A stretch of DNA of 64,000 nt from Apostichopus japonicus (Eukaryota > Echinodermata > Holothuroidea > Aspidochirotida > Stichopodidae): the NCBI RefSeq assembly GCF_037975245.1, contig NC_092572.1:4857501-4921500 (forward strand), written 5' to 3'. This document shows, piece by piece, positions 1-64,000 of this stretch; position 1 is the first letter of the stretch, and the number at the start of each line of letters is the position of its first letter. Position numbers and translations under genes: made by a program. The notes under the pieces were generated by a model. The model was not told the DNA's origin. It did not search any database and saw only the letters and a list, made by a program, of their open reading frames with translations.

Positions 1-3000
1 CGTTGCGAATAAATACTGTTAACATTTGTTGCTTGCAAGTTTTGTGCAGGATGTTTTAAACTCAAATGCGTTCAAATGTTACATGTCTTCTTCACGAACG
101 AAGTTTATGTATTGTTTTGGAGAATTTTGCTACTCAAGGAGATTTGTATTCTTTACGTGTGCGGAATTTACTGTTCGCCGCCTTAATTATTCGCAAGTTT
201 GGGTCTGGATTTTTGCTACATAGCCAACCTGTGAATTTGAGATTGCTGTTAAGAGTGTATGTACAGCTGGCATTCACCGGACAGCCATGTAGATGATGAA
301 ATAGGCTATTATTCCCGATATTGTGGCGCGCATGCGCACTACAATAAAAATATTCTGAACGTTTGCCAGCAGTTTATTACAAGTGTTCGTTCCGAAGAAA
401 TTCAATACACGTTCAAATGTGGGCGCATGATTGAGATGACGGTAAAACCGAAAGAAACAAAGGAAAAACTATGTCCAAATAACAAATTAAGATAAAACAT
501 ATGTTATGAAGCAAAGCACTAGGTTACATACCTGACGACATATCAACTGTGCTGATGCACAAGGCCGAAAAAAGCATTGACAAGGTAAGAAAGTACTGTC
601 TTACTTGTGGTTATCTAAAATTGTCCACTTCAATATCATCGCATGGAACACATCATATGTAACTGTATACGACTGAGTAATCAAAAGTTCCAACCTAAAC
701 TCCTTTCATCCAAAGCATGACCTACACGTACCTGGGACAATCGTTATGCATATACAACAATGCTTACATATCACGCAATTGAAAGCCCGAGGGAAAAGAG
801 ACATACTGAATGAGCTGTGATGATAAATAGAAATTCCAAGCATAGATGTGAAGTACATGCAATAATAAAGATACCCAAAAATCTACAATAAACAACCTCT
901 TATGACTAAACAAAACCCTAACAACCAGGTAACGTGTAAGCCCTGAATAACTGGGATTGAACATTTTGTAATCCCAAATAAGCAATGGAAAAATAAAAGA
1001 AGTATACTCACATACTATCACATTCAATGGTTAGCTAATGAGCAAGATTAAGGCTAAATGCTCGCATCTAACCAACCAAACGTGGCAAATAGTTACCAAA
1101 CGATTCAACACATCTTAGTAGTCGGAAAGAAAAAGGTGGCGCCCCCCAAAGAATAATAATATTATGTTACGAGAAAGCAACTTACTTTTCTCGTGTGTAT
1201 GTATGTTCTATCTTGCCTGTTTTCCGTTATAAAATGTTTCTTACTTTAACCAGGGAGTTGTTCCATAAACACTCCCTGTTTTAATGTTTAAGCTGGGAGG
1301 TCCCTAGTATATGCAATTTAAGTATCAGTTTATTGCTGGGTTATTGCGCTTTTCAATCTTACTGGCTTGGTCAGTATTGGTCAGTAGTTGGTCAGTTAAT
1401 CGTGTATCGGATTCTACACAGTTACCGGGCCATTTATAATGTCGTACAAGGAGCGTTTTAGGCATTAAGTTTGGGGTATATTTAGTGCGGGTTGCTAGGC
1501 AGAATCTATGCCGAATTTTGCAGCGGTTGTAAGAGACGTTGTTTAAGGGAAATCTCTAGATATCCTTTAAATAATATCTAAAATGTTCCATTAACTTCAT
1601 CATTGACAAATAATATAAAATTTATACACTTTGCAATAAATATTCTTAAAGTATCCTATTACTAATGATGCACTACTAAATTGCAAAAAATCTTACCAAA
1701 CCGCTTCCGATTTTCTTGCATATAATGTCCTCCTTCGATAGCATATTAACCAGGATCATAAAGGCAAATACCTCATCGAGCTCTAGAAGAATCATACAGA
1801 ATATTAACAATGTGTAAAGTTACACTGACACTAACTGTAGTTTTTAAAATGGCTAACAGATTTCGTCCATGTAGGATAATCGACATTCATAATAACGTTA
1901 TCTTTCGAAGTAAGAAACTTAAACAACTAAAGCCATTCATCGACACTAAACCTACCTAATTCTGGAGTTTAATGTGTCAGACCAACACACTGTTAGTGTT
2001 GGATCTAAACTCAAAAGTATTGGGGTCGAGTACTTGCGATTGTAAGTGTCACAACCCTGAATGGTGTCGCAACTCCAATTTATCTTTAAGCAATGACGTC
2101 ACAGAAAAGAACTGTCGTGGACAAACATGATTTCAACATCACAGCATAACAATTATTCAAGAGAATTGTGAGAAAATGATTTTCCTTGCATGTTTACAAC
2201 CCGATTGGTCTACATCGCACAATATGTAAGCTTTGCATGAATGCGGCAAAGACAACGAACAAACTGCTGTAGTCTTATCTTTATTCACAGGAATGAAAGG
2301 CTAGAGCCATAAACCTTTTGTTAAAATGAGCATCGTCATTTCGAACAAATACTACAGTACATGTAGAGTTCAGTTGATTATATTCCTACTAGTCTTATGG
2401 CAGAAAAGTTCCTATAGTTACAGAGTTTATGCAATTGTTTCCATTGTTAGTATCTACTTCGGTCGCACACAACAGTGCACATTTGATATGCTCCACCTCA
2501 TTTTTGTGTGTAAGTATGCATTACTTAGGCTATATGATATTTCAATACAGAGGTATGGGCGACTGGCGTAAAAAATTCTGATTGGAAAATTCAAATGAAA
2601 AATATACCCACAACAAACAGCAAGGCAAACTGTCTTTGTTGTCATCCCGGAGCATCACCCACTTGATCCCTCGTATCAACCTAATACAACCTACAAATCT
2701 GTTTGCAACCCCTCGTCAACTATGGCCAAATTCAATAACAAGGTCTACTTGGAGAGTTAGACTGAATATTGTATCCATTCCAAATAGGCATATAGTATTT
2801 ATCCAACTTTCCGCTCAAATTTTTTTAAGAATTCAGTGTTGGATTTTTGTTGACCTACAATAATCATTGGCCACTACCATAAACACTAGGGTATATCTAC
2901 TCCTTATGACAAAGGAACTTAACATACATAGTGTCCATATCCATATCCCTGCATCATAGGTTTTCAATATTTGGCATTTCACCTTCCCTATTGTCAATAG

Positions 3001-5265
3001 TATTAATAGGAGAGCATGGTTACACGCTTCAATTGTGTAGCTTTGTTGACCTTTGGCTGTGGAAGAACAGGTATTTGGAAATATCATTCTGTAACAACCA
3101 ACACACACTATATTTAAATCAGCAATATAGAAGAACTAACCCACTGGTAAACTATAATTTTCACCTGTCATGCTGAAAAAGTGAGTGGATATTGCCAGAA
3201 ATGTCCACTTGACATTCTCCGGCGGAAATAATGCTTGGGTGCGAGATCCTTTACCCGTTGACCACATTATCCGCATTATCGACATTATGAACTCAATGAT
3301 AAAAGGACACACAACAACTATGCCCAAGACCTTGAAGACTGGATGAGGACAATTCACAAAGTCCTGATGATGTCTAAGAAGCAAAGCTTAGAATACGTAC
3401 CACCTATACATACATTAAATTTTTCTGAGATGTGCTTTTGTGCTTTACACTCACTACGAGAAAACAAAGATTTATGAAAAGCTTGAGCTTCCAGCACTGA
3501 AAAAATAAACTAGTCAATATTGCAACGGACTAACGTTAAATTAGTCTGTAACGTTAGTCAATGCACAGTAGCTAGCAAAAATCTTCGTTCCATCACTGCT
3601 TCTTAGTCATTTTACACTGACTAAGGAATGTTTAATCGCAGTCGGTGTCGACGGACTAAGGTATTTAAACCGATGGACTAAGAACGATACGGACACCCGA
3701 TTTGCGCCATAATCGTAGCTTAGTCGGTGTCGACGGACTAATGTATTTTAACTCAATTCGATTCAATTCAATTTCGAGACCGAGAGGCAACGGCATTTTG
3801 CTGGGCTTGACATAGTTTCATACTCTAAGCAACTTTCAACCGTAAATCACCCAAGAAGGTCTTTAGAAGAATGGAAGTATTAACTGCCATCATCGGCCTA
3901 CCTGTTATTCCCTTAACTCCTTAACTTGAAGGTAAAATTAAAGTTAATTGTTAGGCCATTGGCACTAGTACTGTATTATGGTTATAGTGTTACGCTACGC
4001 AGTACCGTGTAACCGTTGGCGTTTCGTTGGCGTTTCGCAATACACAAGTGCAATGACAGTGAGTAGCCTATAGGCTTCTACTGGGTACTGCAGTGCATTC
4101 TCAACACTAAAGTGTGCATTCTAAACACCAATTAACAATGTGTTATGTGTGTATTGGGCTAGATTGAAGAGTGGCACATAATCTTCTAATTTATGCTGGG
4201 ACTATAAGTCTCAATAGTGTATTTGAAGTCTACACTCATTTGGTAAAGATTTCCTGTAATTTCCCATGTGAATCTAAATGGGTAGGCTATGTGATATTGA
4301 ATAAGCAAGGCTAGACCATCAAACTTACAATCACAGAAGGCTGAACAATGTATGTTGGCTAGTCACCGGTATTATATGTTGCGAGCAGTCAGGATGCACG
4401 CTTCAGTTCTATTTAACCTTTTCATTTATCATTTTTTAGTATTTAATTTCCGGTCACGCCTAGGAAACAATTACAACATTTCTTCACAGTCGATTTGTTT
4501 ACTGTAAGAAGTATTTTTAAAGGTTAAGATTAACTAGTTTTCTCTTTTTTTTTATCCCAGATTGAATGAAAGAGTGCATAACACAACTATAGTTCTGGTT
4601 CACCACTGATTACCTTCTATGACACAGTACACGGTCTACATAATATATAACACAATGGTAACACAAGCGTCCTGGTGATTCATCCGTCATATGGCTATTC
4701 AATGAATAACATTTATCCATTCTGCTGTAAAATGTACTACAACGGTGTAATATACAAGGAACAATAGCAGCAACGCATGCAGAGTCTCAGGTAAGCGTTT
4801 ATTTGATTTTGTTTCTGAGAGGGTTATCCATTTTTTGGTGCGAATAATTTAGTACATAGGTAAGATAACGGTGTCATTTCCTTTCCTCCCATCCTCTTTT
4901 CCCTTCTCTTATGATCATTTTTAGCAGAAACAGTTGTTTTCAATATTAGAAAGTTGTAAATATTTGTTTTGAAAAAAAAGATAAAAAGATAAATTTAATT
5001 TGTAATTAAAATTGTTTTTCAAATGAACGATGATTACAGAATGAAATAAATTTGAATAGTAAAAATTCTATGATTACTGTAAGTAGTATTCTTGAATATT
5101 TAAATTTCAGAGCTAGCTTTGTAGTATGTTTAAACCAGTAAACAAAGCTCTACCGAGGTTTCTTGGATGACTTTATTCCAGTTAAAATAGTTACAGTTAC
5201 AGTTATACTCAAAATGACACCTCATGAAACACTTGTCAATGTTATTTATTTTTCCTTAGCTATGG
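1..5265. other. Intergenic, no supported gene
   Basis: I see no exon chain here. All open frames are short, unrelated to families I recognise, and lack splice-flanked coding blocks. Near 3,500-3,760 a short motif with the palindrome GTCGAC occurs twice in direct orientation (around 3,635-3,656 and 3,719-3,739). The rest is AT-rich sequence without recognised structure. Confidence 0.6.
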
Positions 5266-5269
5266 TGGT

Positions 5270-5440
5270 CACAACGTTTTCACATTTGAACCACTTGACG
5301 TCAAATGACATTTGACCTTAAATATCAAATTGAAGTTGTAGTGAGTTGGACAATCCAGAGCAGTGAAGAAACTTCCAGCCTCCCACCGGGATTCGAACCC
5401 GGGCCTCTTGGAACACCGAACCACTAGGATATGGACGCTG
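5270..5440 (-). repeat. tRNA-derived SINE
   Basis: Read on the minus strand, the block at 5,388-5,438 has a tRNA-like head: a box A-like TAGTGGTTCGG followed about 30 nt later by the box B GGTTCGAATCC and a GGGA tail of the T-arm. The following 100 nt or so (minus strand, towards 5,270) is a non-tRNA body. This is the layout of a tRNA-derived SINE, which carries its own RNA polymerase III promoter. It is not a working tRNA gene, since the acceptor and anticodon stems do not pair convincingly. The exact 3' end of the element is uncertain. Confidence 0.7.
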
Positions 5441-5559
5441 ATTGTACGTCTAGAGGTTCGAAACCGGTAGGAAGGTCGTAAGTCCACTGTAGGCACCTGC
5501 CACCTGTGTTAAACAATGCTAGTTCTGTTTTAGTGACACATTTGGTGACATATAGTCAC

Positions 5560-6193
5560 GAACTATTTATGCAAGATCGTTTTACCTATTACTAGGGTAT
5601 TACAAGGGATAAAATATGCCACATTGTAATAACAAAGAACCAACAGTATAAACACAACCTAGTTTCATTTATGCAATAATAGAATGAACATAAAATGAAT
5701 ATTCAGTGCGTGAAAGTCTCCAAATAGAAACCTCTAGTAACCTCCAAGATTGCCGTTTCTGCATGTACAAGTCAGTCACCCTGAAATAATGCAATTAACT
5801 TGACCACTTCGCTATTTGTGTTGGGTTTGTCTCATCGTTGATTTATCTTAACTTCGGCCAGTTACACTGACGTCACGTCACTAAATGAAACAACATCTAA
5901 TAAAACTAATGATTAAATGGTAATAGCCGAAGATACTTTGAAGTATGGAAATGTTATGATTAACTATCGTGGGACAGTTCCACTAAATTTGACACAGGAG
6001 TGGTCAACCGATGAGCTGTTCAATAGATCATCACAACTGAAACTTAATATGGGCAAATTTTGAAGACAAAATTTCTTTGCCTGAACAACTTTTGTTCGCC
6101 ACCATGCAAACGTTGAATACACATTTCCATAAAATTGGATAAGCTCTGGGGGAGTAGCACTTTTACAGAAAATGACCTCTCGTGACCTCATAT
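5560..6193. repeat. Dispersed repeat, second copy at 42.6-43.5 kb
   Basis: Parts of 5,630-6,200 recur in diverged form at 42,660-43,310, for example the stretches containing TTTCATTTATGCAATAATAG and CCTCTCGTGACCTCA. The order of the matching parts is the same in both places, so this is one dispersed repeat family. No coding capacity was recognised. Confidence 0.5.
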
Positions 6194-6453
6194 GACCTTC
6201 AAATTTCGAAGGAAAAATGACGAAATGGCAAAATCGCGTGATATAGCTAAACCTCAATTGAAAGCATTTAGCTGAGCTAAAACTACCCTGACTGAATGAA
6301 ACATAACAGAAACTGTTGTGATATTGTTTGACCTTCAAATTTCGAAGGAAAAATGACGAAATGGCAAAATCGCGTGATATAGGTAAACCTCAATTGAAAG
6401 CATTTAGCTGAGCTACTGAATGAAACATAACAGAAACTGTTGTGATATTGTTT
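6194..6453. repeat. Tandem duplication, about 130 bp unit
   Basis: Two nearly identical copies lie head to tail: 6,194-6,330 and 6,331-6,453. They share the block from GACCTTCAAATTTCGAAGG to GAAACTGTTGTGATATTG. The second copy lacks about 12 bases near its middle and has a single-base change. It lies inside the dispersed repeat shared with 42.6-43.5 kb, whose other copy is not duplicated in this way. Confidence 0.8.
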
Positions 6454-9400
6454 GAGTAGGCGTTTGTGTATACCACAAAAGAAAAAAAAATGGAGCTCAA
6501 TGAATAGTCACGTACGTGTTACAGTGGGCGTTGTTATCAGTCACGCTATCAGTTTTGTTTAGTTTAATAATCTGCTTTTATATTGCTACTCTCACGAGTA
6601 ATGTTCATACGTCGCCTTTCCATTAAGTCATTCCCAACGCATCGGAATAATTTCCTCCTCTTCGGGTTACATCACAAGATACTCTTCGTTATCATTTGCG
6701 GTGCGGCTATCTTTTTTAAGCTAACGAAGACTGATTCGAGGATCCTAGATCACGCAACAACATCACACAAGTGAATAACATTGACTTGCAATGTAAGTAT
6801 TACACTCTCTGTATGTACTACAGCTTTACACTTTTATATCCTATTATATTTGTCAATGGCTATGGTGTAGACGGTAGCTTTATAGGTTATTCCCGCAGTA
6901 GGCAAAGTGACTGTCTTTGAAAAGAAATGGTAGTCTTTATATATGCCTATTCTTATATGTGACCACCATCGTAATATCCTGTTACTAATGCTAGATATGG
7001 TTGTTTTAACGTATACCCTTTACCGTACAAATCGTTCCTACTCAAGAATGTGTATCATAGCAGAGAGTTATTATCAACGTTCTGATCATAGATAGTAATT
7101 GAGGTGTTGTGACGACGGCAGATGATCTTGAAATGCTGTACTAACCTATTAAATGTTAGCTTAGATTTCAAATTTCATCAATTTTCTAGTTAACTAATAG
7201 AATATTGTTTCCATCGGTGGAGGAATGATTTTTGCATTTTTGTAGAAGAATCTATATATAGCAATATAGCCAGATACATTCGTCAAATTTGTGATGATAT
7301 AAGATGCTACACTGATTTGGTTTTACCTAAAGATGATAGAGATTTTCAGCAAATAACTAAAACAGTAAACTAATGTTTATTAAGCCATGGAAATATCCTT
7401 TTAATTGGAGAACTGGATATATTTTGGTTATCAAGTTCTTAGTGCGTTTTCATTGTGATTTTATTATTCCAAAATAAAGGGGTCCACTTTTAGTAAGTTG
7501 AAGCCCTACACCACTTTTCAGATGAAAAACGGTAGAATCCACTTTACATTTTTGCTATGTGTTGTCAATTGGTTAACTACTACGTTCAAGTTGTTAATCG
7601 TCATGTGAGGAGTTATTACTGAGAATTTACAATGAGGTATTGTAGAAGCAGTTGGACTATACTGTATCTCCTCAATATCAGTATAGAGTCGTTGCTAAGT
7701 GTATTCTTGGTTAGTTCAACACATTCTTCCAGATGTTCAGAGAGAGTTGCGACGCAGAAGGTTTAAAGTCACGTGATTGGAAGTACTATTTTGTATCCGT
7801 GTTTATGTTCTATGCCTACACGTGACTGTCATGAAACATGGATGTCGATGGTGGTAAATGTACTGATTCCCTTCTGACATTGAAAGAAGGAACGCTTTTA
7901 TTGTTCATTACATACACTGTAAGAACTCCAAAAATAAAGGTTTTACTTCACAAATATCATGCAGAGCAAACTGGGAAGATGTTAAATACTATTTGTCCTT
8001 GGGAAACATAACTCAATCGTAAGCATACAGGATTAACTGTGATTGTTAACGCAACTTAGTAATTTCTTTTACTTGTTTTCTTGCCCATACCCCCTCCCTA
8101 AACAATCAATAATTCCTGCCCTCCTACCTCTTGCATCCCTTCTACACCATTCCCCACTTCTCTCCACACCCCATCCCTGATAAAAGTCTGCTGGAATATC
8201 TGGTCATCATACCCATTCAGTATTTGACGGCATAATTTATTTCTCCAGTGTCTCCTGAATTTATTCAATTCAATGGTATAATAAAAACACCCCTTCTCCA
8301 CGTGACATTTTGCACTGCTCTAGTAGCCATTTGTGTAATGATAAAACTGCAATATAAGTAACCCAAGTGAACAATCATGTTCTCCATTCCACCAAACTAA
8401 CTTATAATGCATGTTCCTGCCAAAAAGAGGTGACCATCCCCTCCCTCTTCCTTCCTCGCCATTAAATATGTGTGCATTTATAAGTAAATAAAAAATTTTA
8501 AGTAGTTTTGGAATCATGCCTCACAAGCGGGAGACAAGACATGGAAACAAAACTCCAGTGTTACAAGGCTCCTGAATTCTGACGCGTATATAGGATGTCA
8601 ATGGTAGGAGGTTAGACGGTAAATTCCAAACATCCCTCGACTGATTAAGATAGGGCTGAACTTAGGCCAGAGGCAAATAAAGAAATTTATAAAGTAGGGG
8701 CACTGCAATTTGGTCATTGAAGCCAACTTCTATGTAGGAGTGGGTGTTGGTCACTCAGCCCCAAAATTAGACGTCAAAAGGTGCATTCTGCGATGTAGAA
8801 GTGGTCCAAATATCCCGGGCTGAATGCGCAATTAACCAGACTGAAGTATTTTCCACCGACTGACGATCGGAGAGAAGGGGGGGGCGATGTTGTTCCCCTG
8901 GAACCCCTTTGCGCCTTTCATTGACCCACAACGAACGATCTCTCGTACTCTCGTTCCGACGACGGCTTCTATTCATGTATAAAATACACGAATATTTCAA
9001 TGGATAAAGTGTGGCGGACAATTATGAGTTGTCGCAACTCTCTCTATCTAAGGCTCTGGTTTCACTTATGTGACACCCTCTCCCCTTTTTAATAGTGAGG
9101 CTTGTATATTTGTTCATCATCGTTGAAACCTTGTATTTTAATTATGCGTTAAGTAGCCTTTTGACTATGTCTAATAGAACAACAATACGGCGTATGTTAA
9201 ATATGTATTCCGTCTTAAAATCATTGTATGTGTTTAAGGTACGATTACATCAGCTCCATAGGCGCATGATAATTTTTCCGACCTGTTTTGTCTTTTCTAC
9301 CTTTTTTTTTTCGTTTTCTGACTTTTTATATATGAGTTTTCATTTTAGTTCCATACTGGTAAGAGGTGAGTTGATCGTCTGTAGCCAGAAACCAGAAAAA

Positions 9401-9655
9401 AAGTCAGAAAAACTAAATTTTAACTCAGAAAAACGAAGTTTAAACTAAAAAAACTATAAAAAAAAGTCGGAGAAACCAAAACCCAAAAATGATCATGGTC
9501 TTATTGAGCTGCCGTATGCAATGCTTCTTACTTATAAAAAGGGACGAAAACGCTCTGCACTTTTTCCCCTGTATACCTAGCTATATAGGTTTAAACTTTT
9601 TGGAATAATATATTTTAAAATAAATCATTAATTAAGTACTTTTATTTTGGTACAG
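6454..9655. other. Intergenic or 5' intron, no supported exon
   Basis: Earlier exons of the TRIM-like gene should lie 5' of 9,656, since that exon begins in phase 1. I looked here for RING, B-box or coiled-coil exons with matching phase and found none. 9,290-9,480 has a pyrimidine-rich then purine-rich stretch that is loosely self-complementary. Confidence 0.45.
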
Positions 9656-12101
9656 TTGAACAGGAACGTGCGCAACTTATAGAAATTTGTCAGAAGATGG
9701 ACATTTTTAAATTACCCATCGTCACACCGTAAGTACTTACATCTTCAGTAACCCGTCTTAATAACTTGCCTCTTATGTGTCATCTCCATCCCCATGCCTA
9801 CAGGTTTAAGTCCCAAAGTCTCGGTCTGTTAAGACAGTTACACCCATCTAAATTTTCACAAATTCTTCATAATAGTATGCTATAAATATACCGCCGTTTT
9901 CCTTTGTTGACGCTAGCGTTTATTTCGTTACTCATTCTTTTTATTCATTTGTCGGAAGCATACATAATTTATTTGATGATGGTGTCGTGTATGTGTATGT
10001 GTGTATCATTTAAGCAATTACTCACAAAGTATGTTATAGCTAATGTTGATGCATGGCATACATGGTATTGTCAAAGTGAATACAAGAAGCCTATTGAAAT
10101 TGGTCGATGTCAATGGACATGAGGTAAATACATGTCAAAGATTGAAAACCTTGTAAACACGATAACTCAAGAAGGACAACTTCGTTGAAGTTCACAGTTG
10201 GTGTGTAAATCACGCAAGTAAGCGTTAGAACCACATTGAGAATTGGAGGTCAAACGTAAGTTGATTTCAACCTAAGCGAAGTCAAAAATAGGCAAGCCTA
10301 GGTCGACTTTATACTTGGTATGTGGATTTACACTTGTGTGTACAACAAGCTGCTTCTATGAAGAACAAAGGTCATTCAAGGTCAATATACATAGCATACA
10401 ATATTGTACACACGATAACTCTGACATTAAAGCTTGGATTAACTTCATGGGTTTGTGGATCCAACTTAGTGAGTTCAATAAACTATAATACTTGAAACAG
10501 TCAACAGGTCCAGCAAACCTCTAGCACACTACTAGGATGCTATAAAATGTCACAACCGTTAATGGTGTTATTATCCAGAGATTCTCACTGACGATTTTTC
10601 AATTTATCACCACTTTGTTATTTACAGAAGTCACACATAAATTCATTGTCATCAGCAGCATCATCAATCCCGGCACACGCCGGATGAGCAAACTGAGTGC
10701 ATACCGTGCACTGAATCATGCCATCTTGCATGCTTTGGCTCCATAGCTTGCTGTAATCGATACACTCGGTATTGTTTGGTCATCTTCACCGGCATTGTCT
10801 AGTACTGAGTCGGCCTCACTTCTTACTGATCCACCGTTAGCATATTTGTTCCTTTAATAACAGTATTACTTAATAAATCACAGCATAACGTACATCCGTG
10901 ATCCAGGCGCTCGACCAAAGACCGTTCCAACGGGCCAATAGTCTATAACTCTATGGCCTGTGGATACACTCAATCGTGTAAACAGCGAGTAATAAAGCAA
11001 TAAATGAGCAAATAAGCACAAACAAACTAAGGATTCGAGTATATTTGCGAACGTGTTGAGAAGAATTCGGTCTAAACTGGAGCATTGTCGGCGGGGAAGG
11101 TGCCTCAGCTTCTGTGAAATTTTCTTTTTATGATTTTTTTTAATAAGCAATGTCTCCAGCGGCTATATGCGTTGTGTCCGACCACATTCTCCGTTACCAT
11201 ATATACTGTCTTGTAAACTTGACCTAATATTCTACTTTTTTTTGCCTTGTCTAGAGCTGAATATGGGCTGTTGCCCAGGTTTGTCGGTCAAGGCAACTGG
11301 GAGTGGCACGATATGAAGGTGGATTCTTCCAGAGTTGCTTTTAGCGGAAAAAGCGAAGACAAAGGGACAACATTCATAGACCTGTTTACATTAAATAATC
11401 CTGATTCTTCGCCTTCATTATTAATTCGGTTTTATTCTAAAGAATTCAAGAATCATTCAAAATGGCGGCCTCGTCATGTTTCATTCTTGGATGATTCTCG
11501 TATAGTCACTGTGTGTGAGAATCAGTTAGATGTCTTCAATATCAAGACAGACAACTTACCCACACACAGTGAGCTATTAGGTAATAGGGTAGCTTCGTGC
11601 ATAACTGTTAGAGAGCGAGAGATATTCATCGGCTGTTTGTTTTCTAACGAGGTGATTGTGTTTGATTTTAATTTAAATAAAATCAAGACAATCACCTTTA
11701 AACGATTACAAGAATATTATGGTAGTTCTGCAGATATAACAGTGCATGGAGATGATCTGTTTATATCTATAGACAATGACAGTGCTACCAGATACAACAT
11801 GGATGGAGTTATTGTACATAAATACAAGACACCAGACTACACACTTCCATACAGTATCACTGTAAGCAGTGAGTTTGGTCTGGTGTTTTTATCATGTCAT
11901 TTTTTCTTCCATGATGTTGTTGTCGTTGTTGTTTACTCTCTCTCTGAGGGTCATACATTGTTTACTTTCCGAGTTACTGATGGTTTTGCGAATAGAATCA
12001 GGATAAGCAGTGTAAACAGGTCTATGTTTACAGTAACAGAAGAAGGAATACTGGGTGTATACAGCACAGTAAGTACAGTAGGACAGTGTAAGAAAATGTA
12101 A
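9656..12101 (+). CDS. TRIM-like protein with C-terminal six-bladed beta-propeller, 3' part of gene
   Basis: Two exons are supported. Exon 9,656-9,728 follows TTTTGGTACAG and ends at GTAAGT; it encodes a short helical, charged segment (EQERAQLIEICQKM) like the end of a TRIM coiled coil. Exon 11,255-12,101 follows a pyrimidine tract and CTAG. The first exon ends with two bases of a codon and the second supplies the third base, so the frame continues without a break. The second exon encodes about 282 residues with six weak beta-propeller blades of the NHL/TRIM2-like kind, for example WHDMKVDSSRVAFSG, WRPRHVSFLDDSRIVTV and ANRIRISSVNRSMFTV. Six blades make a full propeller, so the stop TAA at 12,099-12,101 is probably the true end. 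In TRIM proteins this domain binds protein or RNA targets for an N-terminal RING ligase, but no RING or B-box is visible here, so ligase activity cannot be claimed. A donor-like CA|GTAAGT at 12,069 could instead splice out the last 11 codons. Confidence 0.65.
10618..10862 (-). pseudogene. Decayed DNA transposase tail with PHD-like zinc finger
   Basis: On the minus strand, inside the intron between the two TRIM-like exons, a frame ending at the stop in 10,618-10,620 encodes a zinc-finger-like segment: QCTVC, then HPAC, then EFMCDFCK and stop. A C-terminal finger of the form C-x2-C, H-x2-C, C-x2-C is seen at the end of many pogo/Tigger-type and other DDE transposases in invertebrates. Upstream on the same strand (10,740-10,862) a second frame is open and rich in Ser, Asp and Glu, and joins only by a frameshift. 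I see no DDE catalytic part. This is best read as a fossil fragment; the family is inferred. Confidence 0.4.
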
Positions 12102-12123
12102 AGAATAAGTAAAAATATAGATT

Positions 12124-12129
12124 AATAAA
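12124..12129 (+). promoter_or_regulatory. Possible poly(A) signal of TRIM-like gene
   Basis: An AATAAA hexamer lies 22 bases after the stop at 12,101. It fits a very short 3' UTR; in AT-rich DNA the hexamer alone is weak evidence. Confidence 0.35.
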
Positions 12130-14977
12130 AAATAGACTAGAAAAAATGTCAAGTTAGGTATCAATATTTATGTGGAGAACAATTGGTATTATTCTTCTGT
12201 GTTAAAAAAAAGAAAGGTGAAGAAAACTAGATCAAAAGATGGAAATGAAATTTACATAGTAGAACTTGTACGCTGAACATGATATACATTTAGTGTGAAT
12301 TAATTCAAAAAAAAAACTGTAGAGACCCTCAATATCTACAAACGTGGGTTCCGTGACTACACACAACTGTGTAAAGTACACGTACAGTATATTACCTAGA
12401 GTTATTTAACAAAATTAAAGGTTGTATGAAAAGAAAACATTAAGTGAATTGAATTAACATCGTAGAACCTCTAAGAGTATTAAGAAAGAACTTGTACATA
12501 CTACTGTACATTGTAAAAATTGTGAATTAATTATCAATCTTCCAGAATTGGTGCATATAAGAACAACTTTGATAATAGTACCATATTAGTAGTTTTTTTC
12601 AGGGTTAACATGCCGGAATCTAACAACCTCTCGTAAGGGTGTTGTCTAGTGCAAACATTGACCAGTCCCTCAGTCAGGTGTTATATACATCGGTAACTAA
12701 ATATTTAAATTAAAATATATAATTAATGTAGAACTAAGTCTTGAAGCTTGTGTCTGTCTATTGGAGTTGTTTTGTGAACTCAACACATAATAATTACAAT
12801 ACAATATAAGCAAAGGGCAAGGGTTTACAGTTTCCTGCAATAAGTTAGCTAACTTATAAGCAAAATAAAATAAGTATGAAATATGAAGGATAAATTGACA
12901 TGCCAAGTCTCTCCTACCTAATGCATGTTCAATTACACAATAACTTTATTTACAATAACTTCTGACTTAGACTACATGTTGTCATGGCAACTAACACATT
13001 TTTAGGCTGCATGTACGTAAAACTCCTGTACTAACTGTAGGCTACAAAGCAGAGACTATATCCAATTAGCATGTATCTGGTGTGGAGTCTGTACCAATTA
13101 ACAGTGACTTATAGGGCTGAAACATGCTAATACTTGCTAACATTCTAACAAACCCTCAATAGTCATTCAGTCTACAGTTTTAGAACGGAATATGGCTACA
13201 TCCCTGCACGTACACCAAAGCGAATGTAAGGACATTTTCTCGATTAGTTTTGTTAGAAAAGGACAAAAAATTGCTACATTCCCATGTACACGCATCAAAG
13301 CATGCTTACTGTAGATGACATCCAACAGGACCAATACCTTAATAAATTTGTAATACATCACAAATGTACAGTGTAGACGTTGTACATTTAACAGTAAAGC
13401 CCTACACATCGCAATAAATCTATACGTAATAAGATACATATTGTAATGCTAAACGACAGCATGTTGTTTTGCTTCTTCTGCCACATTGCTTAGGCGATGC
13501 GGTTGAAATATTTTCTCTCAGTACTACATGGAATCATTTACATATGTTAAAAATTTTTGTAGCCTTAAAGCAATTCAGTCACAAATTATGAGGCAATTTT
13601 GGCTTAATTTGATGCATTAGTCATCTATGGTAACATCTGAACTAGTCGAAGGTTACACATAAGTGTCAACTACAGTTTTGAGGTAAGCACGGTACGTAAC
13701 TGGTACAGACCTTCAAAATGTTTGCAAGCATAGCTTGTAACAAAAGAAATAAAGGATGTTAGGCATCTGATATTTAGGGAGCTTATACACTGAACAATGC
13801 TGGTCATTGTTCTAATGTAATCAGTAATACTACTAATGGCCAGTGTCTGACAGTTTCATTCTTACTTGGCAGTAAATCCTTGATTTGAGATCATTTGGCA
13901 TTGAAGGTACAAAAGTCTAGACAGCTTAGATTGAAGGGTTGAAAGATATTGTTTTCTTGAAAGTGGCATCTCACACAATATATCTAAACAATTGTGACAT
14001 CCGATCATGATCTGATCCTGACTTCGATATCACGGCTGTAGTGTACACGCAGTTCTCCTATTTAGATGCTGGCAGAGACCAGGATCTGATCCGAGATCAA
14101 TTGTGCAATGTAAACACCCCCGCGTCATCAGTGACCCGAGATATCTGGTGGCCGAATTATGTCACATGAATTGTCGCGTAAAATTCCTGTCCTGTATCAC
14201 GCGTGTGCTTATGCCTACGTTTATTGAGTGCATGTGGGCTTTACATAGCACAGTATTGTCACCCTAAGGCTTAAAGTTTTGGAGTATACGTACTACGCGA
14301 TCCGCGGCTGCGCATGACACATTTCAAATCCAGTATTATATACCAACAATCGGTGAAAAGCGGGGGAGGATCAGAGTAAGACTTAAGTGTAAATGCATCC
14401 TGATCAATGGATACGTTTACCCGATAGAGAGATAATCATCTAATAAAATCAGTGGATCTAATCCAGGTCTAGTGTAAAAGCACCCTCAATGAGCAGTGCT
14501 TGTTTTATTTTTGTTAGAATTTACCCTAATACATATCAGTAGTATTGAGGTTTTGCAGCTTTGCTATAGAAATCATAAGTCAGTTCAAGAAAATATTAAT
14601 AAGAATTTAGAAACAATGCGAGCACACACAGTGTACTTTAAATCTGTGGTTTTTAGATTTCTTTCCTTCGTCACAATATTCTGAACAATACTGTTTGATG
14701 TATATTTCATTAAGCTGACCAGGGGTCAATACTTACAGTAGCTTGTTCTGACTTCATTTAGTGTGTGGATCTGTGTGAGTAACCAGAATCTTACTCTCTT
14801 ATGTTGAGTTCAAGAGGAGTGCTAGTCTCAAACGAGCTGTTGGTTACTGTACATTTTAGACGTTGTCACATTTTAGAAATCGTCTGACCGAGGCTAATCT
14901 AATGAAAGTTATTGGTGTGATTAGTTGGCAAAACATTACCAAGTCATTTAATTTATTGTTCTTTCTCCCTTCCATAG
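12130..14977. other. Gap between TRIM-like and NLR genes, with diverged repeats
   Basis: No coding exon was found. 13,640-13,950 and 14,510-14,560 resemble, in the same order, sequences at 29,760-30,040 and 30,310-30,350 inside the intron before the death-domain exon of the next gene. 14,000-14,480 contains several GATCTGATCC-type words and TGTAAACACC/TGTAAAAGCACC words and may be a small element inserted in this copy only. The promoter and any 5' untranslated exon of the NLR gene should lie here but could not be placed. Confidence 0.45.
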
Positions 14978-15248
14978 GCATCCATGTTTACCTTCAGCAA
15001 TCTCAAAGAAGAACTGTCTTCAAGGCTCACCGAAACTGACTGTGGGAATTTAGGCCGCTACTTTTCACTACCACCTGATCAAGTGCAGACCATTATTACA
15101 AGTCCCTTGTACTCCAAGAAATTTCTGCTTGCCCTTGAAGAGAGAGGATACATACACCCTTCAAATGTGAATCGATTAACCGATGCTCTCACTGAGCTGA
15201 AGATCAACCATATTTACTTGTTAACAGAGACGTACATGAAGCTAAGAG
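14978..15248 (+). CDS. NLR gene exon 1: first DED-like domain
   Basis: The exon follows a strong pyrimidine tract ending CCATAG and ends at GAG|GTAGGA. The first in-frame ATG is at 14,984, but two codons before it are open, so a coding exon further 5' cannot be excluded. The roughly 88 residues look like a death-effector-type helical bundle: an LG-RYFSL helix, then FLLALEERGYI, then NRLTDALTELKINHIYLL. The F-LEE-G-I and L--AL--L spacing is typical of DEDs. Death-fold subtypes are hard to tell apart by eye, so DED rather than CARD or DD is a moderate call. It ends with one base of a split Asp codon. Confidence 0.6.
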
Positions 15249-18200
15249 GTAGGACCCTAATCATTACCTCTCTTTGTAATTTTGTATTTTGATTTACCCC
15301 TTGTAATTCCAAAGTAGAACTTGAAAAGTGTCTTGATCTCCATACATTATGGCGCAATGATCATACATATTTTCCTGTATATGACAAACCTCTTAATGCC
15401 AACTCGCCCAACCCCCCTCCCCTCCCTCGGAAAGATTCCCCTTTAAGCAATACATAACACCGGATCTTGATTAATCATAAATGTTGAAACCAAACTGTGT
15501 ACACCAATACACAGTATATGTATTAACGGCAATAAATCACTTTGTGCCATGATGTGTATAAATGCATAAATCAGAATGCCTGTTTGTCTTTGGATATTTA
15601 ACAACACTGGAAACTTCAATTTGATGTTTACCTTAAACATTTCAGATCAAGAGACTGAATACGATAGATTCCTCGCCACCCTCTCTGCTCATTTGACATT
15701 TTCCATAACGGAGAAACTGTGTGATAACTTTGAAGTTACTGATGAGAACAAGAAAACAGTTATCTCTAGTCAGAATCCAGGACTTTCCTTCCTCCTGAAA
15801 ATTGATAAGATGGGTATCATTAATCCTTCTGATGTCAGCAAATTAGAGACACCTTTAGAGGAATATCTTCTTCTCCAGGCAGTAGCGAAGATACACGAAT
15901 ACCAGTCCTTGGTACTTTCTGACAAATCTCAACCACAAGACGAAGGTATTGTAAATTCCTATGTACGTTACAAACTTTAAACTCCACTGGTACAAGTTTC
16001 ATGCCAGTTTTTAGGAACATACCTGACTTAAAGATTTCATAGCTCAAAAACAGATAAATACACAAATTGCACTAACTATCTTAAATAACAAATAGTTGCA
16101 ATACAAAATTAATTGAGAAATAATGGATGTCACAGGTACTTTTATTTTTTTTAAGGAAAAAGCCTATAGTTAAACTATAACAACTGGGATTTCTGTCTTT
16201 GAAAATCTCATATCATTGTGATTTTTTTTTGCATATACATGAACGTAGCATAACATCGTTTTATTGCATACTACTTTAAGATTTTTTTGCTATAGGATAT
16301 GAACATAAAATCGCATCGTTCAGATGACATACTACTTATAGTTAGTTGACTTTTGCAATTGGTACACTCTGTTATACAGCACACACCTACATCCTGACCA
16401 ACATATACATTGGATATCGGTGTAGAATCAATATCCCTAATTCAGCTATAATTCACTTTATCCCAAAATGTATTTATAAACGGAAACTCTTATCATTACA
16501 TGGCAGCTTTTGCAGCATTCAGGCAACACGTCCAGGACTCTGAGTCAAGCGTCTTCACTGATCAAAGTACAGCAGCTCCTCCTAAAAATTTTACTTACTT
16601 ACTTTGAAAAATTGACACACATTCTTATACACCTGGGTGTTACAAGATTCTGGGAATTTCCATCCTTTTTCCACTGAAGGTGTGACAGACTTAACCTTGA
16701 AGGTTCCACCACTATACATTGCTCCCTGAGATTATGTGACATTACTTCAGACACCGGAACTGGAGGTTAACCCATGGAAACACTCTCCTACCCCAAATTA
16801 TAAATACCACAGGGGATTAAACTAGACATCATGTGTGGAGGATTTCCTCTTCTAATCACACACATTTTGTTATTATTGTTGTTCGTATTACTGGTAACTG
16901 TTAAACTGACTAAGCATGTTTGAGCGTTTTCAGTGTATTAGTTTGTGTTGGAGTGAGCTTCCTTTACATTGGAAGATTATGAAAGACGTTATCAAAGAAA
17001 CAGTGTTACCAGATTATCCAAACTATAAACATCAAATTACATTTGCCTAACACCTTGGTAGATTTCTAGCATGAATTGTGAAACATTTCACCTTCTCGTA
17101 ATGGTAGTTGTGTTTCTGTATTTCTTGTTTTAAAGATAAAGTGAGCTTATTCATGAAATGCCTCCAACAGAAGATGAAGAGTTGGTTTGAAACCATGACT
17201 CCTGTCCCCTGGAAGAAGTCTTGTCAATGGAAATCAAAGGATCTATTTATTGCCAGCGGCTTAGTCTTAACAACTTTTGGTTCAAAAATATCTAGCAGAA
17301 AGGTTGACCGAAAATGTAAGCTACACTACCTAGATATCTTTACTGATGAAAGACTAAAATCAGAGACTCGAATCATTCTGGAAGGACATCCAGGGTCCGG
17401 CAAGACAATGCTCTCATCTCAGTTGGCCTATGACTGGTGTTGTGGGAAGCTTATGGATATCCCCCTGTTTATCTATCTGCCCTTAAAAATTGTTGCTGAC
17501 ATGACAATTGTTCAAGCTATCAAGTTCTTCTACATACGTAAATATATTCCCATCACAGAAGAGGATATTGAATCTATACTTACCAGTGGCAAGAAGAAAG
17601 TCTACATCATATTAGATGGGTTAGAAGAATACAATGGTGGACCCAAAGATGGAAGTCCCTCAGAAGTAATGAGAGTAATGACAAAGGAAAAACTGTCCAA
17701 CTGCATTGTTATAATCACAGCTAGGACAGACTATGCCAAGGATCTACCTCGAGGTCCACTGTTGACGATAGGAAGCTTTGGTGAGGATGAAAGGAATGAA
17801 TACATTGAAAAAGTCTTCTCTGATGATCAAAAAAGGCAAGAAGAAGTAAAGGAATTGATTGATAATGTTCCATTTATTATTGATCTTTGTGATGTTCCAC
17901 TGCTCTTTGTGTTGTTAGTACATAACATTGATAGATTAGAAAAGTTAAAAGAAGAACAGCTTGACAGAGTTACTCCTTTCGTGAAGGCCATTGTAGACAT
18001 TCTGTGTTCTGTGCAGGATGAGGAAGGCAACCATAGTCATCTGTCACACCAGAAAAAACACATTACTTTGGAGGAACTTGCATTTAACGGCCTCTGTAAA
18101 GGAAACCAACAATTGTTTTGGGAGAACGATTTTGTGGATAGATATGTCATTAATAGCAAAACGTGGATAGATTCTGGGATACTTGTTGTTGAGGAAGGAA

Positions 18201-21200
18201 CTCCATTAAATTCCTCTAGTAGAGATGTTCAGACTGACTCAGGCAGTGTAAGTCCCCAGATTGATACCATCAGTGATGAGTCACTGAACACATATAATGT
18301 TACTTCAGAGATAAAAAGAGAAGTATGCCCTGATCCTGATCTCTTGGCATCTGTCAATCAATCAGAGAGTACACCAATTTTGACATCAAAATTTTTACAG
18401 AGAGGGAAAGATCCGAAATATGTCTCTTTACAGGTTAAATTTCTTCATAAGTTAATCCAAGAGTGGTTTGCAGCAAATTATTTAGCTCTCTTGTTCTGGG
18501 GTCATAAATCAACTGAACAACATTACAAGTATCAATTGTTCAGAGAACACTTGGCTAAAATACACCCAGCTGATCTTCATTATATCTTGCGCTTCACCTG
18601 TCACATCTGTCCTCCTAGCTTTCACTTCATTGCCAGTTTTCTAATGAGAGACTTTAAAACAGGAGATGGTGAGATTCCTGATTACATCATGAACTGCATC
18701 TGTCTTTGTTTTGGTGAGCATAATGAGTACAAAGGACACAAGTTCAAGGACATTGCCACAGAGATCTGTAGACGAAAATCTGTCAACTTCAGCTTTGAAG
18801 ATAGTCGACTGATGCTGAGGTCAAAAGTTTCTATGTTGACCTTTGCTTCGAGATCAAAGGTACATTGACTTTTATGTTAACAATTTCTATTTTAAAAGTA
18901 ACTGCATATTCCTTGAAATTTGGTTGGATGAATATGCTTGATAAACATTTGAGCCTGCAGTGTCGCAAACTGTGCTTGAATGAATTCCCAGTAATATATA
19001 AGTCATTATGTTTGATGATCAAGTCAGTGTTGAATTGGTTCTCTTTGTGATTACATTTTGTACCCAGTCCTCTATTGCCATTGTACCTTCCGTTATTCCA
19101 AGGGACCTTTAACGTTCTCAAAGAGACCCTCTGGTATCTGTGAATACTGATGTCAGGTTTTAATGTGGGAAACACGCTGTTCCTTTTTAGGTTCCAGTAA
19201 AGCGACTAAAGTTTTCAGATGTGGTTGAAAAAGTTACAGACAAGGCGCTTGTCTTACAGGACGATGTATGGCTCGGTATATTAGAAACACTTGAGGCTAT
19301 TGAAATGGATCGATGGGACCAGACACTTACTGACAAAGATTATGAAGACCTCCTGAAATTCATTTCAAATTGTAAAAATGTTAATGCAGCATTGTAAGTA
19401 GAAATGTTATATCTTTTGTTTATTAAAACCATGAAGACAGAACTGAGAATACATACCTACATTTACATAGAGACAAGAATAGTTGACGATGAATATAAGT
19501 AAAGCCAACGGGAAAGAAATAGTAACTGTTGGTTTATTTCTGTCGGTCACACAGAGTTCATTTGTAACTGTTTCGTTGTTTACACAACGGACCAAACTAT
19601 TCATTCCTATTGAATCAAGATATAGAAAATATATGCAAATTCAATATTCCTTTATTAAATATATACGAAGCATGGAGTGAAATGAATAACTAAAACACAT
19701 GTTACAATATTTAACATTTGTTGCTAAGAATTTCTGTTTATAAGAACAGTGTCTGCACCAGCCATGTATTGTTTTTTTTTTCACTTTCTTTAACCATAGT
19801 TTACTCTTTCCAAGTCCACCGAAGGATGTGACAGATGACAAGATTCTGAAAGCCTTACAATCCCGAAATATTTTAGGTACAGTTTCGCTTGGCAATTAAC
19901 GAATACCATTTTTGTTTGGTTATGTAAATTAAGTCCCTTGGTAGCATGTTGTAGGTCAATTCTTATCACACAGTCAAAGGAAGTAATGTGTAGTCGACAT
20001 GACATTTAAAACAAGTGAAATCTACATTGGTCTTACATCTTTGTTTGAAGCACTTTGTAATGTACTCAAAGTATAGAGAAATAACTTGGATCAATTGAGC
20101 CTTGATTCCTTGTCAAAGGCAACACAAATCTGCACCATATGGATGGTGTTTATATGTGTGAAGTTAGAGCTATACTGATTTTGTGTTATCATTTGAGATA
20201 ACATGAGTTACAGCCTGAATACTTTGTAGAAATGATAAACTTCTCCAAAAGTACAGCGTCAATGAAATTAGGCATATGGCATATCGATTCACTTTACATT
20301 GTTGAGTGCAAGGACGCTTTTTGTTTTCTTTGTGGAGGTCAAAAGTCTGGAAATCTTGTCACAACAAAAACTCCAAGTGTAAAGGGTGGATAAATTTTGC
20401 ACTTCTATGTAGATCCATTTGAAAGTTATTTTCTGGATGGTTAATATGCTTGATAGAAAGAAGATTAGGAGAAAGATGAGACTGAGGCAATTTTTGGATT
20501 ATCTTTATCACTTACACTTAATTTCTACAGGCATAACAGTATTTCTCACAAATTGTTAAACAATTGTTATTTTTTCAACCAGATGTTTACCAAACATGTA
20601 GTTTCTTGCAGATCTAGTCTAGAACGAGATGTAACTGCAATTTTATGGAAACAAATTGTCACCATTTAGCGAATAGTAAATCATTTATTTAAGAGAATTG
20701 CAGTTCTTTTCGCAATCACCAAAACAGTTAAATGTGATCTAATATGCTCTTTGCAGTTGAATGGACCATTGGAGCAAACGCAATTCACACTTTAGATGTA
20801 CACACTGGAAAATGGCCGGTGAGACAAACATAATCTTTTGTTGTTTATGCCAAATAATAAAGTGTCATTTGTTAAAGTGAAAGTTTGAAAGCATTTTTCC
20901 ATCACATATTTGCTTGATTGTTGCTTTCGAGAATTTCTGTCAGTTACCAGCAAATCTAAATTGATAATCGTTTCTATTGTATTTATCTTGAATGATTTCT
21001 TCAACCAGATGGAGTTTAGACCACACAGTAGGAACTCTAATGAACCATCATCAACAAAAGCAGTTAAAGGTAACTTTATGATTCACAGTACCAAGGAGAT
21101 TGTTAGTGGAATAACTTTTTTTTAGAAAAGGCATCATGATTGACTTTATTGAAATGGAGTTTAGAAGAGTTTCAGAGTTTTACAAAGTAGACATTTTAAA

Positions 21201-24200
21201 AATATAATTGAAAATGTAATACTGTAGCAATGATGAACGGTGGAATAAAGTTAATAACAATGGCAGCACTCGCCTTTGATATAGTTTGTAGTTTACCAGA
21301 TAGGCTAATCTTCAGAGCCTGAAATCTTTGGGGATAAAAAATATAGATCCTAACCTTAGTGTGGTACAATCCAGGAAGAAAATGAATTAGGTCTTAGGAA
21401 GCATTTTGACACCAACAGAGCCACATGTAGAGACGCACTCAAGCTGTAAAGAAAATCCGAACAACTATAGTCTATGTGTAGTAACACCATAAACAGTGTG
21501 TATCATTATATTCAAGCAAACATGCAATGGCACATGACAATTTAGTTGTATCGAAGGGGAAACGGAAAGTGACATTGTGTGACCCTATTTTGTTATATTT
21601 CACATCTCTCTCATGCTCTGAGTTACCTAACATGATCAGCTGTGATTGTTCATATTGCATAAGCTGGATATTAACATATGTAGCACTGTATACTAGCAGA
21701 TATAATACCCTCTTTACCAGTTGTTAAGCATTGTTTTATGATATCTACGATGGTGCCTGAACATACAATATATGTGGGTCTCATACAAAACCATACATGA
21801 GGTGCACAGATGGTAAAGCTATGTCTAACTGTAATACTCAGCAAGTTTATGAATTTGAATTTGCATAATTGATATGAAAGCTAGTGCATTAATTAAATAA
21901 TAAGGTCAATGGCTCAATAAAGAGTTGTACTGACCATAAAGCTATAAAAACACACTTTAAAGAACAAATAAACATACTTTCTTGAGGCAACAGTGGTACT
22001 AGATCACACTATTTGATGTTAAACTATATGATAGGAGATTACTGGCATGTGTGTTTCTATTTAATTTGTGGTGATATTCATGATATTCTCTTTACACTCA
22101 TCAACATATATAGACTTGGACACATTTTTTAGCATAAAATCGTTGGTTAACATGAAAGGAGGTATTCTTGAGATACCAGGGACTGGCGTTAGACTAGAGA
22201 TTCCTACTGGTGCTATTGAACAGGAATGCTTGATCCAGATGAGAATCATACCAATCAGTTTTCAAGAAGAGTCTGAATCATCATTTACAAGTAACTCAAC
22301 AGTAGTAGTGGAACTTCTTCCTGATAATCTGAAGTTACATCAGTTAGCAAAACTCACCCTGCCTCACTGTCTGCAGTTTAAGAACACTGGTGGACGCAAA
22401 GCCATGGTGTACAGCAGTCACCATGCTAAAGGTACTGTTTATTTGTAGTGTGGGAACTCTGACTAAGCACACATGGACGAAACACCCCACCCCACAGTAT
22501 ATGCTTACTGGATGTATTGTTCTTTCCTGGTATGCAGTATCTGTCACACCTACCAAGACTATATTGGTGTGTGTGTGTTGCCTTTAGTGTTGTCAACACA
22601 CAACAGATAACTGAGAGTGTATTAGGTTTCATAATCTTGATGTATGCAGCAGTCTTCACATGTAGAAATATTTGCTTGCTAAATAATTGTACAAATTCAT
22701 TCTTACAGCAAAGATATGCAGAGCATATTTTAATGTTGCTAGCTAATGCAGCTGTCATCATTCCATACAAGTTATAAAGTTGACTTTCAGAAATAATAAG
22801 AATATAACATATCATCGCAATATTACTTAGTAGGTAACGGTGTTAATATAACCATCCTAATGAAACTTAACCATGTCTTCCATGGCATGAATATATGTCC
22901 TCAGCAGCTGCTTTTCCGCAATTAAACTCACTGCAAATACCACTGGGTTGCAAGCAAAAATTATTCTTGGAATACTCTATAAACAAAACTTCCGCATTAT
23001 CTGTAAAAGTGTGTGCTTGGGGAGAAATGAAAATTAAGAAATGACAATATCAACTTTTCAGGCTCCTGCTATATTTTGTTTTGATACAGGTTCTAAGCCA
23101 ATGTGGAGACCAAAACCTAATGTTTTGTATCAGGTGAATGACACAAACTGTGTAATCTGGATTGAAAGCTTTTCATGGGAGACATGTCAGATTGATGGCA
23201 AATATGTTGAATTTAAGCAGATCCAAGTCTATGCTGCTCGTAACCTGAACCCACTTTCTAAAATAATACCCATACATGTTGGCTTCTACCCTAAGCTGCC
23301 AGGTGAAAGACCGGTGAGTCAAAGAAAAGAGTTATCATTTGTTGCAATTAATTATTAGCTACTTCTCTTTGTAATGTAATGGTGTTAAGTAGTGTAATTA
23401 AACAGTGGTACAATAAAGCTGCTAAGACGTGGTTCAAGTTATTTGCAATGTTATTTATTATGAACACACACCAACTTTCATACCACACTTATTGTGCTAG
23501 TATCAATTTGCATGATGTCCATATGCAAGTATTAGTACAGGAAAACGAACATGAGTAGGAGTATGAGTTCAGAAAAAAACTGTATTACTGATTTAGGTGC
23601 TCTAATAAACAACACAAAAGTGTGATGTTTAATCTAGTTGGTCAGAATTTGCAAAGGAAACTTGTTCTTATTTGTGGGAAATTGATGGAAATCTCTTTCA
23701 GTAGATCTTTCGGTACATTATCAAGATCAATTTTCCATTTGGAGAGAAATTGCAGGCGGGAACGGGAAGGGACACCAGGAGAGGGGGTTCTGAGAGTAAT
23801 GCTTCCAAATTTGTAGCCCAGACAAGATATAATTAATAATTTCATATAATTAATATTGCAAAAAACGAATAGTAACATGCGATTTAACAAAAAGCCACTA
23901 ACACAGAGGAACAAGTTATTGGAAAGTTATACACCTTAATGACACCGAAAAGATTACAAAGACGCTTATAATAGCTACACTACAGTTGGTATAACATTTA
24001 GAAACTCGTAGTTTGGGAAAGAGGGAGGAGATTTTATGAAAGGCTGAAATATATGCGTTCGTGTGTGTTGGGTATGGGGGAGGGGGGAGCTCTTCTGATT
24101 ACCTGGAAGTGAAACATCTTTAATGGTGAAATGAGCCACAGTATGTGCTTGCACAAACATCTCTATATTAGAGAATTTTCCTATAGGTAGATAAGATAAC

Positions 24201-27200
24201 AAGATTTCACACTTGAACAGTGTTTAAAAGATGTCATAGTGCATTTCCTACAAGATTTTTTATTCACTTAATATTGTAATGATAATAATAACGATAACCA
24301 TAATGATAATGATGTTCCATAATGAAGTGTACACTAACTGTATGCAACATATTGTGACGTTGTTTGAAAGTAAAATATATGTAGCAAATGTATCCATACA
24401 GGATCAGAGTAATAATTGCAGTCATAATAAATATGGAAATAGACATCGGTGTTTGACTAAGAAAGTATGAGTACCAAGTCGTTAGTTCAACAAATGAGCA
24501 CAATGAGTATTAAGGGTACGGCAAAATGTACTCATGTGCTAATACAGACTCCGGTACTACAATGTTAAACATCCTTGTTGTCAAACATAAATTGGAGCGA
24601 TATAAAATACCTCTGCTCCCTTTGCTTACCTATACAGATAGGCCTCAAGGTATATGGGCAAATCTGCTTTTACCTCATAACATAGAAAAACTTGTTTACC
24701 AGCATAAATGGCAGAATAATATCTAGTAGGGATGAAATTTAATAGAGATTGAATCACAAGTACTAGGTCTAAGCATGTTAATTTTACATGGATGTATTGC
24801 CTATATCTGTTTGTTTCATTAATACTATTGTTGTTTTCCATCAAGAATAATTTGCAAATTTTAGAAGAAATTCCGTTCCTATTCCAAAAAGAAGGAAACT
24901 TGCCTTTGAAGATACTATTTAAGGAGGTAATGCCCATGTCCTGGAAATATACAGGAGAGGAAAAAGGAAAGGTGATGACCTCTGATTTCTTTCATGTTGA
25001 CCAATAAACACAGGTTTTTATTCATGTCTAGCTTTGGAATGACTGCATTCTTAACCAGCCTGTGTTTTGTAAATCTTTTGTTAATGTTGTTTAAATTCAT
25101 CATGCTTTCCACAAAGAATTATGATCATGAAGTGTTGTATGTTATGGAACGTTTGATGTATCATGCTATGTCATTCTTAACTCTGGATTTGGAATTGATT
25201 CTGTAACATGTATTTATATCCAAAGAAAAGTATTACGTTGGTTTTCATGGCTTGCATTGTTTTAAGCTCATTTGGCATGACCATCCAATAGAGCTAATGC
25301 CATAGCAAGGTGCATCTATCTGTCTGTAAATTTTTTGAAAGGTTGTTGCTTTCAGTCCATTTGCCCAAACCTGATAAAGATGTCCAAGTTGCTGCCCATG
25401 TCAGGGGCTCCATAAGCCTTACGTCTAAATTGGAGTAGGGCAAAGTTCATTTGAGGTTAAGGCAGGTACAAAGATAAAAACCTTTTAATGCTTCTCCTCC
25501 TTGGGTGTAATTCTGATCGTTTAAGTTTGGAGTTTATGGAGTAGTCGGTTGATGAGTGGGCACAAAAGTGTTACAAGGATAGGAGGCCAAAGGATGTTTT
25601 AATAAATAATTACAGAAAGTGAAATATTTTTCAAATGAATCTTCTCTATTTGGAATTAATATCATGACGCCAAATAGCAATAATCAATAATGTAAGGTCA
25701 AAGGTCATATGCAGCTATTAGCAACCAAAAGTAAGCATTCTTCAAACCTGCATATCTCCTAGATGCTTGTTCATATTTTCAGAAACGTTGATTTAAACAG
25801 TGATATCCCCAAACTTGCTACATAGGTAGGGAACCCCCCTCATCCCACCCTCTCCATGTTGTGCATGCCGTTGTGAGGTGGCACAATATTCAGTACAGCA
25901 GAATAATTCAGGGCATATCACATTGCACCAAAGCATTGTTGGCAGAATAAGATAAGTTACGCCCAGCGGTCAAATTGTGCCCCAGTTTGATGTGAGTTAA
26001 ATTGAAATTATTTTCAAGGGACGTTTATTGTAAGAACTCTTCCATAGGAATGGACTTAATTCAATCTGTGACTAAGTTGTTCTACATTAAGAGTTTTTTG
26101 CAATGCAGTGGACAGATTCCGAAAAGAAAACAATTGTCTGCACATATTTGGAGCCTTTTGGTGGGAAATGAGGGTAAGGGCAAATATTTCCCAGTGAAGC
26201 TGACCATTTTACCTCCAAAGGAAATATTTACTTTGATAGTTTCAGACAGGCTCCTATAATCTGAAGAGGACAAACAGTAGTATCTCAAATCGGTTTGCTA
26301 TCTGTGTACACAAAGAGAAGATGGTTTTTGAAACTTTATAGTCTTAAAATGTAGTCACTTTGCCAAAGTCTCTCTTTGAAAGCTGGTATTGTTGAGGGAA
26401 GCACAAACATAACTGTCACTTCAGAATAATAAATATTTGTGTTTAACATATTTAGAATAAAGCAACCTTCCCTTATCACATGACTAACAATTAATTTCAG
26501 CTGCAGATAATTCCTTTCTTGAACGTAGCAGCCAACGTGGACTGTCGGTGTTCATTTGTCTTTATGAAGGTTGGAGAAGAAGAATGTATTTTAGACTTTG
26601 AAGCTACTCAGGAAGATCCAGTACATTTGATTGTCCAGTTGAAGGTTTGTAAACATTTATAGATTCATTTTGCTGTTAAATTATCACTTGACAATATTAT
26701 CAGCTGTCTTTGTGAATTCTTTTACTTTTGTTGGTTAAGTTACACATTTACTTAAATATAAAACTATTGAATATGTTCCGCCTCAGTGCATGCACATCAA
26801 TGAAGAACAACGTATATTTTCATTCAGTAAGCAATTAAGGCTATAAAGTATTATTCTAATAATTATGCTATGATCTATGTATGCTTGAAGTAAGGTCTTT
26901 AACTACACATATTGTTATCACACCCTAACCCATAGTGTTATGGGAATGAGATATTTTACCCTATTAACCTTTTTGGTTCGTTGCTGGAAGCAAAGGAATA
27001 TATTACGTCAGGTTAGCGTGTGGTTGGTGTGTGTGTGACACCCTAGCTTTTAACATGATTTTACAAGATAGGTAACTTCTGCAGTTCTCATATTTTGATC
27101 TTGGCTTCCCCATGTTTAGTGCAAGAATTGTAATGTTTTTGGTGGAGGTCATTTGTGGTCAGCAGAGGGCAAAATGTGAAATCTAAAATTTCCAGAACCT

Positions 27201-28382
27201 GAACATCAAAGGAGGTTATACATGCATGGTAGGATATCCATTTTTAGTGTAAAGTTTTAGAGACTTTGGAGTAGGTCACAGTTCATTTAAGGTCACCAGG
27301 GGTCAAAATTTGAAATCTTTATATACATAATGTCTCCCAATAGAGAACTGTATTGGTTCTCATACTTAGCATTTGTCTTTCATATATTGAGTACAAGAAC
27401 CATATTAGTTTGAGTGGAGGGCAAAAGTCATTTGGGGTCAACTGAGGTCCAAATGTCAAATATTAAAAATACTGTATCTTGAGAATTTTTCCTTCAAAAA
27501 TAGAAAAATACAAACTTTCTAAAGGTCAGGTCTCAATGAAGATGTAAGACTTATTCTGATTTGACTTCCCCATATGTAGTAGAACCTATTTGCAGTTTTA
27601 TTTGGAGGTCAAAGGTCAGCTTAGGTACATGCAATATGGACTTAAGCCAGGGTCAGCTGGCAAACAAATCTTGTGCTGAAGATGTAATGTAAAGGCAAGT
27701 AACCACTGGGAAGGGTTTCCCTCCGGTTGAGATAACCATTTGTCAAAGTATAACAATATTTAAGAATGGTAAATCTGAAAACTTGGATAAGTTTCATAAG
27801 TGCGTGTGGATTCATTCTGGAATCTTAAATCCTTGTAAGCACATGTTTTTGGAGTTTACAGTGATAGTTCCTGTTTTATGACGTTGACCTCTGGTGAACT
27901 CAAGGACCTTTGACCTCTGTACAGATTGATAGGATTCAAAATATGGGTAACTTCAGCAGTAAAGTTTGCCTGAACTTATGTATCCTTTCAGTTGTACTCC
28001 AATCGTAAAGGTTGATTGAATTTGCTCAAGTGCAATAATAAAAAAAGTGGGGGGTCTTTTGAGGTCAACAGTGGTCAAAGTATGAAAATCTTGTGAATTT
28101 ACCAGTGGTCAAAACTTTCAATCTTGTCTACAGTGTTGCATTAAATATAATTAATTGTGGCATATAAGGATAACTTTTAAGCCCAATTATGGTTACTTTT
28201 TTACTAGTTAATATCGTAATACTCTGTGTCTAGCCTCATTTCAACATATATAATTGCAGGACGTTTCAGCATCATCCCTCTCAGGCATTTCTGTGCCACC
28301 ACAGGCAGCAGATGTCCCACACCCAAAGAAGAGACGATTAAATGAATCTACAGTTGCAGCAATGGTAAAGTTCAGATATCAA

Positions 28383-28462
<80 letters not shown>

Positions 28463-31400
28463 CTTCACTTGAATAAAGAAACATTAATTTGTGACTTGAT
28501 TTGACTTGCAAGAAAATCAAATGACTTGTGATAGACTTGACCTGCTGAAATAAAATTTACCTGTGACTTGCCTTGAATTGAGACACATTGACTGGTGTAA
28601 AGTAGTCACGTGACTTGGATACAACGCTGGATATCAAACTTTAAAGTGAAGGTCCATGTTTAACATATCTATGTAGGATTTTCCTGTTTTCTGATATTAG
28701 GATGGAGTGGAAGATTATGCAGCTCTCAGTTATCATAATGTAGTCGATGCGGGACTATCTCAGTCACCAAAGAAGACTTGTGCTGAAAGTCTAACTGTCA
28801 AACAACCCCTAGTTAACATTGATTTGGAAGTCAGAACAGAAATGTTCAGGGTAATAATTTACATACACAAGATTATGCTGTCTTGGCAAACATTCTTTTT
28901 AGAGCATATTACACAAATTAATGTTTAGTGAAATACTATATACAAACAAAATGTTCAATCAATCAGCTAAACATTTTCCCTAGATACGAATCATATGAGC
29001 TTTCTGGTTCTCAACTATCTCCTTTTCCATTTCTTTCTCACAGAATCCTTCTTTACCATCTCATCAAGCAATCAGAGGAGAAGCCAAAGGGAACCCAGTA
29101 GAAGCTGAAGCAATGACAATAGATAGCGAAGTAGTGAAAAATCAAACTCTGCTGGTAAGTATTAGTGAGTGAGAACTCCCAAATACGATTCATGACTTTT
29201 GAATCAGCGATTTCTAAATGACTGATTCAGACTGACTGCTAAATTGAGACAATCGTAATTGATAACATGTTTTTTTCAGTCACTTGAAGCCGACATTTAG
29301 ACATTACTGAAAGCTATATTTGCTAGACTAAGGTTTCATGTTGAATACATATAACATCTATAAACATCCCACAAAATATCAGAAAGTACACATAAATTAT
29401 TGCCCTATGTGCTTCCTTTTGTTTTTAAGAAGTAATAGCATGCATATTAATGAGAAAGCGAAGCATATTAACAATAATACTATTGCAATATAAATGTTTG
29501 TTATCTTTCATATTTGGCATGTTTGTATTGTTAGTAAGTGTTTATGCGCTTGTGTTATTAAATTATTGAAAAAAGGCTGAAACCATTATGCAAATGGTAG
29601 ATGGGATTTGATGTTACTTTATAGCTTCTGCTGCCAAATTGGAAAATTCTTTTGAAAGTTTATCAGTAGGTAGTGCATGAAATTATTAGAAAAAGCTATT
29701 TATTTTGGAACCAAAAATCATATCTGAGACAAACTTTGACGTATTTTGCCTTATTTGCCTGAAACACTCACATGAGGTTACACCAAAATGTCAACCACAG
29801 TCTTGCAGTACCTATGTTACATGGTTGCTGATCTTAGCATTGTATTGAAGGTGTTTAGAAGGACGTTGTGCATCTGACGTATTCTCAATTACCACATGCA
29901 GTGCTGCAGGAGCCACTGTCATACTTAACTGAACAATGATGTAACAGTTTGTGCTAATGTGACAGTGGTAACTGATATGTTCCGTACCTGGCATTAAAGG
30001 CTTAATTTTAACATGGAACTGCAACGGTCTAGACAGCTTGGATTGTTCTCTTGAAAAGAATAATATTGCTTTATTTTGTTGTCCCACAAAACATATATAC
30101 ACAATAATGGAATCTTTTAAAGTTTTGCAAGGAACAATGTTCAGTTTGTTGGGATTGACTTTAATGTTATAATGGCGTAATCTACATCAATCTGTTATAT
30201 TTGTAAGCGATTATGTAATATATGCTCTGTGTGGAAAATGTCCGCCAGCCAAAAACCATTAAATAATAACCACCTGAAATACCTAGAAAAATACCTGTCT
30301 TAACAGATAAAGTATTAACTACAAGCACATCGGTAGTATTGAGATTCTGCAGCATTTTTCCTGTATGCTTTCAGTTTCCTGTGTCAACCCTTCATCTGAG
30401 TTTACCACTCTTTTTCTCATTAACACCTGTTTGACAATTTTTGTTTGCAAATCTGTGTCTATTAAATTATGTGTCTATTTGTGTCAAAGTCACACTTTTC
30501 GCACAAAATTGCTGCTGTTACCATGGACAATTGTAGCTTTTGTCAAGCATATTAATGATTTGATGTGGCAAAATGAAATGATAGCCCTTTAACTGTGTAG
30601 TACACAACTAATTTTCATTAAAAGTATATGATATGAGCATTTGCCTCATTATTGTTCTAGCTTTTAACCATCCACTGAGGTTTTTATATGGATTAGCTCA
30701 ATTTCAATTGGAATCATGAGATAGTATCAGAACAATGAAACGAAACATTTTGTTCTTTTGTTATTTCAAGAACTTGTCAGGAACTTTTTCCAAAGAATGG
30801 CGGGATGTGGGAAGAAAACTGAAGCTTGATGAGACAGACCTTGACAACATAGAGGCGGATAACAAAAGTAAGGGACAAAAAGAAGTGGTTTACCAGCTGC
30901 TGTTACTATGGAAACGGAAAAATGGGATGGAAGCAACAAAAAAAACACTGAGAGACGCTCTTAAAGCAGCTAATCGAAAGGACCTGTCCGATTATCTTCT
31001 CAATAGGGAACAATGTGGAACAACGTCAGGTAAGTCAAAGACAACAAAACCATGAGATCATTATGGAAGATTATGTTTTTCTTGTGTTATATTTACACAA
31101 TACAGTTGTGCATTCTATAGCCAACATAATATGAAAAGGAAATTAGCCTGTAGAAAGAACAATTAACATTACGTATAAAAAACCGACATTCAGCAATAAG
31201 CTCAATGTAAGTCTTTAAGCAATTTTCCATGGAAGCATGAGAAGCAAAACAATGTGCAGATTGTCAAATAGCAAGCAGCTGCAATTGTCATTGAATATTA
31301 GATTATTAAGTTACTATTATAATAGTACTGCAGTTTCCTTCAATAAAACAACACTTATATGAGTCTTACTGTTGTTTGGAAGGATTTAAACTTTGATTTC

Positions 31401-31570
31401 CACTTTCGAATGACCAGGCAATTGTTTTACATTTCTGTATGATCTTATTTGAAAGCTCTTCTTGGAATTTTAATTCTACTTTAGAGGTTATTCTATAAGT
31501 AAAAACAGGAAATAACCCTACACATTTATATCCGTGATATTGCCATATCTTACACCTCACAGATGATTGA
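14984..31570 (+). CDS. NLR-like protein DED-DED-NACHT-ZU5-UPA-death domain (NLRP1/PIDD-like layout)
   Basis: Sixteen coding exons on the plus strand: 14,978-15,248, 15,646-15,945, 17,136-18,859, 19,191-19,393, 19,800-19,876, 20,757-20,818, 21,009-21,069, 22,114-22,431, 23,090-23,313, 24,846-24,971, 26,501-26,644, 28,260-28,364, 28,701-28,850, 29,044-29,154, 30,771-31,029 and 31,563-31,570. Each has an AG acceptor and GT donor, all junction phases agree, and from the ATG at 14,984 they give 4,137 nt, that is 1,378 codons and a stop. Rough residues: two DED-like folds 1-188, NACHT 189-763, linker 764-897, ZU5 898-1003, UPA 1004-1168, linker 1169-1290, death domain 1291-1376. NACHT NLRs are cytosolic sensors that oligomerise with ATP; ZU5-UPA (FIIND) self-cleaves in NLRP1, CARD8 and PIDD1; death folds recruit caspases or adaptors. 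These roles are known for the families and inferred here. No LRRs are visible. Two genes meeting near 21-22 kb remain possible until a transcript is seen. Confidence 0.75.
15646..15945 (+). CDS. NLR gene exon 2: second DED-like domain
   Basis: The exon starts after AACATTTCAG with two bases that complete the split Asp codon and ends at GAAG|GTATTG with one base. The 100 residues repeat the plan of exon 1: FLATLSAHLTFSITEKL, then FLLKIDKMGIINPSDVSKLE, then a Leu-rich last helix. The same phase (1-1) and similar pattern suggest exon duplication. Tandem DEDs occur in caspase-8, caspase-10 and c-FLIP, where they drive filament assembly; a similar role is inferred. Confidence 0.55.
16516..16566 (+). 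CDS. Possible optional linker exon in intron 2
   Basis: After CTTTTGCAG a 51 nt stretch is open in the right phase (1-1) and ends at CAAA|GTACAG. It would add 17 polar residues (with QDSESSVFTDQ) between the second DED and the NACHT exon. Including or skipping it keeps the frame. Support is only splice-site quality and phase. Confidence 0.2.
17136..18859 (+). CDS. NLR gene exon 3: NACHT ATPase with winged-helix part
   Basis: A single exon of 1,724 nt encodes about 575 residues. Walker A is GHPGSGKTML (about residue 272), Walker B is VYIILDGLEE (about 344), followed by the sensor-like IIITARTD, and near residue 627 the LIQEWFAANYLALL helix that marks the C-terminal part of NACHT modules (the usual form is QEF-AA-YL). 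These are intact, so nucleotide binding is likely. Before Walker A lies a linker with paired Trp residues. The exon ends in phase 0 at AAAG|GTACAT. It belongs to the STAND class of P-loop NTPases, as in animal NLRs. Residues around 430-470 form a Ser/Asp-rich insert that looks disordered. Confidence 0.88.
19191..21069 (+). CDS. NLR gene exons 4-7: linker between NACHT and ZU5
   Basis: Four short exons (19,191-19,393, 19,800-19,876, 20,757-20,818, 21,009-21,069) carry about 134 residues. Each acceptor is good (TCCTTTTTAG, TTAACCATAG, CTCTTTGCAG, TTCAACCAG) and the phases 0-2, 2-1, 1-0 and 0-1 join without stops. The first exon is helical and acidic; exons 5-6 contain LKALQSRNILVEWTIGANA, a mixed alpha/beta pattern; exon 7 is Ser/Asn-rich and probably flexible. 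I see no leucine-rich repeats, which most NLRs carry at this point. The fold is not recognised. Confidence 0.6.
22114..22431 (+). CDS. NLR gene exon 8: ZU5 domain
   Basis: The exon follows CAACATATATAG, opens with two bases finishing an Asp codon, and ends at AAAG|GTACTG with one base. Its 106 residues carry the ZU5 signature GGILEIPGTGVRLEIPTGAI and later AKLTLPHC, both at the usual spacing. ZU5 is found in ankyrins, UNC5, ZO-1, PIDD1 and the FIIND of NLRP1/CARD8. The exon ends in SSHHAK; the two His residues lie 31-32 positions before the candidate cleavage serine in the next exon. In human NLRP1 a His needed for self-cleavage lies 27 positions before its serine, so one of these could play that part (inference). 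Confidence 0.85.
23090..23313 (+). CDS. NLR gene exon 9: start of UPA with SF|S self-cleavage-like motif
   Basis: The exon follows TTTTGATACAG and ends in phase 0 at CCG|GTGAGT. It encodes about 75 residues. Near its middle is VIWIESFSWETC: a hydrophobic strand running into S-F-S-W (codons for F and S at 23,170-23,175, about residues 1031 and 1032 of the protein). In the FIIND of NLRP1 and CARD8 the backbone is cut between F and S of a conserved SF/S, and PIDD1 has HFS followed by W at its sites. The position after ZU5 and the flanking W match that pattern. UNC5 and ankyrins keep the fold but are not known to cut. Confidence 0.75.
24846..26644 (+). CDS. NLR gene exons 10-11: rest of UPA domain
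   Basis: Exons 24,846-24,971 and 26,501-26,644 are both phase 0-0 and total 90 residues. Together they follow the UPA pattern of UNC5 proteins: an L-L-I-F--V-P-SW segment (LKILFKEVMPMSWKY), then IIPF, then RCSFVFMKVGEEECILDFEA, matching the UNC5 order of an L-L-L-D-P--HW segment, EIPF and C-FTLER. An earlier donor at 24,927 (GAG|GTAATG) is also in phase 0 and would remove part of this pattern; the later donor at 24,972 is preferred because it keeps it. Confidence 0.7.
25241..28130. repeat. Intronic dispersed repeats with GGAGGTCAAAGGTC words
   Basis: The introns around exon 11 (about 25,241-25,990 and 27,000-28,130) contain many variants of the word GAGGTCAAAGGTCA and GGTCAACAGNGGTCAAA, separated by similar spacer text about every 100-150 bases. 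A related piece lies near 20,330-20,380. These look like old copies of one dispersed repeat with an internal periodic structure. No coding capacity was found. Confidence 0.55.
28260..29154 (+). CDS. NLR gene exons 12-14: linker with nuclear-signal-like motif
   Basis: Three phase 0-0 exons (28,260-28,364, 28,701-28,850, 29,044-29,154) give 122 residues, mostly polar and without a recognised fold. Exon 12 has PHPKKRRLN, which fits a monopartite nuclear localisation signal (K-K/R-x-K/R). If the protein is cut at the SF|S site, this linker is part of the C-terminal fragment. All three exons could be skipped singly without changing the frame, so splice variants are easy to imagine. Confidence 0.6.
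28387..28458. repeat. (AT)n microsatellite
   Basis: An almost pure AT dinucleotide run of about 70 bases lies just after the exon 12 donor. Open frames across it are artefacts of the repeat. Confidence 0.95.
29760..30600. repeat. Diverged repeat shared with the 5' flank of the NLR gene
   Basis: 29,760-30,040 and 30,310-30,350, in the intron before the death-domain exon, resemble 13,640-13,950 and 14,510-14,560 in the same order and orientation. The shared words include GTAGTATTGAG followed by CTGCAGC or TTGCAGC, and GTCTAGACAGCTT. This may be a plain transposon family or a segmental copy (see findings). Confidence 0.45.
30771..31029 (+). CDS. NLR gene exon 15: death domain
   Basis: The exon follows TTTTGTTATTTCAAG and ends at CAG|GTAAGT with one base of a split codon. 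Its 86 residues have the death-domain pattern of UNC5, ankyrin and PIDD1: EWRDVGRKLKLDETDLDNIE, then QLLLLWKRKNG with the conserved Trp, then LRDALKAANRKDLSDYLL. Six helices can be drawn. Death domains join other death domains (for example PIDD1 with RAIDD). Here it would be the C-terminal effector of the cleaved fragment, in the place of the CARD of NLRP1. Confidence 0.85.
31563..31570 (+). CDS. NLR gene exon 16: last two codons and stop
   Basis: After TTACACCTCACAG, two bases complete an Asp codon, followed by one more Asp and TGA at 31,568-31,570. The protein then ends TTSDD. If the exon 15 donor is not used, the reading frame instead runs about 9 residues further to a stop at 31,053-31,055; the strong GTAAGT favours splicing. 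Confidence 0.5.
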
Positions 31571-32121
31571 GGAGAAAATGTCCGATATCCAGTCAGAGTA
31601 TTCTGGTCGTCGGAAAGAGGTGATCTACAAATACTACTGCTGCTGCTGTTTTGCCATAGTCCTCACAGAAGCGTCGGCATTCTCTTGTGTGCATACAAGA
31701 GATTTATAGACTAATAATCCGCTGGGTCGTCACTCCGCTACGGATGCAGCTGGCCGTAACATACTATCATGTACAACCGCCCTTTACTACACGAACACCT
31801 ACTGCTGGTGCTGCTGCATGCCTTCAATACCGTAGAACAACGCCATTTATAAAAATATCAACTATGAAAATACCGCAACGCGCATATTTAAAACTGAGGT
31901 TTCAATAAGGAGAAACGATCATGTTAAAGCTACTATTGAAAAATAGGTATAACCAAAGGGGGAAAATGTGTATTCTAGTATTATTTTATTCAATCAGAAT
32001 ATTACGATTTTGAACAAAACAGTGATGCTTGGTAGGGTTTGCCAAATGTTTGAATGTTCACAGACAATACAACTCGGAAACATTAAATTTGCGTTATTAA
32101 TATATATTCCATAAAAATAAA
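31571..32121 (+). other. Probable 3' UTR of the NLR gene
   Basis: No further exon is needed after the TGA at 31,568-31,570. An AATAAA hexamer at 32,116-32,121 is a plausible poly(A) signal. The transcript end is not shown by the sequence itself. Confidence 0.35.
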
Positions 32122-35100
32122 CATGTATCATGTAATGTGTAATGTAATGTGTTGCTAAATCATGTTAATAAACATGTATCGTTGTCATTATGTGTCTGAT
32201 GGTCTACATGATGATGAGTGATACTACACATGCGAACTTGACGTAGCCTTGTGGTGAGTTCTATGACTGCAGTAAAAGGTATATTAGCCATTTTGTTTTG
32301 AACGTTGATTCCGTTCGTTTCCTGTTTCAGTTTTACTTGAGGGTGTACCCTTCATTGATCAGTAATGTAAACAATCCAAGAAATTGTATAAAATACGTTC
32401 AGTAACGAAATAAAGTTAGCTCAAAACTTCAGTTTATAGAGCTTTTCAGGCTTTAAAACCACATGGTGTTTATCAGTAAAACTTTTGATAGTTTCGAAGA
32501 CAAAATAGGTAACGTTTTTAAAATCAGATGGTTTAATCAAGTAAAGGTGTGGGACAGTTGTCGATTACGGTATGTATGACCAGTATCGTAATTTACAAAT
32601 CCACATGTATTTATTGGTAACGGTGTTGGATTGGTGTCGACGACCGAATGAACGAAGACAATATAAGTGTCATGCATTTTAAGTATAACATGGCGGGATA
32701 GGTGTCGACGACGGCATGAAGGAAACTGGACTGACAGCAGTGTTTCCGCAATTTACAGCATATCAATATTAATGTTGTTCTTTTTGTCACCACGCATGGC
32801 CCCATCCCTCTCATTTTTATGAAATTCTAAGAACTGAGAACTTTGACAGCAATGCAAACATTCCGAATGTATCAGATATCAAGGAGAAATCAACAAAAAG
32901 AGTATACTTGTCAAAGTGAAACCGCCACATAGCATTTGCTAACACTTACGTCACAGACCTCCTACTGTGATACAACTTCATTGCATAGATTTTTCAGTCA
33001 AAATAGGTTACATTAAATCAACCAAATCTCGAATTAGGGGTATGATATTGAGATCGGGTTTTCAACTAGCGGTGTGGAATTTATATCTCCTGAGTATAAG
33101 TTATTTTTAACTTATGATCGTTGAAAATGTGTACTCAAATTGGCTTTTCTCACATAGTAGGGAAACAATAGAATGCACTAACAAATGATGTAAAAATTAC
33201 ACACAACGTCAAAGTAGTTTTAAAAGAGAAGTATTTTAATTAAGTTTTTGACGTGTTTTTGTCACTTTTGACGCTTTTTGTCGGAATCTTTTGATTGTAT
33301 GTTTCATTAAGGTAACAACGTATTGCGTGGCAAAATGGGACTTAGTTGAGTGTCTGCCAGTGGAATTCATACAGAACAAACAATTGAAAGCAATTCCGAA
33401 AATACTCGAACGAACATTTAAGCTAAAAAAATGTAATTCTAGGTATTTAAATAACCAGTCATGTATAGCAAGTACGGACAAGTGGTAACTATACGAAAAA
33501 ACAAACTTAAGTTTTTTTTATAGAAGTAACGGTAACGTGCAAGCTTAGAACTCTGAAGTCACTTTCTTAAGAAACAATTGTTAATACTTCATATTGGGAA
33601 AAATTAATATAACCAATTAGGTACAAATAGACGCTTTCACTATTATTGTTTGTAACTGCTTACAGTAAAATGTAAAATCATCAATTTTTGCTCACATTCC
33701 TCTTCAACAATGTATGGACGTATACCTAATAGTTTTATAACAAGATGGACACTCTTTCTGACTTTCTTTCTTAACATGTACGTTTTAAGTACGTTCATTT
33801 CAGCTATTCAAATAGCTCGCACATGACTTGTACATAATGTTTTATAAAGAACGGTTCCTTCCTTTTTATATTTGAATACATTGTCATGATCGTGTAATAA
33901 AGTTTTGTATTGTGTTAGACAAGGGATCTTCTACCAGCGAGATTGCTTCAATTAAATAGATCAGAATAATGAATTGGAAAGGATGTAGTGTCCGCCAAAA
34001 AGTAATATATTGCTTTCTTTCATGTTAAAATGCTCAATTTCATCACTCATGTTGCATATTTTTGTGGATTTTGTGGAAAGATTTGCACGTTTTAAGTGTT
34101 CAGTGTTCATACCAACTAACCGATAGCCTATAACTATATTTACGCCTGTTTGAGCACTGTGTAGTAAATAATGTTAATAAAGATGTATGTTTTGTGTGTA
34201 AGGTTTACTAAATTATATAACGTCATTATTGTTTATAATTTACGGCAAGATAGTTACAATCTTTTAGACTGTCGCAATTGGTTGCATAATAATGCATTAA
34301 CATACATGATATTTTATGCAAAAGATTATATAAGTGCAGTTTGCACCCGGATGCCTTGGGTATTCAACTATCAATGCATTTTACGGGGAATAGTGGTAAA
34401 ACAGCGACACACGCAATATACATTAATGTTTCATTTTAATATGAGATGTTTGTTAAAGAGAAATAACTAAAATATCAATATGATATGGAGAGGGTGTTTG
34501 CTCATATGTCATCATCCTACTTTCAATCAGAGAACATTTTCTTAAAGCAATTGTTTTTCTTCAAAATGACGTTCTTGTCAATGATATTGACAAAAGTTTA
34601 AAATGAGAGATATAATTTAATTTAATTTCTTTGTATTTATTTAGGAGCAATCTCTATCACCATCTAGCATCATTATTCTAGTTATCCCTAATGTTATATA
34701 TCGTAGTGGAATATTGTTGTTTTTGTCTTCAGTAAAATAATGTAACTGATTCCATGGTTACGTAATAAAAGTTCCTAATTGTCATGAAAAATCATTGAAT
34801 AACTTTCAATAAAAGACAGATGCAAAAGAAATTGAAATGTTCTTAAATGATGTTATAATAAAGTATCTATGTTATAATTAATTGTGCACCAACTTTTTTT
34901 TTAAATTATAATTTAAACCCCCAGGACGATGTAGCATCTTGGCTCCTATAACAGAAATGATGGTTGGTAACCTGCGTACTGATTAACTATGATCTCACTG
35001 ATTGCAAAATTAAAGGTGCTTTGCAAGAACATCCAGTATGTTAAGATAGTCGCAGATATGCTACAAAGGCTATCCTTGTCACAACTTAGTAAAATTGATT

Positions 35101-35879
35101 AAAAACATCGGGTATCTATTTTAACTGGATATTTCTTGAACGTCGGCTACCCCTTCACTTAATTAGGTAGGGTATTTCTAGGGCCGACAAATTGAATCGT
35201 GAGGGCTTATTGAAATTACAAGTAAAAAAACCCTAAAAACAAGTATTTCGCTTGTGACCAAATACAATCCCCTCATCAACTCCATATGAACACTGTCAAA
35301 CGGTCAGTATGTAAGAGAATCGTTTAAGGTACTAGCTTCTCGTCAACCCCCTCACCTTCGATTCACTCACTTTCTCCAGACTTCCCAACCCAGTTTCTAC
35401 CTCCGCAAGCAATTTCCGTTGTGGAAAACCTCGCTGCCAAATATGCCCCCATATATCTCCTGACACTATGGTTAAATTCGACTATGGTCGACTATGGTCT
35501 GAGACCCCCTTCCCTCTCTTGTGATTCTGACTTTATTCAGTTCTCTAGTAGTCTGATGTGAGTAAATATCTCATCTTGTTGGGATAGAAGGGTTGGATAT
35601 GGCAATTTTCGATTGTTCTTTCATGAACAATGGGTATCACTTTTAACCTATCACATGATTAATCCGAGGAAATACAAATATTCGTCCCAGCAACTTTCAG
35701 CAATTTTTGTCAGTAAATTTTACAGATTTTGTTTACAGTGTACACCATGATATTTGCTCCATTCTTTGAAAAGTCGTTCTTTATCCGACCTGAGTTAGCA
35801 AAAATGAAGGAGACCATGTTAAATACATCCACTCTACTTCCTGTCTGGATTTCAATCATTTATTCAGTTCTATTAGCCT

Positions 35880-36628
35880 GTAGAAACATTATGAAACTAA
35901 AGTGATTCTATCTAGCCACAGAAGGTATGCGACAGTATGTGACACTAAAAATCTATGTTTTATCGCCATGTCTGTTTTCACATCCGGTTGAAAGGAAGTA
36001 AAACAAGGTTTGTGATAACCTATACCAAACATAAAATATTTGAAAAAAATAACCATATCATATTTACAATGCTGCTGGAAAATGCTATTTAATGTTCATT
36101 CACTAATTTGATGAATCTGGAATATGCAATGTTTCTGCAATAAAAATGATATTGGAAATTGAATTATACATTGAAGGCAAGTAGAAATATATCGTTTTCA
36201 TGCAAAACAAACCACTGTTTGTTGGGTGCTACAAAACATCATTATTCTCAGGCTCATAGGTTTACAACAACTCTCACAAAGAATATGTTAAAAATGAAAC
36301 TGAAGTGATTCTATCTAGCCACGGAAGATATGTGACACTGTGACAGTATGTGACACTAAAAATATATGCTTTATTGCCATTTCTGTTTTCACATCCGGTT
36401 GAAAAGAAGTAGAACAAGGTTTGTGATTACCTTTAGCAAACATAATTCTTGTTAAAAAAAAAACGTTATCTTACTTACAATGCTGCTGAATGATATTTAG
36501 AATTGCATTTTACATTGTTGGCAATTAGAAATATATCGTTTTCATGCAGAACAAACCACTGTTTGTTGGGTGCTACAAAACATCCGTTTTTTCAGGCTGA
36601 TAGTTTTACAACAACTCTCACAAAGGAA
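35880..36628. repeat. Tandem duplication, about 400 bp unit
   Basis: Two diverged head-to-tail copies, about 35,880-36,285 and 36,290-36,628. Both contain GTGATTCTATCTAGCCAC, then TTTTCACATCCGGTTGAAA, then GAAATATATCGTTTTCATGC and ACAAACCACTGTTTGTTGGG. The second copy lacks part of the middle. No coding potential. Confidence 0.85.
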
Positions 36629-37779
36629 AGGTTACAAATCGCGTTACAATAATTATTTTTCTACGACACCAAAGGACACAAATCACCTCCCCTCAATTGG
36701 ACCAAACAATGGTAAACAAAGAGACTTAAGGAAATTCAACTAAACATCTAGGTCAGTTGTTTTATAACGGCAAGACAAAATAACATGCAGTTGAAAATTG
36801 AGAAACTTGATTAATTTCCAACCAATCACGGAACTATTGGCGAAAGGGCGTGGTAAGTTTTATTCATGCTTTATTTGAATTCTCCAGCCTTCACCACTAA
36901 CTATAATTACTAAAGGGATGGATATCATATATAGAATCACCTAAGTTAAAGATACAGGATATAACCTGCAAAAATGGTTCACTGGGGATGAAGCACCTAG
37001 CTATAATACAATTCACAACTTTTACATATCACATGTACCACGAAATTGATAAACTCTATCTTGTGTTTCAGTATGAAACTTTCAAAATGACTGCAAATTG
37101 GCCTAGCTTAAGGCTAGGGGAACAGTAAGTGAATTCAGTCAGACAATCTTTTCCTTTGGTGCATGCAATTTCAGGATTATATCCCAATATTGGATAAGTG
37201 AGAAACCAATTCGAAATAAGTATCATGTGGATACCTGTTCTTAATAACACGAAAAGTCAATACGTTTATTTAGATACGTTTCATGTATATGTAGGGATAT
37301 CATTTCTCATTAAACCGAAATAAATCACAGAGATCTAGGCGCACATTTTGTGTTAGTTGGTGAAATTTTTTTAACTTTTCTGTTTGAATGTTTTTCATGG
37401 TTGCCATGGGAACTGATGGAACAATTTTCATATCAAACGGTTACAACAAAAACAGTGAAAAATATTGTGAAGAAAACATCGATTACTTCTCAATGAATTC
37501 TGCTAATAATTAAACATTTGTCAACTATTGTTGACGCACACGTTTTAATATCCTGTAAGTTGCTCCTATCCTGCTTACTATTGACATTATTGCATTCATA
37601 TCAGTTTGATAATATAACACAAAAGACTATTTAGACGATTGCAGAAGGTTCTTTTTGTTCTTTCAAAAGTTCTTGAACTTCTTTCCTTGCAGCTTCTGCT
37701 GTCTGAACTGTTTCTATTAGGATCATTTTTAAAGTTCTAATTGGGCACAAATAAATAACATCAACAAAATCCTTTTCTA

Positions 37780-38070
37780 GAGCGTCATGTCTGCTTCATC
37801 TCAATTGCTTGTGCTCTCGATTCGACCCCAGTGAGTTTAATCCAGTCATTCGCAGGTCATGTGACGTCATAATGCTTGGAAGTGTCTACGGGATGCAACT
37901 AAACATGGTATGTCTGCAACATATTTTCCGCTTGCATTGTCTTATATCGTAACCTACATAAAAACAGTTGGTTAACGTAGTATTACAGGCTCTTCCAACG
38001 CATGCAATCAACAATTTAAAGGTATTCCATTCTGGCTTTAACTAAGTTTAGTTTTAATTATTTGAAAGAA
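37780..38070. repeat. Dispersed block A, second copy at 45.5-46.4 kb
   Basis: Starts with TGTCTGCTTCATCTCAA, then TTCGACCCC-GTGAGTTTAATCCAGTCATTC and ATGTGACGTCATAATGCT, and goes on with CTTATATCGTAACCTAC. The same text is at 45,535-45,715 and, after a 500 bp insertion, at 46,250-46,440. The TTCGACCCC word resembles a tRNA B box, but no convincing box A precedes it. Confidence 0.7.
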
Positions 38071-38159
38071 GGTATACGGCTGGTTTCGAGAGAAAAATAA
38101 GAACGCAGAGCTTCAGTGTTTCGTTATATTATTGTTACAATATTTTGCTTGATTTCTTA

Positions 38160-38815
38160 TATTTTGAGGGAGTTGAGGGTGTTTGGTGGATTCCCATCGG
38201 TTTTACCTGCATTTCAATAGATTTAATTATCGATACATAAGGGGGAAGGGGGTTGCGATAACCTTTATAGATAGCAGCCACATAGCCTTTATGACGTTAT
38301 ATTGTCTTTTCCTGATTTAATGAACCACAGTTCTTTAACAAAACGCGCACTATGGTTATTTACCTTTATCAAACGAAAGACTTGTATGCTAAATTACATA
38401 CGTTTCATGCTCATTATGTAAGGGATTATTCATTTGGTTAAGGTGACATCAAAAAATGCACATGCGTCACATCGTACGGTTGGTAATTGTGAGAGAAATC
38501 TACTTCTATTGTATTATTTCAATCTTTGTATTACGTTGCTAAAGCAAATGAAGATAGACATTTTATATACATTTGATATAATGATTGAAGTAAGTTCATT
38601 TTCTTCAAAAACTTTACAAATCAAAAATGGACGAACGTGTTTTACTGCCTTGTAATTGCTGCTAAGTTGCTTGTATTATTGACATCAAATGAAAACATAA
38701 AACCAGTTTTTCATACGCGAAAGTTCTGTTGCTTATATAAAACACAATCACACTTGCTGTACTGCAATTAAAGCTACTAATATAGTCCTTGTTGCAAATT
38801 GCATTCATATCGGAT
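38160..38815. repeat. Dispersed block B, copy 1 of 3
   Basis: Shares with 43,830-44,240 and 53,905-54,545 a chain of words including AACAAAACGCGCA, ACATACG, GGTTGGTAATTGTGAGAGAAA and CTACTTCTATTGTA. Copies 1 and 3 also match further downstream (38,640-38,815 and 54,365-54,545), while copy 2 passes into the signal-peptide exon of the repeat-protein gene. All three lie on the plus strand. Confidence 0.7.
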
Positions 38816-41189
38816 TCCTTTTACTTTTATCAGCCGGATACAAGTTACTGCGAAAATCACTTCACTGACCTTCGAATTTGACTTTACTGCTTGTTATTGC
38901 TGTAAATTCATTACATTTGCGATTAAGACCTGAACGCTCTGTCTTTGAGTTTTTGAGTTCTCCTTTGTAATATACGAATTTGTCAAGAAGCTAACAATTT
39001 GCTTCAATCTTCGATGAAAACCCAAGGTTGAGAAATATCATCAGTATTAAGCACTTTCATTATAATTACAACAGCGTTAGTACTTTTAAGAAAGAATCTG
39101 CATCAAATACTAAGATGGAGATTAAAGCTGTCAATACACATATGGCATATTTGCTATTACACCTAATTTGAACAGAAAAATGTCATTGTTACAGTTGAAT
39201 ACTGTGAATATGAAAGCATTGTGTAAAATTGGCTATAGCGAAAGGACCATGTTCAATAATGCATGCTATGTATATGGAACAATGTGGCTAAATAACCGAT
39301 GCTGCACCCACCCTAGAGACCAATGGACAGATTCGTAGTCAGATGATGGGGGTGCAAGGTGTATTTTACAGACACTTTCAGTGACGAAATGTAGAACAAC
39401 AAACAATCGCAAAAAGGAAAATGAAAATCTGTTTTGATATATATTACATATGGTTTTATAGCACGGTGTGATGTGTTTTTCAAAATAATTTTCTCATTAA
39501 CAATGCTAATAGAGTAAGTTAACTTTAATTCGCCGATCATATTTTTAGTCGAAGCTCCTTGTGTGGTATGGAACCTAAATTTCGTCTTTATTAAGTCTTT
39601 AATTAATAATATGGAGATATAAGATACTTGTGTATATGCACCTATCCACATGTATTGTTATTGTTTTGTAATGATTTGATCGTTAATATATACAGGGCCT
39701 TAGTCACTGGGAGCACGCTTGCATGTGCTTCCTGCAGTACTCCCCTCCCCTCCAGAAGAACTTAGAAGAACCATTTCGTTATCCTCCAAACGATGTCGAA
39801 TCCGTATTTATACACATGCACCGAAAGGGTAATTTTCATAGCAAATAATATCTTCGATTGGGCGCATATATCGTAGTTCAACTGATTAACACTAAAATTG
39901 TGCTAAATGACGATATGTCCACAATTTATACCAATTGATTCCAAGCATATTAGAAAACAATTGAAAAATATGAAATCATGTTTTTGGCTGTCTCCATCGG
40001 GAACAGCAAAATAAACAAGATTAACTAAATTGGGATTTCTATGAACTACGATAATGGCATGCATTAATTAAAATAAGATTAACCATAAGGAAGGTTACAT
40101 ATTATCAATCCAAACAATTTCAAAATAAGGTAAAAACTCTGCAAAACGGTATTGCTCAGAAGCAACCAGCACGTTACCGTGTTGTTAAGTTACCTGTCGA
40201 CTTCTTAAATTAGTTAATTTCTACTTGTATCATGCAATATATTGTTTCAAGTCTGAGGTTTGTAACATTGCAAAACCGAACATATTAAGAAGACAAAATG
40301 TTTTAAAGTGGCAGCAGTTCCATAATGTTTGAAGTTGTAACATCACTGCCCGTTATTTCGTGAATCGGGAACCAAGTTTTTCTGCAGACAAGCGGATCCA
40401 GGGAACAATTGTAAGGGTTGTACATCGCTTTTTGCCAAGGACAAAAGAAGAAGCTAGGGTGCCCCCAAGATCCTCATAAGTTGCATTCATCTTACCCAGG
40501 TCCACATGAGGTAGTATATTATTCATTACATGTTGTTCTAGTAACAACGGAATGTGAGTCTATCCATCAAACTGTGGGAAATGAAGGTGAGTTTTAAAGG
40601 AACTAACGACATGCTTTAATGTTTCCGTTTTTTTTTTATCTTGGTGGATTGTACTTTGTAATTGTTATGCAAATGGTGACGCATTCTTCTTATCATATTT
40701 AACAATGTTGATGCGTGGTCGCGTGATCAATTCACCATCTATCTCCCTGTACTGAAGCGGTACTGTGAAACTTTATGGGTTATTCCTTTGTGACACAATA
40801 TCTTCTTTATATCTGTTTCTGTGATTTCTGAATGGCTGTCAAATACATCAGTCGTTAAAATGATGTAATTAATATTTTGTGTCATTAATTTATGTAATAT
40901 AGCAATCAATTTAACACTGACACGTCGTAGTCTACTATATTAAAACTGATTGTTTCGGTTTGCAAAGTTTTCACCTTCAAACAATTTTAAAAGTTTGGTT
41001 GCTCCTTCTACCATGGAATAAATGATGGTATCAGCGTCTAGTAAACACAAATTGGTAAATGCTTACATACCATGTTTTACCCTTTAATACTTAATCGACC
41101 AAAATACACCATTAATGTGGTTGTTAACATGATGTTAGTGTTAACGATAATAATATATAATACAGATGCCAGCTTCCCTTACTTCACCG

Positions 41190-42360
41190 TTAATTGTTTA
41201 CATTGTCTCTGTAACATTAATATGTATGTTCAACTGGAAAGTATTTTATTCAGCTTCATTTGGTCCAGAAAACCAGACAAAGTTAAGCGCACTACACTGA
41301 TAAGCTCTATTTCAGAATGGAGGTTAAATGCAACCCATATTAACAATTTTATAAATGGTTTGAAATGCACTTGGTTAAACGATATACTGATGCAAACGTT
41401 GCCTTTTGGAAAATTTACTTCAATAATTATCTAAAAGAATATGGAGCTGAGTTAATTTTTGATTCCAACTACAAGGCAGGTTATGTGGTCACGCATACTG
41501 CATTCATTGATGATGGTCTTAATGCTTGGTCTGATTTTGCATTTAAAGAAGTTAACGATAACTTTAAAAGTCAAGTCATCTGGAATAATCATCATAACAA
41601 AGTAAATGACAAAGTAAATGACAAAGTAAGATTTTATAAAACATGGTTTTAAGATGCATTAATGATATCATTGGTGAAAATTATCACTTTTTATCGTACT
41701 CAGACTTCAGAGAAAAGTATCATATTAGCCGCTCTTTCATTGTTTATTATGGGATAATTAATGCCATCCCAGTTCACTGGAGAAGGTCATTTAGTCTAGC
41801 TCAGACTGGCACACCTGTCGAGGTGTATTTATAAGCAACTTATTTTACAGGCATGTATGAGTTATAGGTCGATTGATAAAAACTTTGTTTTAAGTGATTT
41901 TCCAAACTCCTTTTAAATCCTTAAGATAAAATACTAATATCATTTATTTTCAATACCGTTTTCTGCACCGCAATTCTAGGAACTAATTATTTTTTAATTA
42001 ATTTGTTATTTCTCATAAAGAAAACGGTAGACCCCCTCTGTAATCTGTGCGGACGTAGAGATGAAACAATTGAGCACTTTTAATGGGAATGTAATGCAAG
42101 TCCTAATTTTATTTTGGACGTCTAGCAAAGGATTTTTTAAGACAGTTTTTTTCAAAAAAAGGATATTTTCTTTGGATATCAACTTTTGTTGAAACATCCA
42201 TTGAACTTTCTCATCTTTCATATTTAATACTACATTTTCCAGAAAAGTTACAAAGTTTCTATATTAATTTAAGTTCGCATCACAGGTACAATTCTCCTAG
42301 GCATTTTCCTAATAGCATTTCAAGATCTGCTTTTGGCGGGTGCAGAATGTTATTTGAGTA
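41190..42360 (+). pseudogene. Decayed LINE: C-terminal part of ORF2 (L1/Tx1-like)
   Basis: Broken plus-strand frames keep the order of the 3' end of a LINE ORF2. 41,220-41,420 has FSFIWSRKPDKVKRTTLI followed by a Leu-rich segment ending LKCTWLNDI, the pattern after the reverse transcriptase palm in L1/Tx1-type elements. 41,365-41,830 carries on in two further frames (WKIYFNNYLKEYG and later SYSDFREKYHI). At 42,034-42,105 comes the Cys/His motif PLCNLCGRDETIEHF, then a stop in place of the usual residue, then WEC. Frameshifts and stops make it non-functional. The catalytic reverse transcriptase motifs and endonuclease are not present. The clade is a moderate guess. Confidence 0.75.
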
Positions 42361-42599
42361 ACAAGATTAAGTTAAAAGACTTTACTTATTAGTTTTGCAT
42401 AAAATGTAGCAGGTAATACCTGTTTGCTTCAATTTCCTTGTGTCTGTTTGAGAAACAGACATTATTTGTTGTTACTTTGCGGAAAGTATATTGAAATAAG
42501 TGTTGGCAAAATAAAATAAAAAATAACGGTGGTTAGCCTAAGTTACTGTAGGGGTATACGAACCGCCTGTTGTTAGTCCATGATAAAAATTCCCGATCT

Positions 42600-43520
42600 T
42601 GTCCGTGAAATTTCCTTCAATGTGGACACTGTCACGAACTAAATGTATCCAATATATCGTTGTATTTATTAATAGGGATGAACTATGTTAGTATGTTTCA
42701 TTGCAAAAGCAAAGAATCAACAGTATCTGCACTTCGAAGTTTCATTTATGCAATAATAGCATAAAATTACTCAAGAACATTGCACCCATTCCATCTTTAC
42801 CGACCTGCAACTTGTTTACAATCGACGTACCACAGAGAAACGTTAAAGAGCAGAAATCGGCTCCGGCCAAATGTCGTATTTCACAAACAAACTGTGGAAA
42901 AGTTCATACAATTGCCAAGTAGTCCTGTTACAGAGAATGACAGCGAACTACATAAGAAGCCTGAATAACAAGTAAATATTTGACTTGATCAAGTCTCCCG
43001 TGGGTGGAATTATTTTCAACATGACGGGAAGATTAAGATGGAAACATTTTGCTACTTACACCAAAAAGCGTACTGGTCATGAATACAAAACAAATGTTCA
43101 TAATCGTAGCATTTGATATGTGACTTACATTTCATCATAACTGAAAACTCTACAGAAGGCCCTGTTATTGGGACCTCACAAAAATATTTTCCTGAACCAA
43201 CTTTGGTTCTCCATCATTCAAATGACATTTCAGCAGGTTTGGAAAAACGCTCTAGGAGAGGTAGCATATTTTTCAGAAAATGGCCTCTCGTGACCTCAAA
43301 TGACTTTTAAATATAAAATGTATGATCGCATATATGACAAGTTAACTCACAGGAAGCAATGAAGAAATTTCAGCTGAATCGAATGAAAAATGACGAAAAA
43401 TAGTAGGCATTCAAACACGGTGACAAAATGTGACAGAATTTCGGAAGAACCGCACGCTGACTTTAACTTAACTGAAAGCTTTCAGCTGAGTTGCAAATGA
43501 ATGTCAGGGGCGCAGTCACA
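42600..43520. repeat. Dispersed repeat, second copy of the 5.6-6.4 kb family
   Basis: Diverged copy of the block at 5,630-6,450, recognised by matching words in the same order. It lacks the tandem duplication found in the first copy. 43,500-43,820 after it is low-complexity, with a run of G at 43,793-43,800. Confidence 0.5.
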
Positions 43521-43829
43521 TATATGTCTAGGGGGAGAGGGTACCCCATACACCAACTGACAAACAAAATATTAAAAAAACTCTCACTGTACAGTACATA
43601 ACATGTTAACGGATATATACTTGAACATCTGAATGGTTGAAATACTTCAAAATTGTTTCAAAACGTACAACAGTGTAGCACAATATTGCGCGTACACAAA
43701 CTTCATTTACAATAATTTCTTAATACGGAGGGGCACTATGGGTCTCCCTCCCCTACACCCTCTATTTACCTTACCATTATTCTTTTGAGCGCGGGGGGGG
43801 CTAGGGGGTTGTGAGTTGGAGCTGCAGTT

Positions 43830-44240
43830 AACTAGATGTAAGTATCAGTTCAACAGGGAGGGGAGCTTGCGATATCCTTTAAAGATAGCAGTCCTATAGA
43901 TGACAATTTTTGTGCTGTTTTGTGCTGTTTTGATGAACGACAATTTAATGATGAAATGCGCAGTATGAGTATTTGCCACCAAGAAACGAAAGACATGTTT
44001 GTTAAACTACATACGTTTCATGCGTGTTATGAAATGAATTTGATCATTTAGCGAAGGAGACGTAAAAACCTATATATACGTCAAAACGTTTGGTTGGTAA
44101 ATATGAGCGAAAGCTACTTCTATTGTACTGTTTGAATATTTGTATTAGGTCACCATAGCAGATGGTTTACTGATGACGTATTATACATATTCATGGTTGA
44201 TTTCAAACTGTCTTACGTCACGTTGAATACTGTTTAAACA
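43830..44240. repeat. Dispersed block B, copy 2, directly upstream of a signal-peptide exon
   Basis: Diverged copy of the block described at 38,160-38,815. It ends about 100 bases before the first ATG of the repeat-protein gene, so it probably overlaps that gene's promoter. A TTTATATGA TATA-like word is at about 44,300. Confidence 0.55.
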
Positions 44241-44341
44241 AGTAGACTTTAACATATATCATGGACAAAGGTTCGTACTGACATCTAGTGTTCGAGAGCT
44301 TTATATGATGATCAACGGTGAACAGCTGTAGGTTACTTAAT

Positions 44342-47300
44342 ATGCCTGTAAAGCTTACAGCAAAGTCTTGTACGAAACTTGTCACCAGAAGGACAAAAAT
44401 GACTCTAGTGCTTCTTTTGTTTGGATTATCTACATGGCTTAATGTAGTAGATGGTGAGCTTGATTATACCCTTTGTTTTTATACTCTTTCAGAATTTTAT
44501 CTCCGTAATGGTAATACGATCCTGGTTGGTTCACGCTGATAGTTATCTGTAAGGGGAGATGTGTATGGTTAGGGTTGGGTGAGGAGTCGTTGTTTAAGAT
44601 GAGCAACAAATCTAAAAAAACGAAAGCGATTGGAATCAATAAATCGTTTAGAAAGGAAAAGAGTGCACATTTGTCGGTGTTTGAAATGAACTGGATACAT
44701 TTATTGTAAACATCTTGCGTATATTGAGCAGATCGGAGTAGTGTGGAGTGGAAAACGAACTTTGTGAAGTGAAGAGATTATACAGAAATTTTACACAATG
44801 CATTGAATTGAATTAAGACAAGTGACAAAGAATAACATAGACTAGAATAGACTATAAGTTTAAATACTATAGTGTAGGGTAGAATATAGAAGTGACAAAC
44901 TTTAAAATGAAGTTTGTAATTGGTTGGACTGAAGTTGAATACTTTAGTAATAGCGTAACATAGACAGAATACACTACAGTGAAATAAAATTTAAGATGTG
45001 CATAATGGAATATGTAGTGCACTAAAGTGATATAGTGCACTAAAGTGATATAGTGCACTGAAGTGATGTGAACTGAAGTGAAGTGCACTGAAGTGATAGA
45101 GTGCACTGAAGTGATAGAGTGCACTGAAGTGAAGTGAAGTGAAGTGCACTGAAGTGATGAAGTGCACTAAAGTGATATAGTGCACTGAAGTGATATAGTG
45201 CACTGAAGTGATAAAGTGCACCTAAGTGAAGTGCACTGAAGTGAAGTGAAGTGCACTGAAGTGAAAAGCACTGAATAGAATAGGTAAAGCATATGCATAG
45301 CATCATGTGTAGGGGCGCGAGGTGGATCAGAATGGGCTGAATGGACCTGAATGGACCAGAATGGAGGGACTGGAGTGGGGTGATGGGGGGTGATGTGGAA
45401 TGGTTGTTCAAAGTGAAAGGCTTTATAGTATTACTAGTATTTGATATTAAACAAGTGACCAGACATTGGTTACACCAACCCATTATAGTTCTTATTGAAC
45501 ATTAATAAATAAGATATAAACACAATTATTTTCCAGGGCGTAATGTCTGCTTCATCTCAACTGTTAGTGCTCTTGGTTCGACCCCGGTGAGTTTAATCCA
45601 GTCATTCAGGAGGCCATGTGACGTCATAATGCTCGGAGGTGTCTACCAGATGGTGCCTGACTTTTTAAAATTGCAAATACATGAGTGTCTCAATGCAACT
45701 AAATATGGTATGTCTGTAACATGTCTTTATCACGACAATATAACGTTTTGAGGAACTGACTTAATATAGTCAAAACAATACAAAAGCTAAAAGGAGGAAA
45801 GAGGAAGGAAAAATAAAAGAAATTCTCATCCTTTTATTGATTAAAATAAAACCAAACTGTTATCAAACTGATTATCCGCTAACAAGTCCGTGTAAGAGAA
45901 TGTGTAAAATGTGTAAGCTTAAGATGTTTCGATCCTAGCAGGATCTTCTACAGATGTTGACTGACAAGTTACAGTAACAGAAGGGACAAATACATACACA
46001 GAATATAGACAGGTTAATAAGCAGGGTTAACACAAAAGAGAAAGATGTACGAGGATTAGTAGACAAGGGATGGAGAGAAGAAAAAAAGGTAGGAGATAAA
46101 CTGTGACAATGAGAGGAGTAAGGGAAGAGGGTCGGGAGTAAACTAGAGAAGGGCAAAGACAGAACATTATCGAGAAAATATCCTGCTCGGATCGAAACGT
46201 CAGGCCCTCTTACATCTACACTTTTAAAGATCCATATATTTAGATATTTTCGTTTTCCAGGTGTGTTTGTTTCACTTACACTGTCTTATATCGTTACCTA
46301 CGAATGCAAAGTTTCAGAAGGGGGTAAGGCATGCTCTTCCTACACATGGCAGATTTATAAGCTATTTTATTCTGGCATTAACTAATTTAAGTGAATGCCA
46401 GATTTATTAGAAGACATTAGGTGAATAAAACGCGACAAGTCTTTCTGCATCACTGTTAAGAACAAAATTATATATTGTATTGTAACATAATTTCAACAGC
46501 TTGATATTTAATATTAAAGGAATACTCTGGTAGCAAGCATTTTGCTTAGTAAAACAATCCGTTGTTATCTACTATTTATAAATTGTTGCCGTGTATTTTC
46601 GTATAACATGACATCTTGACGATTCAATTAAATTATTAAACGAACTTACTTCCGCTATGTAAGCTCTCTTTACTGACATTGAAAGTCTCTAATACGTTTG
46701 AAGTAAATCATCTCTGAAACTTTGAAGTTTTCTGCACTATTTACTTTGTATTTATTTAATCTGATTTGCCAAACATTTCCATGTGTGATAGATAACCTTT
46801 TTGGTTATCAAAAAACGTATTAAATGTTTATCCTTCTTATTATTCAACTTTTAACAGAAATTAAATAGTAAAGTTTCAATGCATTCAATATTTAGATGGA
46901 GAAGCTTAATTAAATAGCGGTGAAGAACTGAACATGCTCAGACAAAGAAAGGAAAATTTACTAAAGGACAAAAAAAGAGAGATTATATTGGTAAAATCTA
47001 ATTTGAGCAGCCTTAGAATCTTTAGGCTTTTTCTCAATCGACTTTTGAAACCTTAAAAAGAAAACTATATTTTGCTGACAAGACACATTACAATTTATAA
47101 ATACTGAAGAATTCGTCTAACCTCCCTTTTTTAATTTTCATAGAATTTCTTTAACTTTTCATTTTTTGGGCAAAATAAAGTTTAATGGCATGTCTTTTAA
47201 AAATTCTGTATGGTTTCCTTACGCAAAGCACAAATGTTTCATATTTGTTGATATTAGGTCTACTATACATCGTTGGTTACAAAACATACACTACAATCTC

Positions 47301-50300
47301 TCTCCCTCTCTCGCTACTTTAATGTTATCCCACTAAATTGCCTGCAGATATATGTTTTCGAAAAACCTTTCATTATTGCTACTTAAAGCTAAAAATTCAG
47401 CTACATCTTCCCTTATTAATTGCTTAGTTTTAGTTTCACGGTCGAGAATCGTATCACGAAGTGTCGATAAATCGATAAATGAATTGAATAGAAGTATGTT
47501 AACAAACAAACGCTCAGCAGGACGTGAAAGCCATCTTTTGTATTTACAAAGTTTTAGAAATGAATAAATCAATTTGTAACAGATTGAGACATTATTGTTA
47601 CGTTAGCTTAACGTTATAGATTTTGTTGTTAATAATTTATATTTCCAAACGCCTTTAAGCAATCTGATGAATACATGACAACAAATGGGCATGTACACTG
47701 TTCGATAACAGAGTGCTTTCAATTGCTAGTTGTTGAAAAGGATTTCCCCAACAAAAAAGTTAACGCTTGGCATATGAAAGAGGAACATAATATTCTAAGC
47801 ACGGTTTCTATACAGTTTTCTAAATTTACTTCCCATTTCCTATACTTGCATCTCATAAATTGATTATGTTATCGTCATTTGTATATTGTTAACCCAGCAT
47901 CCACTAAGGTAGAGTTGAAAACCTATTGAATCCGAGGTCAAAACCATAAAAGAGTGCAAAGTGAAGTAAAAACAAACTATTTTGCTGCCAGTGTGCAACT
48001 ATGACGTCACTCATGTACTCATCTAAGTTCAATTATGGTACAACTTATGACAGTTTGTGATATCTATATTTTGAATTCATGCAAGAATTGCAAGTTTCAC
48101 CAGACTGATTAAAATATGGTTCTCTCTCATTAATAATAACCTCCATTCTCCCTTTGGGTTATCACTCTAGTTCAATATAAGTATACCTACGATTAATGTA
48201 ACATATTGAGATAACTATGGTACATTTGTCCATGTAATTGGTGGATATTCAATACGTTGAGTTTTCTCGTTTATTTATGCATGACTTGTGATTATAATAA
48301 TGAGACGAAGCGTCTGTGTGACAATATATTAAAATGGAATCAAATGAATTGACGTATCTATCATTTCAATCTCATATCCCTAAAGGTGTATTTTTAATTT
48401 ATACTTTAGTCAAAGCTTGATACCGATGATACTTATTTTGAGACTTAATATGTTAAACAAACGCAAATATCTCTTTTATATTCGATTATAGCGTCCTGAA
48501 CTTTGTTCACTAGTCAACTTAATATCGTTTGTATTAATTTCTCGACCTTTTTAAAAAAAAATAACGTTACTGCAACACTTCCTTTCAATAAAAAAAATTC
48601 ATGATTTGTAAATTGTTATGAAATGATTTTTACCCAAAGCATCATTTGGGGTGGCACCTTCTTCGCAAGAAGCAGTCATAACTACTTCAACGGATTTGGA
48701 AACATCACCACGAAAGATATTTAGCTGTACCCATCGACCTTCCGAGGTCATAAATAGACCTATACGTAAGTATATACAATAACACTTTAATTGTTTAAAC
48801 AGCTTGAATCATAAAATAGTAAACAGAAAGAGAGAGTTCTAACAACTATACTTTCTCTTTATGTGTTATCATTTGTTGAATATAGTCTGATTTATTGTGA
48901 TTGTCGGACTCCTGCCGGAGCTATCAGCCCATACTTTCAAATATTTGTATTTGTAGTAGTACGGGAATATATGTAAGGTCTCGACTGAGCGTCACATATT
49001 TTGCGAAACCACAGTTTACACAGGTGACGAACATACTATGTTATTACTTTCTATAACGATTACATCACCTGATAGTCTTGAAGCGGGATCAGATCTACAG
49101 TTCTGATGACACTAAAATTCATAAATATTCATGATTTTTATTACAATTTAATTCATCTTTAAGCCAACCAATCGAAAATATTAGCTCTAACTATGAAGTA
49201 CAAACCTTCTTCATTGTACATTACGGTATCTTGTACAAACAATAGGTTGGAGCTTAAATTCATGATTGACATTCATTGATTTCGTTATTGACTGAGGTCT
49301 GACGTCATTGCCTAACCTTTCCACAAAACTATGATGGGTCGTTTGTCAGATCTATCTGTTTATCCTTCGTCTTTGCCAGTAAAAGGGTTTTAAGTATAAA
49401 TGTTATAAATATTCTTTTGAAGTCTGCCGTCATGTTTTCGTAGGTCTCACAATAGGTGATGGAAAAAGATGATGGAGAAAATAAAAGTTAAAAGTTAAAC
49501 GATATTATCGATGTTCGATTTTTAAATGGATTCATAACTTTTGTCTGTATATTGTCCACAATTGCTCAGGGTAAACAGAGTTATAGTACAATGTTGTAAA
49601 GTGAATAAAAAATTATTAACGACAGACAGACAACGTTACAAACGGAGATTACTTTTATGGTATCTCGATGGGTATATTGTCTACAATCTCAAATGGAAAA
49701 TAAACAACTGCAGGGGGACTCGGTGATTTCATCTAGGGTAGCTGTGAGGGGGATGAAAATCGTTTACAGAGAAAGTTAAGTTATTACTAATAAGGATTAC
49801 TAGTACACTAATCGGTGCTCACTCTATTCTTTCAAATATTTTCAAATATTTAACTGCTTAGCTTTAAATACATCAACATTCATCATTATTTTGCGTACCA
49901 TCCTAAAACAAACTGCTCTGCACAAGATATCGGTACGACGAGAACAGTGTGTTTATCATCAAGTAACTGCATTGCCAGCTTACCACTAAACATTGCACTA
50001 ATACCTTTATTGACAACGTTATTTATAGTGCGCTCACATTGTAAGTTTAATACACGCGCACGGTTTTGTTAAAAGGTAAAGTTGGTATTGCTCTTAATCC
50101 GAAATCCATTCCAATTGAATGTGATGGTGACATTTCTTTCTTGATCTTTCAGAGTTGCCGGTGCCGCATTCAATTACATACGGCAGTGTCGAACCAGATG
50201 AAGGAAATTATGCCTCTGAGATTGGATATGCTAATACAGATAGAGTAACTGTCAGTAGTGAAGACACAGAGAATACTAAAGGTAGCATTGATGAGGAAAC

Positions 50301-51815
50301 AGCTGGACCAACTTCGGCTATAATTCATTTTGTTGGTGATGATAATAGCGATGGTGATAGTAGCGGGGCTGAAATTGAAAGTAATGCAGTAACTAGTGCA
50401 CATTCTAGTGGTGATGGTAGTGGTGGCAATAGCGACCATAACAGTGGCGGGGCTGCGAATGAGAGTAATGCAGTAATTAGTGCAGTTTCTAGTGGTGATG
50501 GTAGTGGTGGCAATAGCGACGATAACAGTGCAGGCGCAGCGAGTGGGAGTAATGCAGTAGCTAGTGCAGTTTCTAGTGGTGATGGTAGTGGTGGCAATAG
50601 CGACCATAACAGTGCAGGGGATGCGAGTGGGAGTAATGCAGTAACTAGTGCAGTTTCTAGTGGTGATGGTAGTGATGGCAATAGCGACCATAACAGTGGC
50701 GGGGCTGCGAGTGGGAGTAATGCAGTAACTAGTGCAGTTTCTAGTGGTGATGGTATTAGTGGCAATAGCGACCATAACAGTGCAGGGGATGTGAGTGGGA
50801 GAATGCAGTAGCTAGTGCAGTTTCTAGTGGTAATGGTAGTGGTGGCAATAGCGACCACAACAGTGGCGGGGCTGCAAGTGAGAGTAATGCAGTAACTAGT
50901 GCAGTTTCTAGTGGTGATGGTAGTGGTGGCAATAGCTACGATAACAGTGGCGGGGCTGCGAATGGGAGTAATGCAGTAATTAGTGCAGTTTCTAGTGGTG
51001 ATGGTAGTGGTGGCAATAGCGACGATAACAGTGCAGGCGCAGCGAGTGGGAGTAATGCAGTAACTAGTGCAGTTTCTAGTGGTGATGGTAGTGGTGGCAA
51101 TAGCGACCATAACAGTGCAGGGGATGTGAGTGGGAGTAATGCAGTAGCTAGTGCAGTTTCTAGTGGTGATGGTAGTGGTGGCAATAGCGACCATAACAGT
51201 GCAGGGGATGCGAGTGGGAGTAATGCAGTAGCTAGTGCAGTTTCTAGTGGTGATGGTAGTGGTGGCAATAGCGACCATAACAGTGGCGGGGCTGCGAGTG
51301 GGAGTAATGCAGTAACTAGTGCAGTTTCTAGTGGTGATGGTATTAGTGGCAATAGCGACGATAACAGTGCAGGCGCAGCGAGTGGGAGTAATGCAGTAAC
51401 TAGTGCAGTTTCTAGTGATGATGGTAGTGGTGGCAATAGCGACCACAACAGTGGCGGGGCTGCGAGTGAGAGTAATGCAGTAACTAGTGCAGTTTCTAAT
51501 GGTGATGGTATTAGTGGCAATAGCGACAATAACAGTGCAGGGGATGCGAGTGGGAGTAATGCAGTAGCTAGTGCAGTTTCTAGTGATGATGGTAGTGGTG
51601 GCAATAGCGAAGATAATAGTGTCGGGGCTGCGAGTGGGAGTAATGCAATAACTAGTGCAGTTTCTAGTGTCGATGGTAGTGATGGCAATAGCGACGATAA
51701 CAGTGCCGGGGATGCAAGTGGAAGTAATGCAGTAACTAATGCAGTTTCTAGTGGTGATGGTAGTAATGGCAATAGCGACGATAACAGAGGCGGTGCTGCA
51801 AATGGGAGTTTCTAG
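44342..51815 (+). CDS. Secreted Ser/Gly/Asn/Asp repeat protein, frameshifted in repeat 6
   Basis: Three exons in matching phase 1. Exon 1 (44,342-44,453) has ATG at 44,342 and a second in-frame ATG at 44,399; the hydrophobic MTLVLLLFGLSTWLNVVD after the second ATG is a good signal peptide, and the exon ends GATG|GTGAGC. Exon 2 (48,640-48,765), after TACCCAAAG, gives 42 Ser/Thr-rich residues and ends at GTAAGT. Exon 3 starts at 50,153 after CTTGATCTTTCAG with an acidic stretch and then 17 copies of a 28-residue unit (84 bp) such as SNAVTSAVSSGDGSGGNSD. One base is missing in copy 6 (about 50,806), so the frame stops at 50,811; the remaining 11 copies stay open in the shifted frame up to TAG at 51,813-51,815. 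No membrane segment follows the repeats. I do not recognise the family; a secreted acidic matrix or mucus protein is possible but unproven. Exon 2 is the weakest of the three. Confidence 0.55.
45008..45275. repeat. Satellite-like array with GTGCACT units
   Basis: An irregular array of 16-20 bp units of the type GTGCACTGAAGTGATATA, with some shorter GTGAA insertions, lies in intron 1 of the repeat-protein gene. It contains the palindrome GTGCAC at nearly every step. Purine-rich sequence with TGGACCAGAATGG words follows to about 45,400. Open frames across it on the minus strand are repeat artefacts. Confidence 0.9.
45535..46450. repeat. Dispersed block A, copy 2, split by an insertion
   Basis: Matches 37,780-38,070 in two parts, 45,535-45,715 and 46,250-46,440. 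The 500 bases between have no counterpart in the other copy and so look inserted. Confidence 0.7.
45735..46245. mobile_element. Insertion with inverted Penelope-like end motifs
   Basis: The insertion carries near one end, on the minus strand (about 45,925-45,960), GATCCTGCTAGGATCGAAAC, and near the other end, on the plus strand (46,178-46,205), ATCCTGCTCGGATCGAAACG then TCAGG. A short hairpin followed by CGAAACGTC is typical of the hammerhead-ribozyme-like ends of Penelope-like retroelements in animals. The minus copy is preceded by CTGTAGA, one change away from the hammerhead core CTGANGA. No reverse transcriptase frame is seen, so this would be a short, non-coding or decayed element. Confidence 0.4.
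46450..48639. other. Intron 1 of the repeat-protein gene, nothing further recognised
   Basis: AT-rich sequence without a splice-flanked open block that fits phase 1-1. Another small exon cannot be excluded. Confidence 0.4.
50379..51800 (+). repeat. Coding minisatellite, 17 units of 84 bp
   Basis: The unit begins AGTAATGCAGTAACTAGTGC and repeats every 84 bases, with one unit (copy 6) 83 bases long. Copies differ at a few positions, often alternating two types (AACAGTGCAGG with GATGCG, or AACAGTGGCGGGGCTGCG), which suggests higher-order duplication or gene conversion. Because 84 is a multiple of three, several frames on both strands are open by chance. Confidence 0.95.
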
Positions 51816-51992
51816 ATAGCAGTGTGAAGTGGAAGTAGTACAGAGTGTACAGTACTACAGTGGCAGTAAAACTGGTTATAATTGCGTTGCGGAACTTGGT
51901 GGGACTACAATGATATAAATTATCGAATTGTGAAGGTACCTGCAAGTAGTATTACAGTAGCGTGTCGGGGATGTCGCCAAGCCCTTGATTAA

Positions 51993-51998
51993 AATAAA
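51993..51998 (+). promoter_or_regulatory. Possible poly(A) signal of repeat-protein gene
   Basis: AATAAA lies about 180 bases after the stop at 51,815, a normal distance for a 3' UTR end. Confidence 0.4.
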
Positions 51999-52086
51999 AT
52001 CAGTCGGACGCATGATTGGTTTTAGTGGGATTACCTATAGTATTCTTTAGCAGAGGAAGAATAGTTTTAACCAACGTATAGTCAGG

Positions 52087-52091
<5 letters not shown>

Positions 52092-52168
<77 letters not shown>
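52092..52168. repeat. (AT)n microsatellite
   Basis: A pure AT/TA run of about 77 bases, just past the 3' end of the repeat-protein gene. Confidence 0.95.
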
Positions 52169-52170
<2 letters not shown>

Positions 52171-53904
52171 ATGGTTATATACGTCTGGAATTAAGTATAG
52201 ATATAGAGCAGCAACGTATACTTATTATGCATGGGAATATTTTATTGCTTTCAGTTTTAGATGGAGGTTGACGCATATTGACCATTATAAGAATAGGATA
52301 TAACACTAGTTGTATGTAACGTGTGTTCGCTATGGATGAGAATCAGATGCATAGTCAGTGTGGGTAGGCTAATGTTAAGTATTTTGTGATGGAAGATTGA
52401 AAGATAGTACAACCAGCATTGATGGGTATGTCATTCAGTATGAAGTGATCAAGTATCTCATACTTCCTATTAGCGATGTTGAGTAATGTGATGCAAATTC
52501 TTTTGTTTAAAATGATTAATGCATCCTGATTTACAACTGTAGTACACATTACATAGAATGCATTTAAAATTGAATAGCTGCATAATGGATTTAAATAATT
52601 GACTTTATTTCACTACCCTCCAGGTTCAAAATTCATGTGAATAAAATACTATTTTACTTAAAACTATATGTTTTCTTCTCATCTAAACGATTTATCAATA
52701 TGATCATTCGCAGGAAGAATAATAGGAAAGTAAAACACAAAAATCAGTCCCGATTCCTATATGTAAAGCAGTAGAAGGTTTATAGGGTAGTTTTTTATGT
52801 TTGTTTGAAATGAAGATTACTTTAATTTCTAAGATATTAACGAATTTGCCTTGATGAAAAAGTCAAGTAGCGGTTTAAATGGAAACATAACAGCTGTTTG
52901 CAAATGATCCATTAAAGCTGGTCACTTGTAGGAAATAACTGAAATCATTCTCATTATGTGGATGAGGTCTCTTTTGCAGTCATTGACAGAGGTAGAATAT
53001 TAGTACTCTATGAAAATTCGAAGTACTAATATGATGATGTTGGTCATTTGGTCGATCTCCCGGTTGACTCGGACTAGTCGACAAGACCCTTTGGAGAATC
53101 GACTTATCTTTTATTCCAAAGGGCCATGTCTTCATACGATTGAGAATGTCTATTTGAAAAAATCTCAAAATTTTGACACGTCTTGCTTTAAAGACAACAT
53201 CACCTGATATTTCGAGCTAATAATGAAATTGACTAAATATCATCTGAGGTCACGGAGTAATTATTTTATGGTGTCTGGCTGTCCCTTAGTGATCGTTGGA
53301 ATATTGATCTGAGATATGGATTTTCAGCTGCTTCCATATTTGCTTCTTGGTTACTTACACCAGAGTTGATTAAGTCGACTTATGTTGATTATTCTATTGT
53401 CATGAAGGTGGACATCCTCAACCAAATGTGAAGGGTAATATGTCGCCGCATTTCTGTACATCTTAAGGTAGACACCGAGCACAAGAGAGAACCATTGTAT
53501 TTTCTGCTAATATCGATTTTGGTTAGTTTAGGGCTAACACATTTGTCAGAGTAGGTTGAAGCAAAGAAGTTGATTTTTTAATGATGTTGAACTTGGTATT
53601 GTTAAAGCTATTCTTGCTTTCATTGACAAATGCAGTATTTTCCTATCCTGTTATCATCAGCTATTCAGTAAGGAACGTATATTACATTGTTTATGTGTTG
53701 CTGAAATATATATTGGCTGGAAGTTTTTGAAGGCAAAAAAGCGTCCGAATTGTGTTCTCAAGATAGTGAGCTTTTGTACTTGCGATGATGAAGGGTAATG
53801 ACCAGTAGCTGGTCCTGGCGTGAGGAATAGGCTACTCTGAAAAGTCTGGATTAAGCTCTTCCAACGTATTTTTTTAAGGAAAATTTATGTTGTTAAAGCT
53901 GACA

Positions 53905-54545
53905 AATAAGTATAACCAAAGGGGTAGAAATGAATATTTCATTATTAGTTCGATTTAAGTATCAATCCAACAGGAATATGCGTTAACCGTTACAGATTGC
54001 AACCATTTAGATGACGTTATGTCGTCTTGTTCTGTTTTGATGAACCACATATCTTTAACAAAACGCGCAAACGGCATTTAAAACAAAAGAACTTTATGTT
54101 TAATTACATACGCTGCAAGCTTATTATGAAATGGATGGTGCATTTGGTTAAGGTGACATAAAAAGGGACATACGTCAAATCGTACGGTTGGTAATTGTGA
54201 GAGAAAGCTACTTCTATTGTATTATTTGAATATTTGTCTTAGGTTGTTATAGCAACTGAAGATATAAATTTTACATGAATTTGGTTCAAAGGAAGGACAT
54301 GTAGTCAGTTTTCATTTCTGATACATTTTTAAATCAAACGTCTCTTGTTGAAGAACCGGGTTCACTGCCATGTGGTTGCTGTTACGTCGGCTATCATTTC
54401 GATTAAATGGGACTATTGCATCAGGTTTTCATTCCCAACCGTTCTGTTACTTGGATTAAATACAACCACATTTGCTCAACTGCAATTACATTCACGGTGA
54501 TGCTGTTAATATCAGCCGTGTTGCAAAGTACACTCACATCTTTCA
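53905..54545. repeat. Dispersed block B, copy 3 of 3
   Basis: Diverged copy of 38,160-38,815, including AACAAAACGCGCA at about 54,058, CGTACGGTTGGTAATTGTG at about 54,180 and CTACTTCTATTGTA shortly after. No signal-peptide exon like the one after copy 2 follows it. Confidence 0.65.
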
Positions 54546-55219
54546 TTTTCTTCAATCAGAATTACGTTTAATCTACGTTATTTATTTGCCAAACGTACAA
54601 TACTGATTTATATAAGCTTAGATTAAATCGTTTTAATATATTATAATCAAAAGAAACATCTTCAAGCTGTCGCATCAGAAAACCAGATAACACTTTCAAA
54701 AGAGCAAATTTGTATTCGTTATGTAACTAGCACTGCAATAAACTTACGAACTAACATGATACTGTCAAACATGACTACGGCAAACCCTTCTCAACTAACC
54801 ATGTATTCAGAAAAACGAACATTTTCTTCTGGCTACATCACATCATATATACTGTATACTGAAATATCTACCAAGTAACAATGATCAGCTGGACATGGAG
54901 CAAAGAAACACATTTGCAAAGGGATGCCAGTTAAATTCCCAAAATGGGAATGAAGATGAGTTGTATGAAATGCAAAACCTGGTAGCCACAACATCACAAG
55001 TGGTAAGAGGTAACTATAAAGGGACTATTTGTAACTGACTGAGCAATTCCATCAAACCCTTCCGTCATTTGGGATTCTAATTTCAATAAAGGACATCCGC
55101 TAGACATCCCCTCTTAGTGTTGTGAATGTTTTTATTATGTTGCATTGGTGTGGGAGGGGGAAAGGGCACCCGATACGCATAGCTCGCACAGGAACTACGG
55201 TCCATGTCCTATAACACAT

Positions 55220-55613
55220 TTACGAACACAAATTAGTTATTACTGATGCACGGTTGTGGGACATGAACAGTAGTTGCTGTTCCAACCATGGAGTGCGAGT
55301 TCATTAATACGCGACTCTAAAAAGAAGTTGTATCTAGTCGTTTTATGCTATATGTAGGCCTATGGATACACCTGGACATGGCCTTTCTTCATTCTCGGCA
55401 TGACAAATTGGCGTACTTTATAGAGAGGTGTGAACTGGATTCAACCGGTACCGTACCTCCTTTACTTCAAACACATAGCTAATACAGTAACTACTGGTGC
55501 CACCTGTAACACATGTTACTACTGTTCATGTCCCACAACGGTGCATCAGTAATTACTACTTTGTGTTCGTAACACGGTAACATACGTTACAGGTGGCACC
55601 AGTAGTTTCTGTA
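55220..55613. repeat. Nested inverted repeats (foldback element)
   Basis: Two inverted pairs interlock. Arms 55,220-55,274 and 55,518-55,572 (55 bp, about 3 mismatches) have a 243 bp spacer. Arms 55,483-55,510 and 55,586-55,613 (28 bp, 1 mismatch) enclose the right arm of the first pair. The arms contain ATGGGAC-like text (GGGACATGAACAGTAGT) and GGTGGCACCAGTAGT. No transposase is present, so a foldback or MITE-like element is likely. Confidence 0.75.
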
Positions 55614-57239
55614 CTAACTATAATTTATATGAGTATCGGCTAGGAAGGGTGAAGTTGTTCTCACCGTTGGGGCTCGACCGACGCACATCCTTGACCAGAT
55701 TGTTTAGGGTAAACTAAATGCGTTACCTATATCCATTCATTGTTACGGATGATTACTATCATAAAATAGTACGGTAACTGCTTCTTGCACCTTAATCAGT
55801 CAGAATAATCTCACATTCATTTTACTCGCAATTGTTTGATTACCAAAGTAGTTAAATTGTATTTTATGTTTGCTTTTGACAAAATAGGGACGTGGAAACG
55901 GTAGTTAACTAACACAGAACTTTCATCAATTGTTAACAGTACTGCAGAAGAGCATTACTTATTTATATTGCTGTATTTCAATAATGTATGGACGCATATT
56001 AAATAGTTTCATAACATGGTGGACCTAATCATTTAATGTGATGACTTTTTTTCGTAACATATACGTTGTCGATACCTTCGTTCCAACTATTCAAATAATG
56101 CGCAGATGACCTGTTTTATTGTTTTAAACACTGGGTTGCCTACGTTACTTAAATTTAACATCTAATCAGACATTACAGGAAATCATCATTTCTAACGGAT
56201 AAAACAGATGGTGAGTACTTGAGGTGATGCTAGTTATCTCTATTAAACTGAAACAGTTATGCTTTTGATAATGGTGTCAAATAGAGAAAAATAGGAAAAT
56301 GATGAAAGTCATGACAATCTTTAATAACGTCAAGCAATTTTCATTCATGATTAAATTACAAAAGATGTCAAGGAATGCCTCCTCGTTGGAGACGTACGTG
56401 TGTCTAATTTTCTAACGCATTGCAAACATGCCATCCGAGACCATGATATCCTTTTCGTTCCTATTTCGGTTGAGTCAGTTGCAACGGAGGACTGGTTGAA
56501 AGTAGAGAGGTGTGGAGATTGCTTTATCAGCCTCTACCCTTTGCCTTTCGAAATTACATAAATCAAGAAATCAAATTAAATGACGAAATTAGCAGATTTG
56601 ACAAAGGAGTCTGTGCAGTAGGGATTATGAACTAAAGTATCGAAAACTAAAAGTGAAATAATGTTTTATTTGTCACATAATTTTAAGTCACGTTTCTTTT
56701 CTATGCAAAAATTAAATTAAAATCATCCTTTAAGTTCTTTTTATAGTCAAAATGTTTAACAGTTAGAGCATTTATTTTTTGTTCATGTCATAATTTAAAG
56801 TAATTTTGGATACAAGCTAAAAGTCGTGGTCTCAATATAACATTCCATATTACTTTACAACAAATCAATTTTTTTGCTATATGTGGAAATTTACATCATA
56901 TTGTCTCTCGTGGGATCTGATCCGCGTTTACACTACAATTAAAGGACTTCAAAACCCGGGGTTCAATATTGTGCTCGGGTTCCAATGAAAACGGAGCTTT
57001 AGTTATTTAAACTGAAAGATAGAAGTTACTGTTCGATGGATATAGATGCATCTTATAAGAAGAGAAGTATATACATTCTCGAACATATGACATATGGCAT
57101 TCATTGCTTGGATGTATTTGGTTTAAGATAACTATCCATTCCGGAGTATAAAAAAAAGAACAGAAAATAAGTTAATTGTTAACTAGAACAGCCTGACACG
57201 ATTATTTCATTTGAAAGAGATCTCAATTTATAAGTATCT

Positions 57240-60200
57240 TCAACGTTCACAAATAAAATACAGAGGCTCATTGCAAGGGTAATCACGGTAGCCACCAATA
57301 TTATTTATTAAGGCACAATCTTGATCTCCCCTACCATCTGTGTTACCATTTGGTTCATCTTCAATCCAGTGGACATACGCTGGTGATCTCCCATCCTCGT
57401 ACCTCCATTCTCCTTGAATATAACGAAAAAAAGTATTTACTTATTCAGAGGCATTACTACAGGTATGGACCAATAACTTCTCTCGATACCAAGCAAAATT
57501 GCTATGATGTCAATAGAACTGTCCTTTACATTGTAGTTGTGCCCCCGTTCTCCCCTTCTGCCATATAATAAGACTTGTATGTACACTTGAAATACCCAGC
57601 TCAGGTTTTCGCCCGTCATTGTTGATAACGGTGTTGCAACCTTACGTATTATTAGGGTCTGATACCGGCCTTCTTAATGTTAGTAGGTGTTGTGAGAATG
57701 GGGACAAGTTTTTGTTGTTGTTGTCTAAGTTGACGTAACGCTTGCATTGACATCCCTCTTCATCAAACAACATCATAGACTGTACCCCTCTGTTATACTC
57801 TGAGAGAATGTCTCGAAAATTAAAACTAAATAAAATACACAATCCAGAACATCCCACAGCAGAAATCATCTCTTTACTAGTATTAGAATCAGATGTCAAA
57901 TTTGTATCACACATCAATTTCGTTACAAATCCAAACAAACTGATCTGTTCATGATGATTTGTTAACGTTTCAGAAAATGATTGACAAACTGTATTCTATA
58001 ACCTGTTTAGGTATTGAAAAGAAGAGTGAGCAATGAAGATCACTCCTATGATTCTTGAAGAAAGAATATTTGTTGTTTACGGACAACATCAATGTTGCTA
58101 CATGGATAACAACCCTGTAGTTATACCACATGCATTACAATAAGTCTCTTCCCTGTAGAAACGTATAAAGTATTATTTTCGTATCAATTACGTAGCATTT
58201 CCAAGGACATATAAGGATCGACGTGGGAGTAGGTACAGGCAGGAATCTCATTCTTCTATTGTTGGTCCCGACTTTTGATACCTGTCAAACTTTAAGACGC
58301 GCCTCGGAAAACATTAACTAGAAACTGCCATTTTATAGACCCAGACTATCTATCCTTTGAAACTTATGCAACTAATAATGAGAAGTAGATTCGACCTTGT
58401 TATAAAATAAGTAGCCAATCGAGTGTAATACACCATAGCTATTTTCCCCCGTGTCATCGGCGGCACTATGACCCACCTGCCCAACACTCACTGAACCGAT
58501 ACAGACAAATCGACACAGACAGACGTATATGAGTTTAAGCAAATAAAGTGACACTGGATATAGAAAAGCAAATTCCACAAGAGCCATGACACCACCACTG
58601 CTAGGCAATATCAAAACGTGTAAAAAATGTTGTAGTATCCGTTCGTGTCTGTTTGTGTCGGTTCCAAGATAAAACATAATCTAACCTTTCTACTCTTCAA
58701 CATCACACGAAAAAAGAGATATTAGCACAATTTTGCACAACGACCTGATTCTAGACCTAATTTGTAGCATATATTTATGCACTATAATGCACCATTACAT
58801 TCCTAAGATGATTTCGGGGGCTAGGGGTGCTGGGGGTGTCTTTCAGAACCCTGTTGGTTGGACACAACGTCCACGATCCCTCGGACAAATCCGCTCTTTT
58901 TGCCGTCGCTGATAAATAAATGTTACTATACCTTCTATCAACGAGTCTTCTATACCTATCCAACACCAATTAACTCCGTTGCGGTCAACTGCATCATAAA
59001 ATGATACAATTTCCTTGTTCTCTTCCTCAGTTTCGATGTATACGAGATGTCCATTGTTTGGTGGAAGGCGGCAACTTTCGGCTGCTTCAGTCCAACTAAG
59101 TTGGATGTCACTCATGCAATACGAGGTTATTCCAAAGTCTGTCCATTTCGCACATGCTTTCATTAAACAAAAATGGATAAATAGTTGATATATTAACCAT
59201 ATAAGCCATGTACGTAAATATATATACATATATTTATAATGGATATGTAGAGATAGTAAAACAGAGATCCCCTACCGACTTCCATTTGGGTTTTAACATG
59301 TTTGTTCTAGGAAACTTTGTATCAGCCTTTAACCTTTATTACTATTGTTTTTGATTTGCAAAATGACCAACACGGTCATATATTCACCAACGATACTAGA
59401 ACGAGATTATAAACTGATTTAGAGTAGACTTATTGCTGATTTCTTCAAATGCTTTTTTCTTAACTTTGATTTAGAGTAGAAAAATAGAGACATTGTTGAT
59501 AGAGCTTTAGACACTTCACTAGAACCTAATTTGAGGGCCAGTCTTGGACATTTTGTTGATTTTTTCAAGGTGCTAATCTGCAATAATCACTAGCCTCGAT
59601 CCATAATTCACAAAAGGAAGAGGTGTGACACTAATATTGTTGAAGCTGACTGAAATACAAAAGATTTGGGGTCCTCCTTTAAACCCCCCTCTCCCTTACC
59701 CACCTCCCTCCCCTCCAAAGCAATCTATATAATGTAAATTCATAATATAATTGGATTTCATGATGAAAAAAACAGAGTGCTTACGAGCTGCTACTTTGGT
59801 AGTGAAACCGCCACTCACAGTTGTTTGTAATGTGCTCTTCTCTGCATATGAAGGTACCATGGAAGTTACAGCTGGTGGTTCTGTGGACGTGGCGAGTCGT
59901 GTGGAAACTTTAGCTGTAAAATAGAAGATGTAATCATTACAAATGCATTCCTCCTGTTCCTCTACTGAGATAGCATATTGCAATGGTATGTCAAAAAGCC
60001 AACTGTTTTTAGCTAGTAGTTATATTTGTTCACGACAGTACATCACAACAACTTACATAACACAGTGAATGATTGCAAATCAAAAATGTTTTGGTCATCG
60101 CTCGGTCATTAGGTCTACTTTTAATCGCAACGTATTATCCTTTCTTGGCAATCTCATGTATATATGATCATGGTTGAGTCACCTTTGAATTCCCATCAGC

Positions 60201-62347
60201 AATATATCACGTTGTTAACATTGACAAATATGAAGTTCTTCGTTGTTAATTTTCTACAAGCTGCTAAAATGTGTCTCTTTAATTTCGTTCGCTAAGTTGA
60301 AATTGTGATAAGAAACAATCATGAAGTCTTCCAATAGCATAATACAACTTGCCAGTTATTGCTAACGTAATGAGTATGGGTAATGTGATATGAAATGATT
60401 ATAAACTCACTTGTTGGTAAATCTGTTGTGTGGTCATCCGTTATAGTGGTTGTTGTTGTCGTAAGTCCAACGGTAGACGGAACTGAGCTTACTTTCACTA
60501 TATGAGCCGTAGTGGTGATCACATCCGATGTAGACGGTTTCAGCGAAGTAATTCCCTCTTTACCTACGTAGAAAATATGAATAAAAACCAAGCGTGCACA
60601 CTCCAATCAATATCTCCTGGGGCACCACAGTGCACCACACCCCCATGTCCCCGGGTTCCAAGCCCGTATCCCCCGGGGTCCAGCCACATGTATACCCGGG
60701 GGTCCCCGGGGGTCTAGTTACAAACCGATTCACACAACTATATTTACTCACTTGTTGGTAAATCTGTTGTGTGGTCATCCGTTATAGTGGATGTCGTTGT
60801 CGTAAGTCTAACGGTAGACGGAACTGAGCTTACTTTCACTATTTGAGCCGTCGTGGTGATCACATCCGATGTAGACGGTTTAAGCGAAGTAATTCCCTCT
60901 TTACCTGCGCAGAAAATATGAATAAAAACAATACAAAAAATTAATACAAAATTAATTATTATGCTGATCGAATATTTTAAAGTTGAAAGTTTACAGTCTT
61001 GTTCAAGGCCAAGGCCCTCTCACACGACTTCACAACGTAACCCTTGTCATAGGTAACTTGTCAAACCCACACACCAAGCGTGCACAATTCAATCAATCTC
61101 TCCTGGGTACCACATTGCACAACATTCACGTGTCCCCCGGGTACTAACCCCTGTGTCCCCGGGGTCCAGCCACGGGGTCCCCGGGGGTAAAGCCAAAACC
61201 GGCGCACACAGCTATATTAACAAGTTACCTCGCAAGTCCCCATTTATACACCTTGGTGAAGAGAAGCAATGAACATATAGTGCCGTGCCCAAGGACACAA
61301 CGCAATGATCTGGCCAGTCTCGAACCTGCAAGCCTTAGATCACAAGTCCACTGCCTTAACAACTTGACCATAACCCCCCCCCCCTCCCTCCTCTCGTTAT
61401 AAGTAAACTAATCATCTTTACTTGTTTATCTTTTCGAAGTGATTTATCATGACTACAAGTATCTGTCGCGGGTTAGTGGCAGTCGGAAGCCGCAAATAAA
61501 CAAAAAACAATTGACAATTCAGCAAGTTGGGAACGCGAAGTAGCCCAATTAATAGGTAAGGAATAACCACCAGTTGGGAACACGAAGTAGCTCAACTAAT
61601 AGGCAAGGAATAACCACAATTTTGGAACACGAAGTAGTCCAATTGCCGCTTGTTGGTCTCCCCTCTGAGAGTCAGCTCCCTCAAAAAGACATCATTTTAA
61701 CATACTAAACCATACTCTACATTGCTCAATATTACGTAACGCACTTCCCATGCAAACTATATACCAATGAATGCAAATCCCTTACATGGACATGTTTAAT
61801 AATCTTAAATACCTTTGACGTAAACTGACTTGTGACAGTGTCTGACGAAAATGTATTTGTGCCAAATTGTATTTTATCTTAACATGTGCAATCGTTATGA
61901 TATCCATACTTACTTACTATTACTTGGCTATTAACGACACACGATATAACCATGAAGCTACATAGTAACTACTGAACTGTATTCTGGTCTCCATTTTCTT
62001 TATTCTAGGTAATAAAACACATCGTTTTTAAACATTTCGTGGTAGCACTAACTTGTCAAATTGTTTCAGTTTGAAAAATCAGTATCAACTTATTTCAACT
62101 TGAAACTCCCTTGTAATATTATTTCAGCTTGAAACTAGGCCGTCAAAATATGTTAGCTTGTCAAGTATTGATGAATGACGAAAGGTAGACTTACTAGTTA
62201 TCTGCTCTGTTGTATATTCGTTCTTCAAAGTGACTGTCGTTGCCCTGGGTACTTCAGTTGACGCCACTGCGGTTACCTTTGCTATTTGAGGGGTACTATA
62301 AATCACAGATGATGTTGTTGGTCCCAGAGTAGTCCTTTTATCCCAAT
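57240..62347 (-). CDS. C-type lectin with Thr/Ser-rich stalk, 3' part of gene
   Basis: Six exons on the minus strand, all internal junctions in phase 1: 62,195-62,347, 60,752-60,904, 60,411-60,563, 59,785-59,913, 58,932-59,156 and 57,240-57,412 (stop TGA at 57,240-57,242). The first four encode about 196 Thr/Ser/Val-rich residues, like an O-glycosylated mucin stalk. The last two form a complete C-type lectin domain: CAKWTDFGITSYC at its start, the WIG motif (CWIGIED), G-EW, HWIEDEPN with the Ca-site EPN, then DC, YPC and FICER. EPN favours mannose-type sugars in known lectins. The usual WND is YRD here, so Ca-dependent binding is uncertain. The domain is of the long form with an extra N-terminal Cys pair. 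The first listed exon starts in phase 1, so 5' exons, including any signal peptide, lie beyond it and were not found in the window. Confidence 0.8.
60411..60904 (-). repeat. Tandemly duplicated 153 bp stalk exon
   Basis: Exons 60,411-60,563 and 60,752-60,904 are both 153 bp, differ at about seven positions, and have the same splice ends. Parts of the flanking introns are duplicated as well: the GC-rich text with CCCCGGGG words at 60,580-60,720 recurs in diverged form at 61,075-61,200. Exon 62,195-62,347 has the same length (153 bp) and phase and is an older relative. Confidence 0.9.
61221..61372 (-). repeat. tRNA-derived SINE
   Basis: On the minus strand, 61,352-61,370 has a box A-like TGGTCAAGTTGTTAAGGCA and 61,317-61,327 the box B AGGTTCGAGAC. 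The body then continues with GTTGTGTCCTTGGGCA, a word common to tRNA-SINEs of marine deuterostomes, and ends near 61,221. A run of C at 61,374-61,384 lies beyond the head. It sits in an intron of the lectin gene. Confidence 0.75.
61524..61650. repeat. Three tandem copies of a 47 bp unit
   Basis: Three copies of the type TTGGGAACGCGAAGTAGCCC, each followed by AATTAATAGG and AAGGAATAACCAC, lie head to tail; the third is incomplete. Intronic, with no coding role seen. Confidence 0.85.
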
Positions 62348-62769
62348 CTAATGCATGAAAGGAAAATTAGCAACAAACTTCCTTACATTGATCAACTACT
62401 GCTACTTACTGTAAGACTATAATACAAGGCTGCGGTATCTTATGATCAAAGAAAAAAGTCATAATCATATCACAATTTGTAGCATTGAGTTTATCAAAGT
62501 ATGTCTGTAATTTTCAGTTTTAGTTTCAATTATATTCTAAGTTTGATATTTTCTTAATATGAATTTAGGGGTTTCATCTAATTTGTAGGTGTGATGTTGG
62601 TTAAAATATCTCCGTCTCTCCCTCTAGAAAGTTCGTCATCGGAAGATGTAGCGTCATGAATTTTCCTCCCCTTAGTTTTTTCAAGTACACACATTGTCGA
62701 ATTCCTTTGTCAAACAAATTGCCATTTAATATAGCAAGTAGATGATATGGTTATGTAACATCCAGCTTA

Positions 62770-63186
62770 ATATATTAAGCAAGTTACGTACGGTGTGTTT
62801 TGCTTGTAGCATTTGAAATAGTCTAAATAGATGTTAAATAGGGAATACGTCACTTTATGTACCTAAAAATAATTTTACTGAAGACACTTAATTATATGGC
62901 ATAACTTTGTACATGTAGTAGAGTTCTAAAGGAGAAGCAAGGATAAGGAAAGGAGGAATGGAATGATGGTAAAGGTAATATAACTCTCATCATCAAAAAC
63001 ATCCTATCATAAACCAATCGGATCAGGAAAAGCAACATGATTTTTTTCATTTAGAAAAAAACGCATAATGGTCACTATACAAAAACAACTTAATTCTGCA
63101 ACAATGGGTATTCCCTATTTAACATCTATTTAGACTATTTCAAATGCTACAAGCAAAACACACCGTACGTAACTTGCTTAATATAT
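62770..63186. mobile_element. Foldback element with 79 bp perfect inverted repeats
   Basis: 62,770-62,848 and 63,108-63,186 are exact reverse complements over 79 bases (one arm starts ATATATTAAGCAAGTTACGT, the other ends ACGTAACTTGCTTAATATAT). The 259 bp between has no open frame. Perfect arms suggest a young MITE-like or foldback insertion. No clear target-site duplication was seen. Confidence 0.8.
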
Positions 63187-63500
63187 AGCGGCGGGCAGGG
63201 ACGACGTGCTATTTATGATACTCAATGGGATTATTGTTTGTATAGCAGGATATGATATGCTATTCAGATCCCTGATTTATTCCTTATTAGCCATTATAAG
63301 TTAAAACAAATTAACTTTGATTCTGTGTTTGATACTATGCTGTGTTGATTTCTGGGATGTGGGATGCGCTTGATATTTATTAGGTTCATTTTCATAGAAA
63401 ATTTAACTGTTCTAACTTTCAGTAAAATCCTGTAGAAGTTCCAAAAATAGAGTCATGATATGCCAAATAAAAACCAACGTTGATTAAACTTAACTTCTAT

Positions 63501-63503
<3 letters not shown>

Positions 63504-63558
<55 letters not shown>
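63504..63558. repeat. (AT)n(GT)n microsatellite
   Basis: About 45 bases of AT dinucleotide followed by a short GT run. Confidence 0.9.
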
Positions 63559-64000
63559 ATGTCCGTTTTTAATCCTTGATATCAAATATGATTAAATTTT
63601 AACATCTCAGTATATCCATATGACATTGGTAAAGGGGAATCGATACAAGACGTTCGCTACCAGTTACTCAATAATATTCGGAACTTTTGCGTTGTCGCTC
63701 ATGGTCATTGAGTAAGTTACACAACAAGTTATTATGAATTGTTAGTGTTTTTCCCTCTTGAGAGACTGCATAATTACGAAACTCGTATTACGGTGTTTTC
63801 TCAATAAAGAAGCCTATAAAGTCTATGATTCCATAACAAGGTCTTACAATTGACATGTTGTAGGATAAGGCTTTGAAATGTCACGATGTGTATATAATAT
63901 TTGATTAGAATTATATATAATATAAATATTCTCATAGTATCGGAGTCGTTGTCAGAAATTGAGAGTTCCTATTATATATTATCAACAAGGTGATGTGTTA

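What the first reader, a model, noticed from the sequence alone, without database searches (positions are those of the whole stretch)
14984..31570. NLRP1-like invertebrate NLR built from DED-DED-NACHT-ZU5-UPA-death domain
Seen: 16 exons with matching phases give one 1,378-codon frame that holds intact Walker A and B motifs, a ZU5 signature, a UPA pattern and a death domain. Known: human NLRP1 is PYD-NACHT-LRR-FIIND-CARD, with FIIND made of ZU5 and UPA, and PIDD1 has ZU5-UPA before a death domain. Inferred: this gene joins the two plans, a NACHT sensor with a PIDD-like self-cleaving module and death-domain output. It may represent an ancestral or convergent route to FIIND-type sensors. I do not recall such a protein being described outside vertebrates, but I could not search.
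Basis: partly seen in the sequence, partly recalled or inferred. Interest (0 to 1): 0.92.

Follow-up and report, generated by a model that had tools for sequence, protein, structure and literature searches.

The report
Likely self-cutting immune sensor gene family
This window holds one intact member of a large family of sea-cucumber-like immune genes that join an ATP-driven sensor to a module that probably cuts itself to release a cell-death signalling tail, as the human NLRP1 sensor does.

Summary
The gene is real. Fifteen in-phase exons were found. Pfam confirms NACHT (1e-16), ZU5 (2e-8) and Death (3e-13). The two N-terminal modules are DED-like but sub-threshold, and UPA is not recognised by Pfam.

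The own genome holds 50 related NACHT exons. 46 of 50 have the DED-like exon upstream, 42 of 50 a same-strand ZU5 downstream, and 33 of 50 ZU5-UPA-DD first. Linker exons between NACHT and ZU5 are conserved in phase, so DNA supports one gene.

New point: a predicted self-cleavage site. F-[S/C]-W stands in 40 of 40 readable copies: S in all 22 linked to a family NACHT; S in 6 and C in 12 of the others. CARD8/NLRP1 cleave at F/S here, UNC5B has Leu, and one of this genome's two UPA-positive genes has Leu-Gly, the other Phe-Thr.

It is not an NLRP1 orthologue: no LRR, no FIIND match, a death domain instead of CARD. NACHT-ZU5 proteins are already reported from sponges and cnidarians. Cleavage is inferred, not shown. 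Genome statistics match Apostichopus japonicus.

The parts
14978..15248 (+). exon 1: first DED-like death-fold module; the ATG at 14984 is probably not the family's start
   Evidence: acceptor and coding sequence conserved in paralogues; Pfam DED sub-threshold; six predicted helices at low confidence
15646..15945 (+). exon 2: second DED-like module
   Evidence: 50 genomic matches, itself included; exon 1 and exon 2 families match each other
17136..18859 (+). exon 3: NACHT NTPase
   Evidence: Pfam NACHT 1.1e-16; 50 family members, itself included
17384..17407 (+). Walker A GHPGSGKT
   Evidence: read
17606..17629 (+). Walker B IILDGLEE
   Evidence: read
19191..19393 (+). exon 4: region after NACHT, no LRR
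   Evidence: conserved in paralogues, dN/dS 0.13-0.32; no Pfam match
19800..19876 (+). exon 5: linker exon
   Evidence: 100% and 58% identical in two paralogues, splice sites kept
20757..20818 (+). exon 6: linker exon
   Evidence: 95% and 65% identical, splice sites kept
21009..21069 (+). exon 7: linker exon with a donor leading to ZU5
   Evidence: 80% identical in one paralogue; 37% (E 0.34, weak) in the other; splice sites present in both
22114..22431 (+). exon 8: ZU5
   Evidence: Pfam ZU5 2e-8
22419..22424 (+). His-His pair (SSHH), candidate catalytic histidine
   Evidence: 18 and 19 residues after the LPHC histidine; CARD8 H252-H270 spacing is 18; second His in 21 of 21, first in 19 of 21 copies read
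23090..23313 (+). exon 9: end of ZU5, predicted cleavage site, start of UPA-like region
   Evidence: 85 genomic matches, itself included
23170..23175 (+). Phe-Ser, predicted self-cleavage site ESF|SW
   Evidence: F-[S/C]-W in 40 of 40 readable copies
24846..24971 (+). exon 9b: middle of UPA-like region
   Evidence: 88% and 57% identical in two paralogues
26501..26644 (+). exon 10: end of UPA-like region
   Evidence: 25 genomic matches, itself included; its acceptor was not seen at the same place in the two paralogues
28260..28364 (+). exon 11: linker, poorly conserved
   Evidence: 70% in one paralogue, no match in the other
28701..28850 (+). exon 12: linker, poorly conserved
   Evidence: 72% in one paralogue, 32% (E 0.29) in the other
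29044..29154 (+). exon 13: linker; its clear match lies before a death domain of the 80% type
   Evidence: 69% at C12:31010796, none in the 33.50-Mb copy
30771..31055 (+). exon 14 (terminal): death domain and stop
   Evidence: Pfam Death 2.9e-13; best solved match RIPK1 death domain 2.5e-7
31342..31347 (+). AATAAA polyadenylation signal

Best explanation
The gene encodes a NACHT (STAND ATPase) immune receptor without LRRs, presumably cytosolic, one of about 50 related copies in a sea cucumber genome. Its C-terminal half is a ZU5-UPA-death-domain module. After folding, the serine of ESF|SW attacks the bond before it, helped by the SSHH histidine, and splits the chain into DED-DED-NACHT-ZU5 and UPA-DD, which stay bound together (inferred from CARD8/NLRP1). 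When the N-terminal part senses a pathogen or is destroyed, UPA-DD is freed, clusters, and recruits death-domain adaptors of the FADD/RIPK1 type for inflammatory or death signalling. Shown here: the exons, their order, their selection and the conserved motif. Inferred: cleavage, release, partners and trigger.
For: One gene: 15 in-phase exons. Linker exons 5-6 are conserved with their splice sites in two paralogues; exon 7 is clear in one and weak in the other, with splice sites in both. 42 of 50 related NACHTs have ZU5 downstream on the same strand, against 0 of 50 upstream and 0 of 26 distant NACHTs. 33 of 50 have ZU5-UPA-DD first.

Selection: dN/dS 0.13-0.79 in exons 2, 3, 4, 8, 9 and 14, and 0.20-0.40 in those exons against the most diverged copy compared.

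Cleavage: F-[S/C]-W in 40 of 40 readable copies at a mean pairwise identity of 46%. CARD8 is cut between F296 and S297, and NLRP1 needs S1213 (PMC3210808, parts 1-3 of 5 read). Rat NLRP1 is cut at F968/S969 and needs H942 (PMC8081665, passages). UNC5B, non-cleaving as far as I recall, has Leu at the F position, and one UPA-positive gene of this genome reads QLG. The second residue varies only between S and C, both nucleophiles. SSHH: second His in 21 of 21 copies read, first in 19 of 21.

Signalling: the death domain's best solved match is RIPK1, then THOC1 and FADD.
Against: No transcript or protein evidence was available. F and W are not the only invariant columns of exon 9: P, W, C, V, G and Y at six other columns are also 40 of 40, so F and W could be structural. 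The cleavage histidine is 31 or 32 residues before Ser, not 27 as in CARD8/NLRP1. The CARD8 Glu279 equivalent is not evident in the window, where by my count Trp-Arg stands. Pfam FIIND and UPA do not match. A second UPA-positive gene of the same genome has HFT at this place, so F plus a nucleophile is not unique to this family. 16 of 50 copies have a death domain before any scored ZU5. Exon 10 has dN/dS 0.68 and 1.13, its acceptor is not at the same place in two paralogues, and 5 of 25 copies carry a stop in it. DED identity is sub-threshold.
Confidence: 0.6

Rival explanations
1. The ZU5-UPA-DD part is a non-cleaving, UNC5B-like closed module that hides the death domain, and the NACHT part opens it by ATP-driven shape change.
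For: UNC5B is the best solved match of the ZU5 profile, E 2.3e-6. Pfam FIIND does not match. The His-Ser spacing is four or five residues longer than in CARD8/NLRP1. Other exon-9 columns are as invariant as F and W.
Against: F-[S/C]-W stands in 40 of 40 copies, where UNC5B has Leu and one of this genome's two UPA-positive genes has QLG.
Confidence: 0.21
2. Two neighbouring genes: a DED-DED-NACHT gene and a separate ZU5-UPA-DD gene, wrongly joined.
For: In 16 of 50 copies a death-domain exon comes before any scored ZU5. In the copy at C12:30995392 no ZU5 match lies between exon 6 and the first death domain, over 11 kb without N. 107 of 150 scored ZU5 places are not the nearest downstream ZU5 of any NACHT listed.
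Against: Linker exons between NACHT and ZU5 and their phase-matched splice sites are conserved in two paralogues, exon 7 weakly in one. 33 of 50 copies have ZU5-UPA-DD first.
Confidence: 0.08
3. Alternative 3' ends: the same DED-DED-NACHT front is spliced either to a death domain alone or to ZU5-UPA-DD, giving non-cleavable and cleavable forms. The window copy has only the second.
For: Exon 6 ends in phase 0 as do the linker exons before the death domain, and exon 7 to ZU5 is phase 1, so both routes stay in frame. Of 50 copies, 9 read DD-ZU5-UPA with or without a further DD, 3 DD-UPA-DD and 1 DD-UPA.
Against: Only deduced from exon order; no transcripts. The window itself shows a single cassette.
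Confidence: 0.08
4. A decaying copy or receptor decoy without signalling.
For: 5 of 25 exon-10 places carry a stop, none of them the window's; exon 10 shows dN/dS up to 1.13.
Against: All 15 exons of the window copy are open, Walker motifs are intact, and dN/dS is below 1 in exons 2, 3, 4, 8, 9 and 14.
Confidence: 0.03

Closest known systems
NLRP1 / CARD8 (FIIND = ZU5-UPA, then CARD)
   Same: NACHT (NLRP1) followed by ZU5 and a death-fold tail; F/S cleavage motif; a histidine 18 residues after the conserved ZU5 histidine, as H252-H270 in CARD8
   Different: no LRR found, no PYD found, death domain instead of CARD, no Pfam FIIND match, His-Ser spacing 31-32 not 27, conserved Glu not evident
PIDD1 (LRR-ZU5-ZU5-UPA-DD, HF/S cleavage; plan partly recalled)
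   Same: ZU5 and UPA-like region followed by a death domain, F/S motif
   Different: NACHT and DED-like front in place of LRR; one ZU5, not two
UNC5 (ZU5-UPA-DD, closed module)
   Same: single ZU5-UPA-DD order; best solved match of the ZU5 profile
   Different: NACHT and DED-like front; F-S instead of UNC5B's Leu at the site
NACHT-ZU5 proteins of sponges, cnidarians and other early-diverging animals (PMC12909245, PMC8260672, passages)
   Same: NACHT and ZU5 in one protein
   Different: the passages read give no death-domain order, no cleavage motif and no function; relatedness could not be tested
Echinoderm death/DED-NACHT NLRs (Chiridota heheva; PMC8913654, passages)
   Same: N-terminal death/DED with NACHT; in that sea cucumber only 1 of 53 NLRs has LRRs
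   Different: ZU5 is not mentioned in that main text (0 hits)

Membership tests
NLR (NACHT plus LRR) | NACHT NTPase domain | tested here: met
   Pfam NACHT 1.1e-16 over cut-off
NLR (NACHT plus LRR) | LRR repeats after NACHT | tested here: not met
   no LRR family at E up to 1 in the 1342-aa model or in the region between NACHT and ZU5 exons
NLRP1/CARD8 FIIND proteins | Pfam FIIND match | tested here: not met
   none in the ZU5-UPA region at E up to 10 nor in the genome (no control genome rang, so the genome result is weak)
NLRP1/CARD8 FIIND proteins | F/S cleavage motif at the end of ZU5 | tested here: met
   ESFSW in the window; F-[S/C]-W in 40 of 40 copies
NLRP1/CARD8 FIIND proteins | catalytic histidine (CARD8 H270, NLRP1 H1186) | tested here: inconclusive
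   SSHH at the right distance from the LPHC histidine, but 31-32 instead of 27 residues before Ser
NLRP1/CARD8 FIIND proteins | CARD at the C-terminus | tested here: not met
   Pfam Death 2.9e-13; CARD_2 only at E 0.067 below cut-off on the same stretch
NLRP1/CARD8 FIIND proteins | actual autoproteolysis | not testable with these tools
   needs expression
PIDD1 | two ZU5 domains after LRRs | tested here: not met
   one ZU5 stretch in the model, no LRR
UPA domain (Pfam PF17217) | Pfam UPA match after ZU5 | tested here: inconclusive
   no match at E up to 10; the genome search rings in two other genes only; profile comparison with those two aligns 27 columns, E 0.014 but probability 3%
Death domain (PF00531) | Pfam match | tested here: met
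   2.9e-13
DED (PF01335) | Pfam match over cut-off | tested here: inconclusive
   E 0.45 in the window protein, 11.2 bits against cut-off 35.9; 5 of 14 family modules match at E up to 1, best 0.0014; low-confidence single-sequence models, no trusted structural match
UNC5-type ZU5 | Leu at the position of the cleavage Phe (UNC5B) | tested here: not met
   Phe in 40 of 40 copies; UNC5B Leu677; this genome's two UPA-positive genes have Leu and Phe

The most novel reading that the evidence does not exclude
An invertebrate has built, on a scale of about 50 genes, NLR-type receptors that work by self-cleavage and release of a death-domain fragment, a principle that I recall only from NLRP1 and CARD8 among NLR-linked sensors. 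In this NACHT family the nucleophile is Ser in every copy read, while ZU5 relatives away from the family use Ser or Cys. Tandem 3' cassettes add cleavable and non-cleavable outputs to the same sensor front.
Probability: 0.45. Interest if true: 0.82.

Novelty: new variant of a known kind. Interest (0 to 1): 0.63.

Why it matters
As far as I recall, NLRP1 and CARD8 are the NLR-linked sensors known to act by self-cleavage and release of a C-terminal fragment, and it is open whether that principle is a vertebrate invention. A multigene family in an echinoderm with NACHT, ZU5, a UPA-like region and a death domain, and with F-[S/C] in every copy read, makes the question directly testable by expressing one domain and looking for two bands. 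It would also show how an animal sensor without NLRP1's LRR or CARD (none found in this model) could be wired to death signalling.

Tried and rejected
Chance joining of unrelated exons: rejected by order, strand and phase conservation.

Pfam FIIND and UPA as proof of the module: no match. Profile comparison of the UPA-like region with two UPA regions of the same genome was not convincing, and a PDB search with it found nothing relevant.

Structure prediction of exons 1 and 2 as single sequences: mean pLDDT 56.3 in both, and structure searches gave no trusted match. MC159 (a DED protein), the FADD death domain and the p75 death domain appear only at noise level. The DED profile finds the Pelle death domain at E 0.03 only. 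Sequence search of exons 1-2 against the PDB: nothing.

My first read of minus-strand loci was in the wrong orientation; one search replaces it. My first gene model missed exon 24846-24971, so searches used a model without it; one search adds it. A first set of DED comparisons returned nothing because of a wrong option and was repeated.

Species: not given. Total 671.58 Mb in 35 contigs and a largest contig length seen of 46.04 Mb, against 671.60 Mb, 34 scaffolds and pseudo-chromosomes up to 46.02 Mb reported for A. japonicus (PMC10344927, passages). This is an inference.

Rows dropped before counts: of 107 rows, 50 were taken as family members and 26 as more distant NACHTs; the other 31 are further pieces of the same genes. 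Of 136 death-domain rows 102 were given; of the 34 left out, I checked 7 on contigs C10, C12 and C16, and none lies within 45 kb downstream of a family NACHT. Of 85 exon-9 places, 40 were readable in fetched DNA. Of 21 joined ZU5-exon-9 proteins, 11 went into alignment A1. Searches score only the best candidates (one search scored 150 of 204, 77 of 612, 150 of 219, 150 of 158), so counts are lower bounds.
Full report
WHAT IS THERE. The window lies in a 671.58-Mb animal genome of 35 contigs, at C12:4857501-4921500. [quoted passage not shown] PMC10344927, passages), so I take the organism to be that species. This is an inference.

GENE MODEL. From the sequence I rebuilt the exons. Fourteen exons with GT/AG sites and matching phases came first. 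A fifteenth (24846-24971) was found later and is 88% and 57% identical in two paralogues. Together they encode 1384 residues. That last exon is not needed: the death-domain exon continues to a stop at 31055, an AATAAA lies at 31342, and the same C-terminal peptide occurs in a paralogue. An upstream first exon was not found.

DOMAINS. Pfam gives NACHT 1.1e-16, Death 2.9e-13 and ZU5 2e-8, all over their cut-offs, on a 1342-residue model that lacked exon 24846-24971. No LRR appears. DED is sub-threshold in the window (E 0.45), and 5 of 14 modules of the family match it, best 0.0014. Exons 1 and 2 match each other across the family, so they are a tandem pair of one fold. Single-sequence models show six helices for exon 1 and five for exon 2, at low confidence, so 'DED-like' is as far as I go. 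UPA is not matched by Pfam at E up to 10, although the same Pfam model rings in two other genes of this genome. The region's position after ZU5, its length with the extra exon, and shared anchors with a UPA-positive protein of the same genome (a forced alignment) fit UPA, but no test was convincing.

ONE GENE AND A LARGE FAMILY. A search of the genome with the NACHT exon gave 107 rows: 50 family members (the window and others at 42-86% identity), 26 more distant NACHTs, and 31 further pieces. A same-strand ZU5 follows within 25 kb in 42 of 50; none lies upstream (0 of 50), 1 of 50 has one on the opposite strand, and 0 of 26 distant NACHTs have one downstream. Of 66 further Pfam NACHT rows, 2 have one downstream (one of these is in fact a family member), 4 upstream and 1 opposite. 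The second DED-like exon lies within 12 kb upstream in 46 of 50. The first downstream features are ZU5-UPA-DD in 33, a death domain in 16 and nothing in 1. Exons 5 and 6, between NACHT and ZU5, are conserved with splice sites at the same phase in two paralogues (NACHT exon 84% and 61% identical). Exon 7 is 80% identical in one and only 37% (E 0.34) in the other, but has splice sites in both. By eye, the ZU5 acceptor sits 6 nt earlier, in the same phase, in both. dN/dS is 0.13-0.79 over exons 2, 3, 4, 8, 9 and 14, and 0.20-0.40 in those exons against the most diverged copy compared. For exon 10 it is 0.68 and 1.13, on 48 and 45 codons, and its acceptor is not at the same place in the two paralogues, so exon 10 is the least secure part of the UPA-like region.

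THE CLEAVAGE SITE. Exon 9 reads ESFSW. Of 85 exon-9 places 40 were readable in fetched DNA, and all 40 have F-[S/C]-W: 28 S, 12 C. All 22 copies that follow a family NACHT within 45 kb have S; the 18 others have S in 6 and C in 12. Six other columns are also invariant in 40 of 40, so invariance of F and W alone does not prove catalysis. The residue before F varies freely. In CARD8 and NLRP1, cleavage is at F/S; Ser is essential, Phe and a histidine are important, and the residue before Phe matters little (PMC3210808, parts 1-3 of 5 read). Rat NLRP1 needs H942 and is cut at F968/S969 (PMC8081665, passages). Here an SSHH pair lies 18 and 19 residues after the conserved LPHC histidine, as H270 lies 18 after H252 in CARD8, but 31-32 residues before Ser instead of 27. 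In 21 copies with both parts read, the second His is kept in 21 and the first in 19. UNC5B has Leu at the Phe position, and the profile alignment to UNC5B ends at that column with Leu. Of the two UPA-positive genes of this genome, which I take as UNC5-like, one reads QLG and the other HFT; the second is a caution. Frames of another ZU5 type on C11 and C23 show no F-S/C pattern by eye; I did not align them.

MECHANISM. The best reading is a NACHT sensor with a self-cleaving, non-covalently held UPA-death-domain tail, as in NLRP1/CARD8, with DED-like modules in front. Shown: exons, order, selection, motif. Inferred: cleavage, association, release by sensing or by destruction of the front, clustering of UPA-DD, and recruitment of death-domain partners. 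The death domain's best solved match is RIPK1, E 2.5e-7, then THOC1 and FADD.

COMPLICATIONS. In 16 of 50 copies a death domain comes before any scored ZU5. In the copy at C12:30995392 I read the DNA: exons 4-6, then no ZU5 match for 11 kb, a linker exon and a death-domain exon ending as in the window, and only then ZU5 and exon 9. So either 3' cassettes are alternative, or in those copies the ZU5 part is a separate gene. The window copy itself looks mosaic: its ZU5 and exons 9, 9b, 11 and 12 match the copy at C12:33.50 Mb, whose death domain is only 50% identical, while its exon 13 and death domain match the copy at C12:31.00 Mb at 69% and 81%.

WHAT IS KNOWN. NACHT-ZU5 proteins are named for early-diverging animals (PMC12909245 and PMC8260672, passages). 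TRADD-N proteins with FIIND or UPA-ZU5 are known in marine invertebrates and were predicted to self-cleave (PMC8195603, passages). ZU5 as an autopeptidase of bacterial toxins, and an expanded ZU5 group in sponges, are described in PMC3482391 (passages). NLR expansion in A. japonicus is known, as 'NLR family CARD domain-containing' genes (PMC5638244, passages). Chiridota heheva has 24 NLRs with N-terminal death/DED (PMC8913654, passages). None of the passages read describes this full order with a cleavage motif. The library lacks most subscription papers, so this is no proof of novelty.

VERDICT. A real member of a large gene family with all found exons open, and a new variant of a known kind. 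Its NLRP1 membership does not. Its functional analogy is strengthened by the conserved site.

CHANGE AT CHECKING. The odds of the best reading went from 0.62 to 0.60, the UNC5-like rival's from 0.20 to 0.21 and the two-gene rival's from 0.07 to 0.08, because of the other invariant columns, the insecure exon 10 and the weak exon 7 match in one paralogue.

Noticed in passing
own genome C12:24.77-25.27 Mb, minus strand: ZU5 places lie about 12-27 kb upstream on the same strand of several ordinary NACHT exons (4 within 25 kb), the reverse order of the family studied here; exon-9 copies read on the minus strand of this stretch are F-C-W. Possibly a second ZU5-NACHT design.
   Followed up: partly
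own genome, exon-9 copies: The putative nucleophile is Ser in all 22 NACHT-linked copies read and Cys in 12 of 18 unlinked ones: a natural Ser/Cys swap.
   Followed up: partly
own genome, 5 copies on C12 (31439655, 31545321, 31750898, 33508812, 33964026): Exon 10 carries one in-frame TAG in the aligned stretch; these copies may lack the death domain or use another splice site.
   Followed up: no
L009 (C15:2416967): A 711-residue open frame with a hydrophobic stretch, ZU5 and UPA has HFT, a Phe followed by another possible nucleophile, where UNC5B has Leu.
   Followed up: no
L029, L031 (C23): A DED-like frame precedes a ZU5 of another type without the histidine pair (by eye); many ZU5 places lie on C15, C19 and C23.
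   Followed up: no
window 50131-51854: Long tandem-repeat frames (SAVSSGDGSGGNSDHNSAGDASGSNAV-like units) in a stretch of high GC skew; no Pfam match for the 50778-51815 frame.
   Followed up: no
window 58843-59271, minus strand: C-type lectin exon (Pfam Lectin_C 3.2e-5).
   Followed up: no
window 11223-12101: 292-residue open frame with propeller-like repeats by eye, just before the gene; no significant Pfam match.
   Followed up: no
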